From NCBI GenBank assembly GCA_944327195.1, contig CALVGV010000014.1:1-55911 (forward strand): DNA of 55,911 bases, written 5' to 3'. Positions 1 to 55,911 of this stretch are shown one piece after another. The notes under the pieces were generated by a model. The model made no database searches and had not been told where the DNA came from. It worked only from the letters and a program-made list of their open reading frames with translations. Both the position numbers and the translations under genes were made by a program. This DNA is from an uncultured Limosilactobacillus sp. Lineage in GTDB: Bacteria; Bacillota; Bacilli; Lactobacillales; Lactobacillaceae. Every line of letters starts with the position of its first letter. Position 1 is the stretch's first letter.

Positions 1-42
1 CTTTAGTTTGATCTGTGGGATTTATAATTTCGAGAACTGCTA

Positions 43-117
43 GAAATAGGTTATCTATTTCCGCGGAGGTCTATTAATCTTTAATGGAGAGACTGGAAGC
101 AATTCCGGTCTCTTTTT
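43..117 (+). terminator. Small hairpin and intrinsic terminator at the left edge
   Basis: Positions 43-61 form a perfect 7-bp hairpin (GAAATAG / CTATTTC). Positions 89-112 form a 10-bp stem with one wobble pair, followed by TTTTT, which is a plus-strand intrinsic terminator. It ends a transcript entering from the left, whose identity is outside the window. The short open frame ending at 43 is too small to identify. Confidence 0.6.
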
Positions 118-123
118 GCGTTC

Positions 124-158
124 AAAAAAATCCCCGGAACCAGGTTGATTCCGGGGAT
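124..158 (-). terminator. Terminator of the YeiH-type exporter gene
   Basis: ATCCCCGGAA (130-139) pairs perfectly with TTCCGGGGAT (149-158). On the minus strand it is followed by a run of seven T. It lies six bases past the stop codon of the exporter gene. Confidence 0.85.
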
Positions 159-163
159 TGCTG

Positions 164-1192
164 TTAAAAGAAGGCCTTGGCCGCGCCGGCGACCGCAAGC
201 ATGAGGACGGTCGAAGCCAAGCCGGCCGCCAGGAGGGCGTTCTTGCCGCGGGTGAAGAGGACGTTGAAGTTAACGTTCATTCCCAACGCCGCCATCGCCA
301 TCCCGAGCAGGAGGTAGGCCAGCTTCACCAGCCCTGGGACCAACGGGGCCAGGGGGTGGATAAAGGTGCCGGCCACGCTAGCCAGGATGAAGCCGAGCAT
401 GAACCAGGGCAGCGGCAGGGGCCGCTTTTCCCCGTCAACTGGCTGATCACCGTGGTGGCGCTGGTACCAGAGGCCGACGATGATCGCCGCCGGGGCCAGC
501 AGGAGGACCCGCGAGAGCTTGGTGATGATCGCCGCATCGAGGCTGGTGGCCCCGCCGGCACTGCCGGCCGCCACCGCGTGGGCGATTTCGTGGAGGCTCC
601 CCCCGCACAGCACCCCAAACTGGCTGGCCGTCAGGTGAAGGAGCGGTCGCAGGGCGATGTCGACCATCGTGAAGACCGTCCCGAGGATGGCGACGATCGC
701 CACCGCCACCACCTCGTCCTCCTGCTGGCGGAGCTGGCCGGCTGGTTCCCGGGCGGTGGTGACCTGGGTGGAGATTCCCATCACCGCGGCCGCCCCGCAG
801 ATCCCGGTCCCGCTGGCGGTCAGGATCGCCAGGTGGGGGTTAACCCCAAAGCGGCGGGCCAGCCAGTAGGTACCGGTGATCGTTAGGGTGACGATCACCA
901 CCGCCAGGCAAATCGTCTTGACCCCGGCGGCGGCCAGGGCCAGCAGGTTGAGCTTGAAGCCGAGCAAGATGATCCCGGCCCGCAGGAACTTGTTGGCGAT
1001 CAGGCCGATCCCGGGGCGGGCGTAGTCAACCGCCGGCCGGAACAATTGGCTTACCATCCCCAGCAGGAGGGCGAGCACCAGGGCGCCGATCACCTTCAGG
1101 TAGGGTAGGGCTGCCAGCCAGGAGCCGGCCAGCGAGCAGGCGAGGGTGAGGGCCGCCGCGGCGGCAAAGGGGGCGGTAAAAATCTTTTTCAT
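164..1192 (-). CDS. YeiH family putative sulfate/anion exporter
   Basis: Polytopic inner-membrane protein of the YeiH/UPF0324 family, 342 residues, the usual family length. About ten hydrophobic segments span the protein. The family-typical GTGICGAAAVMG stretch lies mid-protein, and a SLHEIAHAVAAG stretch follows. The longer open frame to 1315 was rejected. ATG at 1192 has GGGAGGAAG at good spacing and starts the charged-then-hydrophobic N terminus (MKKIF). The gene diverges from a LysR regulator, the arrangement seen for yeiE-yeiH in enterobacteria, so local control by that regulator is likely. Substrate is not shown by the sequence; sulfur-anion export is the family assumption. Confidence 0.85.
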   Translation of the reverse strand: MKKIFTAPFAAAAALTLACSLAGSWLAALPYLKVIGALVLALLLGMVSQLFRPAVDYARPGIGLIANKFLRAGIILLGFKLNLLALAAAGVKTICLAVVIVTLTITGTYWLARRFGVNPHLAILTASGTGICGAAAVMGISTQVTTAREPAGQLRQQEDEVVAVAIVAILGTVFTMVDIALRPLLHLTASQFGVLCGGSLHEIAHAVAAGSAGGATSLDAAIITKLSRVLLLAPAAIIVGLWYQRHHGDQPVDGEKRPLPLPWFMLGFILASVAGTFIHPLAPLVPGLVKLAYLLLGMAMAALGMNVNFNVLFTRGKNALLAAGLASTVLMLAVAGAAKAFF

Positions 1193-1234
1193 TCGTGTCT
1201 TCCTCCCAGAACTTGTGATTTCTACAAAAGAAGA

Positions 1235-1248
1235 TATCATGGATGATA
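1235..1248. promoter_or_regulatory. Candidate LysR operator (TATCAT-GG-ATGATA)
   Basis: A perfect 6-2-6 inverted repeat sits in the 113-bp divergent region between the YeiH-type exporter and the LysR gene. Such dyads are typical binding sites of LysR activators controlling a divergent gene. Function is inferred. Confidence 0.4.
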
Positions 1249-1305
1249 GATAATGAAAAATTATGATTTCTTCGTTTACTATAAGCAAAAGTTTGGAGAA
1301 GAAAG

Positions 1306-2193
1306 ATGAACTCACTGCTCGACCGCCGGCTGGTCACCCTGATGGCGGTGGCCGAAACCGGCTCGATGACCGCCGCCGCCAACCGCCTCTACGTTACCCA
1401 GCCGGCCGTTTCCCAGCAGCTGGCCAGCCTCGGCAAGGACCTAGGATTGCCGCTATTGACCCACCGGGGGACCCGGGTTGAACTAACCCCGGTTGCCCGC
1501 GAGCTGGTCGCCTACGCCCGCCGCTTGACCCTCGACAATCGGGCCGTCCTGGCCCACCTGCAGACCGGACAGACGCCGCCCCTGCGCCTGGGGGTGACCG
1601 TTTCGCTGGGTAATTTCTTGCTGCCGCGCCTGCTGGCCGACCCAACGATCGCCGCCCGCGCGCTGGAAGTGACGATCGCCAACACCGCCACCCTGGCCGC
1701 CCAACTGCGGGCTGGCAAGTTGACGGCGGCCCTGGTGGAGGGCAACTTTCCGGCGGCCGACTTTGCCAGCCTTGACCTCGGCCTGGCGGACTTCATCGGG
1801 GTCGCTGCCCAGCCCCTTCCCGCGCTGACCTTGCCGGAGCTCTTTTCCCACTACCTCCTGGTCCGGGAACCGGGATCGGGAACGCGGGAAATCCTGACCA
1901 ACTGGCTGGCCGCCCACAACGCCGGGCTGGCGGACTTTTCGCGTACCCTGGCCCTTAACAGCCCGGCCGCGATCATCAATTTGCTGAAGGAGGGGGTCGG
2001 GATCAGCTTCATGTACCGGGCCCTGGTCGAGGAGGAGTTGACCACCGGCGACCTGCACCCGCTGCCCCTGGCCGGCTTCCCCCTCCGCCACCCGCTCAGC
2101 CTGATTTACCTCCGGGGGAGTAGCTTCGCTGACGAGCTCGTCCCGCTGGCCGAAGTGGCCCGCCGGGTACTAAAGGAGCTGGCGACCAAATGA
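1306..2193 (+). CDS. LysR family transcriptional regulator
   Basis: A 295-residue LysR-type regulator. The N-terminal winged helix-turn-helix spans about residues 8-62 and includes the helix read as YVTQPAVSQQLASL. A periplasmic-binding-fold effector domain follows from about residue 90. ATG at 1306 is preceded by a GGAGAAG ribosome-binding site. Its closest functional parallels by context are CysL/YeiE regulators, which control adjacent divergent transport genes. Effector unknown. Confidence 0.9.
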   Translation: MNSLLDRRLVTLMAVAETGSMTAAANRLYVTQPAVSQQLASLGKDLGLPLLTHRGTRVELTPVARELVAYARRLTLDNRAVLAHLQTGQTPPLRLGVTVSLGNFLLPRLLADPTIAARALEVTIANTATLAAQLRAGKLTAALVEGNFPAADFASLDLGLADFIGVAAQPLPALTLPELFSHYLLVREPGSGTREILTNWLAAHNAGLADFSRTLALNSPAAIINLLKEGVGISFMYRALVEEELTTGDLHPLPLAGFPLRHPLSLIYLRGSSFADELVPLAEVARRVLKELATK

Positions 2194-2195
2194 AA

Positions 2196-2238
2196 AAACG
2201 CCCGGCGCCCCGGGATTTTCCGGGGAGCGCCGGGCGTT
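2196..2238 (+). terminator. Terminator after the LysR gene
   Basis: A long GC-rich stem (AAACGCCCGGCG... with ...CGCCGGGCGTTT) closes three bases past the stop. It is near-symmetric and could work in both directions. Confidence 0.8.
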
Positions 2239-2296
2239 TGCTAGTTAGTGGGTATTACTTGGAGAAAAATGACAAACTTAATTTAAGCGGGGTGGC

Positions 2297-2524
2297 TCAA
2301 ACAATTAGCATCGCCTGCCGGTAGTAGTCCTGGGCCTCGGCGGTGGATAGGGCAAAGTCATCCACCAGGCGGGTAACGATTTGGGCTTCGGTTTTGCCCG
2401 CCCGGTCCAGCTGAATCACTTCGCGGGTGATTTCAATGCCCTGTGATCTTCCCTGACTCACTCCCTGAGCGTGTTCCTCCTGCAAGGCCCACTCCTGATC
2501 CTGGCGGTTAAAGTCAATTCGCAT
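2297..2524 (-). CDS. Stand-alone duplicate of the Rpn C-terminal domain (RpnS-like)
   Basis: A 75-residue protein almost identical to the last 83 residues of the Rpn protein encoded just upstream (2582-3520). It starts with MRIDFNRQDQEW and ends with QAMLIV. Differences lie mainly in the number of SQG-type repeats. ATG at 2524 is the homologue of an internal ATG of the large gene and keeps a GAATGGAGA ribosome-binding site 12 bases upstream. The duplicated segment includes about 57 nt ahead of the start, where a frameshifted remnant of upstream coding sequence can be read. By analogy with intragenic RpnS proteins of Enterobacteria, it could neutralise the large protein. That role is inference. 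Confidence 0.7.
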   Translation of the reverse strand: MRIDFNRQDQEWALQEEHAQGVSQGRSQGIEITREVIQLDRAGKTEAQIVTRLVDDFALSTAEAQDYYRQAMLIV

Positions 2525-2581
2525 AAATAAATTTCTCCATTCTACGTTCCTGCCGTTGCCGCATTTCAGGATTGCTGGCGG

Positions 2582-2833
2582 CTAAACGATCAGCATCGCC
2601 TGCCGGTAGTAGTCCTGGGCCTCGGCGGTGGACAGAGAAAAGTCATCCACCAGGTGGGCAACGATTTGGGCTTCGGTTTTGCCCGTCCGGTCCAGCTGGA
2701 TCACTTCGCGGGTGATTTCAATGCCCTGGGCTCTTCCCCGACTCATTCCTTGGCTTATCCCCTGGCTCATTCCCTTGGCATGTTCTTCTTGCAAGGCCCA
2801 CTCCTGGTCCTGGCGGTTAAAGTCAATTCGCAT
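2582..2833 (-). CDS. Predicted internal in-frame product of Rpn copy 1 (RpnS-like)
   Basis: Within the Rpn gene the codons for WRKIF M read TGGAGGAAGATTTTCATG, placing GGAGG nine bases ahead of an in-frame ATG at 2833. Initiation there would give an 83-residue C-terminal protein. The downstream gene at 2297-2524 begins at exactly the homologous codon, which supports this as a real start. In-gene small products acting as antitoxins have been described for the Rpn family. Confidence 0.55.
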   Translation of the reverse strand: MRIDFNRQDQEWALQEEHAKGMSQGISQGMSRGRAQGIEITREVIQLDRTGKTEAQIVAHLVDDFSLSTAEAQDYYRQAMLIV

Positions 2834-3520
2834 GAAAATCTTCCTCCATTCTGAATTCTTCTTCGCGCGGTCTTGTCGTTGCTTCAATTTTAGGATAAGC
2901 GGATCGGCCGAATCAACCGAAGCCACCTCGCCGGTGCGGATGAAGCGGCAGAGGCGTCGCAGGGGCAAGGGGGTATCTTCCTGGTCGGCGGTAATGTCGA
3001 GGAAGGTGAGGTTGAGCAGGGGCGGGGTGCTGAGGTCGCGCCTGTGCGGTCGCTTGGTCGAGAGCACCCGGTAGGTGTCGTACTGGCAGTGGTGGCCGAG
3101 CGGGTCGAAGTTGGTCAAAAAGATCACGTGGACCGACCGGAGCTTCTGGTAGTGGTCGCCCTCTTCCAGCTGATCCTCGACGATCGAGGCGAAGTAGGCC
3201 AGCGAGCGCGGGGCCAGGTTGTGGTAGTTGAGGACCTGCATCTCGATGTTGAACTCGCGCCGCCGGTCGTCAACGGCGAGAATGTCCAACCGAAAGCCAC
3301 GGCCGTCTTTGCTATGCTTGAGGTTGAATTCCCCGTTGACGCGGACCAGCCGGGTGATTTCTTCTTCCGGCAGGAGCCGGCGGAGGGTCGGGAGGAGGAC
3401 CGTCTTGTCCTTCATCACCCGGTTGAAGAGAAAGTCGTTGCTGAGGGTGGCGCGCCGCCAGTTTTCGGCCGCGCGGCGGCGCCGGGTCGCCTTGTTCGGG
3501 CGCTTGTGCTTGGTGGTCAT
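2582..3520 (-). CDS. Rpn family PD-(D/E)XK nuclease / putative transposase, copy 1
   Basis: A 312-residue protein of the Rpn/YhgA-like PD-(D/E)XK family (recombination-promoting nuclease, often annotated as transposase). The basic N terminus is followed by the nuclease core: the acidic residue in FRLDILAVDD and the ExQ pair in NIEMQVLNYH. The region around residues 115-165 holds the LRSVHVIFLTNFD strand typical of the family. The C terminus (from about residue 230) is a separable helical domain with SQG repeats. AAAGGAG precedes ATG at 3520. An internal ATG at 2833 has its own strong ribosome-binding site. DNA cleavage is known for family members; a role in phage defence has been reported for the family. 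Confidence 0.85.
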   Translation of the reverse strand: MTTKHKRPNKATRRRRAAENWRRATLSNDFLFNRVMKDKTVLLPTLRRLLPEEEITRLVRVNGEFNLKHSKDGRGFRLDILAVDDRRREFNIEMQVLNYHNLAPRSLAYFASIVEDQLEEGDHYQKLRSVHVIFLTNFDPLGHHCQYDTYRVLSTKRPHRRDLSTPPLLNLTFLDITADQEDTPLPLRRLCRFIRTGEVASVDSADPLILKLKQRQDRAKKNSEWRKIFMRIDFNRQDQEWALQEEHAKGMSQGISQGMSRGRAQGIEITREVIQLDRTGKTEAQIVAHLVDDFSLSTAEAQDYYRQAMLIV

Positions 3521-3627
3521 TGAAGTCGTACTCCTTTCGGGGGAGGATAAGAAAATTCCCCCCTACTTGATATATACGTCAATTGGCCAAAATTTACCCT
3601 AATTAATTTAAAAATATTTGAAATGGG

Positions 3628-5358
3628 CTAGCCGCGGTGGCGCCAGCGGCGGACCAGGTTGCTGATCACCAGGCCGATGATGACCACCACGGCGACCAGG
3701 TAGCCGGCCACCCCCAGCCAGTAGATCGGCGGGTGGTCGTGGCCGGTCGCCACCAGGATGGCCGAGGCCAGGATCACCGCTGCTAGGATGATCACCGTCA
3801 GTAGGCGGTTGAGCATTCGCTCCAGCTGGGCCAGCACCTTGTCCTGGCCGCGGTAGTGGAGGTTGAGCCGCTGCTCGCCGTTGGTCAGCTGGTCGAGGAA
3901 GGTTGCCGCCTTGACCGGCAGCTTCAGCAGCGACTGGCCGGCCTTGTAGGCCTGGAGCCCCTGGTTTTGCAGGCTGTGCTTGAGGTTGAAGTGCTCCTTG
4001 AGCCACTTGCGGGCGAAGGGGAGGGCCACGTCCATCATCGACAGGGTCGGGTAGAGCTTGGTCACCGTCCCCTCCAGGGTGGCGAAGGCCCGCAGGAGCA
4101 TCGTGACCTCCGGCTTGACCTGGAGGTGGTTCTCCCGGCAGAGGCGGGTGATTTCAAAGATCAGCTGGGGAAAGTCGAGGTCGGTCAGGCCGGTCTTGAG
4201 GTAGGGCCGCAAGAAGGCCGCCAGTTCGTGGTTGAAGGCCTGCTCGTCGACCGGGCCGGTCTGGTTGCAGATCGCCAGGATTGCCTGGCTGAGCTGGTAG
4301 TTGTCCTTGGCGGCGATCGCCAGGATCACCTGGGCAATCCCGTCGGCCAGCGGCTCGGAGAGGGTGCCCATCATGCCGAAGTCGAGGTAGACCAGCCGGT
4401 AGGGCGGCCGCGGCTTGCTGGTGGTCACCGCCACCGTGGCCGGGCCGACCTGGGCCTGCTTGCTTTCGACCTCGCCGGCTTCCCCGGCCGGGGCCGGGAA
4501 GAAGAGGAGGTTGCCCGGGTGGGGGTCGGCGTGGAAGAAATGGTCGTCAAAGACCTGCTGGATGAAGTTTTGTACCAGGTCGGTGGCCACCTGCTGACGG
4601 AGGGTGGCCAGATCACATTCGGCCGGCAGGGCCACCGTCGGCGGGGTGGTCAACAGGCCCTTGATCGACTGGCCGGCCATCGCCTCAGTCACCAGCACCC
4701 GGCTGGCGCAGTGGTCCTGGTAGACTTGCGGGGCCAGAAAGGGACCGCGGCCGTTGTTGAGGCGGTAGAACTTTTCCCCGAAGGCGGCCTCCTGGCGGGT
4801 GTCGATCTCGGTTTTCAGGGCAGCACTCAGCTGGTTGACCACCTCGGGGAGGTCGACCACGCTGTCGGTCGGCACGTACTTGAGTAGGGCCACCGCCCGC
4901 GAGAAGAGGTTGAGGTCGACCTCGACCAGCTGGCGGACGGCCGGGTGCTGAACCTTGACCACCACCTTGGTGCCGTCCTTGAGGTGGGCGTAGTGGCACT
5001 GGCCGATCGAGGCCGAGGCGAAGGGCGTTTCTTCAAAGTCGGCGAAGGCCTCAGAAATCGTTTGGCCGGTGGCCTCCTCAAAGGTGGCGGCGATGGTGGC
5101 GAAGTCGTCGCTGGCCACCCGGTCCTGGAGCTTGGTCAGCGCCTTGATGTAGGCCGGCGACACCAGGTCGGGCCGGGTGGAGAGGAGTTGGCCGAGCTTG
5201 ATGAAGGTCGGGCCGAGCTCCTCGAAGGCGGCCACCACCTCCTCGGGGTGGGTCTGGTGGTGAAAGTTGGCGATGAAGGAGTGCTTGCGCAGGACGGCGA
5301 TGATCTGGCGTAGGCGCTTGCTGGCGGTCAGTGATTCGGGTGGGGCGGTTTCGGGCAT
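3628..5358 (-). CDS. ABC1/AarF (UbiB-like) atypical kinase
   Basis: A 576-residue protein of the ABC1/UbiB family. Visible are the SIGQCHYAHL loop that replaces the usual glycine-rich loop, the ATP-binding lysine in VVVKVQHP, the catalytic-loop motif FFHADPHPGNL and the metal-binding YLDFGMMG. Two transmembrane helices close the C terminus (about residues 515-570), as in membrane-anchored family members. The start was set at ATG 5358, after GAAAGGAAG, instead of the longer frame to 5487. Members handle isoprenoid or quinone lipids; the substrate here is unknown. An unusual mid-protein insert (about residues 300-335, rich in E, A and P) precedes the DFG region. A promoter with an extended -10 (TGCTACAAT, 5389-5397) lies just upstream. 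Confidence 0.85.
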   Translation of the reverse strand: MPETAPPESLTASKRLRQIIAVLRKHSFIANFHHQTHPEEVVAAFEELGPTFIKLGQLLSTRPDLVSPAYIKALTKLQDRVASDDFATIAATFEEATGQTISEAFADFEETPFASASIGQCHYAHLKDGTKVVVKVQHPAVRQLVEVDLNLFSRAVALLKYVPTDSVVDLPEVVNQLSAALKTEIDTRQEAAFGEKFYRLNNGRGPFLAPQVYQDHCASRVLVTEAMAGQSIKGLLTTPPTVALPAECDLATLRQQVATDLVQNFIQQVFDDHFFHADPHPGNLLFFPAPAGEAGEVESKQAQVGPATVAVTTSKPRPPYRLVYLDFGMMGTLSEPLADGIAQVILAIAAKDNYQLSQAILAICNQTGPVDEQAFNHELAAFLRPYLKTGLTDLDFPQLIFEITRLCRENHLQVKPEVTMLLRAFATLEGTVTKLYPTLSMMDVALPFARKWLKEHFNLKHSLQNQGLQAYKAGQSLLKLPVKAATFLDQLTNGEQRLNLHYRGQDKVLAQLERMLNRLLTVIILAAVILASAILVATGHDHPPIYWLGVAGYLVAVVVIIGLVISNLVRRWRHRG

Positions 5359-5388
5359 CGGGAGCGCTTCCTTTCGAGGGTTTTCTCC

Positions 5389-5397
5389 ATTGTAGCA
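5389..5397 (-). promoter_or_regulatory. Extended -10 promoter element for the AarF gene
   Basis: TGCTACAAT on the minus strand, about 30 bases before the start codon. The -35 region is poor, as usual for extended -10 promoters. Confidence 0.45.
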
Positions 5398-5514
5398 CGG
5401 GCGGCGAATTTCTTTGGGCGGACCGTTGCTTTTTGCCGGCCGGGGGCGGATACTAGACGGGGTTCCCGCTGGGGGGCGGGGGCCCAAGTTTCTAGTTTGA
5501 GGAGGAGTTTAAAA

Positions 5515-6090
5515 TTGAAGAAAGCACTAATGATGACGGCGGTGGTCCTGCTGGGTGCCGGCCTTACCGGTTGTGGCAGCCACCAGTCAAGCCAAAAGTC
5601 AACCGCCACCAGCAGCGCCAAGGCAACGAGTTCCCACTCGAGCAGCCACAAGCGTAGCGCTAAGAGCAGCGCCAAGAAGACGAGCGCAGCGGCCAAGACC
5701 ACGAGTGAGTCCAGCGCCAGCGCGGCCAGCTCCAGTGCTGCCTCGGCAGCGTCTTCGTCGTCGGCTTCGAGCGACAGCAGTAGCCAGGCGAGCGCAAGCA
5801 GCAGCAGTAGTAGCCAGGGCCGGGTGATCAAGAACGCCACCGACGCTAGGCGACTGGCCGCCCATGCGGACGGGGCTCCGGGCCTAGGCGAAGACCCGAA
5901 CGGCCCCTACCAGGTAACCGAGGTTGATGGCGGCTACCGGGTGGTCCGGACTGACTACAACAGCGAACCCGAGATCGTTCACTACGACGGGTCGATTACC
6001 TATTCCGACGGCGAGACCCTCCCGTACTCCCAGGTTTCGGCACCACTGAACGACAGCCTTGCCGATAACGTCTACACCCCGAGCGAATAG
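5515..6090 (+). CDS. Ser/Ala-rich secreted lipoprotein of unknown function (1 of 3)
   Basis: A 191-residue predicted lipoprotein. The signal peptide ends in the lipobox LTGC (Cys about residue 21). It is followed by a low-complexity Ser/Ala/Thr/Lys linker of about 90 residues and then a C-terminal region with GPYQVTEVDGGYRVVRTDY and a DGSITYSDGE turn. The start is TTG at 5515, nine bases after a perfect AGGAGG (5500-5505); the longer frame would begin ahead of that site. Two more proteins in this window share the design (34677 and 47674) but not the C-terminal sequence. Cell-wall spanning by the linker is inferred. Confidence 0.75.
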   Translation: MKKALMMTAVVLLGAGLTGCGSHQSSQKSTATSSAKATSSHSSSHKRSAKSSAKKTSAAAKTTSESSASAASSSAASAASSSSASSDSSSQASASSSSSSQGRVIKNATDARRLAAHADGAPGLGEDPNGPYQVTEVDGGYRVVRTDYNSEPEIVHYDGSITYSDGETLPYSQVSAPLNDSLADNVYTPSE

Positions 6091-6123
6091 GAATCGCTCC
6101 AGGATTGAACCACAGTAAAGAAC

Positions 6124-6163
6124 AAGCCCGCTTCCCGGTGGATCAACTCGGGAAGCGGGCTTT
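6124..6163. terminator. Bidirectional terminator between lipoprotein and amidase
   Basis: AAGCCCGCTTCCCG pairs with CGGGAAGCGGGCTT. The flanks suit convergent genes ending at 6090 and 6183. Confidence 0.8.
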
Positions 6164-6182
6164 CTTGCTTCGGTGGGGAAGT

Positions 6183-7652
6183 CTAATTTTGGTGCAGAAA
6201 CCTAAACTTGCCGGCCTCCTCAAACAGCTTGGCCACCTGGAGGAGCTTGGCCTCCTGGCCCTTACCGGCGACAAACTGGATCCCCAGCGGCAGGCCCTCG
6301 TCGCTAACGAAGGTCGGCAGGGAGATCGCCGGCTCGCCGGTCAGGTTGGCCTGCTGGGTGAAGGGTGACTTGGTCAGGGCCGCTAGCCACTGGTCCCAGA
6401 TAAACCGTTGCTGCTCGGCTGGCGCCAGGTCGGTGATGTGGGCCATCGTCTCTAGCTCGGCCGGGGTGTTGAGCGGCTGGTCGATCCGCGGGGCGGTGGT
6501 GGCCGTCGTCGGCGTCAGCAGCAGGTCGTATTGCTCGTGGAAGGCGGCCATCTGGGCGCCAGCCGCGTCCCAGGCCGAGAGCGCCCGGCTGTACTGGCTG
6601 GCGGTCACGTGGCGGCCGGTCTGGTAGAGGGCCCAGGTCAGCGGCTCCATATCCTTTTGGGTAACCGGGCGACCGATGACGGCGGCAATCTGGTCGAACA
6701 TCGCTGCCGTTTCGCCCTCGTTCATCAGGTAGTAGGTTTCCATCAGGTCCTTGCCGGCGGTTGGCCACTGGACCTCCTCGACTTGCCAGCCCTGGTCGGC
6801 CAGGAAGGCGGCGGCCTCCTCGACCGCCTGCTTGGCCGCCGGACTGACCGGGGTGCCGACTGGCGACTCGGTCAGGTAGCCGACCCGCAGTTGCGGGTGC
6901 TCTGCCAAGGCGGCCACGAAGCTCTCTTCCAGCGGCACCTGGAAGACCGCCGCCGGCTGGAGGGCCTGGAGGGCGTCGAGCAGGAGGGCGGTGTCGGTCA
7001 CGTCGCGGGTGATAGCGAAGCTACCGGCCGCCCCCTGCCAGGAGCGCCAGTCGTCCGGGCCGGTGACCACCCGGCCACGGGTTGGCTTGAGGCCGATCGT
7101 TCCGGTCCAGGAGGCGGGGATGCGGATCGAGCCGCCGCCGTCGCTGGCCCCGGCCACCGGCAGGATTCCGGCCGCCACCGCCGCCCCGGCCCCGCCGGAG
7201 GAGCCGCCCGGGTAGTAGTCGGTGTTCCACGGGTTGTGGGCCGGGCCGTAGAGCTTGGCGTCGGTGACGTTCTTGAAGCCGAACTCGGGGAAGTTGGTCT
7301 GGCCGATCACCAAGAAGCCGGCCGCCTCCAGGGCCTTAGTGAAGTTGCTCGACTGCTTGGCGACGCTCTTGGCGAAGAGGACGTTGCCGTTGGTGGCTGG
7401 CAGGCCGGCCTTGGCCTGGCCGAGACCCTTTAGGAGCAGGGGAACGCCGAGGAAGGGCTGGCCGGTATCGACCTGGTGGGCGGCCTCTTTTTCGGCGGCG
7501 GCCCGCCGCTCGCTGATGACGGCGTTTAGGGCCGGATTCTGGGCGGCAATCTGGTCGAAGGCGGCCGCGATCAGTTCCTGGGGCGACAGCTGGTGGGTGC
7601 GGACCAGGCGGGCCAGCTGGTAGGCCGGGGTAAGCATTAGGTTTTCGGGCAT
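6183..7652 (-). CDS. Amidase signature family hydrolase
   Basis: A 489-residue amidase with the Ser-cisSer-Lys triad. Lys75 lies in LLLKGL, cis-Ser lies in the glycine-rich signature GGSSGGAGAAVAAG (about residues 149-162), and the nucleophile is Ser175 in DGGGSIRIPA. Length suits the AmiC/GatA-like single-enzyme amidases. No gatB or gatC is adjacent, so it is not the transamidosome subunit; it more likely hydrolyses free or peptide-like amides. AAGGAGG precedes ATG at 7652. An imperfect cre-like box (7707-7720) overlaps the upstream region. Confidence 0.88.
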   Translation of the reverse strand: MPENLMLTPAYQLARLVRTHQLSPQELIAAAFDQIAAQNPALNAVISERRAAAEKEAAHQVDTGQPFLGVPLLLKGLGQAKAGLPATNGNVLFAKSVAKQSSNFTKALEAAGFLVIGQTNFPEFGFKNVTDAKLYGPAHNPWNTDYYPGGSSGGAGAAVAAGILPVAGASDGGGSIRIPASWTGTIGLKPTRGRVVTGPDDWRSWQGAAGSFAITRDVTDTALLLDALQALQPAAVFQVPLEESFVAALAEHPQLRVGYLTESPVGTPVSPAAKQAVEEAAAFLADQGWQVEEVQWPTAGKDLMETYYLMNEGETAAMFDQIAAVIGRPVTQKDMEPLTWALYQTGRHVTASQYSRALSAWDAAGAQMAAFHEQYDLLLTPTTATTAPRIDQPLNTPAELETMAHITDLAPAEQQRFIWDQWLAALTKSPFTQQANLTGEPAISLPTFVSDEGLPLGIQFVAGKGQEAKLLQVAKLFEEAGKFRFLHQN

Positions 7653-7706
7653 GGTGAATTCCTCCTTGCACTCAGTGAAACTGATTTCATGATACCACTA
7701 ACTTCT

Positions 7707-7720
7707 TGTAAGCGCTTCGC
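7707..7720. promoter_or_regulatory. Weak cre-like box
   Basis: TGTAAGCGCTTCGC matches about 11 of 14 positions of the CcpA cre consensus. It lies between the divergent amidase and ABC permease genes. Binding by CcpA is inferred. Confidence 0.3.
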
Positions 7721-7779
7721 AAAAGTGGTTAAATTAACTTAACGTTTTTCCGTCATTCGTCTAATTAGGAGGCAGATTC

Positions 7780-8463
7780 ATGGCTGCGTTGCTCAATTTC
7801 CTCACGATTCCCGGCTACTTCGACGCCCGGCTGGCGGTCGGTTCAGTCCCGGCGATCCTCTCCGGCCTGCCGATGTCGCTCTTCTTGCTGGTGGTCTGCT
7901 TCACCCTGGCCAACCTGCTTGGCTTCGTGGTGATGCTCCTGCGGTTGAGCCCGCTCAAGCTCCTCCAGTGGCCGGCCCGTTTCTACATCTCCTTCTTTCG
8001 CGGGGTGCCGATGCTGGTGGTCCTCTTTTTGACCTACTTCGGCCTCAACCTCGATGCCCTGACGGCGGCGATCGTTTCGCTGACGATCGTGCCGGCCGCC
8101 TTCATCGCCGAGTACTACCGCTCCGCCTTTTTGGCGATCGACCGCGGCCAGGAGGAGGCCGGGCTGGCGCTGGGCTTCTCCTACCTCGGCGTCGTCTGGC
8201 ACATCCTCTTGCCCCAGGCCTTCCGGATCGCCATCCCGTCCTTGGGCAACGTCTTGCTCGACCTCTTCAAGGGGACCTCGCTGGTGGCGATGATCACCGT
8301 CAGCGAGATGTTCATGCAGGCCAAGATCGTTGCCGGCGCCAACCAGGACTACATGACGATCTACATCGTGATCGCGGTCATCTACTGGCTGGTCTGCACC
8401 CTGATGTCCTTTGGCCAGGACCTGCTGGAGCGCCACCTCAACCGCCGCTTCGCCCAGAACTGA
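7780..8463 (+). CDS. Amino-acid ABC transporter permease
   Basis: A 227-residue inner-membrane permease of the polar amino-acid uptake type, with about five transmembrane segments. The EAA loop is visible at about residues 125-155 (GQEEAGLALGFSYLGVVWHI). ATG at 7780 follows TTAGGAGG. The binding protein follows 97 bp downstream behind its own promoter-like sequence. No ATPase gene is present at either side, so a partner ATPase must be encoded elsewhere. Confidence 0.9.
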   Translation: MAALLNFLTIPGYFDARLAVGSVPAILSGLPMSLFLLVVCFTLANLLGFVVMLLRLSPLKLLQWPARFYISFFRGVPMLVVLFLTYFGLNLDALTAAIVSLTIVPAAFIAEYYRSAFLAIDRGQEEAGLALGFSYLGVVWHILLPQAFRIAIPSLGNVLLDLFKGTSLVAMITVSEMFMQAKIVAGANQDYMTIYIVIAVIYWLVCTLMSFGQDLLERHLNRRFAQN

Positions 8464-8482
8464 GAAAAAGTTAGTAATTTTC

Positions 8483-8519
8483 TGACAGCGCTTGCATTTT
8501 TGGAATATTTTGGTATTCT
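8483..8519 (+). promoter_or_regulatory. Promoter with overlapping cre-like box upstream of the binding-protein gene
   Basis: TTGCAT (8492-8497) and TATTCT (8514-8519) are separated by 16 bp. TGACAGCGCTTGCA (8483-8496) matches about 12 of 14 cre positions and covers the -35. Carbon-catabolite control is possible but unproven. Confidence 0.45.
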
Positions 8520-8560
8520 TAAAACGTATTAAATAATCATTTTCGGGAGGATTGTTCATT

Positions 8561-9433
8561 ATGTTTAAGAAGGCAAAGCCCTGGAAGTTGCTGGCCCTGG
8601 CCGCGTTGAGCGTCCTGGTCCTCGGCGGCTTGACGGCTTGTGGCAAGAGTTCCAGTTCGTCCTCGTCCTCAAAGAAGACCCTGATCGTGGCCACCTCGGG
8701 GACCCTCTACCCGACCTCCTACCACGATTCCAAGACCAAGAAGTTGACCGGCTACGACATCGAGGTCGTCCGCGCCGTTGCCAAGGACCTCGGGATGAAG
8801 GTCAAGTTCAAGGAATACAACGTCGACGGCCAGCTGGCGGCGGTCAAGAGCGGCAAGGCCGATCTGGCGGTCAACGACTACGCCATCTCGCCGACCCGCA
8901 AGAAGAAGTATTTGATGACGATCCCCTTCAAACACTCCTTCAACAGCATCATCGTCCGCAAGAGCGACAACTCGGGGATCAACTCCTGGAGCGACATAAA
9001 GGGCAAGAAGTCAGCCGGCGAGGCCGGCACCGGCTACCAACGTCTAGCCCAGCAGTTGGGGGCCACCTTGGTCAACTACGATAACGTCTCCAACGACGTC
9101 TACCTAAAGGACGTCAAGAAGGGCAAGACCGACTTCATTATGAACGACTACTACCTGCAGAAGCTGGCCCTCAAGGCCTACCCGAACAGCGGGCTGAAGA
9201 TCCTGAAGAACATGTACTTCACCACCGACCAGGACGGCAGCGGTGAAGGGATGCTGATCAACAAGAAGGACAAGAGCCTGCAAAAGAAGATCAACAAGTC
9301 GCTGCGCAAGTTGCTCAAGGACGGCACGATCAAGAAGCTGGCCGAGAAGTACTACGGCGCCGACGTCACCAAGAAGCCGAGCGTCCACATTTCCAAGCAC
9401 TTCACCATTTCCAGCAAGTACACCGGCCGCTAA
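8561..9433 (+). CDS. Amino-acid ABC transporter substrate-binding lipoprotein
   Basis: A 290-residue family 3 solute-binding protein. The signal peptide ends in the lipobox LTAC (Cys about residue 27), followed by a short Ser run. The bilobed binding fold shows the family pattern, including GYDIEVVRAVAKDLGMKV and KADLAVNDYAISPTRK. ATG at 8561 has GGGAGG ten bases upstream; the in-frame TTG at 8552 is less likely. It feeds ligand to the permease encoded at 7780-8463. Ligand class (cystine or polar amino acid) cannot be fixed by eye. Confidence 0.9.
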   Translation: MFKKAKPWKLLALAALSVLVLGGLTACGKSSSSSSSSKKTLIVATSGTLYPTSYHDSKTKKLTGYDIEVVRAVAKDLGMKVKFKEYNVDGQLAAVKSGKADLAVNDYAISPTRKKKYLMTIPFKHSFNSIIVRKSDNSGINSWSDIKGKKSAGEAGTGYQRLAQQLGATLVNYDNVSNDVYLKDVKKGKTDFIMNDYYLQKLALKAYPNSGLKILKNMYFTTDQDGSGEGMLINKKDKSLQKKINKSLRKLLKDGTIKKLAEKYYGADVTKKPSVHISKHFTISSKYTGR

Positions 9434-9435
9434 CC

Positions 9436-9483
9436 AAAAATCCGGGAACGAGAAGAGGGATTCTTCTTGTTCCCGGATTTTTT
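9436..9483. terminator. Bidirectional terminator
   Basis: AAAAATCCGGGAACGAGAAG pairs with CTTCTTGTTCCCGGATTTTT. It separates the convergent binding-protein and ABC-F genes. Confidence 0.85.
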
Positions 9484-10962
<1,479 letters not shown>

Positions 10963-10984
10963 CAGAACTCCTTTCCGCCCACGC

Positions 10985-11048
10985 AAAAAGGCCCCCGGAT
11001 GACCGGGAGCCTTCACGGACGCCAAAAAACGCCCCACTTAGCGGGGGA
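10985..11048 (-). terminator. Tandem leader terminators upstream of the ABC-F gene
   Basis: Reading on the minus strand, a short GC stem with TTTTTT (11021-11048) is followed by a stronger hairpin at 10985-11012 (AAGGCTCCCGG / CCGGGGGCCTT) with a T tail. Both lie upstream of the ABC-F ribosome-binding site and downstream of the predicted upstream ORF. They would stop transcription unless prevented. Confidence 0.6.
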
Positions 11049-11124
11049 GGGTCCAGGGGTTGAAAAGCCGGCCATCGCCAAAGAACCTGCGCGGGCAGGT
11101 AACTAGTGACGAGAAATGACGGGC

Positions 11125-11136
11125 TTAGTTCAACAA
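11125..11136 (-). CDS. Three-codon upstream ORF (TTG TTG AAC stop) in the ABC-F leader
   Basis: AAAGGTGG lies nine bases ahead of TTG, giving a predicted M-L-N peptide. A hairpin ACCTGC-CCGC-GCAGGT follows (11093-11108), then terminators. Ribosome stalling on very short leader ORFs controls several ABC-F resistance genes. The call rests on position alone. Confidence 0.4.
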   Translation of the reverse strand: MLN

Positions 11137-11234
11137 CGGACGATTCCACCTTTCGAAATGATTTATAATCAAGTTAACACGAACTCGGGCCGGGGGCAAG
11201 CAGAAGTTCCCGGCCGCCCACGGGAGGGACTGGA

Positions 11235-11657
11235 ATGGAAAACAAGTTTGACCAGCTGTCGCAGGAAATTGCCACCTTTTTGAACCGTTACGCCCGCTTC
11301 GCCAAGCGCTACGGGCTGAATTTAAACGAGCTTCGCTTCCTCTACTACCTCGCCCAACACGGCCAGGTGGCCCCCGGCGAGATCGGCAACCACTGGAGCC
11401 TGGCCAAGCAAACGGTGACCTCGCTCTTCAATAAGTTTCGCCGCCAGGGGCTGGTCGAGGCAACGATTGACCCCCACGATGCCCGCCGCCGCCTGCTGAC
11501 CTTGACCGCGGCCGGCCAGGACTTCTTGAAGCCACTTTTGGCCGACCTAGCCGCCGCCGAGACAAGTGCCAGCCAGACCGTTGGCGATGCCCGCTTTGAC
11601 GAGGTGCTGACCGGCCTGGCGGCCCTGAGCGCGGCCCTCGGCGATAATTTGGATTAG
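11235..11657 (+). CDS. MarR family transcriptional regulator
   Basis: A 140-residue MarR-type winged helix protein. The DNA-binding part covers about residues 45-100 (NHWSLAKQTVTSLFNKFRRQ and the wing with DPHDARRRLLTLT). GGGAGG precedes ATG at 11235. The gene is 80 bp upstream of a polytopic membrane protein in the same direction, and an inverted repeat lies in the gap. It probably controls that gene and itself. Confidence 0.88.
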   Translation: MENKFDQLSQEIATFLNRYARFAKRYGLNLNELRFLYYLAQHGQVAPGEIGNHWSLAKQTVTSLFNKFRRQGLVEATIDPHDARRRLLTLTAAGQDFLKPLLADLAAAETSASQTVGDARFDEVLTGLAALSAALGDNLD

Positions 11658-11684
11658 GGGAGATTTGCCCTTTCAAAGCTGGGG

Positions 11685-11698
11685 TGATAGTGCTATCA
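11685..11698 (+). promoter_or_regulatory. Candidate MarR operator (TGATAG-TG-CTATCA)
   Basis: A perfect 6-2-6 inverted repeat lies between the MarR gene and the membrane protein gene, a common place for a MarR site. Confidence 0.4.
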
Positions 11699-11737
11699 TT
11701 TAGTACGAAATCATACTTTATGTTTTGGGAGGATATT

Positions 11738-13138
11738 ATGCAAGCGAAATCTCATCCCCGGGGCTGGACGGCGGAAGCCAACTGGCCACGGGTCATCAAG
11801 TGGTTGCTGGTCATCATGGTCGCCTACGCCCTGATCGGCAACTTCCTAGTCAACCACCCCTTCGCCTTCTACACGGCGCGCGGGACCAGCCTCAACTATT
11901 CGCGGATCTTCTTCATGCACGGCCTGATGGTCGGTTTCGCCGGCCTCACCGGGCTGACGGTCAGCCAGGCCTTCGGGGTCCGCAGTAACCTCAAGCGCTG
12001 GACCTTCTACCTGACGATCGCCGCCGTCTTGATCGGGGTCACCGGCGGGGCGATCAACCGCTCGATGGTCCACAAGATCACCCTCTGGTACCAGATCCTG
12101 AGCATGTTTGCCCTCGACGTAATCTTCATCTTGCTCGTCATCGGCCTCTGGCTGGCGGGGCGGGGACACCGGCGCACCAAGGCCGAGTGGATTGGCCTCT
12201 TGGCGGCCGGGTCGGCCCTGATTGCCGGGCTCTTCGGTGACCTGGTCGGCTTCATCTTGGACTTCGGCGGTTGGCCGGGGATCCAGGTCTGGTACGCCCA
12301 CAAGGTCGGTTACACCCTGGCCGAGTGGCAGGACGCCCTTTTGCGGACCCACTCCGACATGATGGTCGTTTCGGTCTTGACCCTGCTGATCGCGGTGGCC
12401 AACTACAGCTACGGCCGCCAGTTGACCGGCTGGGCCAAGCGGGTGCGGACGATCGGCGAGTGGTTCCTGCTGGCCGGGATCGTCTGCACCCTGGCGATCT
12501 ACCTGGTTGCCGGTCTCGGCGGCTCCCACCTGCAGATTCCCCACATCTTCACCGAACGCGGCTTCTTCCGCCCGCGCGGCCAGAGCGTGGCCGGGATTGA
12601 CCTCGGTGACTTCGTGATCGGGGCCCTGACCTTCGTCGGTGCCCTGCTGACCAGCGGGGCGGCTGCCTTTGGTCGGCACGAACCGGGCCAGGAGCTGAGC
12701 CGCCGTGCCCGGGTAACCGCCCGCGGGATCTTCACCACGATGGTCTGCATCTACCTGGCGGTGGGCGGCCTCGGCTTCCTGGAGGAGTACCGGGCCGACC
12801 TTTACAACTCGGACGTGGCAACGACGCCGTTGGGCGACTACGGCTTCATCTTCCGCCTCTTGCACGTCGACGTCTGCCTGCTGCTCTTCCCGGCGCTGAT
12901 GCTGGTGATGCTGCTGGCAAGCCGCAGTCTGGCGGTAAAGCAGGTGGAGCGTCTCCAGCTGATCTTACGGCTGGGGATCGTCCTGACCTTCATCGGCGCT
13001 TTGATCTTCATGGTGGTAAACTACCACACCTTCGGCCCGGGAAGCTGGGTCCTGGCCCTGGGGATCGTGATCGTGCTGGTGGGGATTCTCTACTACCTCT
13101 TCATGGTTGACCGGGACGAGGCGCGAGAACAAAAGTAA
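11738..13138 (+). CDS. Polytopic membrane protein with conserved-looking His residues, unknown function
   Basis: A 466-residue protein with about 12 hydrophobic segments. Several segments carry histidines in helix-like contexts: FFMHGLMVGFAGL, LLRTHSDMMVVSV, LGGSHLQIPH and LLHVDVCLLLFPAL. Such spaced His in membrane helices recall heme-copper oxidase or nitric-oxide reductase subunit I folds, but I see no clear copper-site or proton-channel signature, so the link is speculative. GGGAGG precedes ATG at 11738; the longer frame to 11684 has no site. The MarR gene just upstream suggests induction by a small molecule or stress. Confidence 0.55.
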   Translation: MQAKSHPRGWTAEANWPRVIKWLLVIMVAYALIGNFLVNHPFAFYTARGTSLNYSRIFFMHGLMVGFAGLTGLTVSQAFGVRSNLKRWTFYLTIAAVLIGVTGGAINRSMVHKITLWYQILSMFALDVIFILLVIGLWLAGRGHRRTKAEWIGLLAAGSALIAGLFGDLVGFILDFGGWPGIQVWYAHKVGYTLAEWQDALLRTHSDMMVVSVLTLLIAVANYSYGRQLTGWAKRVRTIGEWFLLAGIVCTLAIYLVAGLGGSHLQIPHIFTERGFFRPRGQSVAGIDLGDFVIGALTFVGALLTSGAAAFGRHEPGQELSRRARVTARGIFTTMVCIYLAVGGLGFLEEYRADLYNSDVATTPLGDYGFIFRLLHVDVCLLLFPALMLVMLLASRSLAVKQVERLQLILRLGIVLTFIGALIFMVVNYHTFGPGSWVLALGIVIVLVGILYYLFMVDRDEAREQK

Positions 13139-13142
13139 ATGA

Positions 13143-13182
13143 AAAACAGGTAAGCACTTTGCGAGGTGCTTACCTGTTTTTA
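13143..13182 (+). terminator. Terminator after the membrane protein gene
   Basis: AAAACAGGTAAGCAC pairs with GTGCTTACCTGTTTT, followed by T. Confidence 0.85.
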
Positions 13183-13195
13183 CATTGGGCGGTGC

Positions 13196-13353
13196 GGGGG
13201 CCTCCGCTCCGCGAAGTGGGCGGGACCGTGACGATGGTGGGCACGATTCTGAGCCCCTTCGGGTCTCAGAACTCGGCCTTTCACTAGGCGGGAAACCCGC
13301 CAAGTGAAATTTCACCATCTTGGCCCGCCCATTCGCTCCGCTCCGGCCCCGGC
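13196..13353 (+). repeat. Structured dispersed repeat, copy 1
   Basis: A ~155-nt element folds as a long closing stem with two arms. Closing stem: GCGAAgTGGGCGGG (13211-13224) with CCCGCCCATTCGC (13324-13336), then GATGGTG (13233-13239) with CACCATC (13313-13319). Arm 1: TTCTGAG / CTCAGAA (13247-13271). Arm 2: CACTaGGCGGG / CCCGCCaAGTG (13282-13306). Conserved joins are GGGCAC before arm 1 and CTCGGCCTT between the arms. Three other copies in the window keep the fold with different stems. Confidence 0.75.
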
Positions 13354-13756
13354 GTCAGTTTGCAACGGTGGCAACAGCTTGTGGTTGGGCATCAATCCAC
13401 TATTAGTGTGATCCTGCCGAATTCCATCATCTCGATTTGGCTACTAACCGAAGGGATGGCAACGTCAGTCTACTAGGGAAAAGGGAAAGCGAGCTAGTTT
13501 CCCTTTTAGTTTGTGGTTGGTCAAGGTAGAAAATACATCCTTGCTGCTAGGGCCAGGGAAAGATTAAGTGAGATGGGTGGTGGACGAAGGGGAGAGGCTG
13601 GTACTTGCAGAATAGTGGAGTCAGTAATGCGTAAAGCTGGAACGGAGCCGCTGTTTCGAAGGCAACATTGATTACAGATTACAGTTGCCTAGGTTAGCCA
13701 GTTAAATAGCTACTGAAAGCCGCCATCAACCAAAGAGAACCGGCTAGCTGCAGGGG
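13354..13756. other. Gene-free spacer between two inverted repeat copies
   Basis: About 400 bp without a credible coding frame or ribosome-binding site. It is visibly less GC-rich than the neighbouring genes. It holds one strong symmetric hairpin, AAAAGGGAAA (13478-13487) with TTTCCCTTTT (13499-13508), which could be a terminator. I see no other recognisable feature. Confidence 0.5.
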
Positions 13757-13947
13757 TACCACCCGGAGCGGAGCGAAAACACCCCTCAGCCGGGGAATTC
13801 CCTTAGCGGTTTACCGCTTAGGGAAGGCCGAGTTTTGAGACCACGCGGAGCGGGGGCTCAAAATCGCTTGCCCCCAGCGTTCCAGGGGTGCTTTTCGCGG
13901 AGCGGAGTGCCCACCATCGTCACGGCCCGCAATTTTCGCGGAGCGGA
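13757..13947 (-). repeat. Structured dispersed repeat, copy 2 (inverted, mosaic)
   Basis: Minus-strand copy. Closing stem: GCGAAAA(G)CACCCCT pairs AGGGGTGTTTTCGC (13773-13786 with 13884-13898). Arm 1: TTTTGAG / CTCAAAA (13833-13863). Arm 2: stem at 13799-13824. CTCGGCCTT joins the arms. Beyond its 5' side (13908-13947) lies an extra 5' half of the copy 1/copy 4 type (CCGTGACGATGGTGGGCAC on the minus strand), so this copy looks like one element next to part of another. Confidence 0.7.
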
Positions 13948-13954
13948 GCAAACT

Positions 13955-13983
13955 AAAAAGGCACCGCAATCAGCGGCACCTTT
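13955..13983 (-). terminator. Terminator of nrdF
   Basis: AAGGTGCCGC-TGATT-GCGGTGCCTTTTT on the minus strand, just past the nrdF stop. Confidence 0.85.
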
Positions 13984-13987
13984 CGAA

Positions 13988-14989
13988 TTAATCCTTGGCA
14001 TTGATGTCCTTGCCGGCGTTCGGGTCGGCAACGTGGTAGTCGCGGTCGTTCATCGCTTCGACCGCCCCGAGCCGGTAGCCGTTCCCAACCTGGCTGAAGA
14101 AGTCGTGGTTGGAAGTGGTGGTCGAGATCCCGTTCATGACAACCGGGTTGACGTCCTCGTCGGTGTCCGGGAAGAGCGGGTCTTGGCCGAGGTTCATCAG
14201 CGCCTTGTTGGCGTTGTAGCGGATGAATGTCAAGACGTCGTCGGTCCAGCCCACTTGGTCGTAGAGCAGGTGGGTGTACTTCTCTTCGTTGTCGTAGAGT
14301 TCGTAGAGGAAGGAGTACATCCAGTCCTTAATGTCTTGCTGGCGCTTTTCGGACAGCTGACGCATCCCCACCTGGAACTTGTAGCCGATGTAGGTCCCGT
14401 GAACCGATTCGTCCCGCAAGATCAGCTTGATGATTTCGGCAACGTTGTTGAGCTTGTTGTGGCCGAGGTAGTAGAGCGGGGTGTAGAAGCCGGAGTAGAA
14501 GAGGAAGGTTTCAAGGAAGACGTTGCAGATCTTCTTCTTCAGCGGGTCCTCGTTCGGGTCGAGGTACATGTTGCCGATCTTAACCGCCTTGTTTTGCAGG
14601 TATTCCTCGGTGTCGGACCAGTGGAAGATTTCCTCGATTTCGTCCGGCGTGTTCAGGGTCGAGAAGATGGTGGAGTAGGACTTGGCGTGAACCGATTCCA
14701 TGAACTGGATGTTGTTTAGGACCGCCGTTTCGTGCGGCGTCTTGACGTCCTGCTTGAGGGCGGTCAAGCCGGCCTCGGATTGCAGGGTGTCCAGCAGGGT
14801 CAGCCCGCCGAAGACGTGGCCAACCACCCAGCGGTGATCGTCGTCGAGTTCGCGCCAGTCGTCCATGTCGTTGGAAACCGGGATCCGGGTGTCGAGCCAG
14901 AATTGTTCGGTTAGCTTCTCCCAGGTTGCCTTGTCAATCATGTCGGAAACCTGATTCCAGTTGATCGCATCGTAGTTTTTAATTGCCAT
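13988..14989 (-). CDS. nrdF: Class Ib ribonucleotide reductase, beta subunit
   Basis: A 333-residue radical-bearing small subunit that reduces ribonucleoside diphosphates together with NrdE. Diiron/dimanganese ligands are visible in ESVHAKSYS (Glu and His) and DESVHGTYIGYK. The first carboxylate lies near DDWRELDDDHRW. Length is normal for NrdF. Start is ATG 14989 after TAGGAG. The gene is separated from nrdE by 200 bp with its own extended -10 promoter and a GC-rich leader, so it can be expressed separately from nrdHE. No nrdI is visible in the window. Confidence 0.95.
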   Translation of the reverse strand: MAIKNYDAINWNQVSDMIDKATWEKLTEQFWLDTRIPVSNDMDDWRELDDDHRWVVGHVFGGLTLLDTLQSEAGLTALKQDVKTPHETAVLNNIQFMESVHAKSYSTIFSTLNTPDEIEEIFHWSDTEEYLQNKAVKIGNMYLDPNEDPLKKKICNVFLETFLFYSGFYTPLYYLGHNKLNNVAEIIKLILRDESVHGTYIGYKFQVGMRQLSEKRQQDIKDWMYSFLYELYDNEEKYTHLLYDQVGWTDDVLTFIRYNANKALMNLGQDPLFPDTDEDVNPVVMNGISTTTSNHDFFSQVGNGYRLGAVEAMNDRDYHVADPNAGKDINAKD

Positions 14990-15170
14990 CGTTTACTCCT
15001 ATGTGTGGTGCGGGTGGGGCAAAGGGCAAAAGCGCGGCCCTAATGCCAAGCACGGGGCCCCGGCCGGCGCCTGGGGTTCCGCCCTCAGTCATCCGGGCCG
15101 CTGCTCGCTTTTCCCACTTTTGTTATCGATTGCTAAATATTTTTTAATAATTAGATAGGCTTATTATAGC
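14990..15170 (-). promoter_or_regulatory. nrdF promoter and GC-rich structured leader
   Basis: TGCTATAAT (TATAAT at 15163-15168) gives an extended -10 promoter right after nrdE. The transcribed ~165 nt begins AT-rich and then turns strongly GC-rich, with self-complementary blocks (GGCGCCGGCC, GGGGCCCC). I do not recognise a known riboswitch in it. Confidence 0.5.
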
Positions 15171-15190
15171 ACATTCCTGCCAAAAAGGGA

Positions 15191-17362
15191 CTAGATCACG
15201 CAGGATTCACATTGGTTAGCGCCGATTTCGGCACTGTCGTCGGTGAAGGTGCGGATGTAGTAGATCGACTTGATTCCCTTCTGGTGGGCATAGTGGCGAA
15301 GGATGTTCAGGTCGCGGGTGGTCATCTTGTCGGTGCGGCCTTCCTTCCACTCGTACATCCCGGCCGGGATCGTTGACCGCATGAAGAGCGTCATCGACAG
15401 CGACTGGTCAACGTGCTGCTGGGCGGCGGCGTAGGTGTCGATCACCGAGCGCATGTCGGTGTCGTAGGCCGACTTGTAGTAGGGCATCGTGTCGTTGTCC
15501 AGGTACGGGGCCGGGTAGTAGATCTTGCCAATCATCTTTTCTTGCCGTTCCTCGATCCGGTTGATGATCGGGTGCAGGCTCGAGGTCGAGTCGCCGATGT
15601 AGGAGGTCGACCCGTTTGGCGCCACCGCCATCCGGTAGGCATTGTAGAGACCGTCGCGTTGCACCTTTTCCTTCAGGGCCGCCCAGTCTGCCGGGCCCGG
15701 CATGAAGAAGCCGGCGAAGAGTTGCTTGACCAGGTCCGACTTCGGGCCCCAGTCCTTTTCCAGGTACTTGTCGAAGTAGGAACCGTCGGCGTAGGTACTC
15801 TTGTCGAATTCAAAGAAGGATTCGCCCTTTTCCTTGGCCAGCTCGTTGGAGGCAACCAGGCTCCAGTAGTTGAGGAGCATGAAGTAGACGCTGGTGAACT
15901 CGATGGCCACCGGGCTACCGTACTGGATGTGGTGCTTGGCCAAAAAGCCGTGTAGGCCCATCGCCCCGAGGCCGACCGAGTGGTAGAGGTCGTTGCCCTT
16001 GCGGATCGACGGCACCACGGTCAGGTGCTCGATGTCGGAGATGTGGGTCAAGGCCCGCATCATCGCCCGCACCGAGCGGCCGAAGTCGGGGCTTTCCATC
16101 AGGTTGGCAACGTTGGTCGAGCCGAGGTTGCAGGAAACGTCGGTCCCGAGGGTTTCGTAGGACTGGTCGTCGGCGACCACCGACGGCGATTGCACCTGGG
16201 CGATTTCCGAGCAGAGGTTGCTCATGATGATCTTGCCGTTGACCGGGTTGGCGGCATTTTCGGTGTCGACGTTGACGATGTAGGGGTAGCCGGATTCTTG
16301 TTGGAGCTTGGAAATTTCGTCTTCCAGCTCGCGGGCGTTGACCCAGTACTTGGTGATTTCCGGGTTGGCCACCAGCTTGTCGTATTCGGCGGTGATGTCA
16401 ACGTAGGCGAACGGTTCGCCGTAGACCCGCTCCACGTCGTAGGGGCTGAAGAGGGCCATCTTGGCGTCGGCTTCCACCAACTCGTAGAACTTGTCCGGCA
16501 CGGTGATTCCCAGGGAGAGGGTCTTCAAGCGGATCTTTTCGTCGGCGTTTTCCTTCTTGGCGGCCAGGAAGGAAATGATGTCGGGGTGGAAGACGGACAG
16601 GTAGACCACCCCGGCCCCCTGGCGTTGGCCCAGCTGGTTGGAGTAGGAGAAGGCGTCTTCGAGGAGCTTCATCACCGGAACGACCCCGCTGGCGGCCCCC
16701 TTGATCTTCTTGATCGGGGCGCCGGCCTCGCGGAGGTTGGTCAGGTTGATCCCGACCCCGCCACCGATCTTGGACAACTGGAGGGCCGAGTTGATCGTCC
16801 GGCCGATCGTGTTCATGTTGTCGGTCGATTGGATTTCAAAGCAGGAAACGAACTCCCCGCGCCGCTTGCGGCCGACGTTCAGGAAGGTCGGCGTGGCCGG
16901 TTGGTAGCGCTGGTGGATCAGCTCGTCGGCCAGGTCCATCGCCAGCTCTTCGTCGCCACCGGCTAGGTAGAGGGCGTTCATTGCCACCCGGTCGATGTAG
17001 TTTTCCAGGTAGTATTCCTTGTCGTTGGTCCGCAGGGCGTACTGGGCGTAGAACTTGTAGGCGGCCATGAAGGAGTGGAAGTGGAAGTCGGCAGCCTTGA
17101 GGAAGTCGTAGAGGCGGTTGATGAAGTCCATCGAGTACTGCTCAATGAAGCCGCGCTCGAGGTAGTCGTTGTCCATCAGCCAGTTTAACCGTTCCTCAAC
17201 CGAGGCAAAGCGCTTGGTGTTGGGTTCAACGTTGGTCTTCAAGAAATCGGCCAGCGCTTCTTGGTCCTTGTTGAGTTGGATCTGGCCGTTCTTGGGGATG
17301 TTGATCTCGTTGTTTAGGTCGAAGTACTTTGCTTCGGTCATGTCGATGTCAGAGAGTGCCAT
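15191..17362 (-). CDS. nrdE: Class Ib ribonucleotide reductase, alpha (catalytic) subunit
   Basis: A 723-residue catalytic subunit, full length for NrdE. Redox and active-site cysteines appear in FVSCFEIQS (N-terminal), MSNLCSEIAQ (mid) and the C-terminal tail ESCVI preceded by NQC, which is reduced by NrdH. The substrate loops around GGGVGINLTNLREAGAPI are typical. There is no N-terminal ATP-cone, as expected for class Ib. Start is ATG 17362 after TGGAGG. Two terminator-like hairpins sit between nrdH and this gene. Confidence 0.96.
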   Translation of the reverse strand: MALSDIDMTEAKYFDLNNEINIPKNGQIQLNKDQEALADFLKTNVEPNTKRFASVEERLNWLMDNDYLERGFIEQYSMDFINRLYDFLKAADFHFHSFMAAYKFYAQYALRTNDKEYYLENYIDRVAMNALYLAGGDEELAMDLADELIHQRYQPATPTFLNVGRKRRGEFVSCFEIQSTDNMNTIGRTINSALQLSKIGGGVGINLTNLREAGAPIKKIKGAASGVVPVMKLLEDAFSYSNQLGQRQGAGVVYLSVFHPDIISFLAAKKENADEKIRLKTLSLGITVPDKFYELVEADAKMALFSPYDVERVYGEPFAYVDITAEYDKLVANPEITKYWVNARELEDEISKLQQESGYPYIVNVDTENAANPVNGKIIMSNLCSEIAQVQSPSVVADDQSYETLGTDVSCNLGSTNVANLMESPDFGRSVRAMMRALTHISDIEHLTVVPSIRKGNDLYHSVGLGAMGLHGFLAKHHIQYGSPVAIEFTSVYFMLLNYWSLVASNELAKEKGESFFEFDKSTYADGSYFDKYLEKDWGPKSDLVKQLFAGFFMPGPADWAALKEKVQRDGLYNAYRMAVAPNGSTSYIGDSTSSLHPIINRIEERQEKMIGKIYYPAPYLDNDTMPYYKSAYDTDMRSVIDTYAAAQQHVDQSLSMTLFMRSTIPAGMYEWKEGRTDKMTTRDLNILRHYAHQKGIKSIYYIRTFTDDSAEIGANQCESCVI

Positions 17363-17392
17363 TATTTACCTCCAAATCTGAAAAAAGCCCGT

Positions 17393-17453
17393 AAAAAAGA
17401 GAAGCAGGCCGCTGCCTACCTCTCTAAATGAAAAAAACGGGGCACGGGGCCCC
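17393..17453 (-). terminator. Tandem terminator-like hairpins between nrdH and nrdE
   Basis: On the minus strand, GGGGC-CCCGT-GCCCC followed by GTTTTTTT (17430-17453). Then AGAGAGGTAGGC-AGCG-GCCTGCTTCTCT followed by T6 (17393-17426). Both lie inside what would be one nrdHEF operon, so they would reduce or regulate nrdE transcription. Confidence 0.6.
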
Positions 17454-17471
17454 AAGATTGGGTGGGGGACC

Positions 17472-17693
17472 CTATGCCAATTCCTTCAGCCGGTCCGGCC
17501 GGAAGCCCGTGAAGGCGGAACCGTTTGGCAACTTCACGACCGGGGTGGCCTTGAAGCCTTCCTGCTTCAAAGCGTCAACGTATTCCGGTTGTTCATCGAT
17601 GTTGTGTTCAATGAAGTTGACCTTGTGTTGGGTCAAAAACATCTTCGTCATCTTGCACTGGATGCAGTTGTTCTTTGAAAATACGGTAACCAT
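17472..17693 (-). CDS. nrdH: Glutaredoxin-like NrdH redoxin
   Basis: A 73-residue thioredoxin-fold electron donor for NrdEF. The redox motif CIQC is at residues 10-13, and the cis-proline region reads KATPVVKLPN. Length is typical. ATG at 17693 follows AGGGGGA. A consensus-like promoter precedes it: TTGCAA, 16 bp, TATACT (about 17731-17758). It is first in the nrdH-nrdE-nrdF order. Confidence 0.93.
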   Translation of the reverse strand: MVTVFSKNNCIQCKMTKMFLTQHKVNFIEHNIDEQPEYVDALKQEGFKATPVVKLPNGSAFTGFRPDRLKELA

Positions 17694-17760
17694 AATCGTG
17701 TCCCCCTGTTTCGCTAATTGATGTTTTTAAGTATAGCCGATTATCTGGAAATTGCAATCA

Positions 17761-17906
17761 AAAAACCACCATATCTCGTGGCGGATAAAAACCGCGGTAC
17801 CAGATATGGTGGTTGAATTCGGCCTTTGGTTCGCTTTCATGGCCGGCAAAAAAGATTTTGCAGATGAAATTTAAGTCATCTAAGTCGTGGCGATCAACGA
17901 GAATCT
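17761..17906 (-). ncRNA. Candidate short T-box-like or orphan regulatory RNA
   Basis: A minus-strand -10 box TATAAT (about 17905-17910) is followed by ~145 nt ending in a strong terminator. That terminator has CCACCATATCT (17802-17812) pairing with AGATATGGTGG (17766-17776) and then six T. Between the arms lies TGGTACCGCG, the last ten bases of the T-box core consensus, and a small GCGG/CCGC hairpin. A stem I with specifier is not apparent, and nrdH has its own promoter downstream. It may be a reduced or decayed T-box leader or a free small RNA. Confidence 0.4.
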
Positions 17907-17958
17907 ATTATACACTTTTCACTAGAAAAAACCAGCCGGGGGGAAGGGAGAAAAATTG

Positions 17959-18489
17959 ATGACAGACGACGAGCGATTCATGAAGGCGGCGATCGCCGAG
18001 GCCAAGCAGGCGGCGGTGCTAAACGAGGTGCCGATCGGGGCGGTGATCGTCCGCGACGGGCAGATCGTCGGCCGCGGTCACAACATGCGGGAAAAATTTC
18101 AGGACGCCACCTACCACGCCGAGATGCTGGCGATCATGGAGGCCTGCACGACAACCGGCAGCTGGCGGCTGGAGGAGTGCACCCTCTACGTGACCCTGGA
18201 GCCCTGCATCATGTGCAGCGGGGCGATCATCAACTCGCGAATCAAGCGGGTGGTCTACGCGGCGCCCGATCCCAAGGCCGGGGCGGTCGACTCCCTCTAC
18301 CACCTGCTGGCCGACCAGCGGCTCAACCACCAGGTGGAGGTGACCAGCGGGGTGCGGGCCACCGAGTGTGGTGATTTGCTGCGTGACTTCTTCCGCGCGA
18401 TTCGCAAGCGACGGCGGGCAGCCAAGCGGGCGGCCAAGCAAAAACTTGCGGTTGCCCCTAGCAATTCGGCGCCAAATCGGGTAGAATAG
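17959..18489 (+). CDS. tadA: tRNA adenosine(34) deaminase
   Basis: A 176-residue zinc deaminase that converts A34 to inosine in tRNA-Arg(ACG). The zinc and proton-shuttle motif HAE is at residues 53-55, and PCIMC supplies Cys83 and Cys86. The basic C-terminal tail (RKRRRAAKRAAKQK) suits RNA binding. ATG at 17959 follows GGGAAGGGAG; the TTG just before it is not needed. It is followed directly by the SRP RNA gene and dnaX, a common order in Firmicutes. Confidence 0.95.
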   Translation: MTDDERFMKAAIAEAKQAAVLNEVPIGAVIVRDGQIVGRGHNMREKFQDATYHAEMLAIMEACTTTGSWRLEECTLYVTLEPCIMCSGAIINSRIKRVVYAAPDPKAGAVDSLYHLLADQRLNHQVEVTSGVRATECGDLLRDFFRAIRKRRRAAKRAAKQKLAVAPSNSAPNRVE

Positions 18490-18496
18490 TGGTTGC

Positions 18497-18590
18497 CGTT
18501 ATGGCCTCGGAGCAAGGTCGGCCTCTCGAACCGTGTCAGGACCGGAAGGTAGCAGCACTAAGGATGCGCCGGTTTGTGCTCCCTGTACAT
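18497..18590 (+). ncRNA. ffs: Small signal recognition particle RNA
   Basis: The conserved SRP Alu-less domain IV core is clear: GTGTCAGGACCGGAAGGTAG followed by CAGCAC (18533-18558), with the GGAA tetraloop and the symmetric and asymmetric internal loops bound by Ffh. Closing pairs GGAGCA (18509-18514) and TGCTCC (18577-18582) enclose it. Ends are approximate. Location between tadA and dnaX is standard in lactobacilli. Confidence 0.92.
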
Positions 18591-18597
18591 ATAGGAA

Positions 18598-18634
18598 GAT
18601 CCTTCACCTCCCCTGGGGGTGGGGGATTTTTTTG
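18598..18634 (+). terminator. SRP RNA terminator
   Basis: A CACCTCCCC / GGGGGTG stem followed by seven T. Confidence 0.75.
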
Positions 18635-18731
18635 TTGACCGGCGGCGAGCGAAATTACGCAAATTGCTTCGGTCCGCCTGGAAAAACTTGTATAATGAAA
18701 AGAGCACGATTTTAGGCGAGGAGGAAGAGCG

Positions 18732-20462
18732 ATGAGCTATCAAGCGTTGTACCGGGTGTGGCGCCCGCAGCGGTTCAGTGAGGTGGTTGGCCAGCAGTTG
18801 GTCGTGACCACCCTAAAGAACGCCATCATTACCAACCAGATCAGCCACGCCTACCTCTTCGCCGGCCCGCGGGGGACCGGGAAGACCTCGGCGGCCAAGA
18901 TCTTCGCCAAGGCGGTCAACTGCCACCACAAGCAGGACGGCGAGCCCTGCAACCAGTGCGCCACCTGCACGGCGATCACCAACGGTCAGCTGGCCGACGT
19001 GATCGAAATCGACGCCGCCTCCAACAACGGGGTCGAGCAGATCCGCGATATCCGCGACAAGGTCAAGTACGCGCCGACCGAGGCCGACTACAAGGTCTAC
19101 ATCATCGACGAAGTCCACATGCTGTCGACCGGGGCCTTCAACGCCCTCCTGAAAACCCTGGAGGAGCCGCCGGCCAACGTGATCTTCATCCTGGCGACCA
19201 CCGAGCCGCACAAGATCCCGCTGACGATCATTTCGCGGGTGCAGCGGTTCGACTTCCACCGGATTAGCGCCCAGGACGCCTTCAACCGGATGAAGGAAAT
19301 CCTCGATTCCAAGCAACTGGAATACGAGGAGAAGGCCCTCTGGGTGATCGCCAACGCCGCCGAGGGGGGGATGCGTGACGCCCTGAGCATCCTCGACCAG
19401 GTGCTTTCTTTTAGCAAGAACCGGGTTGAGCTGGCCGACGCCCTCCTGGTGACCGGCAGCGTGACCAAGCAGCTGCTCAAGGAGTACTTCCTCCAGGTGG
19501 CCGGCGGCGAGAGTGCCGCCGCCCTGGCGACGATGGGCAAGGTGCTGGCCCAGGGCAAGGACGGCCAGCGCTTCATCGAGGACTTGATCGCCTTCATTCG
19601 CGACGTCCTCCTCTACCAGGAGTCGCCGGCCCTGGTAACGGTGGCGGCCACCGGCCTCAGCGAGGACGACTTCGCCCAGCTCGCCCAGGCCGCCAGCGCC
19701 CACCGGCTCTACTCGATGATCGACACTTTAAACGAGGTCCAAGAGGAGATGCGCTTCACCACCCACCCCGACGTCTACCTCGAGGTGCTGACGGTCCGGT
19801 TGAGCCAGCTCAAGGCCAGCGCGGCCGACCCGGTGGTGGCCAAGCTGCAAGAAGAGGTCGCCCAGCTTCAGCAGCAGGTGACCCAGCTCCAGCAGCGGCC
19901 GGCGGTGGTCCAACCAGCGCCCGCCCCGGCCGGCCCGAATCCGGCCCCGCGGCGGACCGCCGCCAAGCCGGCCGGCAACCACGGCAGTTTCCGCCTGAAC
20001 CTCAAGGCGGTCTACCAGGTGCTCGACCACGCCACCCGGGCCGACCTCACCAAGCTCCAGGACCTCTGGGGCGACGCCCTGAGCCTACTGGACAACGCCC
20101 AGACCTCGCTTTTGTCCCTGTCCAAGCCGGTGGCGGCCAGTCCGGACGGGGTGGTCATCTCCTACGGGAGTGGCTTTTTGCTGGAAAAGGCGGCCGGCGG
20201 CAACTTGACCGAAAGCCTGGCCAAGGCCCTCGAGCAGGTCAGCGGCAGCGCCCGCACGGTGGCGGTGGTGCCGACCGAACGCTGGCCGAAGATTCGGCAA
20301 GACTTTTTGACCGCCCGGGGGTATCCTAAGAAGGAATCCTCGGCCCCGAGCCCGACGCCCCAGAGCGCGGCGCCGGCCCAGCCCAAGCCGGCGGCCGACC
20401 CGCTGGTGGCGGCGGCCGAGCAGCTCTTCGGCGCCGACGGGGTGACGGTCGAGGACAACTGA
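18732..20462 (+). CDS. dnaX: DNA polymerase III subunits gamma/tau
   Basis: A 576-residue AAA+ clamp-loader ATPase. Walker A is GPRGTGKT (residues 45-52), and the zinc cysteines are Cys64, Cys73, Cys76 and Cys79. DEVHMLS gives the DExx box, and the sensor-1 strand is ILATTEPHK. The C-terminal third carries a Pro/Ala-rich linker and a tau-like domain. GAGGAGGAAG precedes ATG at 18732, and a TATAAT lies at 18691-18696. It heads the ybaB-recR replication and repair cluster. Confidence 0.97.
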   Translation: MSYQALYRVWRPQRFSEVVGQQLVVTTLKNAIITNQISHAYLFAGPRGTGKTSAAKIFAKAVNCHHKQDGEPCNQCATCTAITNGQLADVIEIDAASNNGVEQIRDIRDKVKYAPTEADYKVYIIDEVHMLSTGAFNALLKTLEEPPANVIFILATTEPHKIPLTIISRVQRFDFHRISAQDAFNRMKEILDSKQLEYEEKALWVIANAAEGGMRDALSILDQVLSFSKNRVELADALLVTGSVTKQLLKEYFLQVAGGESAAALATMGKVLAQGKDGQRFIEDLIAFIRDVLLYQESPALVTVAATGLSEDDFAQLAQAASAHRLYSMIDTLNEVQEEMRFTTHPDVYLEVLTVRLSQLKASAADPVVAKLQEEVAQLQQQVTQLQQRPAVVQPAPAPAGPNPAPRRTAAKPAGNHGSFRLNLKAVYQVLDHATRADLTKLQDLWGDALSLLDNAQTSLLSLSKPVAASPDGVVISYGSGFLLEKAAGGNLTESLAKALEQVSGSARTVAVVPTERWPKIRQDFLTARGYPKKESSAPSPTPQSAAPAQPKPAADPLVAAAEQLFGADGVTVEDN

Positions 20463-20507
20463 TAATTACAAGCACACCAAAAATAAGAACAAAGGATGGA
20501 AGAAATT

Positions 20508-20816
20508 ATGATGCGCGGAATGAACATGCAACAAATGATGAAGCAGGCCCAAAAGATGCAAAAGAAGATGATGGAGGAGCAGCAGGACCTGGCGGCCCAA
20601 TCCTTCACCGGGGTCGCTCCGGACGAGATGGTCAAGGCCACCTTCTCCGGCGATAAGAAGTTGGTCGACCTGCAAATCAAGCCGGAAGCCGTTGACCCCG
20701 ACGACGTTGACATGCTCAGCGACCTGGTGGTGGCGGCAATCAACGACGGCCTGGCCAAGGTGGATGAGGCCACCCAGGCCAAGCTCGGCAAGTACACGAA
20801 GGGCCTGGGGCTCTAA
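20508..20816 (+). CDS. YbaB/EbfC family nucleoid-associated protein
   Basis: A 102-residue DNA-binding protein of the YbaB/EbfC family, with a Met/Gln/Lys-rich N-terminal helix and the conserved [15 protein letters not shown]-terminal region. I chose ATG 20508, eight to nine bases after AAAGGATGG; ATG 20496 would overlap that site. The stop overlaps the recR start (TAATG), suggesting coupled translation. Confidence 0.93.
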
Positions 20817-21415
20817 TGCAGTACCCGGAGCCAATCGCCAAGCTGATCGCCTCCTACATGAAGCTGCCGGGGATCGGCGAGAAGACCGCCACCCGGCTGG
20901 CCTTCTACACCCTGGGGATGGAAGAAAATGACGTGACCGACTTCGCCAAGGCCCTGGTGGCGGTCAAGCGCGACCTCCACTTCTGTTCGGTCTGCGGCAA
21001 CATCACCGAGGACGATCCCTGCCCGATCTGCCGCGATTCTTCCCGCGACCAGTCGCAGATCCTGGTGGTCGAGCGGCCGCGCGACATCATGGCGATGGAG
21101 CGGATGAACGAGTACCACGGCCTCTACCACGTCTTGAACGGGACGATCTCGCCGAGCGCCGGGACCGGGCCGATGGACATCAACATTCCCAGCCTGATCG
21201 AGCGGTTGAAGAACCACCCCGAGGTCAAGGAGGTGATCGTCGCCACCAACGCCTCGGTAGACGGTGAAACGACCGCCCAGTACCTCGCCAGGCTAATCAA
21301 GCCGGCCGAAATCAAGGTCACCCGCCTGGCCCACGGGCTATCTGCCGGGGCCGACATCGACTACACCGATGAGGTGACCCTCTTCAAGGCCGTCCAAGGA
21401 CGAACGGAGATGTAG
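20816..21415 (+). CDS. recR: Recombination mediator protein RecR
   Basis: A 199-residue RecFOR-pathway protein that helps load RecA at gaps. The helix-hairpin-helix region ([15 protein letters not shown]), a zinc finger with Cys57, Cys60, Cys69 and Cys72, and a Toprim domain from about residue 80 are visible. It overlaps ybaB by one base. Confidence 0.97.
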
Positions 21416-21417
21416 CA

Positions 21418-21666
21418 ATGAGTATTTTCAAACGCCGGCCGAAGGTCAAGGCCCACGCCGACCAGGACCTGCTGGACCTGATTTACCAAACCAAGGGGAG
21501 CTGGGACCACGCCCGCGAAACCGCCCGGGCGGTCTATGAGAGCCAGGTCGACACCGAGTTGGTCGACCGGACCAAGCTCCAGGAACAAAAATACCTCTAC
21601 CTATATGAATTGGCCCGCAAGCGCCGCTTGCACGGCCAGCTCAACGAAGGCGTCATTCAGCACTAG
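21418..21666 (+). CDS. yaaL: YaaL family protein (DUF2508)
   Basis: An 82-residue helical, charged protein. The motif region YLYLYELARKRRLHGQ and the position directly after recR identify the YaaL/DUF2508 family of Firmicutes. Function is unknown. It is translated from ATG two bases after the recR stop. Confidence 0.85.
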   Translation: MSIFKRRPKVKAHADQDLLDLIYQTKGSWDHARETARAVYESQVDTELVDRTKLQEQKYLYLYELARKRRLHGQLNEGVIQH

Positions 21667-21677
21667 GGGGCGCCGGA

Positions 21678-22316
21678 ATGGAAAAGGGAATTTTCATTTC
21701 GTTTGAGGGGCCCGACGGTGCCGGCAAGTCGAGCGTGATGGCCGCCATCGCCGCCTGGCTCCGCGCTGAGCTGGGGGATGCGCGGGTGATCGAAACCCGC
21801 GAGCCGGGCGGCAACCGGATCGCTGAGCAGATCCGCGCCGTCCTCTTCGACGACCGCAACACCAACATGGACGCCCGCACCGAGGCCCTGCTCTTCGCGG
21901 CGGCCCGCCGCCAGCACGTGGTCGAGGACCTCCAGCCGGCCCTGGCCGCCGGCAAGGTGATCCTGTCCGACCGCTACGTCGACAGCTCGGTTGCCTACCA
22001 GGGGGCCGGCCGCCAGCTGGGAATCGACCGCGTCTGGGAGCTCAACCAGTACGCCACCGCCGGCTGCCTGCCGCAGCTGACGGTCTACCTGGACCTGCCG
22101 GTCGAAGAAGGGCTGGCGCGGATTGCCGCCCACCGTAGCGACCAGGTCAACCGCCTCGACCGCGAGCAGCTGGCCTTCCACGAAACGGTGCACGCCGCCT
22201 ACGACGAGCTGGCCCGCCGCCACCCGCAGCGGATCGTCAAGGTCGACGCCCGCCCGCCGATGCCGGAGGTTATTGACCAGGTGAAGGCGCTGATCACGGC
22301 GCGCTTCTTTGCCTGA
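21678..22316 (+). CDS. tmk: Thymidylate kinase
   Basis: A 212-residue dTMP kinase making dTDP. The P-loop GPDGAGKS is at residues 11-18. TREPGG binds the substrate phosphate, and DRYVDSSVAYQGAGR forms the DRY region. Length is normal. It lies in the conserved recR-yaaL-tmk-darA-holB order. Confidence 0.97.
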   Translation: MEKGIFISFEGPDGAGKSSVMAAIAAWLRAELGDARVIETREPGGNRIAEQIRAVLFDDRNTNMDARTEALLFAAARRQHVVEDLQPALAAGKVILSDRYVDSSVAYQGAGRQLGIDRVWELNQYATAGCLPQLTVYLDLPVEEGLARIAAHRSDQVNRLDREQLAFHETVHAAYDELARRHPQRIVKVDARPPMPEVIDQVKALITARFFA

Positions 22317-22351
22317 AAGCACCCCGCGAAGCCGAAAGGAGAACTGAGAAG

Positions 22352-22672
22352 ATGAAGATGATTATGGCAGTCGTCCAGCCCAAGGACGCCAACAAGGTTC
22401 AAGCCGCCTTGGCCAAGGCCAAGATCGGCAACACCAAGCTCCAGTCAACCGGGGGCTTTCTGCGCGAAGGCAACACCACCTTCATGATCGTGGTTGACGA
22501 CGAGCGGGTGGACGAGGCCCTGACGGTGATCAAGGAAAACGCCAAGACCCGCGAACAGTTCGTCGCCCCCTCGGCCTACATCGATAACGCCGCCAACTCG
22601 GTGCCGATGAACGTCCAGGTCGGCGGCGCGACTGTCTTCGTCCTGCCGGTGGACTCCTTTTACCACTTCTAG
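22352..22672 (+). CDS. darA: Cyclic-di-AMP receptor protein (PII-like, DarA/PstA/YaaQ)
   Basis: A 106-residue PII-like protein of the DUF970/YaaQ family that binds cyclic di-AMP as a trimer. The N-terminal strand MKMIMAVVQPKD and STGGFLREGNTT match the ligand-binding T/B-loop area of the family. AAAGGAG lies upstream of ATG 22352. Its downstream target is unknown in general. Confidence 0.93.
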   Translation: MKMIMAVVQPKDANKVQAALAKAKIGNTKLQSTGGFLREGNTTFMIVVDDERVDEALTVIKENAKTREQFVAPSAYIDNAANSVPMNVQVGGATVFVLPVDSFYHF

Positions 22673-22681
22673 GCGGGAGCG

Positions 22682-23671
22682 ATGAGTTTTCAAGCCGAGG
22701 AATTGCAACCGGCCCTGGTTGATCGGCTCAAGGAGGTCATCGCCCAGGGGGAGCTGGCCCACGCCTACCTCCTGGTCGGGCAAAACGGCGCCGGCAAGCG
22801 GGCCCTGGCCCAGTGGCTCGCCCTGCGGCTCTTCTGCAAGCACGTGGTTGACGGTGAGCCGGACGGCACCTGCCCGGAGTGCCAGCGGATTTTGGCCAAG
22901 AGCCACCCCGACGTGGTGGTCGCCACCGCCGAGGGTCGGCAGATCAAGGTCGATCAGGTGCGCTACCTCAAGGCCGAGTTTGCCAAGACCGGGATGGAGG
23001 GGCAAACCAAGCTCTTCATCATCGAGGAGGCCGAAAAGCTGACCACCAGCGCCGCCAACTCGCTGCTCAAGTTCATCGAGGAGCCGGGGCCGGGGGTCTA
23101 CATCCTCCTCCTGACCCAGAACAAGAAGGCGGTCCTGCCGACCATCCAGTCGCGAACCCAGGTGCTGGAGCTATTGCCGCTCTCGCCGGCGGCGGTGGAA
23201 AAGAACCTGGCCGCGGCCGGGGTGCCGGCGGCCCTGCAGCCGGTGATGGCCGGCCTGACCACCGCCACCAGCGCCGCCGAAAAGCTGCTGGCCGACGGCT
23301 GGTTTGAAAAGGCAACCGGCGCGGTGGTCGACTGGTTCAAACTGGTCGGCCGCGGCGACTACCAGGCCTTCGTGGCGGTGGCCACCGACCTGGTGCCGCT
23401 GGCCGGCGACCGCAACCAGGCCCAGGCCCTGCTCGACCTGCTGGCGCTAATCTGGCGCGATGCCCTTCTCCTGGGCAACCGGGTCGGCGACCTCCACTTT
23501 GCCCAGTGGCAGGGCGACCTGACTCCGGTGGCCCAGCGCTGGCGGCAAGACCAGCTGCTGGCGGCCAGTGAGCTGACCCTCGAGTGCCGGCGGCTGCTGG
23601 AGCAAAACGTCAACTTTCAAACCGTGGCCGAGCAGTTAACGCTCCGCCAACTCGCAATCATTAATCAGTAA
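22682..23671 (+). CDS. holB: DNA polymerase III delta-prime subunit
   Basis: A 329-residue clamp-loader subunit with an AAA+ fold. The degenerate Walker A is VGQNGAGKRALA. Cysteines around CKHVVDGEPDGTCPEC form the zinc module. EEAEKLTTSAANSLLKFIEEP is the conserved SRC-side region. Translated nine bases after darA. Confidence 0.95.
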   Translation: MSFQAEELQPALVDRLKEVIAQGELAHAYLLVGQNGAGKRALAQWLALRLFCKHVVDGEPDGTCPECQRILAKSHPDVVVATAEGRQIKVDQVRYLKAEFAKTGMEGQTKLFIIEEAEKLTTSAANSLLKFIEEPGPGVYILLLTQNKKAVLPTIQSRTQVLELLPLSPAAVEKNLAAAGVPAALQPVMAGLTTATSAAEKLLADGWFEKATGAVVDWFKLVGRGDYQAFVAVATDLVPLAGDRNQAQALLDLLALIWRDALLLGNRVGDLHFAQWQGDLTPVAQRWRQDQLLAASELTLECRRLLEQNVNFQTVAEQLTLRQLAIINQ

Positions 23672-23685
23672 GGGGGGAGTCGGTC

Positions 23686-24021
23686 GTGGCTGACCGGATC
23701 GATAAGAGTGACATTTACGAACGCTTTGCGGCGGTGACCCAGCAAACCCGGGAACTGGTCGAGAGCATGGAGGTCCTGACCGAGAAGCTCTCGCTGGTCC
23801 TGGCCGATAACGCCAAGCTGGCCATCGAAAACGACCACCTGCACGAGGTGATCAAGAAGCAACACGAAGAAAAGAAGCAAGAGGGCCTCTCCGATTCGCG
23901 GCGGATGCTGCAAAAGCTCTACCAGGAGGGCTTCCACGTTTGCAACGACATGTACGGCAAGCGGCTGGAGGACCACGAATCGTGTACCTTCTGTCTGGAC
24001 GCCATCTACGGCCGTCACTAG
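23686..24021 (+). CDS. yabA: Replication initiation control protein YabA
   Basis: A 111-residue regulator that binds DnaA and the sliding clamp to restrain initiation. It has an N-terminal coiled coil (about residues 8-60) and a C-terminal zinc module with HVCNDMYG and CTFC. The start codon is GTG at 23686 behind AGGGGGGAG. Confidence 0.93.
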   Translation: MADRIDKSDIYERFAAVTQQTRELVESMEVLTEKLSLVLADNAKLAIENDHLHEVIKKQHEEKKQEGLSDSRRMLQKLYQEGFHVCNDMYGKRLEDHESCTFCLDAIYGRH

Positions 24022-24029
24022 GGGGAAGC

Positions 24030-24899
24030 ATGCAAGCAGTTCAGTCATTTAAGAACCAGGCCGCCGGGACCCTCTACCTGGTGCCAACCCCGATCGGCAA
24101 CCTCGGCGACATCACCGCCCGGGCACTGGACACCCTTCGCGCCGTCGACCTGGTGGCGGCCGAGGACACCCGCCACACCCAGCAGCTGCTCAACCACTTC
24201 GAGATCAAGCAGCACCTGGTCAGCCTCCACGAGCACAACTACGCCCAGCGGGTGCCGCAGCTGATCGAAGAACTCAAGGCCGGCAAGGACGTTGCCCAGT
24301 GCAGCGACGCCGGGATGCCCTCGATTTCCGACCCCGGCAAGGAACTGGTCGCCGCCGCCGTCAAGGAGGGCCTGCCGGTGGTCGCCCTCCCCGGGCCCAA
24401 CGCCGGCCTGACCGCTTTGATCGCCTCCGGCCTGGTGCCGCAGCCCTTCACCTTCTACGGCTTTTTGCCGCGCAAGCACCAGCAGCAGGTGACCGCCCTC
24501 AGTGAGCTGGTCAACCGGCCGGAAACGCTGATCTTCTACGAGGCCCCGCACCGGCTGGCCAAGACCCTGGCCGCCTTGGCCGAGGTCTTTGGCAAGGAGC
24601 GAAAAGTGGTGCTGGCTCGCGAGCTGACCAAGCGCTACGAGGAATACCTCCGCGGCAGCCTCGGCGAGGCGGTCAACTGGGCGGAAAGCCAGCCGGTCCG
24701 CGGCGAGTTCGTGCTCCTGGTGGCCGGCAACGACCACCCGCAGGCCAGCGGGGAGGCCCCGGCGCAAGCGGCCGATCCAATTGAGCAAATCGACGCCGAG
24801 ATCGCCCGCGGCCTGACCACCAACGCCGCCATCAAGCTAGTGGCCAAGCAGCGCGGGCTGAAGCGGCAGGAATTGTATAAGCAGTACCACCAGTTGTAG
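24030..24899 (+). CDS. rsmI: 16S rRNA (cytidine(1402)-2'-O)-methyltransferase
   Basis: A 289-residue SAM-dependent methyltransferase of the tetrapyrrole-methylase fold that 2'-O-methylates C1402 of 16S rRNA. The SAM-binding segments LVPTPIGNLGDIT and AAEDTRHTQQLL and the CSDAGMPSISDPG loop are clear. I start it at ATG 24030 (GGGGGAAGC upstream), not at the longer frame inside yabA. Confidence 0.96.
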   Translation: MQAVQSFKNQAAGTLYLVPTPIGNLGDITARALDTLRAVDLVAAEDTRHTQQLLNHFEIKQHLVSLHEHNYAQRVPQLIEELKAGKDVAQCSDAGMPSISDPGKELVAAAVKEGLPVVALPGPNAGLTALIASGLVPQPFTFYGFLPRKHQQQVTALSELVNRPETLIFYEAPHRLAKTLAALAEVFGKERKVVLARELTKRYEEYLRGSLGEAVNWAESQPVRGEFVLLVAGNDHPQASGEAPAQAADPIEQIDAEIARGLTTNAAIKLVAKQRGLKRQELYKQYHQL

Positions 24900-24912
24900 G
24901 AAAGGACGCGCA

Positions 24913-25653
24913 ATGAGCGAGCAAACAGACTTTGAAATTAGCCACCAGGTTCCCTACTACGAGTGCGACGCCAGCGGCCACCTGACGATCGGGATGCTCT
25001 TTCGCCTCCTGATCTTGGTCTCCGAGGAGCACAGCACCGCCCAGAAGGTGGGCCCGGACCGGGTCAAGGCTCTCGGCGGCGGCTGGGTGATCATCGACTA
25101 CGACGGCACGATCAACCGTCTGCCCAAGCGGGGGGAGACGGCGGTCTTCGGCACCCGGGTGGCGGCCTACAACCGCTTCTTCGTCGTCCGCGACTTCTGG
25201 GTTAAGGACGCGGCCGGGACGGTCCAGGTCAAGGTCAAGGGGCTCTTTGCCTTCATGAACCTGACCAGCCGCAAGATCGCCACCATCCCGACCGCCCTGA
25301 GCGAACCCTTCCAGCTGCCGGAGAGCCGTCGCCTACCCAAGGTGGCCCGGCCGACGGCGCAGGCGGTCGACGACCAGTGGCAAGCCAGCGACTACCGGGT
25401 CCGCTTCTTTGACATCGACCTCAACAACCACGTCAACAACGCCTGCTACTTCGATTGGCTGCTCGACCCGCTCGGCAGCGACTTCCTCCTCTACCACCGC
25501 CTGGTCGGCCTGAAGATCAAGTACGACCACGAGGTCCGCGCCGGGGCAACCGTTACCAGCACCTTTCGGCGGGAGGGGGCAGTGACCTACCACCAGGTCC
25601 AGAGTCAGGACGGGGTGGCGGCGGAGGCGGAGTTCACCTGGGAAGAGTGTTGA
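24913..25653 (+). CDS. Acyl-ACP thioesterase (FatA/hot-dog fold)
   Basis: A 246-residue double hot-dog protein of the bacterial acyl-ACP thioesterase family, which releases fatty acids from ACP. The substrate helix begins YYECDASGHLTIGML, and the second half has the catalytic-type DIDLNNHVNNACYFDW. Length fits. It sits 13 bp after rsmI, so it may share that transcript. Confidence 0.9.
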   Translation: MSEQTDFEISHQVPYYECDASGHLTIGMLFRLLILVSEEHSTAQKVGPDRVKALGGGWVIIDYDGTINRLPKRGETAVFGTRVAAYNRFFVVRDFWVKDAAGTVQVKVKGLFAFMNLTSRKIATIPTALSEPFQLPESRRLPKVARPTAQAVDDQWQASDYRVRFFDIDLNNHVNNACYFDWLLDPLGSDFLLYHRLVGLKIKYDHEVRAGATVTSTFRREGAVTYHQVQSQDGVAAEAEFTWEEC

Positions 25654-26032
25654 GCTCCGCAACGTTGGTGGGGGCCTCCGGGGAGTAGCTTCCGGGAGAC
25701 TGGAACGGGGTGGGCACAACTTTGAGCCTCCAAGGAGTCTCAAAGCTTGGCCTTGTTCTAAGCGATAAATCGCTAAGAACAATTTCACCCCTGAGCTCCC
25801 GGGTCTACTCCCCTCCGGCGGTGGTACCACTGCTACTGAACGACTCTTTTCGCTTGGTGGCAACTTGTTTCCCTTGAGAGAACAAGCATCGCTGAAAAAC
25901 TAGGTATGACTCCGCTCCGGGTGGTACCCCTGTAGCTAAAAGGTTCTCTTCGGTGGAAGACGACGAACGGATCCTCGCCATCGCCCTAAGTCTTCTTCCG
26001 GGCTTGGTTGTAAGAATGGACATTGAATTGAG
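25654..26032. other. Gene-free stretch holding repeat copy 3 and a related flank
   Basis: No credible gene. It includes the structured repeat at 25668-25824. A ~40-nt segment at 25909-25950 reads CTCCGCTCCGGGTGGTACC onward and matches, in reverse complement, the flank of copy 2 at 13729-13772. A second looser version (GGTGGTACCACTGCTACTGA) lies at 25819-25840. Confidence 0.5.
25668..25824 (+). repeat. Structured dispersed repeat, copy 3
   Basis: Closing stem: CCGGGGAGTAG (25678-25688) with CTACTCCCCTCCGG (25805-25818), CCGGGAG (25692-25698) with CTCCCGG (25796-25802), and GGGGTG (25707-25712) with CACCCC (25786-25791). Arm 1: TTTGAGcCTCC-AA-GGAGtCTCAAA. Arm 2: a 12-bp stem at 25754-25782 with ATAAAT loop. 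GGGCACAA and GCTTGGCCTT are the conserved joins. Stem bases differ from copies 1 and 4 but pairing is kept. Confidence 0.75.
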
Positions 26033-26070
26033 AAAACCCGCAAGCCGACTTTACATTGGCTTGCGGGTTT
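26033..26070. terminator. Strong symmetric terminator
   Basis: AAAACCCGCAAGCC pairs with GGCTTGCGGGTTTT. It isolates the TetR locus from the thioesterase side. Confidence 0.8.
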
Positions 26071-26165
26071 TCACCTTGTCAGGGGCTGCCCCTGGAATGG
26101 GCTAGTTAAAGTGAACTATAATTCTGGTAAGAAGATTAGTTAACCAATTGGTGGGGGACGAGACG

Positions 26166-26749
26166 ATGAAAATCACTGGCTACGAAGACCTACGGGTTCA
26201 ACGGACGATCAAGAGCATTTACGATGCCTTTAGCGAACTGATCCTGGAACGCGACTACGAGAAGATCACGGTCACCGAGCTGGCCAAGCGGGCGATGATC
26301 AACAAGAAGACCTTCTACCGCTACTACCCAACCCTCGACGACCTCCTAGCCGAGCTCCAGGCCCGCTATTCCAGGAATACCTGCAGCTGATCCAGGAACA
26401 ACAGCTGCAGTATCCGCGTGACCTGGCCAAGAGCCTCCAGCTCTTCTTCGAATTTTCGGCCAAGCAGGGGCCGGTCTACGACAAGATCACGACTTACGGC
26501 TCCTACAGTGGGATCCGCCAGCAGATGATCAACACGGTGATGAATAAGACCTGGGCGACCTCGGCCGCCTTTCAGCAGATGGCGCCCTTCAAGCAGCAAC
26601 TGCTACTGAACTTCATCGAACAGACCGGCCTGGCAATTTACGTCCAGTGGGTGAAGGCCGGTAGGAAGGAAGAACTAGCGACGGTGATTGCCTACGCCAG
26701 GGCCCTGATGGAGGGTGGGGTCAAGCAGTTCTTGGAATTAGACGAATAA
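26166..26749 (+). pseudogene. TetR/AcrR family regulator, frameshifted
   Basis: The N-terminal HTH (KITVTELAKRAMINKKTFYRYY, split here as positions 26274-26330) is intact, from ATG 26166 behind GGGGGACGAG. Near 26367 one base appears lost: frame 1 runs YSRNTCS-stop, while the next frame continues with QEYLQLIQEQQ and the full C-terminal domain to QFLELDE at 26749. Restoring one base would give a ~194-residue regulator. It could be a recent inactivation or a sequencing error. A TATAAT lies at 26117-26122. Neighbouring oxidoreductase and efflux genes are plausible targets. Confidence 0.75.
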
Positions 26750-26756
26750 GACGGCA

Positions 26757-26799
26757 AAGGCTCCCCGCGGATGATGACTTTCGCGGGGAGCCCTTTTTT
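26757..26799 (+). terminator. Terminator after the TetR locus
   Basis: GGCTCCCCGCG pairs with CGCGGGGAGCC and is followed by six T. Confidence 0.85.
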
Positions 26800-26802
26800 G
26801 CC

Positions 26803-26943
26803 TCAATAATCAAATTTCATTTTACCAAGCAGATCCACTGTTTCGGGGGTCAGCAGCCCCGCAAAGTAACTGCGGCCCTGGTCGAGCTGAGCAATTTGTT
26901 GCATCTCGGTGGGGGCAATTCGATTGCCAGCGAGCCCAGTTTT
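26803..26943 (-). pseudogene. C-terminal remnant of an aldo/keto reductase
   Basis: An open frame of about 45 codons ends GLLTPETVDLLGKMKFDY and includes IAPTEMQQIAQLDQGRSYF. That piece lines up with LTPAEMAAIDALDKHQRYF near the C terminus of the intact aldo/keto reductase at 27580. It has no start codon and no ribosome-binding site and lies directly after the stop of the next gene. I read it as the tail of a deleted reductase gene. Confidence 0.55.
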
Positions 26944-26949
26944 TCCTCT

Positions 26950-27561
26950 CTAGTGGGCCTGGGGCCGGTTGATCCCGAGACTCTCCCGGCGGCCGAAGTC
27001 GGGGTCGTTAACCATTCGGGCGACCAGGTCCGCGATCGCGGCGCGGGAAACGTCGTGGCCGCCGAAGGGTTCCCCCTTCCTGGTCAGTTCGTAGCGGGGA
27101 TCGCCGTTGTCGAACCAGCCGGGGCGGATGATGGTGTAGTCGAGGTCGCTGGCCTCGATGAGGTCGGCCGCCTTCCGGTAGGGGCGCAGGATCCCGTTGT
27201 GGTAAGGGTCGGGTGATTCACCCAGCCAGGCGGGGATTTCCTGGTAGATCCCCATGGTGGTGATGAAGGCCAGCCGCTTCACCTGGGCGTGGTCCATCGC
27301 CACTACTAGGTGCTGAGCGTAGCGGTCCAGCTGCCCGGAAAGGGCGGCGAAGACGAAGTCGACCCCGACCAGGGTGGCCGTCAGTGCCTGGTCGTCGGTG
27401 ACGTCCAGCCGGATTGCCGCTTCCCGCGCCGGGTCGGTAACCGGGATGCGCCGGGGATGGCGGGACGCCAGCACCAGCTGGGCGGTCGTCTGTTGCAGGA
27501 GTTCGCGGGCCACCACCCGGCCAATTGAACCGGAGGCGCCGATGATTAATACCTTGGTCAT
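26950..27561 (-). CDS. NAD(P)-binding Rossmann oxidoreductase (NmrA/atypical SDR type)
   Basis: A 203-residue atypical short-chain dehydrogenase. The nucleotide-binding motif GASGSIGRV is at residues 8-16, followed by ASRHPRR, which could recognise NADPH. The start at ATG 27561 is nine bases after AAAGGA; a second ATG nine bases upstream would overlap that site. It is 18 bp downstream of the aldo/keto reductase and so probably co-transcribed. Substrate unknown. Confidence 0.85.
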   Translation of the reverse strand: MTKVLIIGASGSIGRVVARELLQQTTAQLVLASRHPRRIPVTDPAREAAIRLDVTDDQALTATLVGVDFVFAALSGQLDRYAQHLVVAMDHAQVKRLAFITTMGIYQEIPAWLGESPDPYHNGILRPYRKAADLIEASDLDYTIIRPGWFDNGDPRYELTRKGEPFGGHDVSRAAIADLVARMVNDPDFGRRESLGINRPQAH

Positions 27562-27579
27562 TGCAATCATTCCTTTCTC

Positions 27580-28437
27580 TTAGTCGGCCGGGCGGAAGTT
27601 GGCGAAGGCGGTCTCCTGCTCCGCCAGCGGCATCGTGAAGTAGCGCTGGTGCTTGTCGAGGGCGTCGATCGCCGCCATTTCCGCCGGGGTCAGTTTAAAG
27701 TCGAAGACGGCCAGGTTGTCCGCCATGTGCTGCGGGTTGGTGGTCTTCGGGAAGACGATGTGGCCCTTTTGCAGGTGCCAGCGGAGGATGATTTGGACGT
27801 TGCTCTTGTTGTACTTGGCCGCCAGTTGGGTGAAGACCGGTTCGGCGATTAGTTGGCGGTCACCGTGGCCGAGCGGGTACCAGGATTCCAGCCGGGTGCC
27901 ATAGGGGGCCAGCTTCTCCTTTAAGGCCTGTTGTTGGTAGTAGGGGTGGAGCTCAACCTGCATCACGGCCGGCTTGATTGTGGCCTGGGCCAGGACGGCG
28001 TCGAGGCGGGGGCCGTCAAAGTTGCTGAGGCCGATCGCGCGCACCTTGCCCGCCCTAACGGCCTCCTCCATCGCCTGCCAGGCGCCGAGGTAGTCGCCGA
28101 TTTGTTGGTGGAGGAGGAGCAGGTCGAGGTAGTCGGTCTGCAGGCGGGCCAGCATCTTATCGATTGCCTCCGGGGTGACGGTGCGGCCGTAGTCGCTCGG
28201 CCACAGCTTCGAGGTGATCCACACTTCCTCGCGGTCGAGGCCGCTGTGCTTGATCGCCTGGCCGACCCCGCGCTCGTTTTGGTAGGCGTGGGCGGTGTCG
28301 ATGTGGCGGTAGCCCAGCTTGAGGGCGGCGCTGACGGCCCGTTCGGTGGCGGCGTCGCCGTTGATCTGGTAGACGCCGAGGCCGACTTGGGGGATCTGAA
28401 GCTGGTTGTTGAGGGTGAGGTAGAGTTGTTCAGTCAT
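27580..28437 (-). CDS. Aldo/keto reductase
   Basis: A 285-residue TIM-barrel NADPH-dependent reductase. The catalytic tetrad is Asp47, Tyr52, Lys77 and His110 (DTAHAYQNE, ITSKLW, LLLLHQQ). KTTNPQHMADN near residue 250 binds the cofactor phosphate. Start is ATG 28437 after AAGGAG; the longer frame to 28479 was rejected. The promoter region shares a motif with that of the 30385 gene, suggesting common control with the efflux operon. Confidence 0.92.
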   Translation of the reverse strand: MTEQLYLTLNNQLQIPQVGLGVYQINGDAATERAVSAALKLGYRHIDTAHAYQNERGVGQAIKHSGLDREEVWITSKLWPSDYGRTVTPEAIDKMLARLQTDYLDLLLLHQQIGDYLGAWQAMEEAVRAGKVRAIGLSNFDGPRLDAVLAQATIKPAVMQVELHPYYQQQALKEKLAPYGTRLESWYPLGHGDRQLIAEPVFTQLAAKYNKSNVQIILRWHLQKGHIVFPKTTNPQHMADNLAVFDFKLTPAEMAAIDALDKHQRYFTMPLAEQETAFANFRPAD

Positions 28438-28460
28438 TTTTTTCTCCTTTGCTTTGCTTA

Positions 28461-28506
28461 ACTTGATTATCTCCGCCAAATGGCGCCGGGGAAATGGGCA
28501 ATCTTT
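28461..28506 (-). promoter_or_regulatory. Shared promoter/operator motif upstream of the aldo/keto reductase
   Basis: On the minus strand AAAGATTGCCCATTT, then 20 bp, then GATAATCAAGT. The same two blocks at the same distance lie at 30413-30458. The -35 is poor, which suits an activator. Confidence 0.5.
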
Positions 28507-28554
28507 TCGGGAAGGGACATAGGTAACGGAATTGGCAAAAGGGTGGCAGAACGA

Positions 28555-30009
28555 TCACTTTTCCGGCCGCGGGGCGGGGCGTTGCCAGTTGATCAGGAGG
28601 GCGGCGACCACCAATCCCAGGCCGATCAGCATGATCAGGTGGATCCCGGAAAAGAGGATTGTTCTTAGTGAGGGAAGCAGGGCGGCCGGCAGCTTCTTGG
28701 CGGTCGCTGGGTCGGTCAGCTGGTTGACCATCCGGCTGGTCAGCGGGGCGTGGAGCTGGTGCTTGGTGTTCAGGCTCAGCACGGCGCCGAAGATGGCGGC
28801 TAGGAAGGTTTCCCCCAGGGTGCGGACGAGGAGGCCGAAGGTGGTCGAGCTGGTCATCAATTCACGATCAACCCCGTCTTGAATCGAGATCTGCATCGGG
28901 GTAAAGGCCAGGCCCATCCCCAGGCCGTCAAAGCCGCCGCTGACGATCAGCCACCAGTAGGGCGCCGATTTGGTGGCCATCACCAGGGCGATTGCAGACA
29001 GCAGGATGCTAAGGCCGCCGACCATCACGATCCGCTTATAGGGGAGGCTTCCCATCAGGCGGGCGGTCATCCGGGTGCCGACCAAGAGCAGGATCGAGGC
29101 GGCAATCTGGGTGAGGCCACCGGCGACGGCGCTGGTCCCCAGCAGGCCCTGCGCCCACAGCGGAGCGTAGACGCTGTAGGCAATGAAGAAGCCGTTGAAG
29201 AGGAACATGATCAGGTTCTGCGATTGGATTGACCAGTTCGCCAGCAGGTTGGCCGGCACGAGCGCCCGCGGACCCCGGCGTTTCTCGAGCCGGTAGAAGA
29301 GAGCGGCGAGGACGAGCCCGCAGAGAAGAAGGATCCCGGCCCGCGGCAGGCTGGTGGCGAGGGCGTCGCTGGCAAAGAGGAGGGTCGTCAGGGTCACGAT
29401 CAATCCGAGGGCCCCCAGGGAGTCAAAGTACTTGCTGGTTGGCCGCACCGGTGCTTCCTGGTAGGTCGCCTGCAGCATTAGGGCGGCGAGGATGCCGAGC
29501 GGGACGTTGATGAAGAAGACCCACCGCCAGGAGAAGGCGTCGACCAGCCAGCCGCCGATCAGCGGGCCGACCACCGTGGACAGGGTGTAGGAGGCGGTCA
29601 CCCAGCCGATTGCCCGGGCTCGCTGGGCGGGGTCGGGATAAAGCCGGGCGTAGATGATGAAGGGGATCGAAATCATCCCCCCGGCCCCGATTCCCATCAG
29701 CGCCCGCATGGCGATCAGCACCCCCATGGTGGTGGAAAAGCCGCCGAGAAAGGAGCTGGCGACGAAGAGCAGGACCGAGATTTGAAAGGTGCGCTTGTTG
29801 CCGATCAGTTCGCCCACCCGGCCCCAGAGGATGGTGGTGACCGCCGTGCCAAAGAGGAAGGCGGCGGTCACCCAGCCGATCAGCCGGATCCCGTTCAGGG
29901 CGCTGGTGATCGCGGGCAGGGCGGTGTTGATGATCGTGGCGTCGAGGCCGCCCATGAAGTTGGCCAACAAGAGGGCGAGGGTGGCAATCAGTCGTTTTTG
30001 CTTGGTCAT
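28555..30009 (-). CDS. MFS drug efflux transporter, DHA2 (14-TM) family
   Basis: A 484-residue proton-coupled pump with 14 predicted membrane segments. Family motifs seen are LDATIINTALPAI near the N terminus (motif D1), LWGRVGELIGNKRTF (motif A) and the motif C region with GWVTASYTLSTVVGPLIGG. It follows the NTF2-like gene by ten bases and shares its promoter. EmrB/QacA-type substrates are lipophilic toxic compounds; the actual substrate is unknown. Confidence 0.92.
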   Translation of the reverse strand: MTKQKRLIATLALLLANFMGGLDATIINTALPAITSALNGIRLIGWVTAAFLFGTAVTTILWGRVGELIGNKRTFQISVLLFVASSFLGGFSTTMGVLIAMRALMGIGAGGMISIPFIIYARLYPDPAQRARAIGWVTASYTLSTVVGPLIGGWLVDAFSWRWVFFINVPLGILAALMLQATYQEAPVRPTSKYFDSLGALGLIVTLTTLLFASDALATSLPRAGILLLCGLVLAALFYRLEKRRGPRALVPANLLANWSIQSQNLIMFLFNGFFIAYSVYAPLWAQGLLGTSAVAGGLTQIAASILLLVGTRMTARLMGSLPYKRIVMVGGLSILLSAIALVMATKSAPYWWLIVSGGFDGLGMGLAFTPMQISIQDGVDRELMTSSTTFGLLVRTLGETFLAAIFGAVLSLNTKHQLHAPLTSRMVNQLTDPATAKKLPAALLPSLRTILFSGIHLIMLIGLGLVVAALLINWQRPAPRPEK

Positions 30010-30019
30010 TGGAACCTCC

Positions 30020-30385
30020 TTAGTTCATGCTGGTTTTTGCCCCGGTGATCAGCCACTGGCCGCCGACCCGGGCGAGGGTGGTTTGGGTGGTTAGCGGCCA
30101 GCGGTTGCGAAAGCCATAAATCCGGGCGTCGAGCTCGCTCTTGAGGGTTACCGTGGCCTGGTCGGTGCCGACCCGGGCGTGGACGGCCCGTTCCCGGCTG
30201 GTGAAGTAGTGCAGCCTTCCTAGTTCCAGCTGGTGGAGCCACTCGTCGCGCGACTGGACGGCGCCGGTGAGGTGAACAAAGCGGGCCTGCAGGGAAATGA
30301 GTTGCCGAAGGGTCGCCAGGTCGCCAGCGATCATGCCGGCAACCTGCTGGCGGACGACGGTAATTACTGTTTCTTGATCAGTCAT
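30020..30385 (-). CDS. NTF2-like (SnoaL/DUF4440-type) small protein
   Basis: A 121-residue cone-fold protein with the layout of NTF2-like proteins: an N-terminal helix pair (QQVAGMIAGDLATLRQLI), FVHLTGAVQSRDEWLHQL, and a C-terminal sheet ending QWLITGAKTSM. GGAGGAAG precedes ATG 30385. It is the first gene before the MFS pump. A detoxifying isomerase or binding role is possible but not shown. Confidence 0.8.
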   Translation of the reverse strand: MTDQETVITVVRQQVAGMIAGDLATLRQLISLQARFVHLTGAVQSRDEWLHQLELGRLHYFTSRERAVHARVGTDQATVTLKSELDARIYGFRNRWPLTTQTTLARVGGQWLITGAKTSMN

Positions 30386-30412
30386 CAATTTGCTTCCTCC
30401 TTCTTATCGATG

Positions 30413-30458
30413 ACTTGATTATCGGCCCCCGGCTCCGGCAAAAAAATGGGCAGTCTTT
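30413..30458 (-). promoter_or_regulatory. Shared promoter/operator motif upstream of the NTF2-MFS operon
   Basis: AAAGACTGCCCATTT, 20 bp, GATAATCAAGT on the minus strand: the counterpart of 28461-28506. A third GATTGCCCATT lies at 30529-30539 on the other strand. Confidence 0.5.
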
Positions 30459-30528
30459 GCCAAACGGGGACTTATGCCCCGGCTTGGCGAAAAGCGGGGC
30501 AGAAAATCTTCCCGGCTCGGTAGGCGGG

Positions 30529-30593
30529 GATTGCCCATTGACGGTCCCTTGCTTTTTGATTAGAATTATTAGCGTATTATGAGAGAATCTCAT
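30529..30593 (+). promoter_or_regulatory. Aminotransferase promoter with two operator-like sites
   Basis: TTGACG (30538-30543), 17 bp, TAGAAT (30561-30566). GATTGCCCATT overlaps the -35 side, and the dyad ATGAGA-GAA-TCTCAT (30579-30593) lies at the predicted transcript start. Confidence 0.55.
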
Positions 30594-30637
30594 AGTTACA
30601 TAATGATCAAAGCACCACAGAAGCAAGGAGGATGAAC

Positions 30638-31981
30638 ATGCCAGACGAAAACGCCCGCCTGCTGGCCGCTGAGGAAGCAGCCCTGGCAACCAGCAGCCGC
30701 ATCAAGTACTTCGACATCGTGATCGACCACGGCCGGGGGGCCATCCTGACCGATGCCAACGGCAAGGACTACATCGACCTGCTGGCCAGCGCCAGCTCAA
30801 CCAACACCGGCCACTGTCACCCCAAGGTGGTCAAGGCAATCCAGGACCAGGCCAGCCGCCTGATCCAGTACACCCCGGCCTACTTTGCCAACGCCAACGC
30901 CGCCCGCCTCGCCCCGCGCCTGGCGGCCAAGGCGCCGATCAGCGGCCCGGTCGAGGTGGCCTGGGGGAACTCGGGCTCCGACGCCAACGACGCGATCATC
31001 AAGTTTTCCCGCGCCTCCACCGGCCGGCGGGTGATCGTGGCCTTCACCGGGGCCTACCACGGTTCTACATATGGGTCAATGACCCTCTCCTCGGTCAGCC
31101 TCAACATGACCCGCAAGATGGGGCCGCTGCTGCCCGGGGTGGTCAAGGTGCCCTTCCCCTCGCCCTGGCTGCGGGAAGAGGGGGAGAGCGAGGGCCACTT
31201 CGTCGACCGCTTCTTCCAGTCCTTTTTGACCCCCTTTCAGACCTACCTGCCGGCCGAGGAGGTGGCCGCCATCCTGATCGAGCCGATCCAGGGCGACGGC
31301 GGGATCGCCAAGACGCCGACCGCCTTCATGCAAAAGGTGGCCGCCTTCGCCAAGGCGCACGGCATCCTGCTGGCGGTCGACGAGGTCAACCAGGGGATGG
31401 GACGGACCGGCTACTGGTGGTCGATTCAGCGTTTCCCCGGGGTGGAACCGGACCTGATGGCGGTCGGCAAGTCGCTGGCCTCGGGCCTGCCGCTGAGCGC
31501 GGTCGTCGGTCGCAAAGAGGTGATGGAATCGCTGGCCGCCCCGGCCCACGTCTTCACCACCGCCGGCAACCCGCTCACCACCGCCGCCGCCCTGGCGACC
31601 CTGGAGGTGATCGAGGAGGAGGACCTGCTGGACCGGTCGCTGCGCCTCGGCGCCCGCGCTCAGGACTTCTTTGAGGCGGCCCAGGCGCGCTACCCCTTCC
31701 TCGGGGCGGTGCGGATGTACGGCCTCGACGGCGGGATTGACATCGTCGACCCCGAGAGTGGGGAAATGGACCCGGTCGCGGCCACTAAGATCATCACCCG
31801 CGCCTTTGAACTCGGCGTGATCATCATCACCCTCCGCGGTAGCATCCTCCGCTTCCAGCCGCCGCTGGTGATCACCGAGGCCCAGCTCGACCGCGCCCTG
31901 GCAATTCTCGACCAGGCCTTTGCCGACTACGCCGCCGGCCAGCTGACCCTGCCGGCCAACAGCGACCAGATTGGCTGGTAA
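30638..31981 (+). CDS. Class III pyridoxal-phosphate aminotransferase
   Basis: A 447-residue class III (omega/GABA/acetylornithine-type) aminotransferase. The PLP lysine lies in LMAVGKSLASGLPLSAV. The aspartate contacting the pyridine nitrogen lies in LAVDEVNQGMGRTG. WGNSGSDANDAIIK is the cofactor phosphate region, and GAYHGSTYGSMTLS carries the ring-stacking residue area. ATG 30638 has AAGGAGG six bases upstream; ATG 30632 abuts that site. Substrate (GABA, diamine or other) is open; an aldehyde dehydrogenase is encoded at 35445. Confidence 0.9.
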   Translation: MPDENARLLAAEEAALATSSRIKYFDIVIDHGRGAILTDANGKDYIDLLASASSTNTGHCHPKVVKAIQDQASRLIQYTPAYFANANAARLAPRLAAKAPISGPVEVAWGNSGSDANDAIIKFSRASTGRRVIVAFTGAYHGSTYGSMTLSSVSLNMTRKMGPLLPGVVKVPFPSPWLREEGESEGHFVDRFFQSFLTPFQTYLPAEEVAAILIEPIQGDGGIAKTPTAFMQKVAAFAKAHGILLAVDEVNQGMGRTGYWWSIQRFPGVEPDLMAVGKSLASGLPLSAVVGRKEVMESLAAPAHVFTTAGNPLTTAAALATLEVIEEEDLLDRSLRLGARAQDFFEAAQARYPFLGAVRMYGLDGGIDIVDPESGEMDPVAATKIITRAFELGVIIITLRGSILRFQPPLVITEAQLDRALAILDQAFADYAAGQLTLPANSDQIGW

Positions 31982-31995
31982 GGACCGCGCCCCCC

Positions 31996-32035
31996 TTCGC
32001 GTGCTATACTTATTATTAATAAGCAGCACGCGAAA
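31996..32035 (+). promoter_or_regulatory. Promoter within a 10-bp inverted repeat, uvrA-like gene
   Basis: TTCGCGTGCT and AGCACGCGAA are perfect inverted arms around 19-20 bp that contain the extended -10 TGCTATACT and an inner TTATTAATAA palindrome. It may be an operator over the promoter or a hairpin at the 5' end of the mRNA. Confidence 0.5.
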
Positions 32036-32048
32036 GAAGGAATTTTTC

Positions 32049-34583
32049 ATGGCACGTTCGGCCAGCCTCCCGACCCGGATTGAGGTCCGCGGGGGCCAAG
32101 TTCACAACCTCAAAAACATCGACGTCGACATCCCCCTCCACTCCTTCGTGGCCATTTCCGGCCTCTCCGGCTCGGGAAAGAGCTCGCTGGCGATGGGGAT
32201 CCTCTACGAGGAGGGGTCGCGCCGCTACCTCGAGGCCCTGTCGACCTACACCCGCCGGCGGATCAAGCTCGGCAGCCAGGCCGCCGTCCGTGAGGTGCGT
32301 CACATCCCCAGCGCCCTGGCCCTCAAGCAGCGGCCGACGATCCCCAACGAGCGGGCAACTGTCGGCACGATGAGCGAGGTCTTCAACGTCGTCCGCCTGA
32401 TCTTCTCTCGCCTCGGCGCCCCGCTTTGCCCCAACGGCCACCGGGTCCAGCCGAGCCTGGAAATTGCCCAGGCGATGGCCTACACCGACGAGCGGATGGG
32501 GATGATCACCTGCCCAACCTGCGGGGTGAAATTTGCCGCCTTTTCGGCCGAGGACTTCGCCTTCAACTCCCACGGCGCCTGCCACGAGTGCCAGGGGACC
32601 GGGCTGGTTAAGCAACTCGACGAAAGCAAGCTGATCCTCGATCCCAACCTGACCCTGGAGGAGGGGGCGGTGGCCTCCTGGCACCTGCCGGGGCGCAACT
32701 TCATGCCCAAGGTGGCCGAGCAAGCCGGGGTGCGGATCGACGTGCCCTACCGCGAGTTGACCGCCAAGGAGCGCGACTTCGTTTTGAACGGGCCCCAAAA
32801 AAAGTACCGGATGGACTTCCATTCCGGCACCGGCCGCGTTTTTCATGACTTCAACGCCCTCTACGAAAACGCCCACGATGCGGTGACCGCCTCGGCCAAG
32901 ACCGCCAAGTCGGCCCGCTCGCAGGCGCGGATCAACGAGTTTTACACCTTTTCCACCTGCCCGGTCTGCCACGGCACCCGCCTGGAACCGGACCGGCTGA
33001 CCCAGCTGGCCGGCGGCAAGACGATCGCCGAGGTGGCCGCCCTGCCGCTGAGTGACTTGGCCGCCTGGCAAAAAGCCGTGCAAGCCACCCTGCCGGCCAA
33101 CATGGAAAAGCTGGCGACGGCGATCTTCGCCGACTTCACCGACAACCTGCGGCCCCTGCTCGAGCTTGGCCTCGACTATTTGACCCTGGAGCGTAGCGGC
33201 AACAGCCTCTCGACCGGGGAACTGCAGCGGATCCAGCTGGCCCGCACCCTGCGGACGGCGACCACGGGGGTCCTCTACGTCCTCGACGAGCCCTCGATCG
33301 GCCTTCACCCGGCCAACGTCGCCGGCCTCCTAAACGTCTTTCACGAGCTGGTGGCCCAGGGGAACTCGCTGGTGGTGGTCGACCACAACCCGGCGATCAT
33401 CGCCGCCGCCGACTGGGTGATCGAAATCGGCCCCGGCTCCGGCAAGCAGGGCGGCCGGGTGCTGACCACCGGCAGCCCGGCCAGCCTGGCCAAGAACCCC
33501 GAGTCGCTGATCGGTCCCTACCTGACCGGGGCGGCGCCGTTGCGGACCCGGCCGGCGCGGGCACCCAAGCAGGCGGGGCAGCTGACCTTTGCCCTCGGCG
33601 ACTACTACAACCTTCACGACGTCCACGGGTCCCTGCCGCTCAACCAGCTGACGGCGGTGACCGGCTTTTCCGGCGCCGGCAAGACCAGCCTGATCCTCGA
33701 CTCGCTGGTGCCGGCGATCAAGGCCCAGGCGGCCGGCCAGCCCCTGCCGGCCCAGGTAAAGGCCCTTGAGAGCCCGCTCAAGGCGGTGGTCGCCGTCGAC
33801 GCCGCCCCGGTCGGCAAGTCAACCCGCTCGACGGTGGCCACCTACACCAAGATCATGGACAACCTCCGCAAGCTCTTTGCCGCCCAGCCGCTGGCCAAGC
33901 AGCGCCACTACACCGCCTCGGCCTTTTCCTATAACAACAAGGGCGGCGCCTGCCCGACCTGCGGCGGCAGCGGGGTGGTGACCTTAGACATCCAGTACCT
34001 GCCAGACATGCAGCAGGTCTGCCCAACCTGCAACGGTGACCGTTACAACCCGGCCGTCCAGGAAGTCAAGTGGCAGGGCTACTCGATCGTCGACCTGCTC
34101 AAGCTCGACGTCCGCGCCGCCCGGGAGGTCTTTGCCGGCGAGGAGAAGATTGCCGGCGAGCTGGCCCTGCTCGAGGAGGTCGGCCTCGGCTACCTCCACC
34201 TCGGTGAGGACACGCCGACCCTGTCCGGCGGCGAGGCCCAGCGGCTGAAGCTAGTCAAGCACCTCAACCGCCGCCAGGCCGGCACCCTTTTCGTCTTCGA
34301 CGAGCCGACGATCGGCCTCCACCCCCGGGACGTCGTCGTCCTCCTGGAGGTGATGCAGCGCCTCCTGGACCAGGGGGCGACGATCGTGGTGATCACCCAC
34401 GACCTCCAGCTGATGACCAACGCCGACTACTTGCTCGACCTCGGTCCCCGTGGTGGTGCGGCCGGCGGCAAGATCGTGGCCGCCGGTAGCCCGGCCGTCC
34501 TGGTGGCCAGCGGCCGGAGCCTGACCGTTGACTACCTGCGCCAAGAGTGGCGGCGGTTCGGCCTGGCTGACCAGGACAAGTAG
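32049..34583 (+). CDS. UvrA-like ABC ATPase (UvrA2 class)
   Basis: An 844-residue twin-ATPase of the UvrA family, about 100 residues shorter than housekeeping UvrA. Motifs in order: GLSGSGKSS (about 38-46), zinc modules CPTCG...CHECQG and CPVCHG, LSTGELQRIQLARTL, LDEPSIGLHP; then GFSGAGKTS, CPTCGGSG...CPTCNGDRY, LSGGEAQRLKLVKHL and FDEPTIGLHP. UvrA2 proteins bind damaged or intercalated DNA and are linked to drug tolerance in several bacteria. ATG 32049 follows AAGAAGGAA; the longer frame to 31971 overlaps the aminotransferase end. No uvrB or uvrC is nearby. Confidence 0.9.
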   Translation: MARSASLPTRIEVRGGQVHNLKNIDVDIPLHSFVAISGLSGSGKSSLAMGILYEEGSRRYLEALSTYTRRRIKLGSQAAVREVRHIPSALALKQRPTIPNERATVGTMSEVFNVVRLIFSRLGAPLCPNGHRVQPSLEIAQAMAYTDERMGMITCPTCGVKFAAFSAEDFAFNSHGACHECQGTGLVKQLDESKLILDPNLTLEEGAVASWHLPGRNFMPKVAEQAGVRIDVPYRELTAKERDFVLNGPQKKYRMDFHSGTGRVFHDFNALYENAHDAVTASAKTAKSARSQARINEFYTFSTCPVCHGTRLEPDRLTQLAGGKTIAEVAALPLSDLAAWQKAVQATLPANMEKLATAIFADFTDNLRPLLELGLDYLTLERSGNSLSTGELQRIQLARTLRTATTGVLYVLDEPSIGLHPANVAGLLNVFHELVAQGNSLVVVDHNPAIIAAADWVIEIGPGSGKQGGRVLTTGSPASLAKNPESLIGPYLTGAAPLRTRPARAPKQAGQLTFALGDYYNLHDVHGSLPLNQLTAVTGFSGAGKTSLILDSLVPAIKAQAAGQPLPAQVKALESPLKAVVAVDAAPVGKSTRSTVATYTKIMDNLRKLFAAQPLAKQRHYTASAFSYNNKGGACPTCGGSGVVTLDIQYLPDMQQVCPTCNGDRYNPAVQEVKWQGYSIVDLLKLDVRAAREVFAGEEKIAGELALLEEVGLGYLHLGEDTPTLSGGEAQRLKLVKHLNRRQAGTLFVFDEPTIGLHPRDVVVLLEVMQRLLDQGATIVVITHDLQLMTNADYLLDLGPRGGAAGGKIVAAGSPAVLVASGRSLTVDYLRQEWRRFGLADQDK

Positions 34584-34676
34584 GCAAATTTGTTGCAAAA
34601 GCGGCCGGCCCCTCCCCACGGCCTTCCAAACGTGGTATCTTCGTAACGAATAGTTAATGTTTGGGAGGACGAGACT

Positions 34677-35351
34677 ATGAAGAAAACACTGTTGATTGGG
34701 GCGCTGGCTGCCTCCGCGTTGTTGCTGGCGGCCTGCGGGAGCTCGCAGGCGGATTCGGCCAGCTCGGGTTCGCGGGTGAAGCTGGTGAAGACGACCAAGG
34801 CCTCCTCGGCCAGCCACAAGAAGAGCAGCACCGCCAAGAGCAAAAGTGGGTCAACGACGACCAGTAGCTCGGCGACCAGCAAGGCCGCAAGCAGCGAAAG
34901 CGTGAACGACGATATCGACGAACAGGAATGGGCACTGATGGGCTTCCTGAAGCTCGATGGCCAGGGAGTAGATCATCTCCTGAGCCTTGCTGACCAAGGA
35001 CACTGGGGGCAGGGAGATAGTGTCTACACGATTGGTTTTGGGGGCCACACCACCGACATTGCGGTCCGCAAGGATACGGTGGTCGTGACCTACGACGCCC
35101 CAATTCCGGGCCAGGGCATGGGAAGCCGCAACGCCTCCAAGACCTACACGAAGAAGGAACTGGCCGCCGAGTATGGCAACGACACGGCCAAGCTTGACGA
35201 GTTCCTGCAACGGGTTGCCGACCACGAAAACACCCTCAACCAGTCGAACAGCAGCGACCAGTACGATGATTCGGACAGCGGGGACCAAACCAGCGATTCG
35301 CAATCGAGTCAGGACGTCGACACCACCGGTAACCCGGACGCAGAATACTAA
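34677..35351 (+). CDS. Ser-rich secreted lipoprotein of unknown function (2 of 3)
   Basis: A 224-residue predicted lipoprotein with a clear signal peptide and lipobox LAAC (Cys about residue 20). A Ser/Thr/Lys linker (residues 25-75) leads to a globular central region with GFLKLDGQGVDHLLSLADQG and YTIGFGGHTTDIAVRKDTV. The tail is Ser/Asp/Gln-rich. GGGAGG precedes ATG 34677. Same design as the proteins at 5515 and 47674; function unknown. Confidence 0.8.
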   Translation: MKKTLLIGALAASALLLAACGSSQADSASSGSRVKLVKTTKASSASHKKSSTAKSKSGSTTTSSSATSKAASSESVNDDIDEQEWALMGFLKLDGQGVDHLLSLADQGHWGQGDSVYTIGFGGHTTDIAVRKDTVVVTYDAPIPGQGMGSRNASKTYTKKELAAEYGNDTAKLDEFLQRVADHENTLNQSNSSDQYDDSDSGDQTSDSQSSQDVDTTGNPDAEY

Positions 35352-35359
35352 GAAGACAG

Positions 35360-35397
35360 CAAACGACCCCTCGCCAACACAGCGGGGGGTCGTTTTT
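35360..35397 (+). terminator. Terminator after the second Ser-rich lipoprotein
   Basis: AAACGACCCC(T)CGC pairs with GCGGGGGGTCGTTT, followed by T. Confidence 0.85.
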
Positions 35398-35444
35398 GCT
35401 AAGGAAAATGGGATGTCGCTTTACCAATCGGGGACGGGGGTGCC

Positions 35445-36818
35445 CTATTCGGCCTCGTAGACCAGGTGCTGGTTGACGAACTCGGTGAAGCCGAACTCGC
35501 TCAGCTCACGGCCGTAGCCGGACTGCTTGACGCCGCCGAAGGGCAACTCCGGCAGCGAGGCCCAGCCGGCGTTGATCCAGGTCATCCCGGCCTCGATCTG
35601 GCTGGCCACCTGGCGGGCGTGGGCGATGTCGGCGCCGAAGACGGTGCTGCCGAGGCCAAAGGCGGAGTCATTGGCCATGGCGATCGCCTCTTCTTCGGTT
35701 TGGTAGGTGAAGATCTGGGCCACCGGGCCGAAGAGTTCCTCGTCGTAAACCGGGTTGTCCTTGGTGATGTTGGTCAGGATCGTCGGCATGAAGAACTGGC
35801 CTTCCAGGTCGACCGGCTGGTTGCCGTAGACCAGGGTGGCGCCGCCGGCGATCGCCCGGTCAACCTGGGACTGGAGCTTTTCCTTGGCCCGCTTGGACGA
35901 GAGCGGGGCCAGGGTAGTCGAGCGGTCGAGCGGGTCGCCCATCTTCACCTGCTCGAAGACCTCCTTGACCATCGCGGTGAACTGGTCGGCCATTTCCGCC
36001 GGCACCAGGTAGCGCTTGGACGAGGTGCAGACCTGGCCGGCGTTGTAGAGGCGGGACGGGGCGATCGTCGCCTTCAGCTTAGCCAGGTCGGCGTCACGCA
36101 AGACGAGGAAGGCGTCGTTGCCGCCGAGCTCGAGGGTGCTCTTCTTCAGCGCCGCCCCGGCCACGCTGGCCACCGCCTGGCCGCCGCGGGCCGACCCGGT
36201 CAGGCAGACGCCGGCAACCAGCGGGTGCTTGATCAGTTCGCTGATCTGGTCGTAGGAGGCAAAGAGGTTGGTCAGGCTGCCCTCCGGGGCGCCGGCCTCG
36301 GCCACCAGGTCACAGAAGGCCTTGGCCGAGGTCGGGCAGTTGGAGGCGTCCTTTAAAAGCATCGGGTTGCCAACCAGGAAGTTGGGGATGAAGACGCGGG
36401 CGATTTGGTAGAAGGGGAAGTTCCACGGTTCGACCGCCACCAGCACCCCGAGGGCCTGCTTGAGGAGGTGGGCGTTGCCGCTTTCGGTGTAGATCGGTTG
36501 CGGGGCGAGGAAGTGGTCGGCCTCGGCCACGTAGTAGTCACAGAAGGCGGCACAGAGGTCGACCTCCCCCTCGGCCTCGCCGATCAGCTTGCCCATGTCG
36601 CGGGTCATGATCGTTGCCAGGGCGGTCCGGCGGGCGCGGAGCAGTTCGCCGAGCTTGGTGACGACCGCCTTGCGCATCTGCAGGCTGTCCGGGTCGGCCC
36701 GCCATTCCTGGTAGCGGGCGTGGGCGGCGGTCAGGGCTGCGGTGATGGCGGCGTCGCTGGTGTTTTCGTATTCGTGTTCCACTTGGTTGGTGTAGGGGTT
36801 AACGGTGCGGTAAGTCAT
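35445..36818 (-). CDS. NAD(P)-dependent aldehyde dehydrogenase (succinate-semialdehyde type)
   Basis: A 457-residue aldehyde dehydrogenase. The general base Glu lies in TLELGGNDAF, the nucleophile Cys in NAGQVCTSSKR, and the cofactor-binding strand in VAVEPWNFPFYQ. Length and the LELGGND form match the short succinate-semialdehyde dehydrogenase group common in lactobacilli. AAAGGAG precedes ATG 36818. Its promoter overlaps a cre-like box. It may oxidise the product of the class III aminotransferase at 30638, but the two are not in one operon. Confidence 0.9.
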   Translation of the reverse strand: MTYRTVNPYTNQVEHEYENTSDAAITAALTAAHARYQEWRADPDSLQMRKAVVTKLGELLRARRTALATIMTRDMGKLIGEAEGEVDLCAAFCDYYVAEADHFLAPQPIYTESGNAHLLKQALGVLVAVEPWNFPFYQIARVFIPNFLVGNPMLLKDASNCPTSAKAFCDLVAEAGAPEGSLTNLFASYDQISELIKHPLVAGVCLTGSARGGQAVASVAGAALKKSTLELGGNDAFLVLRDADLAKLKATIAPSRLYNAGQVCTSSKRYLVPAEMADQFTAMVKEVFEQVKMGDPLDRSTTLAPLSSKRAKEKLQSQVDRAIAGGATLVYGNQPVDLEGQFFMPTILTNITKDNPVYDEELFGPVAQIFTYQTEEEAIAMANDSAFGLGSTVFGADIAHARQVASQIEAGMTWINAGWASLPELPFGGVKQSGYGRELSEFGFTEFVNQHLVYEAE

Positions 36819-36866
36819 TTGTTCAACGCTCCTTTGAATTTGCTGACGATTAGTTGATTGTCACTA

Positions 36867-36894
36867 ATTGTAACCGCTTCCGAAAATTTCACAA
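36867..36894 (-). promoter_or_regulatory. Promoter with overlapping cre-like box, aldehyde dehydrogenase
   Basis: Minus strand: TTGTGA (36889-36894), 16 bp, TACAAT (36867-36872). TGTAACCGCTTCCG (36869-36882, plus reading) matches 12 of 14 cre positions and covers the -10, which suggests catabolite repression. Confidence 0.5.
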
Positions 36895-36992
36895 GCTTTT
36901 TGGCAGATAAAGAAGGAGTGCACAAGACCAATTGCCCTTGCTTGGGGGAGAAAACGACGAAAAAAGTTGACTTCGCGGGACCGTGAGCAAAC

Positions 36993-37032
36993 AAAATCGC
37001 CCTAGACCATTGCGGTCACGGGCGATTTTTTA
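36993..37032 (-). terminator. Terminator of the aromatic operon
   Basis: AAAATCGCCC..GACC pairs with GGTC..GGGCGATTTTT just past aroK. Symmetric. Confidence 0.8.
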
Positions 37033-37049
37033 ATGCGGATTTTGGGCGA

Positions 37050-37562
37050 CTAGGGCCGCGGCGGCCAGCCGAGGGCGCGGGCGATCGCGGCCGCCACCGC
37101 CGCCGGGCTCTGCCGGTCGGTGGCGATGGTCAGGGTGGCGCAGTCCTGGTAGGCGGCGTGGCGCTTGGCCTTGAGGGCGGCGATTCCCGCCTGGTCGAGC
37201 TGGCTGGCCAGCGGCCGGGTCGGGTCGTTGCCGATCCGGGCCAGGGTGGCCGCCGGGTTGGCCCGCAGGTGGACGATTGGCGCCCCGGTGGCCTTCAGGA
37301 GGGCTCGGTTACCCTCCTTCAGCGGGGTGCCGCCGCCGGTTGCCAGGATTCCCGGCCGGGTCAGGACGCTTTTTAGCACCCGTTGTTCCCACTGGCGAAA
37401 GAGGCCCTCGCCCCCCTGGGCAAAGAGGGCGGGGATCGACTGGCCGCTGGCCGCTTCGATCGCTGAATCGAGGTCGCAGACCGGGCGCTGGTACTGGCGG
37501 GCAAGCAGCTGGCTGATCGTCGTCTTGCCGCTGCCCATGAAGCCAATTAAGATGAGTTCCAT
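37050..37562 (-). CDS. aroK: Shikimate kinase
   Basis: A 170-residue P-loop kinase that makes shikimate 3-phosphate. Walker A is GFMGSGKTT (residues 7-15). DLDSAIE binds shikimate and Mg2+, and LATGGGTPL is the GGG loop. Last gene of the aromatic operon; its start lies one base after the tyrA stop. Confidence 0.95.
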   Translation of the reverse strand: MELILIGFMGSGKTTISQLLARQYQRPVCDLDSAIEAASGQSIPALFAQGGEGLFRQWEQRVLKSVLTRPGILATGGGTPLKEGNRALLKATGAPIVHLRANPAATLARIGNDPTRPLASQLDQAGIAALKAKRHAAYQDCATLTIATDRQSPAAVAAAIARALGWPPRP

Positions 37563-38408
37563 TTAGGGCACCTTCCTTTCGATTCGGCGGTGGTTGGCCT
37601 GGCCCTTGGCAAAGAGCTCGTTCAGACTTGCCCAGTCTTTCTGCTGAAGGGCGGCCTGGATCTGGGCCAGTTCTTCCTGGTATTGGGCGAGGGCGGCGCT
37701 GATCGCCGGGGTGTTTTCCTCCATGATCGCCGTCCACATCGCCGGGTCGGCGGCCGCGATCCGGGTGGTTGAGCGAAAGCCACCGGCCGCCGCTTGTAGC
37801 TGGTCCGGGGGCAGGCTTTCGGCGGCCTGGTTCATCAGCGTGCTGGCCAGCAGGTGGGGGAGGTGACTCAACAGGGCCACCAGCCGGTCGTGTTCCGCGG
37901 CGGTCAGCTGCTCAAATTGGCAGCCGCAGCCGGCAAAGAGGGTTCGCAGGCGGGCCGCGGCGGCTTCTTGGCCGGCCGGAACCACTTGGAAGAAGCGGGC
38001 GCCGCTAAAGAGGTCGGCCCGGCCGTTGGCGGCCCCGGTTTGTGGGGCGCCGGCCATCGGGTGGCCGCCGACGAAGGCGATCCCGCGGGCCAGCAGGGTC
38101 TGGGCGGCGGCGAGGACCCCCTGCTTGGTGCTGCCGACGTCGGTCACGATCGTTCCCTTTGCCAGTGGCAGGGTTGCCAGCTGACGGAGGTCGGCGCAGA
38201 TCTGGGTGACCGGGCTGGCGAGGACGACCACCGTCGCCGCTTCCACCTCGGCAAAGCCCGCTTGCCACTCGTCCACCAGCTCGCCGGCGGCCCGGCTGAC
38301 CGGATTGGGGTCGCTGGCGACGATCCGCACCGCGGGGTGGGCGGCGCGGATTGCCCGCGCCAGCGAGCTACCGATCAGGCCGAAGCCCTTGAAAAAGACG
38401 GTTTCCAT
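37563..38408 (-). CDS. tyrA: Prephenate dehydrogenase
   Basis: A 281-residue NAD-dependent enzyme converting prephenate to 4-hydroxyphenylpyruvate in tyrosine synthesis. The Rossmann motif GFGLIGSS is at residues 8-15. The conserved HPMAGAPQTG region binds substrate. There is no ACT domain or fused chorismate mutase; the mutase is a separate gene at 40888. Separated from aroA by one base. Confidence 0.94.
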   Translation of the reverse strand: METVFFKGFGLIGSSLARAIRAAHPAVRIVASDPNPVSRAAGELVDEWQAGFAEVEAATVVVLASPVTQICADLRQLATLPLAKGTIVTDVGSTKQGVLAAAQTLLARGIAFVGGHPMAGAPQTGAANGRADLFSGARFFQVVPAGQEAAAARLRTLFAGCGCQFEQLTAAEHDRLVALLSHLPHLLASTLMNQAAESLPPDQLQAAAGGFRSTTRIAAADPAMWTAIMEENTPAISAALAQYQEELAQIQAALQQKDWASLNELFAKGQANHRRIERKVP

Positions 38409-38409
38409 G

Positions 38410-39711
38410 CTAGGCGCCCCCCTTCAGCTGGGCCAGGTGGACGAAGAAAGCCGGGTAGGAGACCGCCACCGCCTGCTCGCCGGTCAGTTCCAGCGGCCGG
38501 GTGGCGCGGAGGGCGGCGATCGCCAGCATCATCCCGATCCGGTGGTCGCCGTGGCTATCGAGAACGGCTTCTTTAATCCGCCAGTCGGGCCGGCCGGTGA
38601 TCACCATCCCGTCCGGCAGTTCCTCGATCGCCACCCCGAGCTTGGCCAGTTCCTGGCAAACGGTGGCGATCCGGTCGCTTTCCTTGACCCGCAGCTCGCC
38701 GGCGCCGGTGATCCGGCTGCTTCCGTTGGCGCAGGCGGCCAGGAGGGCGACCAGCGGCAGCTCGTCGATCAGGCCGGGGACGTCCTTGGCGCCGAGGGTG
38801 ATCGGCCGCAGGGGGCCGCTTTCGATCGTTACCGTTCCCCGGGCCTCGCCGGCAACCGCCGGGGCGGGGGTGACTTCGAGGCGGGCCCCCATTTTTTCCA
38901 GCACCCGCAGGATCCCGGTCCGGGTCGGGTTGAGGCCGAGGGCGGGCAGGGTGAGCCTGGAATGGGGGACGATCGCCCCGGCCACCAGGAAGAAGGCCGC
39001 CGAGGAGAGGTCGCCAGGGACGGCCACCGCCTGGGCCTGCAGGTGGGGGACCGGGGCGACGGTGATCGTCTGCTGGTCGCTAGCGGTGGTCAGGTCGGCG
39101 CCAAAGGCCTGCAGCATCAGCTCGGTGTGGTTGCGGGTCGGCAGGAGCTCGCGGATGACCGACTGTCCCGGGGCCTGGAGGGCGGCCAGAATGAGGGCGC
39201 TCTTGACCTGGGCCGAGGCGACGGTCATTTCCACCGTCGCCGGCTGGAGGGGACGGCCGTGAACGGTTGCCGGCAGGGTGCCGGCGGGGCTGAGGCGAAC
39301 CCGGCCGCCAAGGGCCGCCAGTGGTTGGCTGACCCGGGCCATAGGCCGCCGGGTCAGCGAGGGGTCGCCGACGAGCTGGCTCTCGAAGGGTCGCCCGGCC
39401 AGCAGGCCCATCAGCAGGCGGGTGGTGGTGCCGGAGTTGTTCATTGAGAGCGGCCCCGCGGGGGCGGTCAGTCCGTCCCAGCCGCGGCCGTGGACGGTCA
39501 CCCGCTCCCCCTGGCGGTCGATCCGGACCCCCACTTGCTCCAGGGCGGCCAGGGTGGTCAGGCAGTCCTCGCCGGCCAAGAAGTGGGCGATCGTCGTTTC
39601 CCCCTCGGCGATTGCCCCCAGGATGAGGGCGCGGTGGGAGATGCTCTTGTCGCCGGGAACGGTCAGCCGCCCGTGCAGGCCGTGGGGGGCCGGGGTGAGG
39701 CGCTTAGTCAT
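38410..39711 (-). CDS. aroA: 3-phosphoshikimate 1-carboxyvinyltransferase (EPSP synthase)
   Basis: A 433-residue inverse alpha/beta barrel enzyme joining shikimate 3-phosphate and PEP. Motifs are VPGDKSISHRALILGAIAEG near the N terminus, NSGTTTRLLMGLLAG and the C-terminal RVKESDRI. The LMGLLAGRPF region resembles class II enzymes. ATG 39711 is chosen over 39717 on ribosome-binding-site spacing (GGAGGG). It overlaps the end of aroC by eight bases. Confidence 0.95.
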   Translation of the reverse strand: MTKRLTPAPHGLHGRLTVPGDKSISHRALILGAIAEGETTIAHFLAGEDCLTTLAALEQVGVRIDRQGERVTVHGRGWDGLTAPAGPLSMNNSGTTTRLLMGLLAGRPFESQLVGDPSLTRRPMARVSQPLAALGGRVRLSPAGTLPATVHGRPLQPATVEMTVASAQVKSALILAALQAPGQSVIRELLPTRNHTELMLQAFGADLTTASDQQTITVAPVPHLQAQAVAVPGDLSSAAFFLVAGAIVPHSRLTLPALGLNPTRTGILRVLEKMGARLEVTPAPAVAGEARGTVTIESGPLRPITLGAKDVPGLIDELPLVALLAACANGSSRITGAGELRVKESDRIATVCQELAKLGVAIEELPDGMVITGRPDWRIKEAVLDSHGDHRIGMMLAIAALRATRPLELTGEQAVAVSYPAFFVHLAQLKGGA

Positions 39712-40891
39712 CGCCATCCCTCCCCTCGTTCATCCGCTCCCGCCAGGCGGCAACGCTCTTCTTGAAGAGGGTCAGCTCGTCGCTGGGGAAGGCCGCGCAG
39801 AGGGCGCGGACCAGCTCGATGGCAACCACGTTTTCGACCACCAGGGCGGCCGGGACGATCGCCGTCGTGTCGGAGCGCTCGACGTTGGCCTTGGCTGGCT
39901 GCATCGTCATCAGGTCGACCGTCGCCAGCGGGTGGTAGAGGGTCGGGATCGGCTTCATCGCCGCCGTGATCACGATCGGCATCCCGGTGGTCATTCCGCC
40001 CTCGAAGCCGCCGAGATGGTTGCTGGTACGGGCAAAGCCGGTGGCCGGATCGAAGGTGATCGGGTCCATTACCTGGCTGCCGGGGCGGGCGGCCGCCGCG
40101 AAGCCGTCACCGATCTCGACCCCCTTGATGGCGTTGACCCCCATCACCGCCGCCGCCAGCTTGGCGTCGAGCTTGGTGTCCCAGGAAGTGTAGCTGCCGA
40201 GGCCGGCCGGAACGTTTTCGGCGATCACCACGACGGTGCCGCCGAGGGTGTCGCCGGCCCGGCGGGTCTGGTCGATCAGCTGGTGGATGGCGGCCAGCTT
40301 GGTCGGGTCGACCAGGCGGAGGTCGTTGGCCGCGGTGGCTGCCTTCAGCTCGGCCAGGGTCATTTCGGTCGGGACGGGGGCGGTCAACGGGCCTACCTGG
40401 GTGACGGCGCTGGCCAACTGGATGCCGACCTGGGCCAGCAGCTGTTCGCAGACGTTGCCGATCGCCACTCGGATGGCGGTTTCGCGGGCCGAGGAGCGCT
40501 CGAGGACGTTGCGCAGGTCGGCGTGGCCATACTTGCGCCCGCCCACCAGGTCGGCATGGCCGGGCCGCGGCCGGGTGACCTTGCGGGTGGTGTTGGTCGG
40601 CGTCGCCGGGGTGGTCGGGGCCATGATTTCGCTCCAGTGGGCGTGGTCGCGGTTTTTGATCGTCAGCACCAGCGGCGAGCCGAGGGTCACCCCGTGGCGG
40701 AGGCCGCCGCAAACCTGGACCCGGTCGTGTTCGATCTGCTGGCGGTGGCCCCGGCCGTAGCCGCGCTGGCGGTCGGCGAGGGCGGTGTTGACCTGGTCGA
40801 GGTCGATGGTGAGGCCGGCGGGCAGGCCCTCGATGATCCCGGTCAATTGCGGGCCGTGGGATTCGCCGGCGGTGAGGTAGGTAAAGGTCAT
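39704..40891 (-). CDS. aroC: Chorismate synthase
   Basis: A 395-residue FMNH2-dependent lyase making chorismate from EPSP. The signatures are GESHGPQL near residue 10, RQRGYGRGHRQ, and the third motif region with RPGHADLVG. The start overlaps the chorismate mutase stop (ATGA), and its 3' end overlaps aroA, showing tight translational coupling. Confidence 0.96.
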   Translation of the reverse strand: MTFTYLTAGESHGPQLTGIIEGLPAGLTIDLDQVNTALADRQRGYGRGHRQQIEHDRVQVCGGLRHGVTLGSPLVLTIKNRDHAHWSEIMAPTTPATPTNTTRKVTRPRPGHADLVGGRKYGHADLRNVLERSSARETAIRVAIGNVCEQLLAQVGIQLASAVTQVGPLTAPVPTEMTLAELKAATAANDLRLVDPTKLAAIHQLIDQTRRAGDTLGGTVVVIAENVPAGLGSYTSWDTKLDAKLAAAVMGVNAIKGVEIGDGFAAAARPGSQVMDPITFDPATGFARTSNHLGGFEGGMTTGMPIVITAAMKPIPTLYHPLATVDLMTMQPAKANVERSDTTAIVPAALVVENVVAIELVRALCAAFPSDELTLFKKSVAAWRERMNEGRDGDD

Positions 40892-41160
40892 TTCAATTCT
40901 TCCTTTCGGGTGCGTTCGCGATGGCGGGACTGGGCGAAGATGGTGTCGAAGACGGCCGCCAGCTCGGCCTGGTGGTCGGGGGCAAGTTGGCAGACGGCGC
41001 GGCGGATGGCGGCCTCGCGCGCCGGGTCGGCGACCGGCAACTGGTGGGCGGCCTTGTAGGCGGCCACCTGGTCAACCAGGCGGAAGCGCTGGGCCAGCAG
41101 GGTCGCCAGGGCGGCGTTGACCGCGTCGAGCTGGGCGCGGAGGGTGGTCAGGTCAGTCAT
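40888..41160 (-). CDS. Chorismate mutase (AroQ type)
   Basis: A 90-residue all-helical AroQ-class mutase converting chorismate to prephenate. LRAQLDAVNAALATLLAQR forms the first long helix, with the arginine and lysine pattern (QRFRLVDQVAAYK) expected for the active site. It supplies prephenate for TyrA. No prephenate dehydratase is in the window. Confidence 0.9.
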   Translation of the reverse strand: MTDLTTLRAQLDAVNAALATLLAQRFRLVDQVAAYKAAHQLPVADPAREAAIRRAVCQLAPDHQAELAAVFDTIFAQSRHRERTRKEELK

Positions 41161-42352
41161 GGCGCGCGCCTCCCTTCGGCCAGGCCAGCAGGAGAGCCAG
41201 GCTAACCAGGCTGGCGAGGGCGCCGATCACCAGGTCGCCGGAAAAGGCCGCCGCGATGCTGGTGGTGGCCAGCTTGCCGGTGATCAGCGGGACGGTGAAG
41301 GAGGCCAGGCTGCCGAAGAAGTAGAAGCAGCCGGTGACCAGGCCGTGGCGGCCGGGGAAGAGGCGCATGAAGAGGGTCAACCCGGTTTGCATGATCCCCC
41401 CGGCGGCGGTCAGGCCAAAGACCAGCGCGCAGGCGGCGGCCACCAGCGGCTGACTGCCGCGAGTGATCAGGCCGGCCAAGGCGAGGGTGGCAACCAGGTT
41501 GAAGGCCACCAGGATCCCCCGCTCGTGGCCGGGGCGGTTGAGGAGGACGAAGAGGAGGCCGACGCCGAGGAGTGAGCCGAGGCTGTAGAGGGAGAGGAGG
41601 AAGTGGGCGCTGGTGGTGGTCAGCTGCAACCGGCGCTGGGCAAAGAGGGTGACCCACTGGGTGAACCAGATCATCAGCGCCATCGACAGGTAACCGTAGG
41701 CCAGCAGGAGACCGGTGGCCAAGCGGGCGCGACCGGCCTGGCCCGGGGCCGTGGATTTGGCCTGGACCGGCGGGGCCGGGGGAAAGCTGACCGTCGCCAG
41801 GTTGGCGAAGTTGGCCAGCAGGAGGGCGGCGAAGAAAAGGAAGGACCAGCCGAACCACCAGTGGTGGGTGGTCAGGCTCGCCACCAGCAGGGGGAGGACA
41901 AACTCGCCGGCCGACATTGCCCCCTTCAAGAGGACGGTGCCGCTGCCCTTGCCGGCGCTGAGTTCGACCAGCAGGGGGTAGGTGCCGGCGTCGAGGGCGG
42001 CGTTGGCCACCCCGGCCAGGATTGCCAGCCCGTAGGCCAACCAAACGGCCGGGTGGGCCAACATGCCGAGGGCGAAGAGCAGGTAGCAGGCCATCCCGAG
42101 GGCAACGAAGGTCCGCCGCGAGAAGCGATCGGCGAAGCGGCCGGTCAGCGGGTAGCCGATAAGCCGGCCGATGCCGACGCCGGAGATGACGAAGGAGACC
42201 GTCGCCAACGGCACCTGCCAGCTGGCAGCGAGGGCCGGCATGTTCTGGGCGAGGATGATCAGGCCCATGCCGTGGATGAAGTAGTTGAGGTAGAGGGTCA
42301 GTTTGAGTCGCCAGGTACTAGTGCTGGTGGCCCGGGGAAGGGAATTTTCCAT
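41153..42352 (-). CDS. MFS transporter heading the aromatic amino-acid operon
   Basis: A 399-residue, 12-segment major facilitator protein. Motif A appears as YPLTGRFADRFSRRTF between segments 2 and 3. AAAGGAG precedes ATG 42352; the longer frame to 42412 runs into the leader terminator. Being first in an operon with chorismate and tyrosine genes, it may move shikimate, quinate or an aromatic amino acid; that is inferred from context. The gene starts 50 bases after the attenuator. Confidence 0.85.
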   Translation of the reverse strand: MENSLPRATSTSTWRLKLTLYLNYFIHGMGLIILAQNMPALAASWQVPLATVSFVISGVGIGRLIGYPLTGRFADRFSRRTFVALGMACYLLFALGMLAHPAVWLAYGLAILAGVANAALDAGTYPLLVELSAGKGSGTVLLKGAMSAGEFVLPLLVASLTTHHWWFGWSFLFFAALLLANFANLATVSFPPAPPVQAKSTAPGQAGRARLATGLLLAYGYLSMALMIWFTQWVTLFAQRRLQLTTTSAHFLLSLYSLGSLLGVGLLFVLLNRPGHERGILVAFNLVATLALAGLITRGSQPLVAAACALVFGLTAAGGIMQTGLTLFMRLFPGRHGLVTGCFYFFGSLASFTVPLITGKLATTSIAAAFSGDLVIGALASLVSLALLLAWPKGGARHD

Positions 42353-42401
42353 GGGAGGCTCCTTTGGATGCTGGGGAAAAGCGACCAGCCGGGAAGGCAA
42401 C

Positions 42402-42441
42402 AAAAAAGCCAACCGGCTGCGGGGAACGCAATCCGGTTGGC
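42402..42441 (-). terminator. Attenuator terminator of the aromatic operon
   Basis: GCCAACCGG (42433-42441 strand partner) and CCGGTTGGC (42408-42416 partner) form a perfect 9-bp stem followed by TTTTTT on the minus strand. It stands between the leader peptide and the first structural gene. A competing upstream segment (CCGGCCAATC, about 42475-42485) could pair with GATTGCC...CCGG as an antiterminator. Confidence 0.75.
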
Positions 42442-42553
42442 AATCAATAATTTAACGGTGGCTCCGCTAACGATTGGCCGGCCTAGATTTCAGCCAGGAC
42501 CAGTTACTTTGCCCCGGCACGAACGTCCCCGTCCGCACCGTGCGCGGACGTAA

Positions 42554-42589
42554 CTATCCAAGGGCAAAATAATAGGTCGGCACAAACAT
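42554..42589 (-). CDS. Aromatic leader peptide MFVPTYYFALG
   Basis: An 11-codon ORF with AAAGGAG nine bases before its ATG. Four of eleven residues are aromatic (Phe, Tyr, Tyr, Phe). It lies directly after a consensus promoter and before nested hairpins (GTCCGC / GCGGAC, about 42530-42550) and an intrinsic terminator, followed by tyrosine-pathway genes. This is the layout of a ribosome-mediated attenuator: stalling at scarce Tyr-tRNA or Phe-tRNA would favour an antiterminator. I see no T-box core here. Confidence 0.65.
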   Translation of the reverse strand: MFVPTYYFALG

Positions 42590-42622
42590 TAGCAAGAACT
42601 CCTTTCGAAAATGGTTGCTATT

Positions 42623-42651
42623 ATTAAAGCATTCTAATTTTCGCCTGTCAA
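42623..42651 (-). promoter_or_regulatory. Promoter of the aromatic operon
   Basis: TTGACA (42646-42651), 17 bp, TTTAAT (42623-42628) on the minus strand. It begins eight bases from the alsD stop, so alsSD read-through can also enter the attenuator. Confidence 0.75.
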
Positions 42652-42658
42652 GCAGAAA

Positions 42659-43366
42659 TTAACCCTCGGCCTGGGCGATTTGCTCCTGGAGGCGGGCGGC
42701 GTCAACTTTCCCCCGGCGAAATTCCGCATCGGCAACCGGGAAGTGCTGGTCGAGCTGGTCGAAGACCTGGAGGTCGCCGGTCAGGTGCGGGGCGCTAAAG
42801 GAAAGCAGGTGGCCGGCGAACTGGCGGTCGTCGCTGAGGAAGTGGAGGTGCCAGCCGGCGGCGGTAACGGTGCCGAAGATCGCCGGGGCAAAGTAGCCGA
42901 TGATCGTCCCGCTCACCCGGTCGCGGTGGAAGGTCGGCTGCCCCTTGGCCACCTCCAGCAGGCTCGGGTAGGGGCGTCCTTGCTTGGGCGCCACCCGGAC
43001 GGTGATGTCCTCAACCGTGCCGTGGAGGCGGAGGGCGGCGAAGACGTTGGTCAATTCGTGGCGGGCCACGAAGTCCTGGTTGAGGGCGGCGAAGTCAACC
43101 CGGTCCAGGCTCAGCGCGGTCAGGTCGGCCGGCTGGTGAACCGAGGCGAAGGGAAGGGTGACCTGGTCGTCGGTGACGTGGTGGACGGCCCCGGTGGAGT
43201 CGGCTTGGTAGACCTCGTTGTCCAGGATGACCACCTCGCCGTCGAGGCCATCGAAGGTGCCGATCCCGCACGAGCCGTGCTGCATTAGGTCGCCGAGGCT
43301 GATCGTGCCGCCGAGGTTGCCGGCCATCAGGGCGGCCAGGGTGCCGTGTTCAAAGAGTTTGCTGAT
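42659..43366 (-). CDS. alsD: Alpha-acetolactate decarboxylase, apparent ATC start
   Basis: A 235-residue enzyme turning acetolactate into acetoin. The conserved fold is clear: HGSCGIGTFDGLDGEV, LPFASVHQP, the zinc region ending GWHLHFLSDDRQFAGH. The family N terminus (SKLFEHGTLAALMAG) is encoded in frame upstream of the first ATG (43327), and there is no ATG, GTG or TTG before the alsS stop. GAAAGGAAG lies seven bases before ATC at 43364-43366, which sits exactly where related proteins have Met. I therefore start at ATC. Follows alsS by 15 bases. Confidence 0.85.
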   Translation of the reverse strand: MSKLFEHGTLAALMAGNLGGTISLGDLMQHGSCGIGTFDGLDGEVVILDNEVYQADSTGAVHHVTDDQVTLPFASVHQPADLTALSLDRVDFAALNQDFVARHELTNVFAALRLHGTVEDITVRVAPKQGRPYPSLLEVAKGQPTFHRDRVSGTIIGYFAPAIFGTVTAAGWHLHFLSDDRQFAGHLLSFSAPHLTGDLQVFDQLDQHFPVADAEFRRGKVDAARLQEQIAQAEG

Positions 43367-43381
43367 AAGATTACTTCCTTT

Positions 43382-45061
43382 CTATCCGAGCTGGGAATCA
43401 ATCAGGTTGCCGGCCAGCTCCTGGTTCTTGCGGTAGTCAACCGGAACGTCGACCACGACCGGGCCGGCGGTGGCAAAGGCCTGCTTCATGACCGCTTGCA
43501 GGTCGCTCGGCTGGTTGACCCGCAGGCCGGTGGCGCCGAAGCTCTCGGCGTACTTGACCAGGTCAACGGTGCCGAAGTCGACCCCGGCGGCGCTTGGGTA
43601 CTTCAGTTCCTCCTGGAACTTGACCATGTCGTAGTGGCCGCCGTCGTTCCAGACGACCACCACCAGGTTGAGCTTCTGCTTGACGGCGGTGGCCAGCTCG
43701 GCCCCGGAGAAGAGGAAGCCACCGTCGCCGCAGACGGCGACCGCCTTCTTTTCGGGGTGGAGCATGGCTGCGACCATCGCCCACGGCAGGCCGACGCCGA
43801 GGGTCTGCATCCCGTTGCTGATCAGCAGGTGGCGCGGTTGGTAGCAGCGGAAGTGGCGGGCCATCCAGATGTAGTGGGAGCCAACGTCGAGGGCGACGAT
43901 CGTGTCGTCGTCAACCTGGTTCTGGAGGGCGTGGACGATCGCCAGCGGGTGCGAGGCGGTGGTGCTTTCCGGCACCGGCTCGTTGCGGTCGGCGTTCAGT
44001 TGGTCCTTGAAGGCGGCTAGGGTCGGCTTGGCGGCCGCCGGGTAGGTGAACCCGGCCAGCAGATCGGTCAGCTGGTTGAGGCTGGTGGCCAGGTCGCCGA
44101 CCAGTTGCAGCTCGGGGGTGAACTGGTTGTCGATCTGGGCGGCCTGGGTGTCGAGGGAAACGATCCGCAGCTGGCCCTCCTTGTTCCAGTTGCGCGGCTC
44201 ATACTCGATCGCGTCGTAGCCGACGGTGAGCACCAGGTCACTTTGCTGGAGGAGCTGGTCGCCGACCTGGTTGCGGAAGAGGCCGATCCGGCCGAAGTAG
44301 GACTGGTCCTCGAGTTCGCGCGGGATCACCCCGGCGGCCTGGAAGGTCTCGACCACCGGGAAGGCGAAGTTCTGCAGGAGCTTGCGCAGGGCAGCAACGG
44401 TCGCCGGAGCGGCGCCGCGTTGGCCGACCAGGATTACCGGCAGCCGGCTGGCCTTGATCAAGTCGGCCAGCTTGGCTAGCCCGGTAGGGGCGGCCGGGCC
44501 AAGGCTGGGCTGCGGAGCAATCGTTAGCGGCTGGCCGCTGACCGGGGCGTCGTCGACGTCTTGGGGAAGGCTGACGAAGCTGGCCCCCTTGATTGGCCCC
44601 TGGCTGGCGGCGAAGGCGTTGGCCATGATCTCGGCGATGTTGTTTTCGTCCTGGATCTCGGCGCTGTAGCGGGTAATCGGCGCCATGATCGCCGTCGACG
44701 GCGTGCTCTGGTGGGTCAGCCGGTGGAGGTCCTTGCGTGGCACCTGGCCGCCGATGGCCAGCACCGGGTCGCCCTCGGCGTTGGCGGTCATCAGGCCGGT
44801 TGCCAGGTTGCCGACCCCGGGGCCGGACGTGGTGATCGCCACCCCGGTCTTGCCGGTCAACCGCCCGTAGGCTTGGGCCATGAAGACGGCGTTTTGCTCG
44901 TGGCGGGTTACGATTAACTTGGGATTGCCGGTGCTCTCCTGGCCGTCGAGGGCCTCGAAAAGGCGGTCGATCTTGGCTCCGGGGATGCCGAAGACCAGGT
45001 CAACCCCGTGCTGGCGCAGGCTGTCGACCATGACGTCGGCGCCGTACTGCTTGTTTCCCAT
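43382..45061 (-). CDS. alsS: Catabolic acetolactate synthase
   Basis: A 559-residue thiamine-diphosphate enzyme joining two pyruvates into acetolactate. VFGIPGAKIDRLFEAL near the N terminus carries the cofactor-activating region. The ThDP/Mg2+ motif reads GDGGFLFSGAELATA, followed by NDGGHYDM. Length and lack of a separate regulatory subunit fit AlsS. Start is ATG 45061 after GAGGTGA. An extended -10 (TGCTACAAT, near 45128-45136) lies upstream. Forms the acetoin operon with alsD. Confidence 0.94.
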   Translation of the reverse strand: MGNKQYGADVMVDSLRQHGVDLVFGIPGAKIDRLFEALDGQESTGNPKLIVTRHEQNAVFMAQAYGRLTGKTGVAITTSGPGVGNLATGLMTANAEGDPVLAIGGQVPRKDLHRLTHQSTPSTAIMAPITRYSAEIQDENNIAEIMANAFAASQGPIKGASFVSLPQDVDDAPVSGQPLTIAPQPSLGPAAPTGLAKLADLIKASRLPVILVGQRGAAPATVAALRKLLQNFAFPVVETFQAAGVIPRELEDQSYFGRIGLFRNQVGDQLLQQSDLVLTVGYDAIEYEPRNWNKEGQLRIVSLDTQAAQIDNQFTPELQLVGDLATSLNQLTDLLAGFTYPAAAKPTLAAFKDQLNADRNEPVPESTTASHPLAIVHALQNQVDDDTIVALDVGSHYIWMARHFRCYQPRHLLISNGMQTLGVGLPWAMVAAMLHPEKKAVAVCGDGGFLFSGAELATAVKQKLNLVVVVWNDGGHYDMVKFQEELKYPSAAGVDFGTVDLVKYAESFGATGLRVNQPSDLQAVMKQAFATAGPVVVDVPVDYRKNQELAGNLIDSQLG

Positions 45062-45172
45062 ATTGGTCACCTCAATTCATTGTGTAACGGGCCGGTGGGT
45101 TAGCGCGGCCACCGCCCGTCCGCCCCCATTGTAGCAAAGCAAAGGGAAGGGGGGATAATAATTTGGGGACGA

Positions 45173-45208
45173 AAAACCGGGGGCGGCCAGATAGGCCGCT
45201 CCCGGTGA
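45173..45208 (-). terminator. Terminator after the MerR gene
   Basis: ACCGGGAGCGGCC pairs with GGCCGCCCCCGGT, then T5 on the minus strand. Confidence 0.85.
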
Positions 45209-45217
45209 GAGCAAGTA

Positions 45218-45733
45218 CTAATGATGATGGTCGCGGTTTCGGTAGTCCTTCACCTGGCGAAAGCGGCGGGCGGCCGCCTCCTGGCCCTGGGCCTTGAGGT
45301 GGGCGACGTACTGGTCGGCCAGGTCCGGGGTGACCTCGGTGGTGCCGGGAACCAGGTGGATGGCCTCGGTGCCGGCGGCGAGGGCGGTCTGGTAGTACCA
45401 CTCCTTGAACTTGAGGTAGGCCAGGGTGTCTTCCAGGTCGGCAATCTGGCCGCGCAGGTCCGCCTCGTGCTGGGCCAATAGGCGGGCGCGCTCGGCCAAA
45501 GTCGAATCGCCGATCAGGCGGAGCTGGATGAACTGGGCGATCTCGGCCACGCTCACCCCGGCGTTTTTCAGGCAGATGATCGTCCGCATCAGGTGGAGGT
45601 CGTTATCCGTGAAGGTCCGCCGCCCCTGGGCGTTGCGCTTGACGAAGGGGAGGAGGCCAGCCTTGTCGTAGTAGCGGATGGTGTCAATTGAGATGCCGAG
45701 CTGCTGGGCGGCCTGGCCGATGCTGTAGTTCAT
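45218..45733 (-). CDS. MerR family transcriptional regulator
   Basis: A 171-residue MerR-type activator. The winged HTH is IGQAAQQLGISIDTIRYYDK at residues 5-24, with the wing FVKRNAQGRRTF. A dimerising helix (about 80-120) follows. The C terminus ends in three His. Third gene of the SRPBCC-SDR-MerR operon, whose promoter has MerR architecture, so it probably autoregulates the operon. No metal-binding Cys set is visible. Confidence 0.9.
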   Translation of the reverse strand: MNYSIGQAAQQLGISIDTIRYYDKAGLLPFVKRNAQGRRTFTDNDLHLMRTIICLKNAGVSVAEIAQFIQLRLIGDSTLAERARLLAQHEADLRGQIADLEDTLAYLKFKEWYYQTALAAGTEAIHLVPGTTEVTPDLADQYVAHLKAQGQEAAARRFRQVKDYRNRDHHH

Positions 45734-45750
45734 GAGTCTTTCCTTTCTGC

Positions 45751-46575
45751 TTAGTCGTCAACGGCGAGGGCCCGCTCCCGTTGCCCCTTGATTTCGCCCA
45801 CCAGCGTGGTGAGGTTGGCCAGGCCGCCCTCGTAGGCAAACTGGCCGAGCGGCAGGTGGTCGGGGAAGTCGCCGCTGGTGACGACTTCGATGATGGCGCG
45901 GGCGATCTTGGCCGGGTTGCCCGGCGACTGGGTGACAAAGTTGCCGGCGGTGGCCACCGTCTCCTTGAAGGCGGCGTAATCGGCGATCTGGGGAACCACC
46001 TTGCCGGCGGCGCTGCCGGCCCACTGGGTCCGCGCCCCGCTCGGCTCAACCGTTAGTACCCGGATCCCCAGCGGGCCGACTTCCTGGCGGAGGGCGGCCG
46101 AGTAGCCCTCAACGGCGTACTTGCTGGCCGAGTAAAAGCCCATCGTCGGCAGGGTGGTCAGGGCGAGGGCCGAGGAGAGGTTGACGATTACCCCCTGGCC
46201 CTGCTTGCGAAGCTGGGGCAAGAAGGCCGTGGTCACTGCGGCCAGGCCGAAGAAGTTGACCTCAAACATCTGCCGTACCCGGGCCGGGTCGCTTTCCTCG
46301 ATCGTGGCGAAGTAGCCCAGGCCGGCGTTGTTGACCAGGACGTCGATTTGGTCGCTGAAGGCCAGGCTGGCGGCCACCGCGGCGGCAATTTGTTCCGGCT
46401 CGGTGACGTCGAGGGCCAGCTTCTTGATCTGGCCGTGGTCGTACCGGTCGAGGTAGGCCAGGTCGCTTAGCTTGCGGGCGGTGGCGATCAGCTTGACTTC
46501 TTCCAGTTGGGCCAGCTGGGTGGCCAGTTGCTTGCCAAAGCCGCTCGAGCTGCCGGTGATAAACCATGTTTTCAT
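45751..46575 (-). CDS. Short-chain dehydrogenase/reductase
   Basis: A 274-residue classical SDR. The cofactor motif TGSSSGFG is at residues 7-14, NNAGLGYF follows, and the catalytic Ser and YSASK motif lie near residues 138-160. AAGGAAG precedes ATG 46575; the longer frame into the neighbour was rejected. It sits between SRPBCC and MerR genes. Substrate unknown. Confidence 0.92.
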   Translation of the reverse strand: MKTWFITGSSSGFGKQLATQLAQLEEVKLIATARKLSDLAYLDRYDHGQIKKLALDVTEPEQIAAAVAASLAFSDQIDVLVNNAGLGYFATIEESDPARVRQMFEVNFFGLAAVTTAFLPQLRKQGQGVIVNLSSALALTTLPTMGFYSASKYAVEGYSAALRQEVGPLGIRVLTVEPSGARTQWAGSAAGKVVPQIADYAAFKETVATAGNFVTQSPGNPAKIARAIIEVVTSGDFPDHLPLGQFAYEGGLANLTTLVGEIKGQRERALAVDD

Positions 46576-46594
46576 GATGATCTTCCTTTCTATT

Positions 46595-47101
46595 CTAATC
46601 CGTGGCCGAGATTGCGGCCAGCCCGTCGAGCCAGGCCTGGTGACCGTTGAGCATCGGGTTGGGGCGTTGGGTGGCCAGCTGCTTGGCGGCGGGGCCAAGC
46701 TGGGACTCCTGGGTAAGGAGGCGGACCCGCTTGCCGGGCAGTTCCTCCAGCAGGAAGGCGTGGTAAACGTCGATGGCGTTGGCGGCCTCGTCATTGTTCC
46801 AGCCGTGCCAGGCGATCCGCGCCACCCCGCCGGTTGGGGCCTCTAGCTCCATCACCTGGGCCTCGATCGGGAAGCCGAAGGTGTCGAAGTGGAAGCGCTC
46901 GGCGAAGTGGAGCTCCGGGCTGGTTTGGTCGGCCAGGTGGATGTTGGTGGCGTTGTCGTAGTATTTTTCCCATTCGCTGGTGTCGACCAGGTAGTGCCAG
47001 ACGGTGGCCAGGTCGCGGTTGGCGACGATCACCTCGTTGGAAACGAAGTTATCGGTGGTCCCGGGCAAGAAGCGGGTGGGGAAGTTGATTTGGTGTAGCA
47101 T
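46595..47101 (-). CDS. SRPBCC (START/polyketide cyclase-like) protein
   Basis: A 168-residue helix-grip protein. VIVANRDLATVWHYLVDTSEW at the N-terminal third is the usual start of the fold (positions 46985-47045 or so), and AFLLEELPGKRVRLLTQES precedes the C-terminal long helix. Such proteins bind hydrophobic ligands. First gene of its operon behind a MerR-type promoter. Confidence 0.8.
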   Translation of the reverse strand: MLHQINFPTRFLPGTTDNFVSNEVIVANRDLATVWHYLVDTSEWEKYYDNATNIHLADQTSPELHFAERFHFDTFGFPIEAQVMELEAPTGGVARIAWHGWNNDEAANAIDVYHAFLLEELPGKRVRLLTQESQLGPAAKQLATQRPNPMLNGHQAWLDGLAAISATD

Positions 47102-47143
47102 GTAATTCCTTCTTTCTGGTTGGCAAAGTGACTAACTGCTCTT

Positions 47144-47174
47144 AGCCTACATGCTGGAGTTGACTCCAGGACAA
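47144..47174 (-). promoter_or_regulatory. MerR-type promoter with 19-bp spacer
   Basis: TTGTCC (47169-47174) and TAGGCT (47144-47149) are 19 bp apart. The spacer holds the perfect dyad CTGGAGT-C-AACTCCAG-like repeat, as expected of promoters untwisted by MerR activators. Confidence 0.65.
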
Positions 47175-47251
47175 GCCCCTTTTTCAATTTTTTTGCAAAA
47201 AGGACTAGTAATTTCGCGGCGGATCTAGTAAGATAGTTTTTGTTGTTAAAC

Positions 47252-47323
47252 GCGCCCTTAGTGTAATGGATCGCACGTGAGATTCCGGTTCTCGAGATCG
47301 GGGTTCGACTCCCCGGGGGCGCA
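47252..47323 (+). tRNA. tRNA-Arg (CCG)
   Basis: A 72-nt cloverleaf. Acceptor GCGCCCT pairs with GGGGCGC, and the anticodon loop is TTCCGGT. The T-loop is TTCGACT. No encoded CCA. Reads the CGG codon, common in this GC-rich genome. Confidence 0.93.
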
Positions 47324-47347
47324 TTAAGAATTGAATATTCTTAAGAT

Positions 47348-47431
47348 GCCCCAGTGGCGGAACTGGCAGACGCGCAACGTTCAGGTCGTTGTATGGGTAA
47401 CCATGTACAGGTTCGAATCCTGTTTGGGGCA
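47348..47431 (+). tRNA. tRNA-Leu (CAG)
   Basis: An 84-nt class II tRNA with a long variable arm. Anticodon stem-loop is CAACG-TTCAGGT-CGTTG, and the T-arm holds GGTTCGAATCC. Follows tRNA-Arg by 24 nt, likely one transcript. Confidence 0.94.
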
Positions 47432-47441
47432 CTATTAAAAG

Positions 47442-47471
47442 GCCGTTATCCTTGAGATGACGGCTTTTTTT
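47442..47471 (+). terminator. tRNA operon terminator
   Basis: GCCGTTATC pairs with GATGACGGC, followed by T7. Confidence 0.8.
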
Positions 47472-47557
47472 ATATTACAAAGGTGATTATTTGCGGAAAA
47501 TTGATGACAGGGTGATGACGGGGAGCTAGTCCGAAGGGCCCTGGGAGTGGGTAGACG

Positions 47558-47603
47558 AACAAAGCCTCAGTTCTGTGCGCTTGCACGGTTCTGAGGCTTT
47601 GTT
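47558..47603. other. Perfect 13-bp hairpin
   Basis: AACAAAGCCTCAG pairs with CTGAGGCTTTGTT, and the loop has its own GTGC/GCAC pairing. No T tail longer than three, so it may be a terminator for either side or part of a small RNA. Confidence 0.5.
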
Positions 47604-47622
47604 GCGTTCAAAACTGGCGACC

Positions 47623-47656
47623 AAAAATCCCCGCGCGCCAAGTCGGCACCGGGGAT
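47623..47656 (-). terminator. Terminator of the third Ser-rich lipoprotein
   Basis: ATCCCCG / CGGGGAT stem with T5 on the minus strand. Confidence 0.75.
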
Positions 47657-47673
47657 GGATCGGTCAATTTGAA

Positions 47674-48330
47674 CTAGTAGTCACTCGACTTCAGCAGGTC
47701 GGCGGCGCCGTTGACCTCGCTTCGCTGGGAAGGGGTCTGGTAGTAGTCGTCCTTCAGGGCGGAAACGGTGGTCGTCTTGGTTTCGCCGGAGCCATCGTAG
47801 TCGGTCGGGATCTTGATGGTTACCTGATCGCCGTCGACCTTGTAGAAGAGGTAGCTCAGGAGGCTGCCGTTGGCGGTGACGTAGCTGTAGCCATCGGTGT
47901 CGTCGCTCGGGTCGTCGCTGTGGTGAACCCCGTAGGCCATCGTCCCGTCGGCCAAGTACTGCTTGAACCAGTCCGGCTCCTCCTTGAAGGCGACCATCAC
48001 GCCAATCGTCTTGTCGGTGACCTTGTTGGCGGTGCTACCGTGCGGGGCCTTGTAGTCCCCGTCGGCGGAGCTGGTCGCGGCGCTTTCGGAGCTGGTGGAA
48101 GTGCTACTGGCCTTGCTAGTGGAGCTGGCCCCCAGGTCGTCAATTGAATCGTCGCTGCTGGCGCTTGCGGAGTGACTCGCCCGGTGGCTGGAACTGGTGC
48201 TGCTGGACTTGGCCACCAGCTGGGCCTTGCTGCTCTCGTGGCTGGTCTGGCTCCCGCAGGCGGTCAGCAAGAGGCCGCTGCTGACCAGGGCCAGCCCAAC
48301 CAGGAGCTTGGGCATCGGTGAAAGGGTCAT
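47674..48330 (-). CDS. Ser-rich secreted lipoprotein of unknown function (3 of 3)
   Basis: A 218-residue predicted lipoprotein. Signal peptide with lipobox LTAC (Cys about residue 25), then a Ser/Ala/Thr linker of about 70 residues. The C-terminal domain has KTIGVMVAFKEEPDWFKQYL and YSYVTANGSLLSYLFYKVDGDQ (positions about 47830-48020). GGAGGAGGAAAG precedes ATG 48330. No function recognised. Confidence 0.78.
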   Translation of the reverse strand: MTLSPMPKLLVGLALVSSGLLLTACGSQTSHESSKAQLVAKSSSTSSSHRASHSASASSDDSIDDLGASSTSKASSTSTSSESAATSSADGDYKAPHGSTANKVTDKTIGVMVAFKEEPDWFKQYLADGTMAYGVHHSDDPSDDTDGYSYVTANGSLLSYLFYKVDGDQVTIKIPTDYDGSGETKTTTVSALKDDYYQTPSQRSEVNGAADLLKSSDY

Positions 48331-48534
48331 TGTTCTTTCCTCCTCCAAATGATTCCTCGCCGATGATAGCACGTTCCCCGCCGTTTGTGACGATAAAATG
48401 ATGGATTTGAGAAGGAAATATTAATCAAGGCTGAGTAATCCTGAAGCTAGCTGAAGTTGACTAGCCGGAAATGGCGAGCCGGGCGCCGGGGACGGGGAAA
48501 AGCTTAAGTATTCCTTAACCATCGAGAAGATTTG

Positions 48535-48553
48535 TGCAACCGCTTTCTATAAT
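48535..48553 (+). promoter_or_regulatory. -10 box with overlapping cre-like site, YfcC gene
   Basis: TATAAT (48548-48553) directly abuts TGCAACCGCTTTCT (48535-48548), which matches 12 of 14 cre positions. Suggests catabolite control. Confidence 0.5.
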
Positions 48554-48598
48554 GGAAGCCGTAAGCAATTATTAATTGATAGATTGGGAGTGTGTGCA

Positions 48599-50140
48599 TT
48601 GGATACCAGTATCAAGCCACTCAAGAAACGGTGGCGGCTCAAGATGCCGGGGGCCTTCACGATCCTCTTCTTCCTGACGGTCGTGGCGGTCATGCTGACC
48701 TGGGTGGTTCCCGCCGGGAGCTACGCCAAGCTCCAGTACTCCGGTAACAAGCTCGAGGTCACCCAGCCCAGCGGCAAGGTCGAAAAGCTGCCGGCGACGC
48801 AAAAGACCCTCGACAAGCTGAACGTCAAGATCGACATCAAGCAGTTCACCTCCGGGGCGATTTCCAAGCCGGTCTCGATCCCCAAGACCTACCAGCGGCT
48901 GAAGCAGCACCCGGCCAGCATCTACAGTGTCTTCACCAGCATGGTCAACGGGACGATGGAGGCCGTTGACATCATGATCTTCATCTTCGTCCTCGGGGGC
49001 CTGATTGGGGTCGTCAAGGAGAGCGGCGCCTTTGAGGCCGGCCTGATGGCGCTGACCAAGAAGACCAAGGGGCGCGAGTTTGCCCTCGTCTTCCTGGTGG
49101 CGATCCTGCTGATGCTCGGCGGGACCCTCTGCGGGATCGAGGAGGAGGCGGTGGCCTTCTACCCGATCCTGGTCCCGGTTTTCCTGGCGATGGGCTACGA
49201 CTCGATCGTCTGCGTCGGCGCCATCTTCCTGGCCAGCTCGGTCGGGACGACCTTCTCGACGATCAACCCCTTCTCGGTCGTGATCGCCTCCAACGCCGCC
49301 GGCACCAATTTCACCCAGGGGCTGACCGGCCGGGTGATCGGCCTGGTCGTGGCCGCCGTCTTCGTCATCCTCTACCTCCACTGGTACGCCCGCAAGGTGC
49401 AAAAGGACCCGACGGCCTCCTACACCTACGATGACCACGAGTCCTTTGCCAAGATGTGGTCGATGACGGCCGACGTGGCAACGCCGGACTTTGACTGGAA
49501 GAAGAAGCTGACCCTGATCCTCTTTGCGGTGGCCTTCCCGCTGATGATCTGGGGCGTGATGGCCAAGGGCTGGGGCTTCCCGGACATGGCCGCCTCCTTC
49601 CTGACGATCGCGATCATCATCATCTTCCTCAACGTCTTTGGCAAGCAAGGCTTGGGGGAGAAGCGGGTCGTTGACGCCTTCACCCACGGCTCGGCCAGCC
49701 TGGTCGGCGTGTCGATGATCATCGGCCTGGCCCGCGGGATCAACCTGGTCTTGAACAACGGCTACATCTCGGACACGATCCTCTACGAATCGACCAAGCT
49801 GGTGGCCCACATGTCGGGCTCGCTCTTCATCATCATGATGATGCTGATCTTCTTCGTCCTCGGCTTCATCGTGCCGTCCTCTTCCGGCCTGGCCGTGCTG
49901 GCAATGCCGATCATGGCGCCGCTGGCCGACACGGTCGACATTCCGCGCTACGTGGTGGTCACGGCCTACCAGCTGGGCCAGTACGCGATGCTCTTTTTGG
50001 CCCCAACCGGACTGGTGATGGCAACCCTGCAAATGCTGGACATGAAGTACTCCCACTGGGTGCGCTTCGTCTGGCCGGTGGTGGTCTTCGTCCTCGTCTT
50101 CGGCGGGATGCTCCTGGTGGGCGAAGTGTTGCTGTCGTAA
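48599..50140 (+). CDS. YfcC family membrane transporter
   Basis: A 513-residue polytopic transporter of the YfcC/ArcD-like (C4-dicarboxylate-uptake-C-related) family. The N terminus reads MPGAFTILFFLTVVAVMLTW with WVVPAGSY, a family hallmark. GGTLCGIEEEAVAFYPILVP and the C-terminal GFIVPSSSGLAVLAMPIMAP are conserved substrate loops. Start is TTG 48599, eight bases after GGGAG; the frame to 48584 begins before that site. Family members exchange basic amino acids or peptides; substrate here is not fixed. Confidence 0.88.
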   Translation: MDTSIKPLKKRWRLKMPGAFTILFFLTVVAVMLTWVVPAGSYAKLQYSGNKLEVTQPSGKVEKLPATQKTLDKLNVKIDIKQFTSGAISKPVSIPKTYQRLKQHPASIYSVFTSMVNGTMEAVDIMIFIFVLGGLIGVVKESGAFEAGLMALTKKTKGREFALVFLVAILLMLGGTLCGIEEEAVAFYPILVPVFLAMGYDSIVCVGAIFLASSVGTTFSTINPFSVVIASNAAGTNFTQGLTGRVIGLVVAAVFVILYLHWYARKVQKDPTASYTYDDHESFAKMWSMTADVATPDFDWKKKLTLILFAVAFPLMIWGVMAKGWGFPDMAASFLTIAIIIIFLNVFGKQGLGEKRVVDAFTHGSASLVGVSMIIGLARGINLVLNNGYISDTILYESTKLVAHMSGSLFIIMMMLIFFVLGFIVPSSSGLAVLAMPIMAPLADTVDIPRYVVVTAYQLGQYAMLFLAPTGLVMATLQMLDMKYSHWVRFVWPVVVFVLVFGGMLLVGEVLLS

Positions 50141-50159
50141 TTAAGTGAAGAAACAAGCA

Positions 50160-50195
50160 AAGCGGGGCACCGGGAAAAATTCCGGTGCCCCGCTT
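50160..50195. terminator. Terminator between YfcC and Rpn locus 2
   Basis: AGCGGGGCACCGG pairs with CCGGTGCCCCGCT. Serves both convergent genes. Confidence 0.85.
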
Positions 50196-50202
50196 CTTGT
50201 TG

Positions 50203-50409
50203 TCAGGCCAAGAACTGCTGGTAGGCTTCCGCCGCTTCCTGGGCGGAGAGGTGGAAGAACTGGGTGATGGCGGCGAGGATCTCGGCCTCGGACTTGTGTT
50301 GGTCAGTCAGGAGGGAGATCATCGCGGTAATACCTTCCTTTCTGCCCTTGTCCATCCCTTTTTGCTCTTTAGCAGCCAGCTGGCGTTGGAAATCGAATTC
50401 GAGTTTCAT
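50203..50409 (-). CDS. Stand-alone duplicate of the Rpn C-terminal domain (RpnS-like), locus 2
   Basis: A 68-residue protein that closely matches the last 77 residues of the Rpn protein just upstream. It starts MKLEFDFQRQLAAKEQ against MKLELDFQRQLAAKEQ and shares EGITAMISLLTDQHKS. A nine-residue segment (Lys/Glu/Gly-rich) is missing relative to the longer copy. AGGAAGGAAG lies seven bases before ATG 50409. The gene begins 32 bp after the stop of the large gene. Same arrangement as at 2297, though the protein sequences of the two loci differ. Confidence 0.72.
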   Translation of the reverse strand: MKLEFDFQRQLAAKEQKGMDKGRKEGITAMISLLTDQHKSEAEILAAITQFFHLSAQEAAEAYQQFLA

Positions 50410-50441
50410 GGCGAGCTTCCTTCCTGTGCTAGCGGCTAGGC

Positions 50442-50675
50442 TTACGAGGTCAGGGCCTGCTGGTAGGCCTCCTCCGCTTCCTGGACGGAGAGGTGGAAGA
50501 GCTGGGCGATGGTGGCAAGGATTTCGGCCTTGGACTTGTGTTGGTCAGTTAGGAGGGAGATCATCGCGGTAATTCCCTCACTGCGGCCTTCCTTTTTTCC
50601 TTTTTCGATGCCCTTGTCCATCCCTTCCTGCTCCTTAGCAGCCAGCTGGCGTTGGAAATCAAGTTCGAGTTTCAT
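50442..50675 (-). CDS. Predicted internal in-frame product of Rpn copy 2 (RpnS-like)
   Basis: Codons for GRKGTY M read with GGAAGGAAGGG about seven bases ahead of an in-frame ATG at 50675, giving a 77-residue product. The separate gene at 50203 starts at the homologous ATG and keeps the same site. Confidence 0.5.
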   Translation of the reverse strand: MKLELDFQRQLAAKEQEGMDKGIEKGKKEGRSEGITAMISLLTDQHKSKAEILATIAQLFHLSVQEAEEAYQQALTS

Positions 50676-51341
50676 GTAGGTTCCCTTCCTTCCGCTGTCG
50701 GCCTTGATGCGTTCAATCTCCGCTTGCAAGCGGGTGATGTATTCATCATTAGTATCGACGTTTTTTTGCATCAGGTCAAGGAATGAGCGGATTTCCCTGG
50801 CGTGGTCGAAACTGGTCGCGGTGGCGTTGAAGATCACCAGGTGACGGTGGTCGCCGAGCGGCAAGGCGGGGTCGTAAATATCGCGGTTTTCAAACTGGTA
50901 GCGCGCCCGGCCCTTGCCAAAGTAGTCGAAGTTGCAAAAGAAGATCACGTAGGTCGGGTGAGCGGCCAGCTCGCCGTAGCGTTCTCGGTGGTGCAGGAGC
51001 TTCTCGTCGATCATCGCCTGGTAGAAGCGCAGGCGGAGGGCGAGGTCTTCCTGGGGGAGGACCTGCATCTCGACCTCGAAGACCCGCCCGGCGGCGTCCT
51101 GACCGTAAATGTCGTAGCACACCCCGTGGGTGTCGAGGCCGGCGGTGACGGTCTGCTGGGCCTCGACAGTGGTGAGCTTGGCGATCGTTAGCTCCGGCAG
51201 GGCCCGCTGGATCAGTTCTTGGCAGAGGGCCTGGTTTTCCATCACCGCGCCGAAGATCGGGTCGTCGGTGATCGTCATCCGGTCCCACTTCTGGCTGGCG
51301 GTGGCGGAAACGGCTTGGGGATCAAATGATGGTTCTGTCAT
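50442..51341 (-). CDS. Rpn family PD-(D/E)XK nuclease / putative transposase, copy 2
   Basis: A 299-residue Rpn/YhgA-like protein. Nuclease core: acidic residue in GVCYDIYGQD and ExQ in FEVEMQVLPQ, then the THPTYVIFFCNFD-like strand read as AHPTYVIFFCNFDYFG. N terminus has ITDDPIFGAVMEN, the usual entry to the fold. The C terminus from residue 222 is the separable domain repeated in the next gene. AAGGAGG precedes ATG 51341. Low identity to copy 1 apart from motifs. Confidence 0.85.
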   Translation of the reverse strand: MTEPSFDPQAVSATASQKWDRMTITDDPIFGAVMENQALCQELIQRALPELTIAKLTTVEAQQTVTAGLDTHGVCYDIYGQDAAGRVFEVEMQVLPQEDLALRLRFYQAMIDEKLLHHRERYGELAAHPTYVIFFCNFDYFGKGRARYQFENRDIYDPALPLGDHRHLVIFNATATSFDHAREIRSFLDLMQKNVDTNDEYITRLQAEIERIKADSGRKGTYMKLELDFQRQLAAKEQEGMDKGIEKGKKEGRSEGITAMISLLTDQHKSKAEILATIAQLFHLSVQEAEEAYQQALTS

Positions 51342-51682
51342 TTCTAAATTACCTCCTTACTTATCTATATACGCGGAAAGGGCCAATTTTGTTCGCTCGA
51401 ATTCAAAAAAGTTTTGCCCCCGAAGGAGTAAGTGTGCCCAAGCCCTTGGGGGACGCGGTCGCTACTAGCAGAAAAATTTTCTTCTTTCAACCGGTTGACA
51501 CACCCCGATGAAAGCGGTATATTATTGGTGTCGACAAGGAAACCGCTTTCAAGATGCCTTGGCGACTAGTCCCGCCAAGGAAGAGCGGGAAAATTCGCCG
51601 GGTGACTTGAAAACGGGTTCACCAACGGATATCATCTAACGTATGTAAGAAATCAAATGGTTAGAAGAAAGAGGTTTTAATG
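51342..51682 (+). promoter_or_regulatory. pgi promoter, inverted cre-like pair and 5' leader
   Basis: The stretch is gene-free. TTGACA (51495-51500), 17 bp, TATATT (51518-51523) form a near-consensus promoter. TGAAAGCGGTATAT (51509-51522) covers the -10, and GGAAACCGCTTTCA (51538-51551, 13 of 14 cre positions) follows the start. TGAAAGCGGT and ACCGCTTTCA are perfect inverted arms. The remaining leader of about 130 nt shows only weak hairpins. Confidence 0.65.
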
Positions 51683-53041
51683 ATGGCTCAAGTATCATTA
51701 GACAGTTCCGCACTGAAGAAGTTCGTTCACGAAAACGAACTGGGGGAAATGCAGGCGATGGTCAACGCCGCCGACGAACAACTCCGCAAGGGGACCGGGG
51801 CCGGCGCCGACTTCCGTGACTGGCTCCACTTGCCAACCGACTACGACAAGGACGAATTTGCCCGCATCAAGGCGGCCGCCAAGAAGATCCAATCCGACTC
51901 CGATATCCTGGTTGTGATCGGGATCGGCGGTTCCTACCTGGGGGCCCGGATGGCAATCGACTTCCTGCACAAGAGCTTCTACCAAGCCGAGGCCGCTAGC
52001 GACCGCAAGGCCCCGCTGGTCCTCTTCGCCGGGAACTCCCTGTCCAGCTCCTACGTTTACGACCTGCTGCAACTGATCGGCGACAAGGACTTCTCGATCA
52101 ACGTCATTTCCAAGTCCGGGACGACGACTGAACCATCAATTGCCTTCCGGATCCTCAAGAAGCGGCTGATCGAAAAGTACGGCGAAGAAGAAGCCAACAA
52201 GCGGATCTACGCCACCACCGACCGCAAGCGCGGCGCCCTCAAGACCGAAGCCGACGCCGCCGGCTGGGAAACCTTCGTCATTCCGGATGGCGTCGGTGGC
52301 CGTTACTCGGTTCTGACCGCCGTTGGTCTCCTGCCGATCACCGCTTCCGGGGCCGACATCGACCAACTGATGGCCGGGGCCAAGGCCGCCGAAGACAAGT
52401 ACGTTGACGCCGACCTGGCAAAGAACGAGGCCTACCAATACGCAGCCTACCGCAACATCCTCTACCGCAAGGGTTACACCACCGAATTGCTGGAAAACTA
52501 CGAACCGAACATGACCATGTTTGCCGAATGGTGGAAGCAACTTGCCGGTGAATCCGAAGGGAAGGACCAAAAGGGGATCTACCCGTCCAGCGCCAACTTC
52601 ACCACCGACCTCCACTCGCTTGGTCAATACATCCAAGAAGGCCGGCGCAACCTGATGGAAACCGTTGTTAAGCTCGACACGCCGAACCACGACATGGAAA
52701 TCCCGGCGGCCGACTCCAACCTCGACGGTCTCCAATACCTGGAAGGCAAGAACATGGATTGGGTAAACACCAAGGCCTACGAGGCCGTGGTGGCGGCCCA
52801 CACCACTGGTGGGGTGCCGGTAATGACCGTCCACATCGAAAAGGAAGACGCCTTCACCTTGGGTTACCTGATCTACTTCTTTGAAGTAGCGATGGGGATC
52901 TCTGGTTACCTCAACGGGATCAACCCGTTCAACCAACCAGGGGTTGAAGCCTACAAGACCAACATGTTTGGCCTCTTGGGCAAGCCGGGCTACGAAGAAG
53001 TCGGCGACAAGCTGCGCAAGGAAATGGCTGAAAACAAGTAA
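51683..53041 (+). CDS. pgi: Glucose-6-phosphate isomerase
   Basis: A 452-residue phosphoglucose isomerase, normal for Gram-positive enzymes. Substrate loops include [28 protein letters not shown] and [26 protein letters not shown] and the C-terminal [10 protein letters not shown] carry active-site Gln and Lys. Gene uses more CAA, GAA and AAC-rich codons than neighbours, a sign of high expression. ATG 51683 is eight bases after GAGG; ATG 51680 is also possible. Confidence 0.96.
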
Positions 53042-53091
53042 AAACCGATTTACCGCCTGCGGCAAGCGGGCGGTAAATTTAAAGAAACTAT

Positions 53092-53105
53092 GTTAAGCGG
53101 TTACA
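53092..53105 (+). promoter_or_regulatory. cre-like box upstream of the ROK kinase
   Basis: GTTAAGCGGTTACA matches 12 of 14 cre positions, 25 bp before the kinase start. A hairpin (ATTTACCGCC / GGCGGTAAAT, 53048-53078) lies between pgi and this site. Confidence 0.4.
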
Positions 53106-53129
53106 AGAAACGAAAAGGAGACGAGCATT

Positions 53130-54005
53130 ATGTTATTAGGTAGTGTAGAAGCCGGTGGGACCAAGTTTGTTTGCGCCGTGGGCAACGAGGATTACCGGAT
53201 CCAAGACATCACCCAGTTCCCGACCACCACGCCGGCCGAGACCCTGCAAAAGACGATTGACTACTTCAAGCAGTTCCCGGAACTGAAGGCAATTTCGGTG
53301 GCCTCCTTCGGGCCGATTGAAATCCGCCGCAACTCGCCGAAGTACGGCTACATCACCGACACGCCGAAGCCGGGTTGGTCCAACGTCGACTTCATCGGCA
53401 CCCTCAAGAAGGAATTCGACCTGCCGATCTACTGGACGACCGACGTGAACGGCTCGGCCTACGGGGAATACGTGCTCTCGACTCTCTTCAACCAAAAGAT
53501 CAACTCGCTGGTATACTACACCATCGGGACCGGGGTTGGTGCCGGGGCCGTGATCGACGGCAAGTTCGTCGGTGACATGGGCCACACCGAAATGGGCCAC
53601 ATCCGCCTCAAGCGCCACCCAGACGACCTCGACTTCAAGGGGATCTGCCCGTTCCACGGCGACTGCCTCGAAGGGCTGGTTGCCGGGCCGACCTTTGAAG
53701 CCCGCACCGGCAAGAAGGGCAAGGACGTGCCGCTGACCGACCACGTTTGGGACATCATGGCATACTACGTGGCCCAAGCCGCCGTTGACACGACCTTGAT
53801 GTTCCGCCCGGCCAAGATCATCTTTGGGGGCGGCGTGGTTAGCGAAGAGTTCCTCAAGAAGGTTCGCGCCCAATTCAAGGAACTGCTCAACGACTACGTG
53901 GAAGTTGGCAAGTTGGAAGACTACATCGTGATGCCGCTGGCCAAGAACAACGGCTCGGCCACGGTCGGTAACTTCGCCCTCGCCCTCCGCGACTACCTCA
54001 ACTAA
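53130..54005 (+). CDS. ROK family sugar kinase (fructokinase-like)
   Basis: A 291-residue ROK kinase. The N-terminal phosphate loop is GSVEAGGTKFVCAVG, TTDVNGSAYGE holds the catalytic Asp, and GTGVGAGAVIDG follows. The zinc site is H and Cys in GHIRLKRHPDD and CPFHGDCLEGL. This form matches bacterial fructokinases of the ROK family more than glucokinases. Adjacent pgi would connect fructose 6-phosphate to glucose 6-phosphate. Start is ATG 53130 after AAAAGGAG. Confidence 0.92.
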   Translation: MLLGSVEAGGTKFVCAVGNEDYRIQDITQFPTTTPAETLQKTIDYFKQFPELKAISVASFGPIEIRRNSPKYGYITDTPKPGWSNVDFIGTLKKEFDLPIYWTTDVNGSAYGEYVLSTLFNQKINSLVYYTIGTGVGAGAVIDGKFVGDMGHTEMGHIRLKRHPDDLDFKGICPFHGDCLEGLVAGPTFEARTGKKGKDVPLTDHVWDIMAYYVAQAAVDTTLMFRPAKIIFGGGVVSEEFLKKVRAQFKELLNDYVEVGKLEDYIVMPLAKNNGSATVGNFALALRDYLN

Positions 54006-54019
54006 TCATTTGACATTTA

Positions 54020-54051
54020 GGCTCCGCCCCCTCGTTGGCGGGGCCTTTTTT
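54020..54051 (+). terminator. Terminator after the ROK kinase
   Basis: GGCTCCGCC pairs with GGCGGGGCC, then T6. Confidence 0.85.
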
Positions 54052-54056
54052 CGTTG

Positions 54057-54343
54057 TGGGGGCCTTCGCTCCGCAAAAATTGCGGGATCGTGACGATGGC
54101 GGGCACAACTTTGCGAATGTTACTTAGTCTGAGAGCGACTGAAAGGAGCGCTCAGGCTTAGAAACATTCCATGCGATAGCCATCCAAGAACGAGGAGCAA
54201 AGCGACGAGCGATTGGCGAATGGCGAACCGCTGAGCCCCCCTCTCCGCGCCGGTCTCAAAGCTTGGCCTTTCACTAGGCGATAAATCGCCAAGTGAAATT
54301 TCGCCATCTTGACCCGCATTTTTGCTCCGCTCCGGCCGGCAGC
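54057..54343 (+). repeat. Structured dispersed repeat, copy 4, with enlarged arm 1
   Basis: Closing stem: GCAAAAATTGCGGG (54073-54086) with CCCGCATTTTTGC (54313-54325), GATGGCG (54095-54101) with CGCCATC (54302-54308). Arm 2: CACTAGGCGAT / ATCGCCAAGTG. Joins GGGCACAA and GCTTGGCCTT are conserved. Arm 1 starts ACTTTG and closes TCTCAAAG, but about 120 nt of extra sequence with its own palindromes is inserted between. Confidence 0.7.
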
Positions 54344-54601
54344 GTAGAGAAGGCGGGGCTACTGATTGTGATAAAGCTACAACCGCACAGACAGTATCGG
54401 ATAATAGTGGGTCGGATAAGGTTTGCTGATTGCGATATGGCTACAACCTCTCAGGTGGTGTTGAACGGTGAAAGAGCAAAATATCATTGCTATGAGTTAT
54501 GACTGACTATTCGTGGAGGTGGAAAACGAGGGGAATCCTTCTCACCTACGAAAGCGCTATAATAACAGTAAGAATCGGTTATTACAAAGGGAGGACCGCT
54601 C
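54344..54601. other. Gene-free stretch with a degenerate 64-nt tandem repeat
   Basis: CTGATTGTGATAAAGCTACA (54362 on) recurs as CTGATTGCGATATGGCTACA (54426 on), both followed by ACC. A TATAAT (near 54557) and GGGAGG lead into the next gene. Short open frames here have no ribosome-binding sites. Confidence 0.45.
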
Positions 54602-55705
54602 ATGCTCAAGCTCACTCTTCACCAGCCACCCACCACTGCCGCCAAGTGGCAGAACGGCCTCTTGACGGTGGCGGGGGTGGTTTTGCTTTCCCGCGGCACC
54701 GTTTGGGGACTTGTCCTCGCCCTCGTGGCCCTCAGCGGGGCACTGACGGCGGTCACCCGTCCGCCGGCCTGGTGGCGCCGGGTTGACCACCTCATCCAGT
54801 TGCTCGCCCAGCCGGCCGCCCTTGCCTTGGCCTGGGGGACGGTTGCTGGGTTGCTGGTCGAACTCACCGGCCAGGAAGGGGTGCTCTACCTGGCCGGCCT
54901 CTTGGCCCTGCCGCTCTGGCTGCCCTGGGCGCGCTGTCAGGCCGGGCCGCTTTGCTCTCCCGGAGCTCGCCTCCTGGCTCTACTGTGGCTCTTTCAGTTG
55001 CCACTGGCGCCGAGCACCTACTGGGGACTAGATGGCTTGTCGCTCGGCCCCAGCCTGACCTACCTGGTGGGAGCGCTGGGCTTCTTCGGGGCCGGGTTGG
55101 CCCTCCTTGAACAGTGGGGCTTCGGGCGGCCGTTCAACCTCGCCCGCCGCAAGGACGGTTGGCAGGTTCTTCCGAGCATCATTCTTCTGGTACTGGCATT
55201 CTTCCTGGTGCGGAGCAACTGGCCAAACAACTGGAGCAGGCTGACCGTCCCACTGGTGATGACTGCCCTAGAGGCCGGGATCGGCGAGGAGTTCCTCTGC
55301 CGCGCCGCCCTGCCGGCCTTTTTGGTCCGCTGGCTTTCGCGGGGCCGGCTGGTGGGGACGATCGTTCTTTCCAGCCTCGCCTTTGGCCTCCTGCACTTGA
55401 TCAACCTAGCAGGGGGGCAGGGTGGCGCCTTCACGGCCTACCAGGTGGCGATGGCCGGCGTGGGCGGCCTCCTCTACGCCATCTTTTACCTTTACACCGG
55501 CCAGCTGTGGTTACCGATGGTCCTCCACGCCTTCACCGATCTGACCGGGGCCCTTGCGCCTGCAAGCAACAGCGCGGTGGGGAGGGCGGACTGGGGCAAC
55601 CTCGCCGTCCTGCTGGCCCTTGCCCTGGGCCTGCTGGCCTACTTTGCCACCGGCAAGCGGGGACGACTGATGGAGGCCCACCTCATGCGACTTAGCGGCG
55701 AGTAG
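54602..55705 (+). CDS. CPBP family intramembrane metalloprotease (CAAX protease-like)
   Basis: A 367-residue polytopic protein of the CPBP/Abi family. The catalytic motifs lie in the last third: GIGEEFLCRAAL (EExxxR), FGLLHLIN and VLHAFTDL. At least eight hydrophobic segments precede and surround them. Family members process prenylated proteins or give bacteriocin self-immunity; no bacteriocin genes are seen here. ATG 54602 follows GGGAGG. Confidence 0.88.
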   Translation: MLKLTLHQPPTTAAKWQNGLLTVAGVVLLSRGTVWGLVLALVALSGALTAVTRPPAWWRRVDHLIQLLAQPAALALAWGTVAGLLVELTGQEGVLYLAGLLALPLWLPWARCQAGPLCSPGARLLALLWLFQLPLAPSTYWGLDGLSLGPSLTYLVGALGFFGAGLALLEQWGFGRPFNLARRKDGWQVLPSIILLVLAFFLVRSNWPNNWSRLTVPLVMTALEAGIGEEFLCRAALPAFLVRWLSRGRLVGTIVLSSLAFGLLHLINLAGGQGGAFTAYQVAMAGVGGLLYAIFYLYTGQLWLPMVLHAFTDLTGALAPASNSAVGRADWGNLAVLLALALGLLAYFATGKRGRLMEAHLMRLSGE

Positions 55706-55757
55706 CTGCCCACTTGTTAGAAAGCCAAAGTAAGCCAAACCGGAGTCGGATTACCGG

Positions 55758-55790
55758 CGCCGGTTTTTCAGTTGTTATAATATAACAAAA
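55758..55790 (+). terminator. Terminator after the CPBP gene
   Basis: AACCGG-a-GTCGG pairs with CCGGC-g-CCGGTT, then T5. Confidence 0.75.
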
Positions 55791-55829
55791 TAAATAAAAT
55801 TTGACAGGGTAAATTTTGGCGAATTTACG
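55772..55829. promoter_or_regulatory. AT-rich control region with two dyads at the right edge
   Basis: TTGTTATA-A-TATAACAA (55772-55788) is a perfect palindrome. TTGACA (55802-55807) is followed by GTAAATT-TTGGCG-AATTTAC (55810-55829), an inverted repeat where a -10 region would lie. They probably control a gene beyond the window. Confidence 0.4.
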
Positions 55830-55911
55830 TATGTCGCCGTTTGTAAAATTAAGTTAGAAAAATAGAAAGGCCATTTGTGGTAGACTTTTGAATACCCATA
55901 CATCAAAAGAA

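Follow-up and report, generated by a model that had tools for sequence, protein, structure and literature searches.

A branched, dispersed repeat of Lactobacillaceae that looks more like a small mobile DNA element copied by a partner than a regulatory RNA

What is a strongly folded sequence, repeated four times between the genes of a lactobacillus, likely to be: a structured RNA, or a DNA element that spreads through the genome? The question arises from a contig of an uncultured Limosilactobacillus, of which we analysed a stretch of 55,911 nt (the window). A preliminary description, made from the letters of the window, had reported four copies of a repeat with conserved joins, two kinds of internal loop, a wholly different closing stem in the third copy and stem changes that preserve pairing. 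It had taken these for a sign of a selected RNA or DNA fold, which it did not recognise as a named RNA family or repeat, and had proposed a covariance-model search of the genome and its relatives for further copies and for significant covariation. All four copies are present at the positions it gave, both in the sequence and as covariance-model matches, and the joins, the loop subtypes (GTGACG/CTTG and TGGAACG/CTGAG) and the differing closing stem of the third copy are confirmed. Two extents had to be redrawn. Copy 2 (13757-13947, minus strand) is not a single unit: it consists of a complete module at about 13757-13907 and an extra 5' half at about 13908-13948. Copy 4 (54057-54343) is not an uninterrupted module, since a 120-nt element at 54112-54231 splits its arm 1. 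The features of the window are the following.

13196-13353, plus strand: module A, subtype 1 (loop GTGACG/CTTG), complete with outer stem, inner stem, arm 1 and arm 2; core 13220-13328, 105.4 bits.
13721-13773, minus strand: 3' tail of module B, common to 25910-25962.
About 13757-13907, minus strand: module B, complete, with the subtype-2 loop TGGAACG/CTGAG; core 13779-13891, 82.4 bits; ends placed by eye.
About 13908-13948, minus strand: 5' half of a further module, of subtype 1, immediately preceding module B; read from the sequence.
13196-13948: convergent pair formed by A (plus) and B (minus), on the basis of the neighbour-orientation counts.
25668-25824, plus strand: module C, subtype 2, with a different outer stem; core 25694-25801, 109.9 bits.
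25910-25962, plus strand: stray 3'-tail fragment, 85% complementary to 13721-13773 (inverted repeat I2).
54057-54343, plus strand: module D, subtype 1, interrupted in arm 1; core match 54207-54317, 43.1 bits.
54112-54231, plus strand: second element, 120 nt long, that splits arm 1 of module D; it is flanked by ACAACTT and TGAGCC and shows no target duplication.

Elsewhere in the window, two direct-repeat pairs (169 nt, 92%; 108 nt, 81%) at 2299-2752 and 2436-2852 lie at the end of the ORF 2582-3520, and a 159-nt direct repeat (50205-50605, 83% identical, spacing 242) lies at the end of the ORF 50442-51341.

The modules share one fold, made of an outer stem, an asymmetric internal loop, an inner stem and two arms; bulged bases are fixed in arm 1 and an A.A mismatch in arm 2. 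Their core runs in the order inner stem, GGGCA, arm 1 (ACTTTGAGCC ... GGTCTCAAAGCT), GGCCTT, arm 2, AATTTC, inner stem. A DNA search of the source genome (G000) with copy 1 gave 48 matches, and 38 stretches were fetched; in these, the internal loop between the inner and outer stem comes in two kinds. By eye, source-genome modules also mix parts, for example a subtype-2 loop with an arm 2 typical of subtype 1, and several of them carry in front an additional 5' half, like the one at 13908-13948, with a junction near GGTGGGC. When the 120-nt element is taken out of module D, the family consensus continues exactly across the junction. The folding z-score of copy 1 was -7.8 and -8.4 as DNA (top and bottom strand, respectively) and -8.1 as RNA; in each of the three tests, none of 200 shuffled sequences folded equally well.

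The proposed check for covariation gave a strong result, and the compensatory stem changes of the preliminary description are found well beyond the window. RNAalifold predicted 35 pairs in 39 source-genome copies, 17 of them with two-sided changes, and 38 pairs, 25 with two-sided changes, in a cross-genus alignment of 48 rows. This alignment, which is also the basis of the covariance model, combines 16 source-genome rows with 32 outside rows (35 extracted, 3 near-duplicates dropped); it was made by sequence, and the structure was derived from the same alignment. Pairing was found in 95.6% of its cells (shuffled mean 78.5) and two-sided changes in 308 cells (shuffled mean 91.3), with 20 one-sided cells, and the covariation score was 0.453 (shuffled mean 0.141); the pairing, the two-sided changes and the score were each reached by 0 of 500 shuffles. 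Sliding the partners by 1-3 columns gave a score of 0.099 or less. Of the five measures, one was unexceptional: further pair types numbered 56 against a shuffled mean of 53.3, and 87 of 500 shuffles reached this number. Because all 32 outside rows had been picked by an exact 18-base pattern, they agree over that stretch by construction, and the key counts were therefore redone on 59 distinct model matches that lack the pattern. In these rows, more than one Watson-Crick type occurs at 35 of the 38 pairs. The two bases of the arm 2 A.A are kept in 57/59 and 55/59 rows, the bulged T of arm 1 in 57/57, and the six TGGAAC loop bases in 47-55 of 55-58 rows, loop bases being mostly kept at 85-95%.

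The model search of the genome and its relatives produced many further copies. The source genome holds at least 80 in 1.79 Mb (150 of 793 candidates scored), and matches were found in at least 124 of 397 Lactobacillaceae genomes, representing 15 of 40 genera. Among 395 Lactobacillales genomes at least 25 matched, every one a member of the Lactobacillaceae. Since at most nine matches per genome were scored in the family and order surveys, these counts are lower bounds. In 100 kb drawn from ten contigs of the source genome, the model had no match. A degenerate 18-base pattern, searched in one genome per species, detected 71 stretches, by title 46 from Lactobacillaceae (Lacticaseibacillus, Levilactobacillus, Lactiplantibacillus, Schleiferilactobacillus, Lapidilactobacillus, Loigolactobacillus, Limosilactobacillus and uncultured Lactobacillus) and 25 from other groups; all 25 of the latter were searched with the model, which gave one match, at 21.8 bits. 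Congeners yielded little: one weak match among 49 other genomes by DNA search, and by model one other genome in the family sample, with at least two copies. The 80 modules are strongly clustered, all of them being held by 20 of the 52 source-genome contigs; contig C8 has 14 and C12 has 10, and C3, C7, C11, C13 and C15-C17 have none. A chimeric assembly as the source of this uneven spread was rejected, as module-bearing and module-free contigs were similar in composition in the 10-kb pieces compared (11 contigs), apart from one outlier (L306), which is a repeat array. That piece carries, at positions 775-7094 (G000, contig C12, about 25774-32093), some 17 copies of a 369-nt (123-codon) tandem repeat, probably one long repeat-rich protein gene.

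Where neighbouring modules lie on opposite strands, they face each other. In the source genome, neighbour pairs comprised 16 convergent, 0 divergent and 7 same-strand cases, and 32 of the 80 copies sit in convergent pairs; among modules less than 700 bp apart in the fetched loci, some of which were counted twice, the figures were 54, 0 and 12. The genes do not set this order, because convergent pairs occur both in tandem gaps (14 of the 21 pairs with both neighbours known) and in convergent gaps (7). Modules avoid divergent gaps: these accommodate 4 of 77 module clusters, compared with 35 of 132 among other gaps of at least 100 bp (Fisher P = 8e-5). Gene contexts in these counts came from a simple ORF caller, with 4 clusters that overlap predicted ORFs and 8 singles at stretch ends left out. 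Paired copies of the source genome were no better conserved than single ones as judged by model score (medians 102.1 and 100.9 bits, P = 0.67). In one genome (G126), modules form a tandem array with a period of 168 bp.

Comparison of copies points to amplification and turnover. Six of the seven copies fetched from one genome (G173) are near-identical. Four of the seven share blocks that continue through the convergent partner (418-461 nt at L159, L161 and L165, and two pieces at L160) and the other three share about 200 nt; the common blocks of copies in G238 and G201 also include the partner, and in other genomes entire pairs recur at further sites. Since the common blocks span the partner, the convergent pair would fit as the amplified unit, with larger duplications as another possibility. 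Between close species, the modules turn over. When the gaps of L. zeae (G325) were compared with orthologous gaps of close species, these held a module with other arms, an arm-less or inverted one, or none. Occupancy differs between the Lacticaseibacillus genomes G325 and G286, which are about 95% identical over the compared stretches, and one orthologous gap holds just the base of a module. At the eight Lacticaseibacillus gaps compared, whose flanks had diverged, neither a clean insertion of a module by itself, with ends that could be read, nor a target duplication was seen, and none of the plasmid boundaries examined was a module-only difference: of the candidates for an empty site, some are other IS insertions and one (L202 vs L278) is the insertion of an ISLre2 element itself. 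A second dispersed repeat of about 120 bp is present in Lacticaseibacillus (L279:15956-16078, and many places in G286 and G176; dozens of matches, some with a tandem spacing of about 123 bp), and a sequence similar to it fills a gap that in G286 holds a module.

The 120-nt element found in module D (TGCGAATG...GAACCGC) is itself structured. Seven copies were seen, all inside modules (module D, L044, L043, L025, L038, L030 and L036), a count that is biased because the loci had been picked for modules. The element occupies sites in arm 1, in the inner stem and in the internal loop. Across the junctions, the module consensus is exact in four of the seven copies and within one base in the other three, and target duplication was seen at none of the seven. 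No match to this element was found on plasmids.

Several candidates for a mover or carrier of the modules were examined and rejected. Nine of the 11 module-bearing genomes tested lack a gene for a Y1 transposase, which rules out this enzyme as the mover in those nine; the source genome has one such gene and one other carrier two. Seven congeners without a module match in the DNA search have between 1 and 27. On an L. brevis plasmid (NZ_CP033886.1, L202:2919-4642), an ISLre2-type IS contains a module between its left end and the transposase gene. Because 11 of 15 module carriers have no match to its transposase, the module there is probably a passenger, and ISLre2 was rejected as mover. A MITE of a DDE transposase would call for a target-site duplication and for an IS with the same ends in the genome, and ISLre2 was the sole IS tested as such a partner. 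A linked mover gene was likewise rejected: among 128 neighbouring proteins scanned, of 173 in a list without proteins over 600 residues, no Pfam family had more than three members. Phages as carriers were set aside, with no exact 18-mer match in viral contigs and no match to one module type in phage records. Plasmid records were matched by two module types (5 and 16 records) and not by two others.

Selection on an RNA would be expected to leave many G.U pairs, and few A.C, on the strand of that RNA. In 203 rows fitted to the model, each distinct within its own alignment and decayed copies included, the 7379 pair cells comprised 6919 Watson-Crick, 129 G.T, 156 A.C and 175 other combinations; the 59 pattern-free rows gave 2035 Watson-Crick, 36 G.T and 50 A.C in 2169 cells. 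For comparison, 30 small SRP RNA loci of Lactobacillaceae were fetched and 29 used, one being truncated at a contig end; these had 584 Watson-Crick, 115 G.U, 5 A.C and 19 other in 723 cells. The excess of G.U over A.C varies with the set of modules. It was 33 to 23 in the 1824 cells of the curated 48-row alignment, 21 to 23 once the column pair 14-119, which separates the subtypes, was removed, and 47:17 and 22:2 (sum 69:19) when the structures of the two halves of this alignment were predicted apart. G.U stayed below 4% in every module count, subset-specific structures giving 3-4%, against 16% in SRP RNA. The orientation of single modules between tandem genes is independent of transcription (20 sense, 17 antisense). 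From the low G.U in every count, with the orientation of the singles in support, we read the module pairing as kept mainly at the DNA level. The fold of the preliminary description stands together with its covariation, and the choice between RNA and DNA, which it had left open, leans to DNA. In an Rfam search of the window, no module match attained the gathering score, and the region 13100-14000 had only sub-threshold matches up to E 10; the absence of a match at gathering score rules out a named RNA family. Strong covariation here seems to reflect DNA and not RNA, which is relevant to RNA-discovery pipelines.

The near Watson-Crick-only pairing, the indifference to the direction of transcription, the amplification and turnover and the convergent pairs speak for a mobile-DNA-like repeat over an RNA gene or riboregulator, and the module resembles a small mobile element, one that a partner would copy, more than it does a regulatory RNA. 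In our estimate, the chances are about even that the modules are small, non-coding, dispersed DNA elements of the Lactobacillaceae that work like REP/REPIN sequences. The branched fold would form in single-stranded DNA, such as the lagging-strand template, where a recombinase or transposase encoded elsewhere might recognise it and copy the element into intergenic DNA. We infer this recognition of a single strand and mobility in trans, together with a native unit that would be the convergent pair; singles, half-copies and arm-less versions may be remnants or products of template switching. The eight gaps without a clean insertion, the lack of an enzyme linked to the modules, the equal conservation of paired and single copies, the absence of exact 18-mers from viral contigs and of one module type from phage records, and the small number of plasmid matches count against mobile DNA, as does the surplus of G.U over A.C in the curated alignment and in its two halves. 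A more specific version, possible but doubtful, is that a non-Y1 system that leaves no target duplication spreads branched single-stranded DNA folds in lactobacilli, through a fold-accepting host recombinase or an undescribed enzyme, and that the 120-nt element would be its second client. The Xer recombinase accepts folded single strands of some phage DNA.

The alternative that the modules are structured RNAs, be it a 3'UTR element, a terminator-like or processing signal or a genome-dispersed small RNA family, draws on the strong fold and its covariation, the intergenic position, a terminator-like hairpin seen by eye after some G173 copies and the surplus of G.U over A.C under subset-specific structures; moreover, BIMEs of E. 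coli are reported to act as bidirectional terminators (excerpts of PMC2965389). We nevertheless consider it unlikely in view of the low G.U in every count, the nearly equal numbers of sense and antisense singles, neighbouring genes that have no family in common and the Rfam result.

Three further alternatives place the modules in DNA. They could be chromosomal sites that serve the host, maintained by selection and dispersed through recombination, where a nucleoid, gyrase or repair protein binds a cruciform. Unpaired bases fixed across genera, the strong clustering on 20 of 52 contigs and the intergenic location would suit such sites, but 273 of the 397 family genomes have no match (with filters that lose weak matches), as do nearly all congeners, which argues that the modules are not generally needed. 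Occupancy also differs between close species, and we regard a host site as quite unlikely. Covariation would need no selection if quasipalindrome correction by template switching perfected the hairpins; the almost exclusively Watson-Crick pairs agree with this, as do the module reduced to its base and, by eye, the half-copies and chimeric modules joined near GGTGGGC. Such correction would, however, erase the A.A of arm 2 and the bulged T, both of which persist in the pattern-free rows, and it leaves the dispersal unexplained, so that we find it very unlikely. Finally, a strict REPIN identity, in which a Y1 transposase of the RAYT/IS200 type would mobilise the modules, appears highly improbable with the gene lacking in nine of the 11 carriers whereas the seven module-negative congeners have it, even though the doublets are inverted and two carriers, the source genome included, do possess Y1 genes. 

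Among known repeats, bcr1 of the Bacillus cereus group, about 155 bp long, resembles the modules by description in its intergenic position, its conserved fold and its presumed mobility, but belongs to a different host. BIME, BOX, RUP and ERIC are likewise small dispersed structured repeats. Lactobacilli, which are food and gut bacteria, have been sequenced heavily; even so, for a repeat found in at least 124 of 397 genomes of the family we found no description in the open-licence full-text literature, which lacks most subscription journals. In the available parts of PMC2267715, L. johnsonii is the only lactobacillus listed, and in those of PMC6006769 the string Lactobacill- does not occur. CGTC-tagged REPs, as described in excerpts of PMC3733652, seemingly have no dedicated transposase and form dimers. 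The modules share with them a palindromic character and the formation of dimers, and seem likewise to be without a dedicated transposase. REPs carry an unpaired tag at one end, GTAG or, in the other super-family, CGTC. As possible counterparts, CGTC stands near the 5' end of modules in G173, G237 and G238 and CGCC in others, and GTAG is present inside the outer stem of subtype 2. The tagged REPs differ in being single short hairpins, from Proteobacteria and four other phyla, and the words Firmicutes and Lactobacill- are absent from the available text of that paper.

REPINs are inverted doublets with compensatory changes that are regarded as the mobile unit (excerpts of PMC3116915). REPINs and REP doublets with RAYT, as described there, resemble the modules in being dispersed intergenic palindromes with inverted doublets and compensatory changes, with tandem clusters, singlets and no coding capacity. 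A REP, however, consists of one hairpin of 20-40 bp (excerpts of PMC3733652) and depends on a Y1 transposase, whereas the module is a branched fold of about 110-160 nt. REPINs are likewise tied to Y1/RAYT, the gene for which is absent from 9 of 11 module carriers tested and single in the source genome, and the REPIN model predicts better-conserved doublets, whereas module doublets equal singlets (P = 0.67). Because of their size, the missing enzyme in most carriers tested and doublets that are no better conserved, we do not file the modules as REPINs. They make up a REPIN-like population that is mostly without the supposedly required enzyme, and with it the question of what else moves folded DNA becomes testable.
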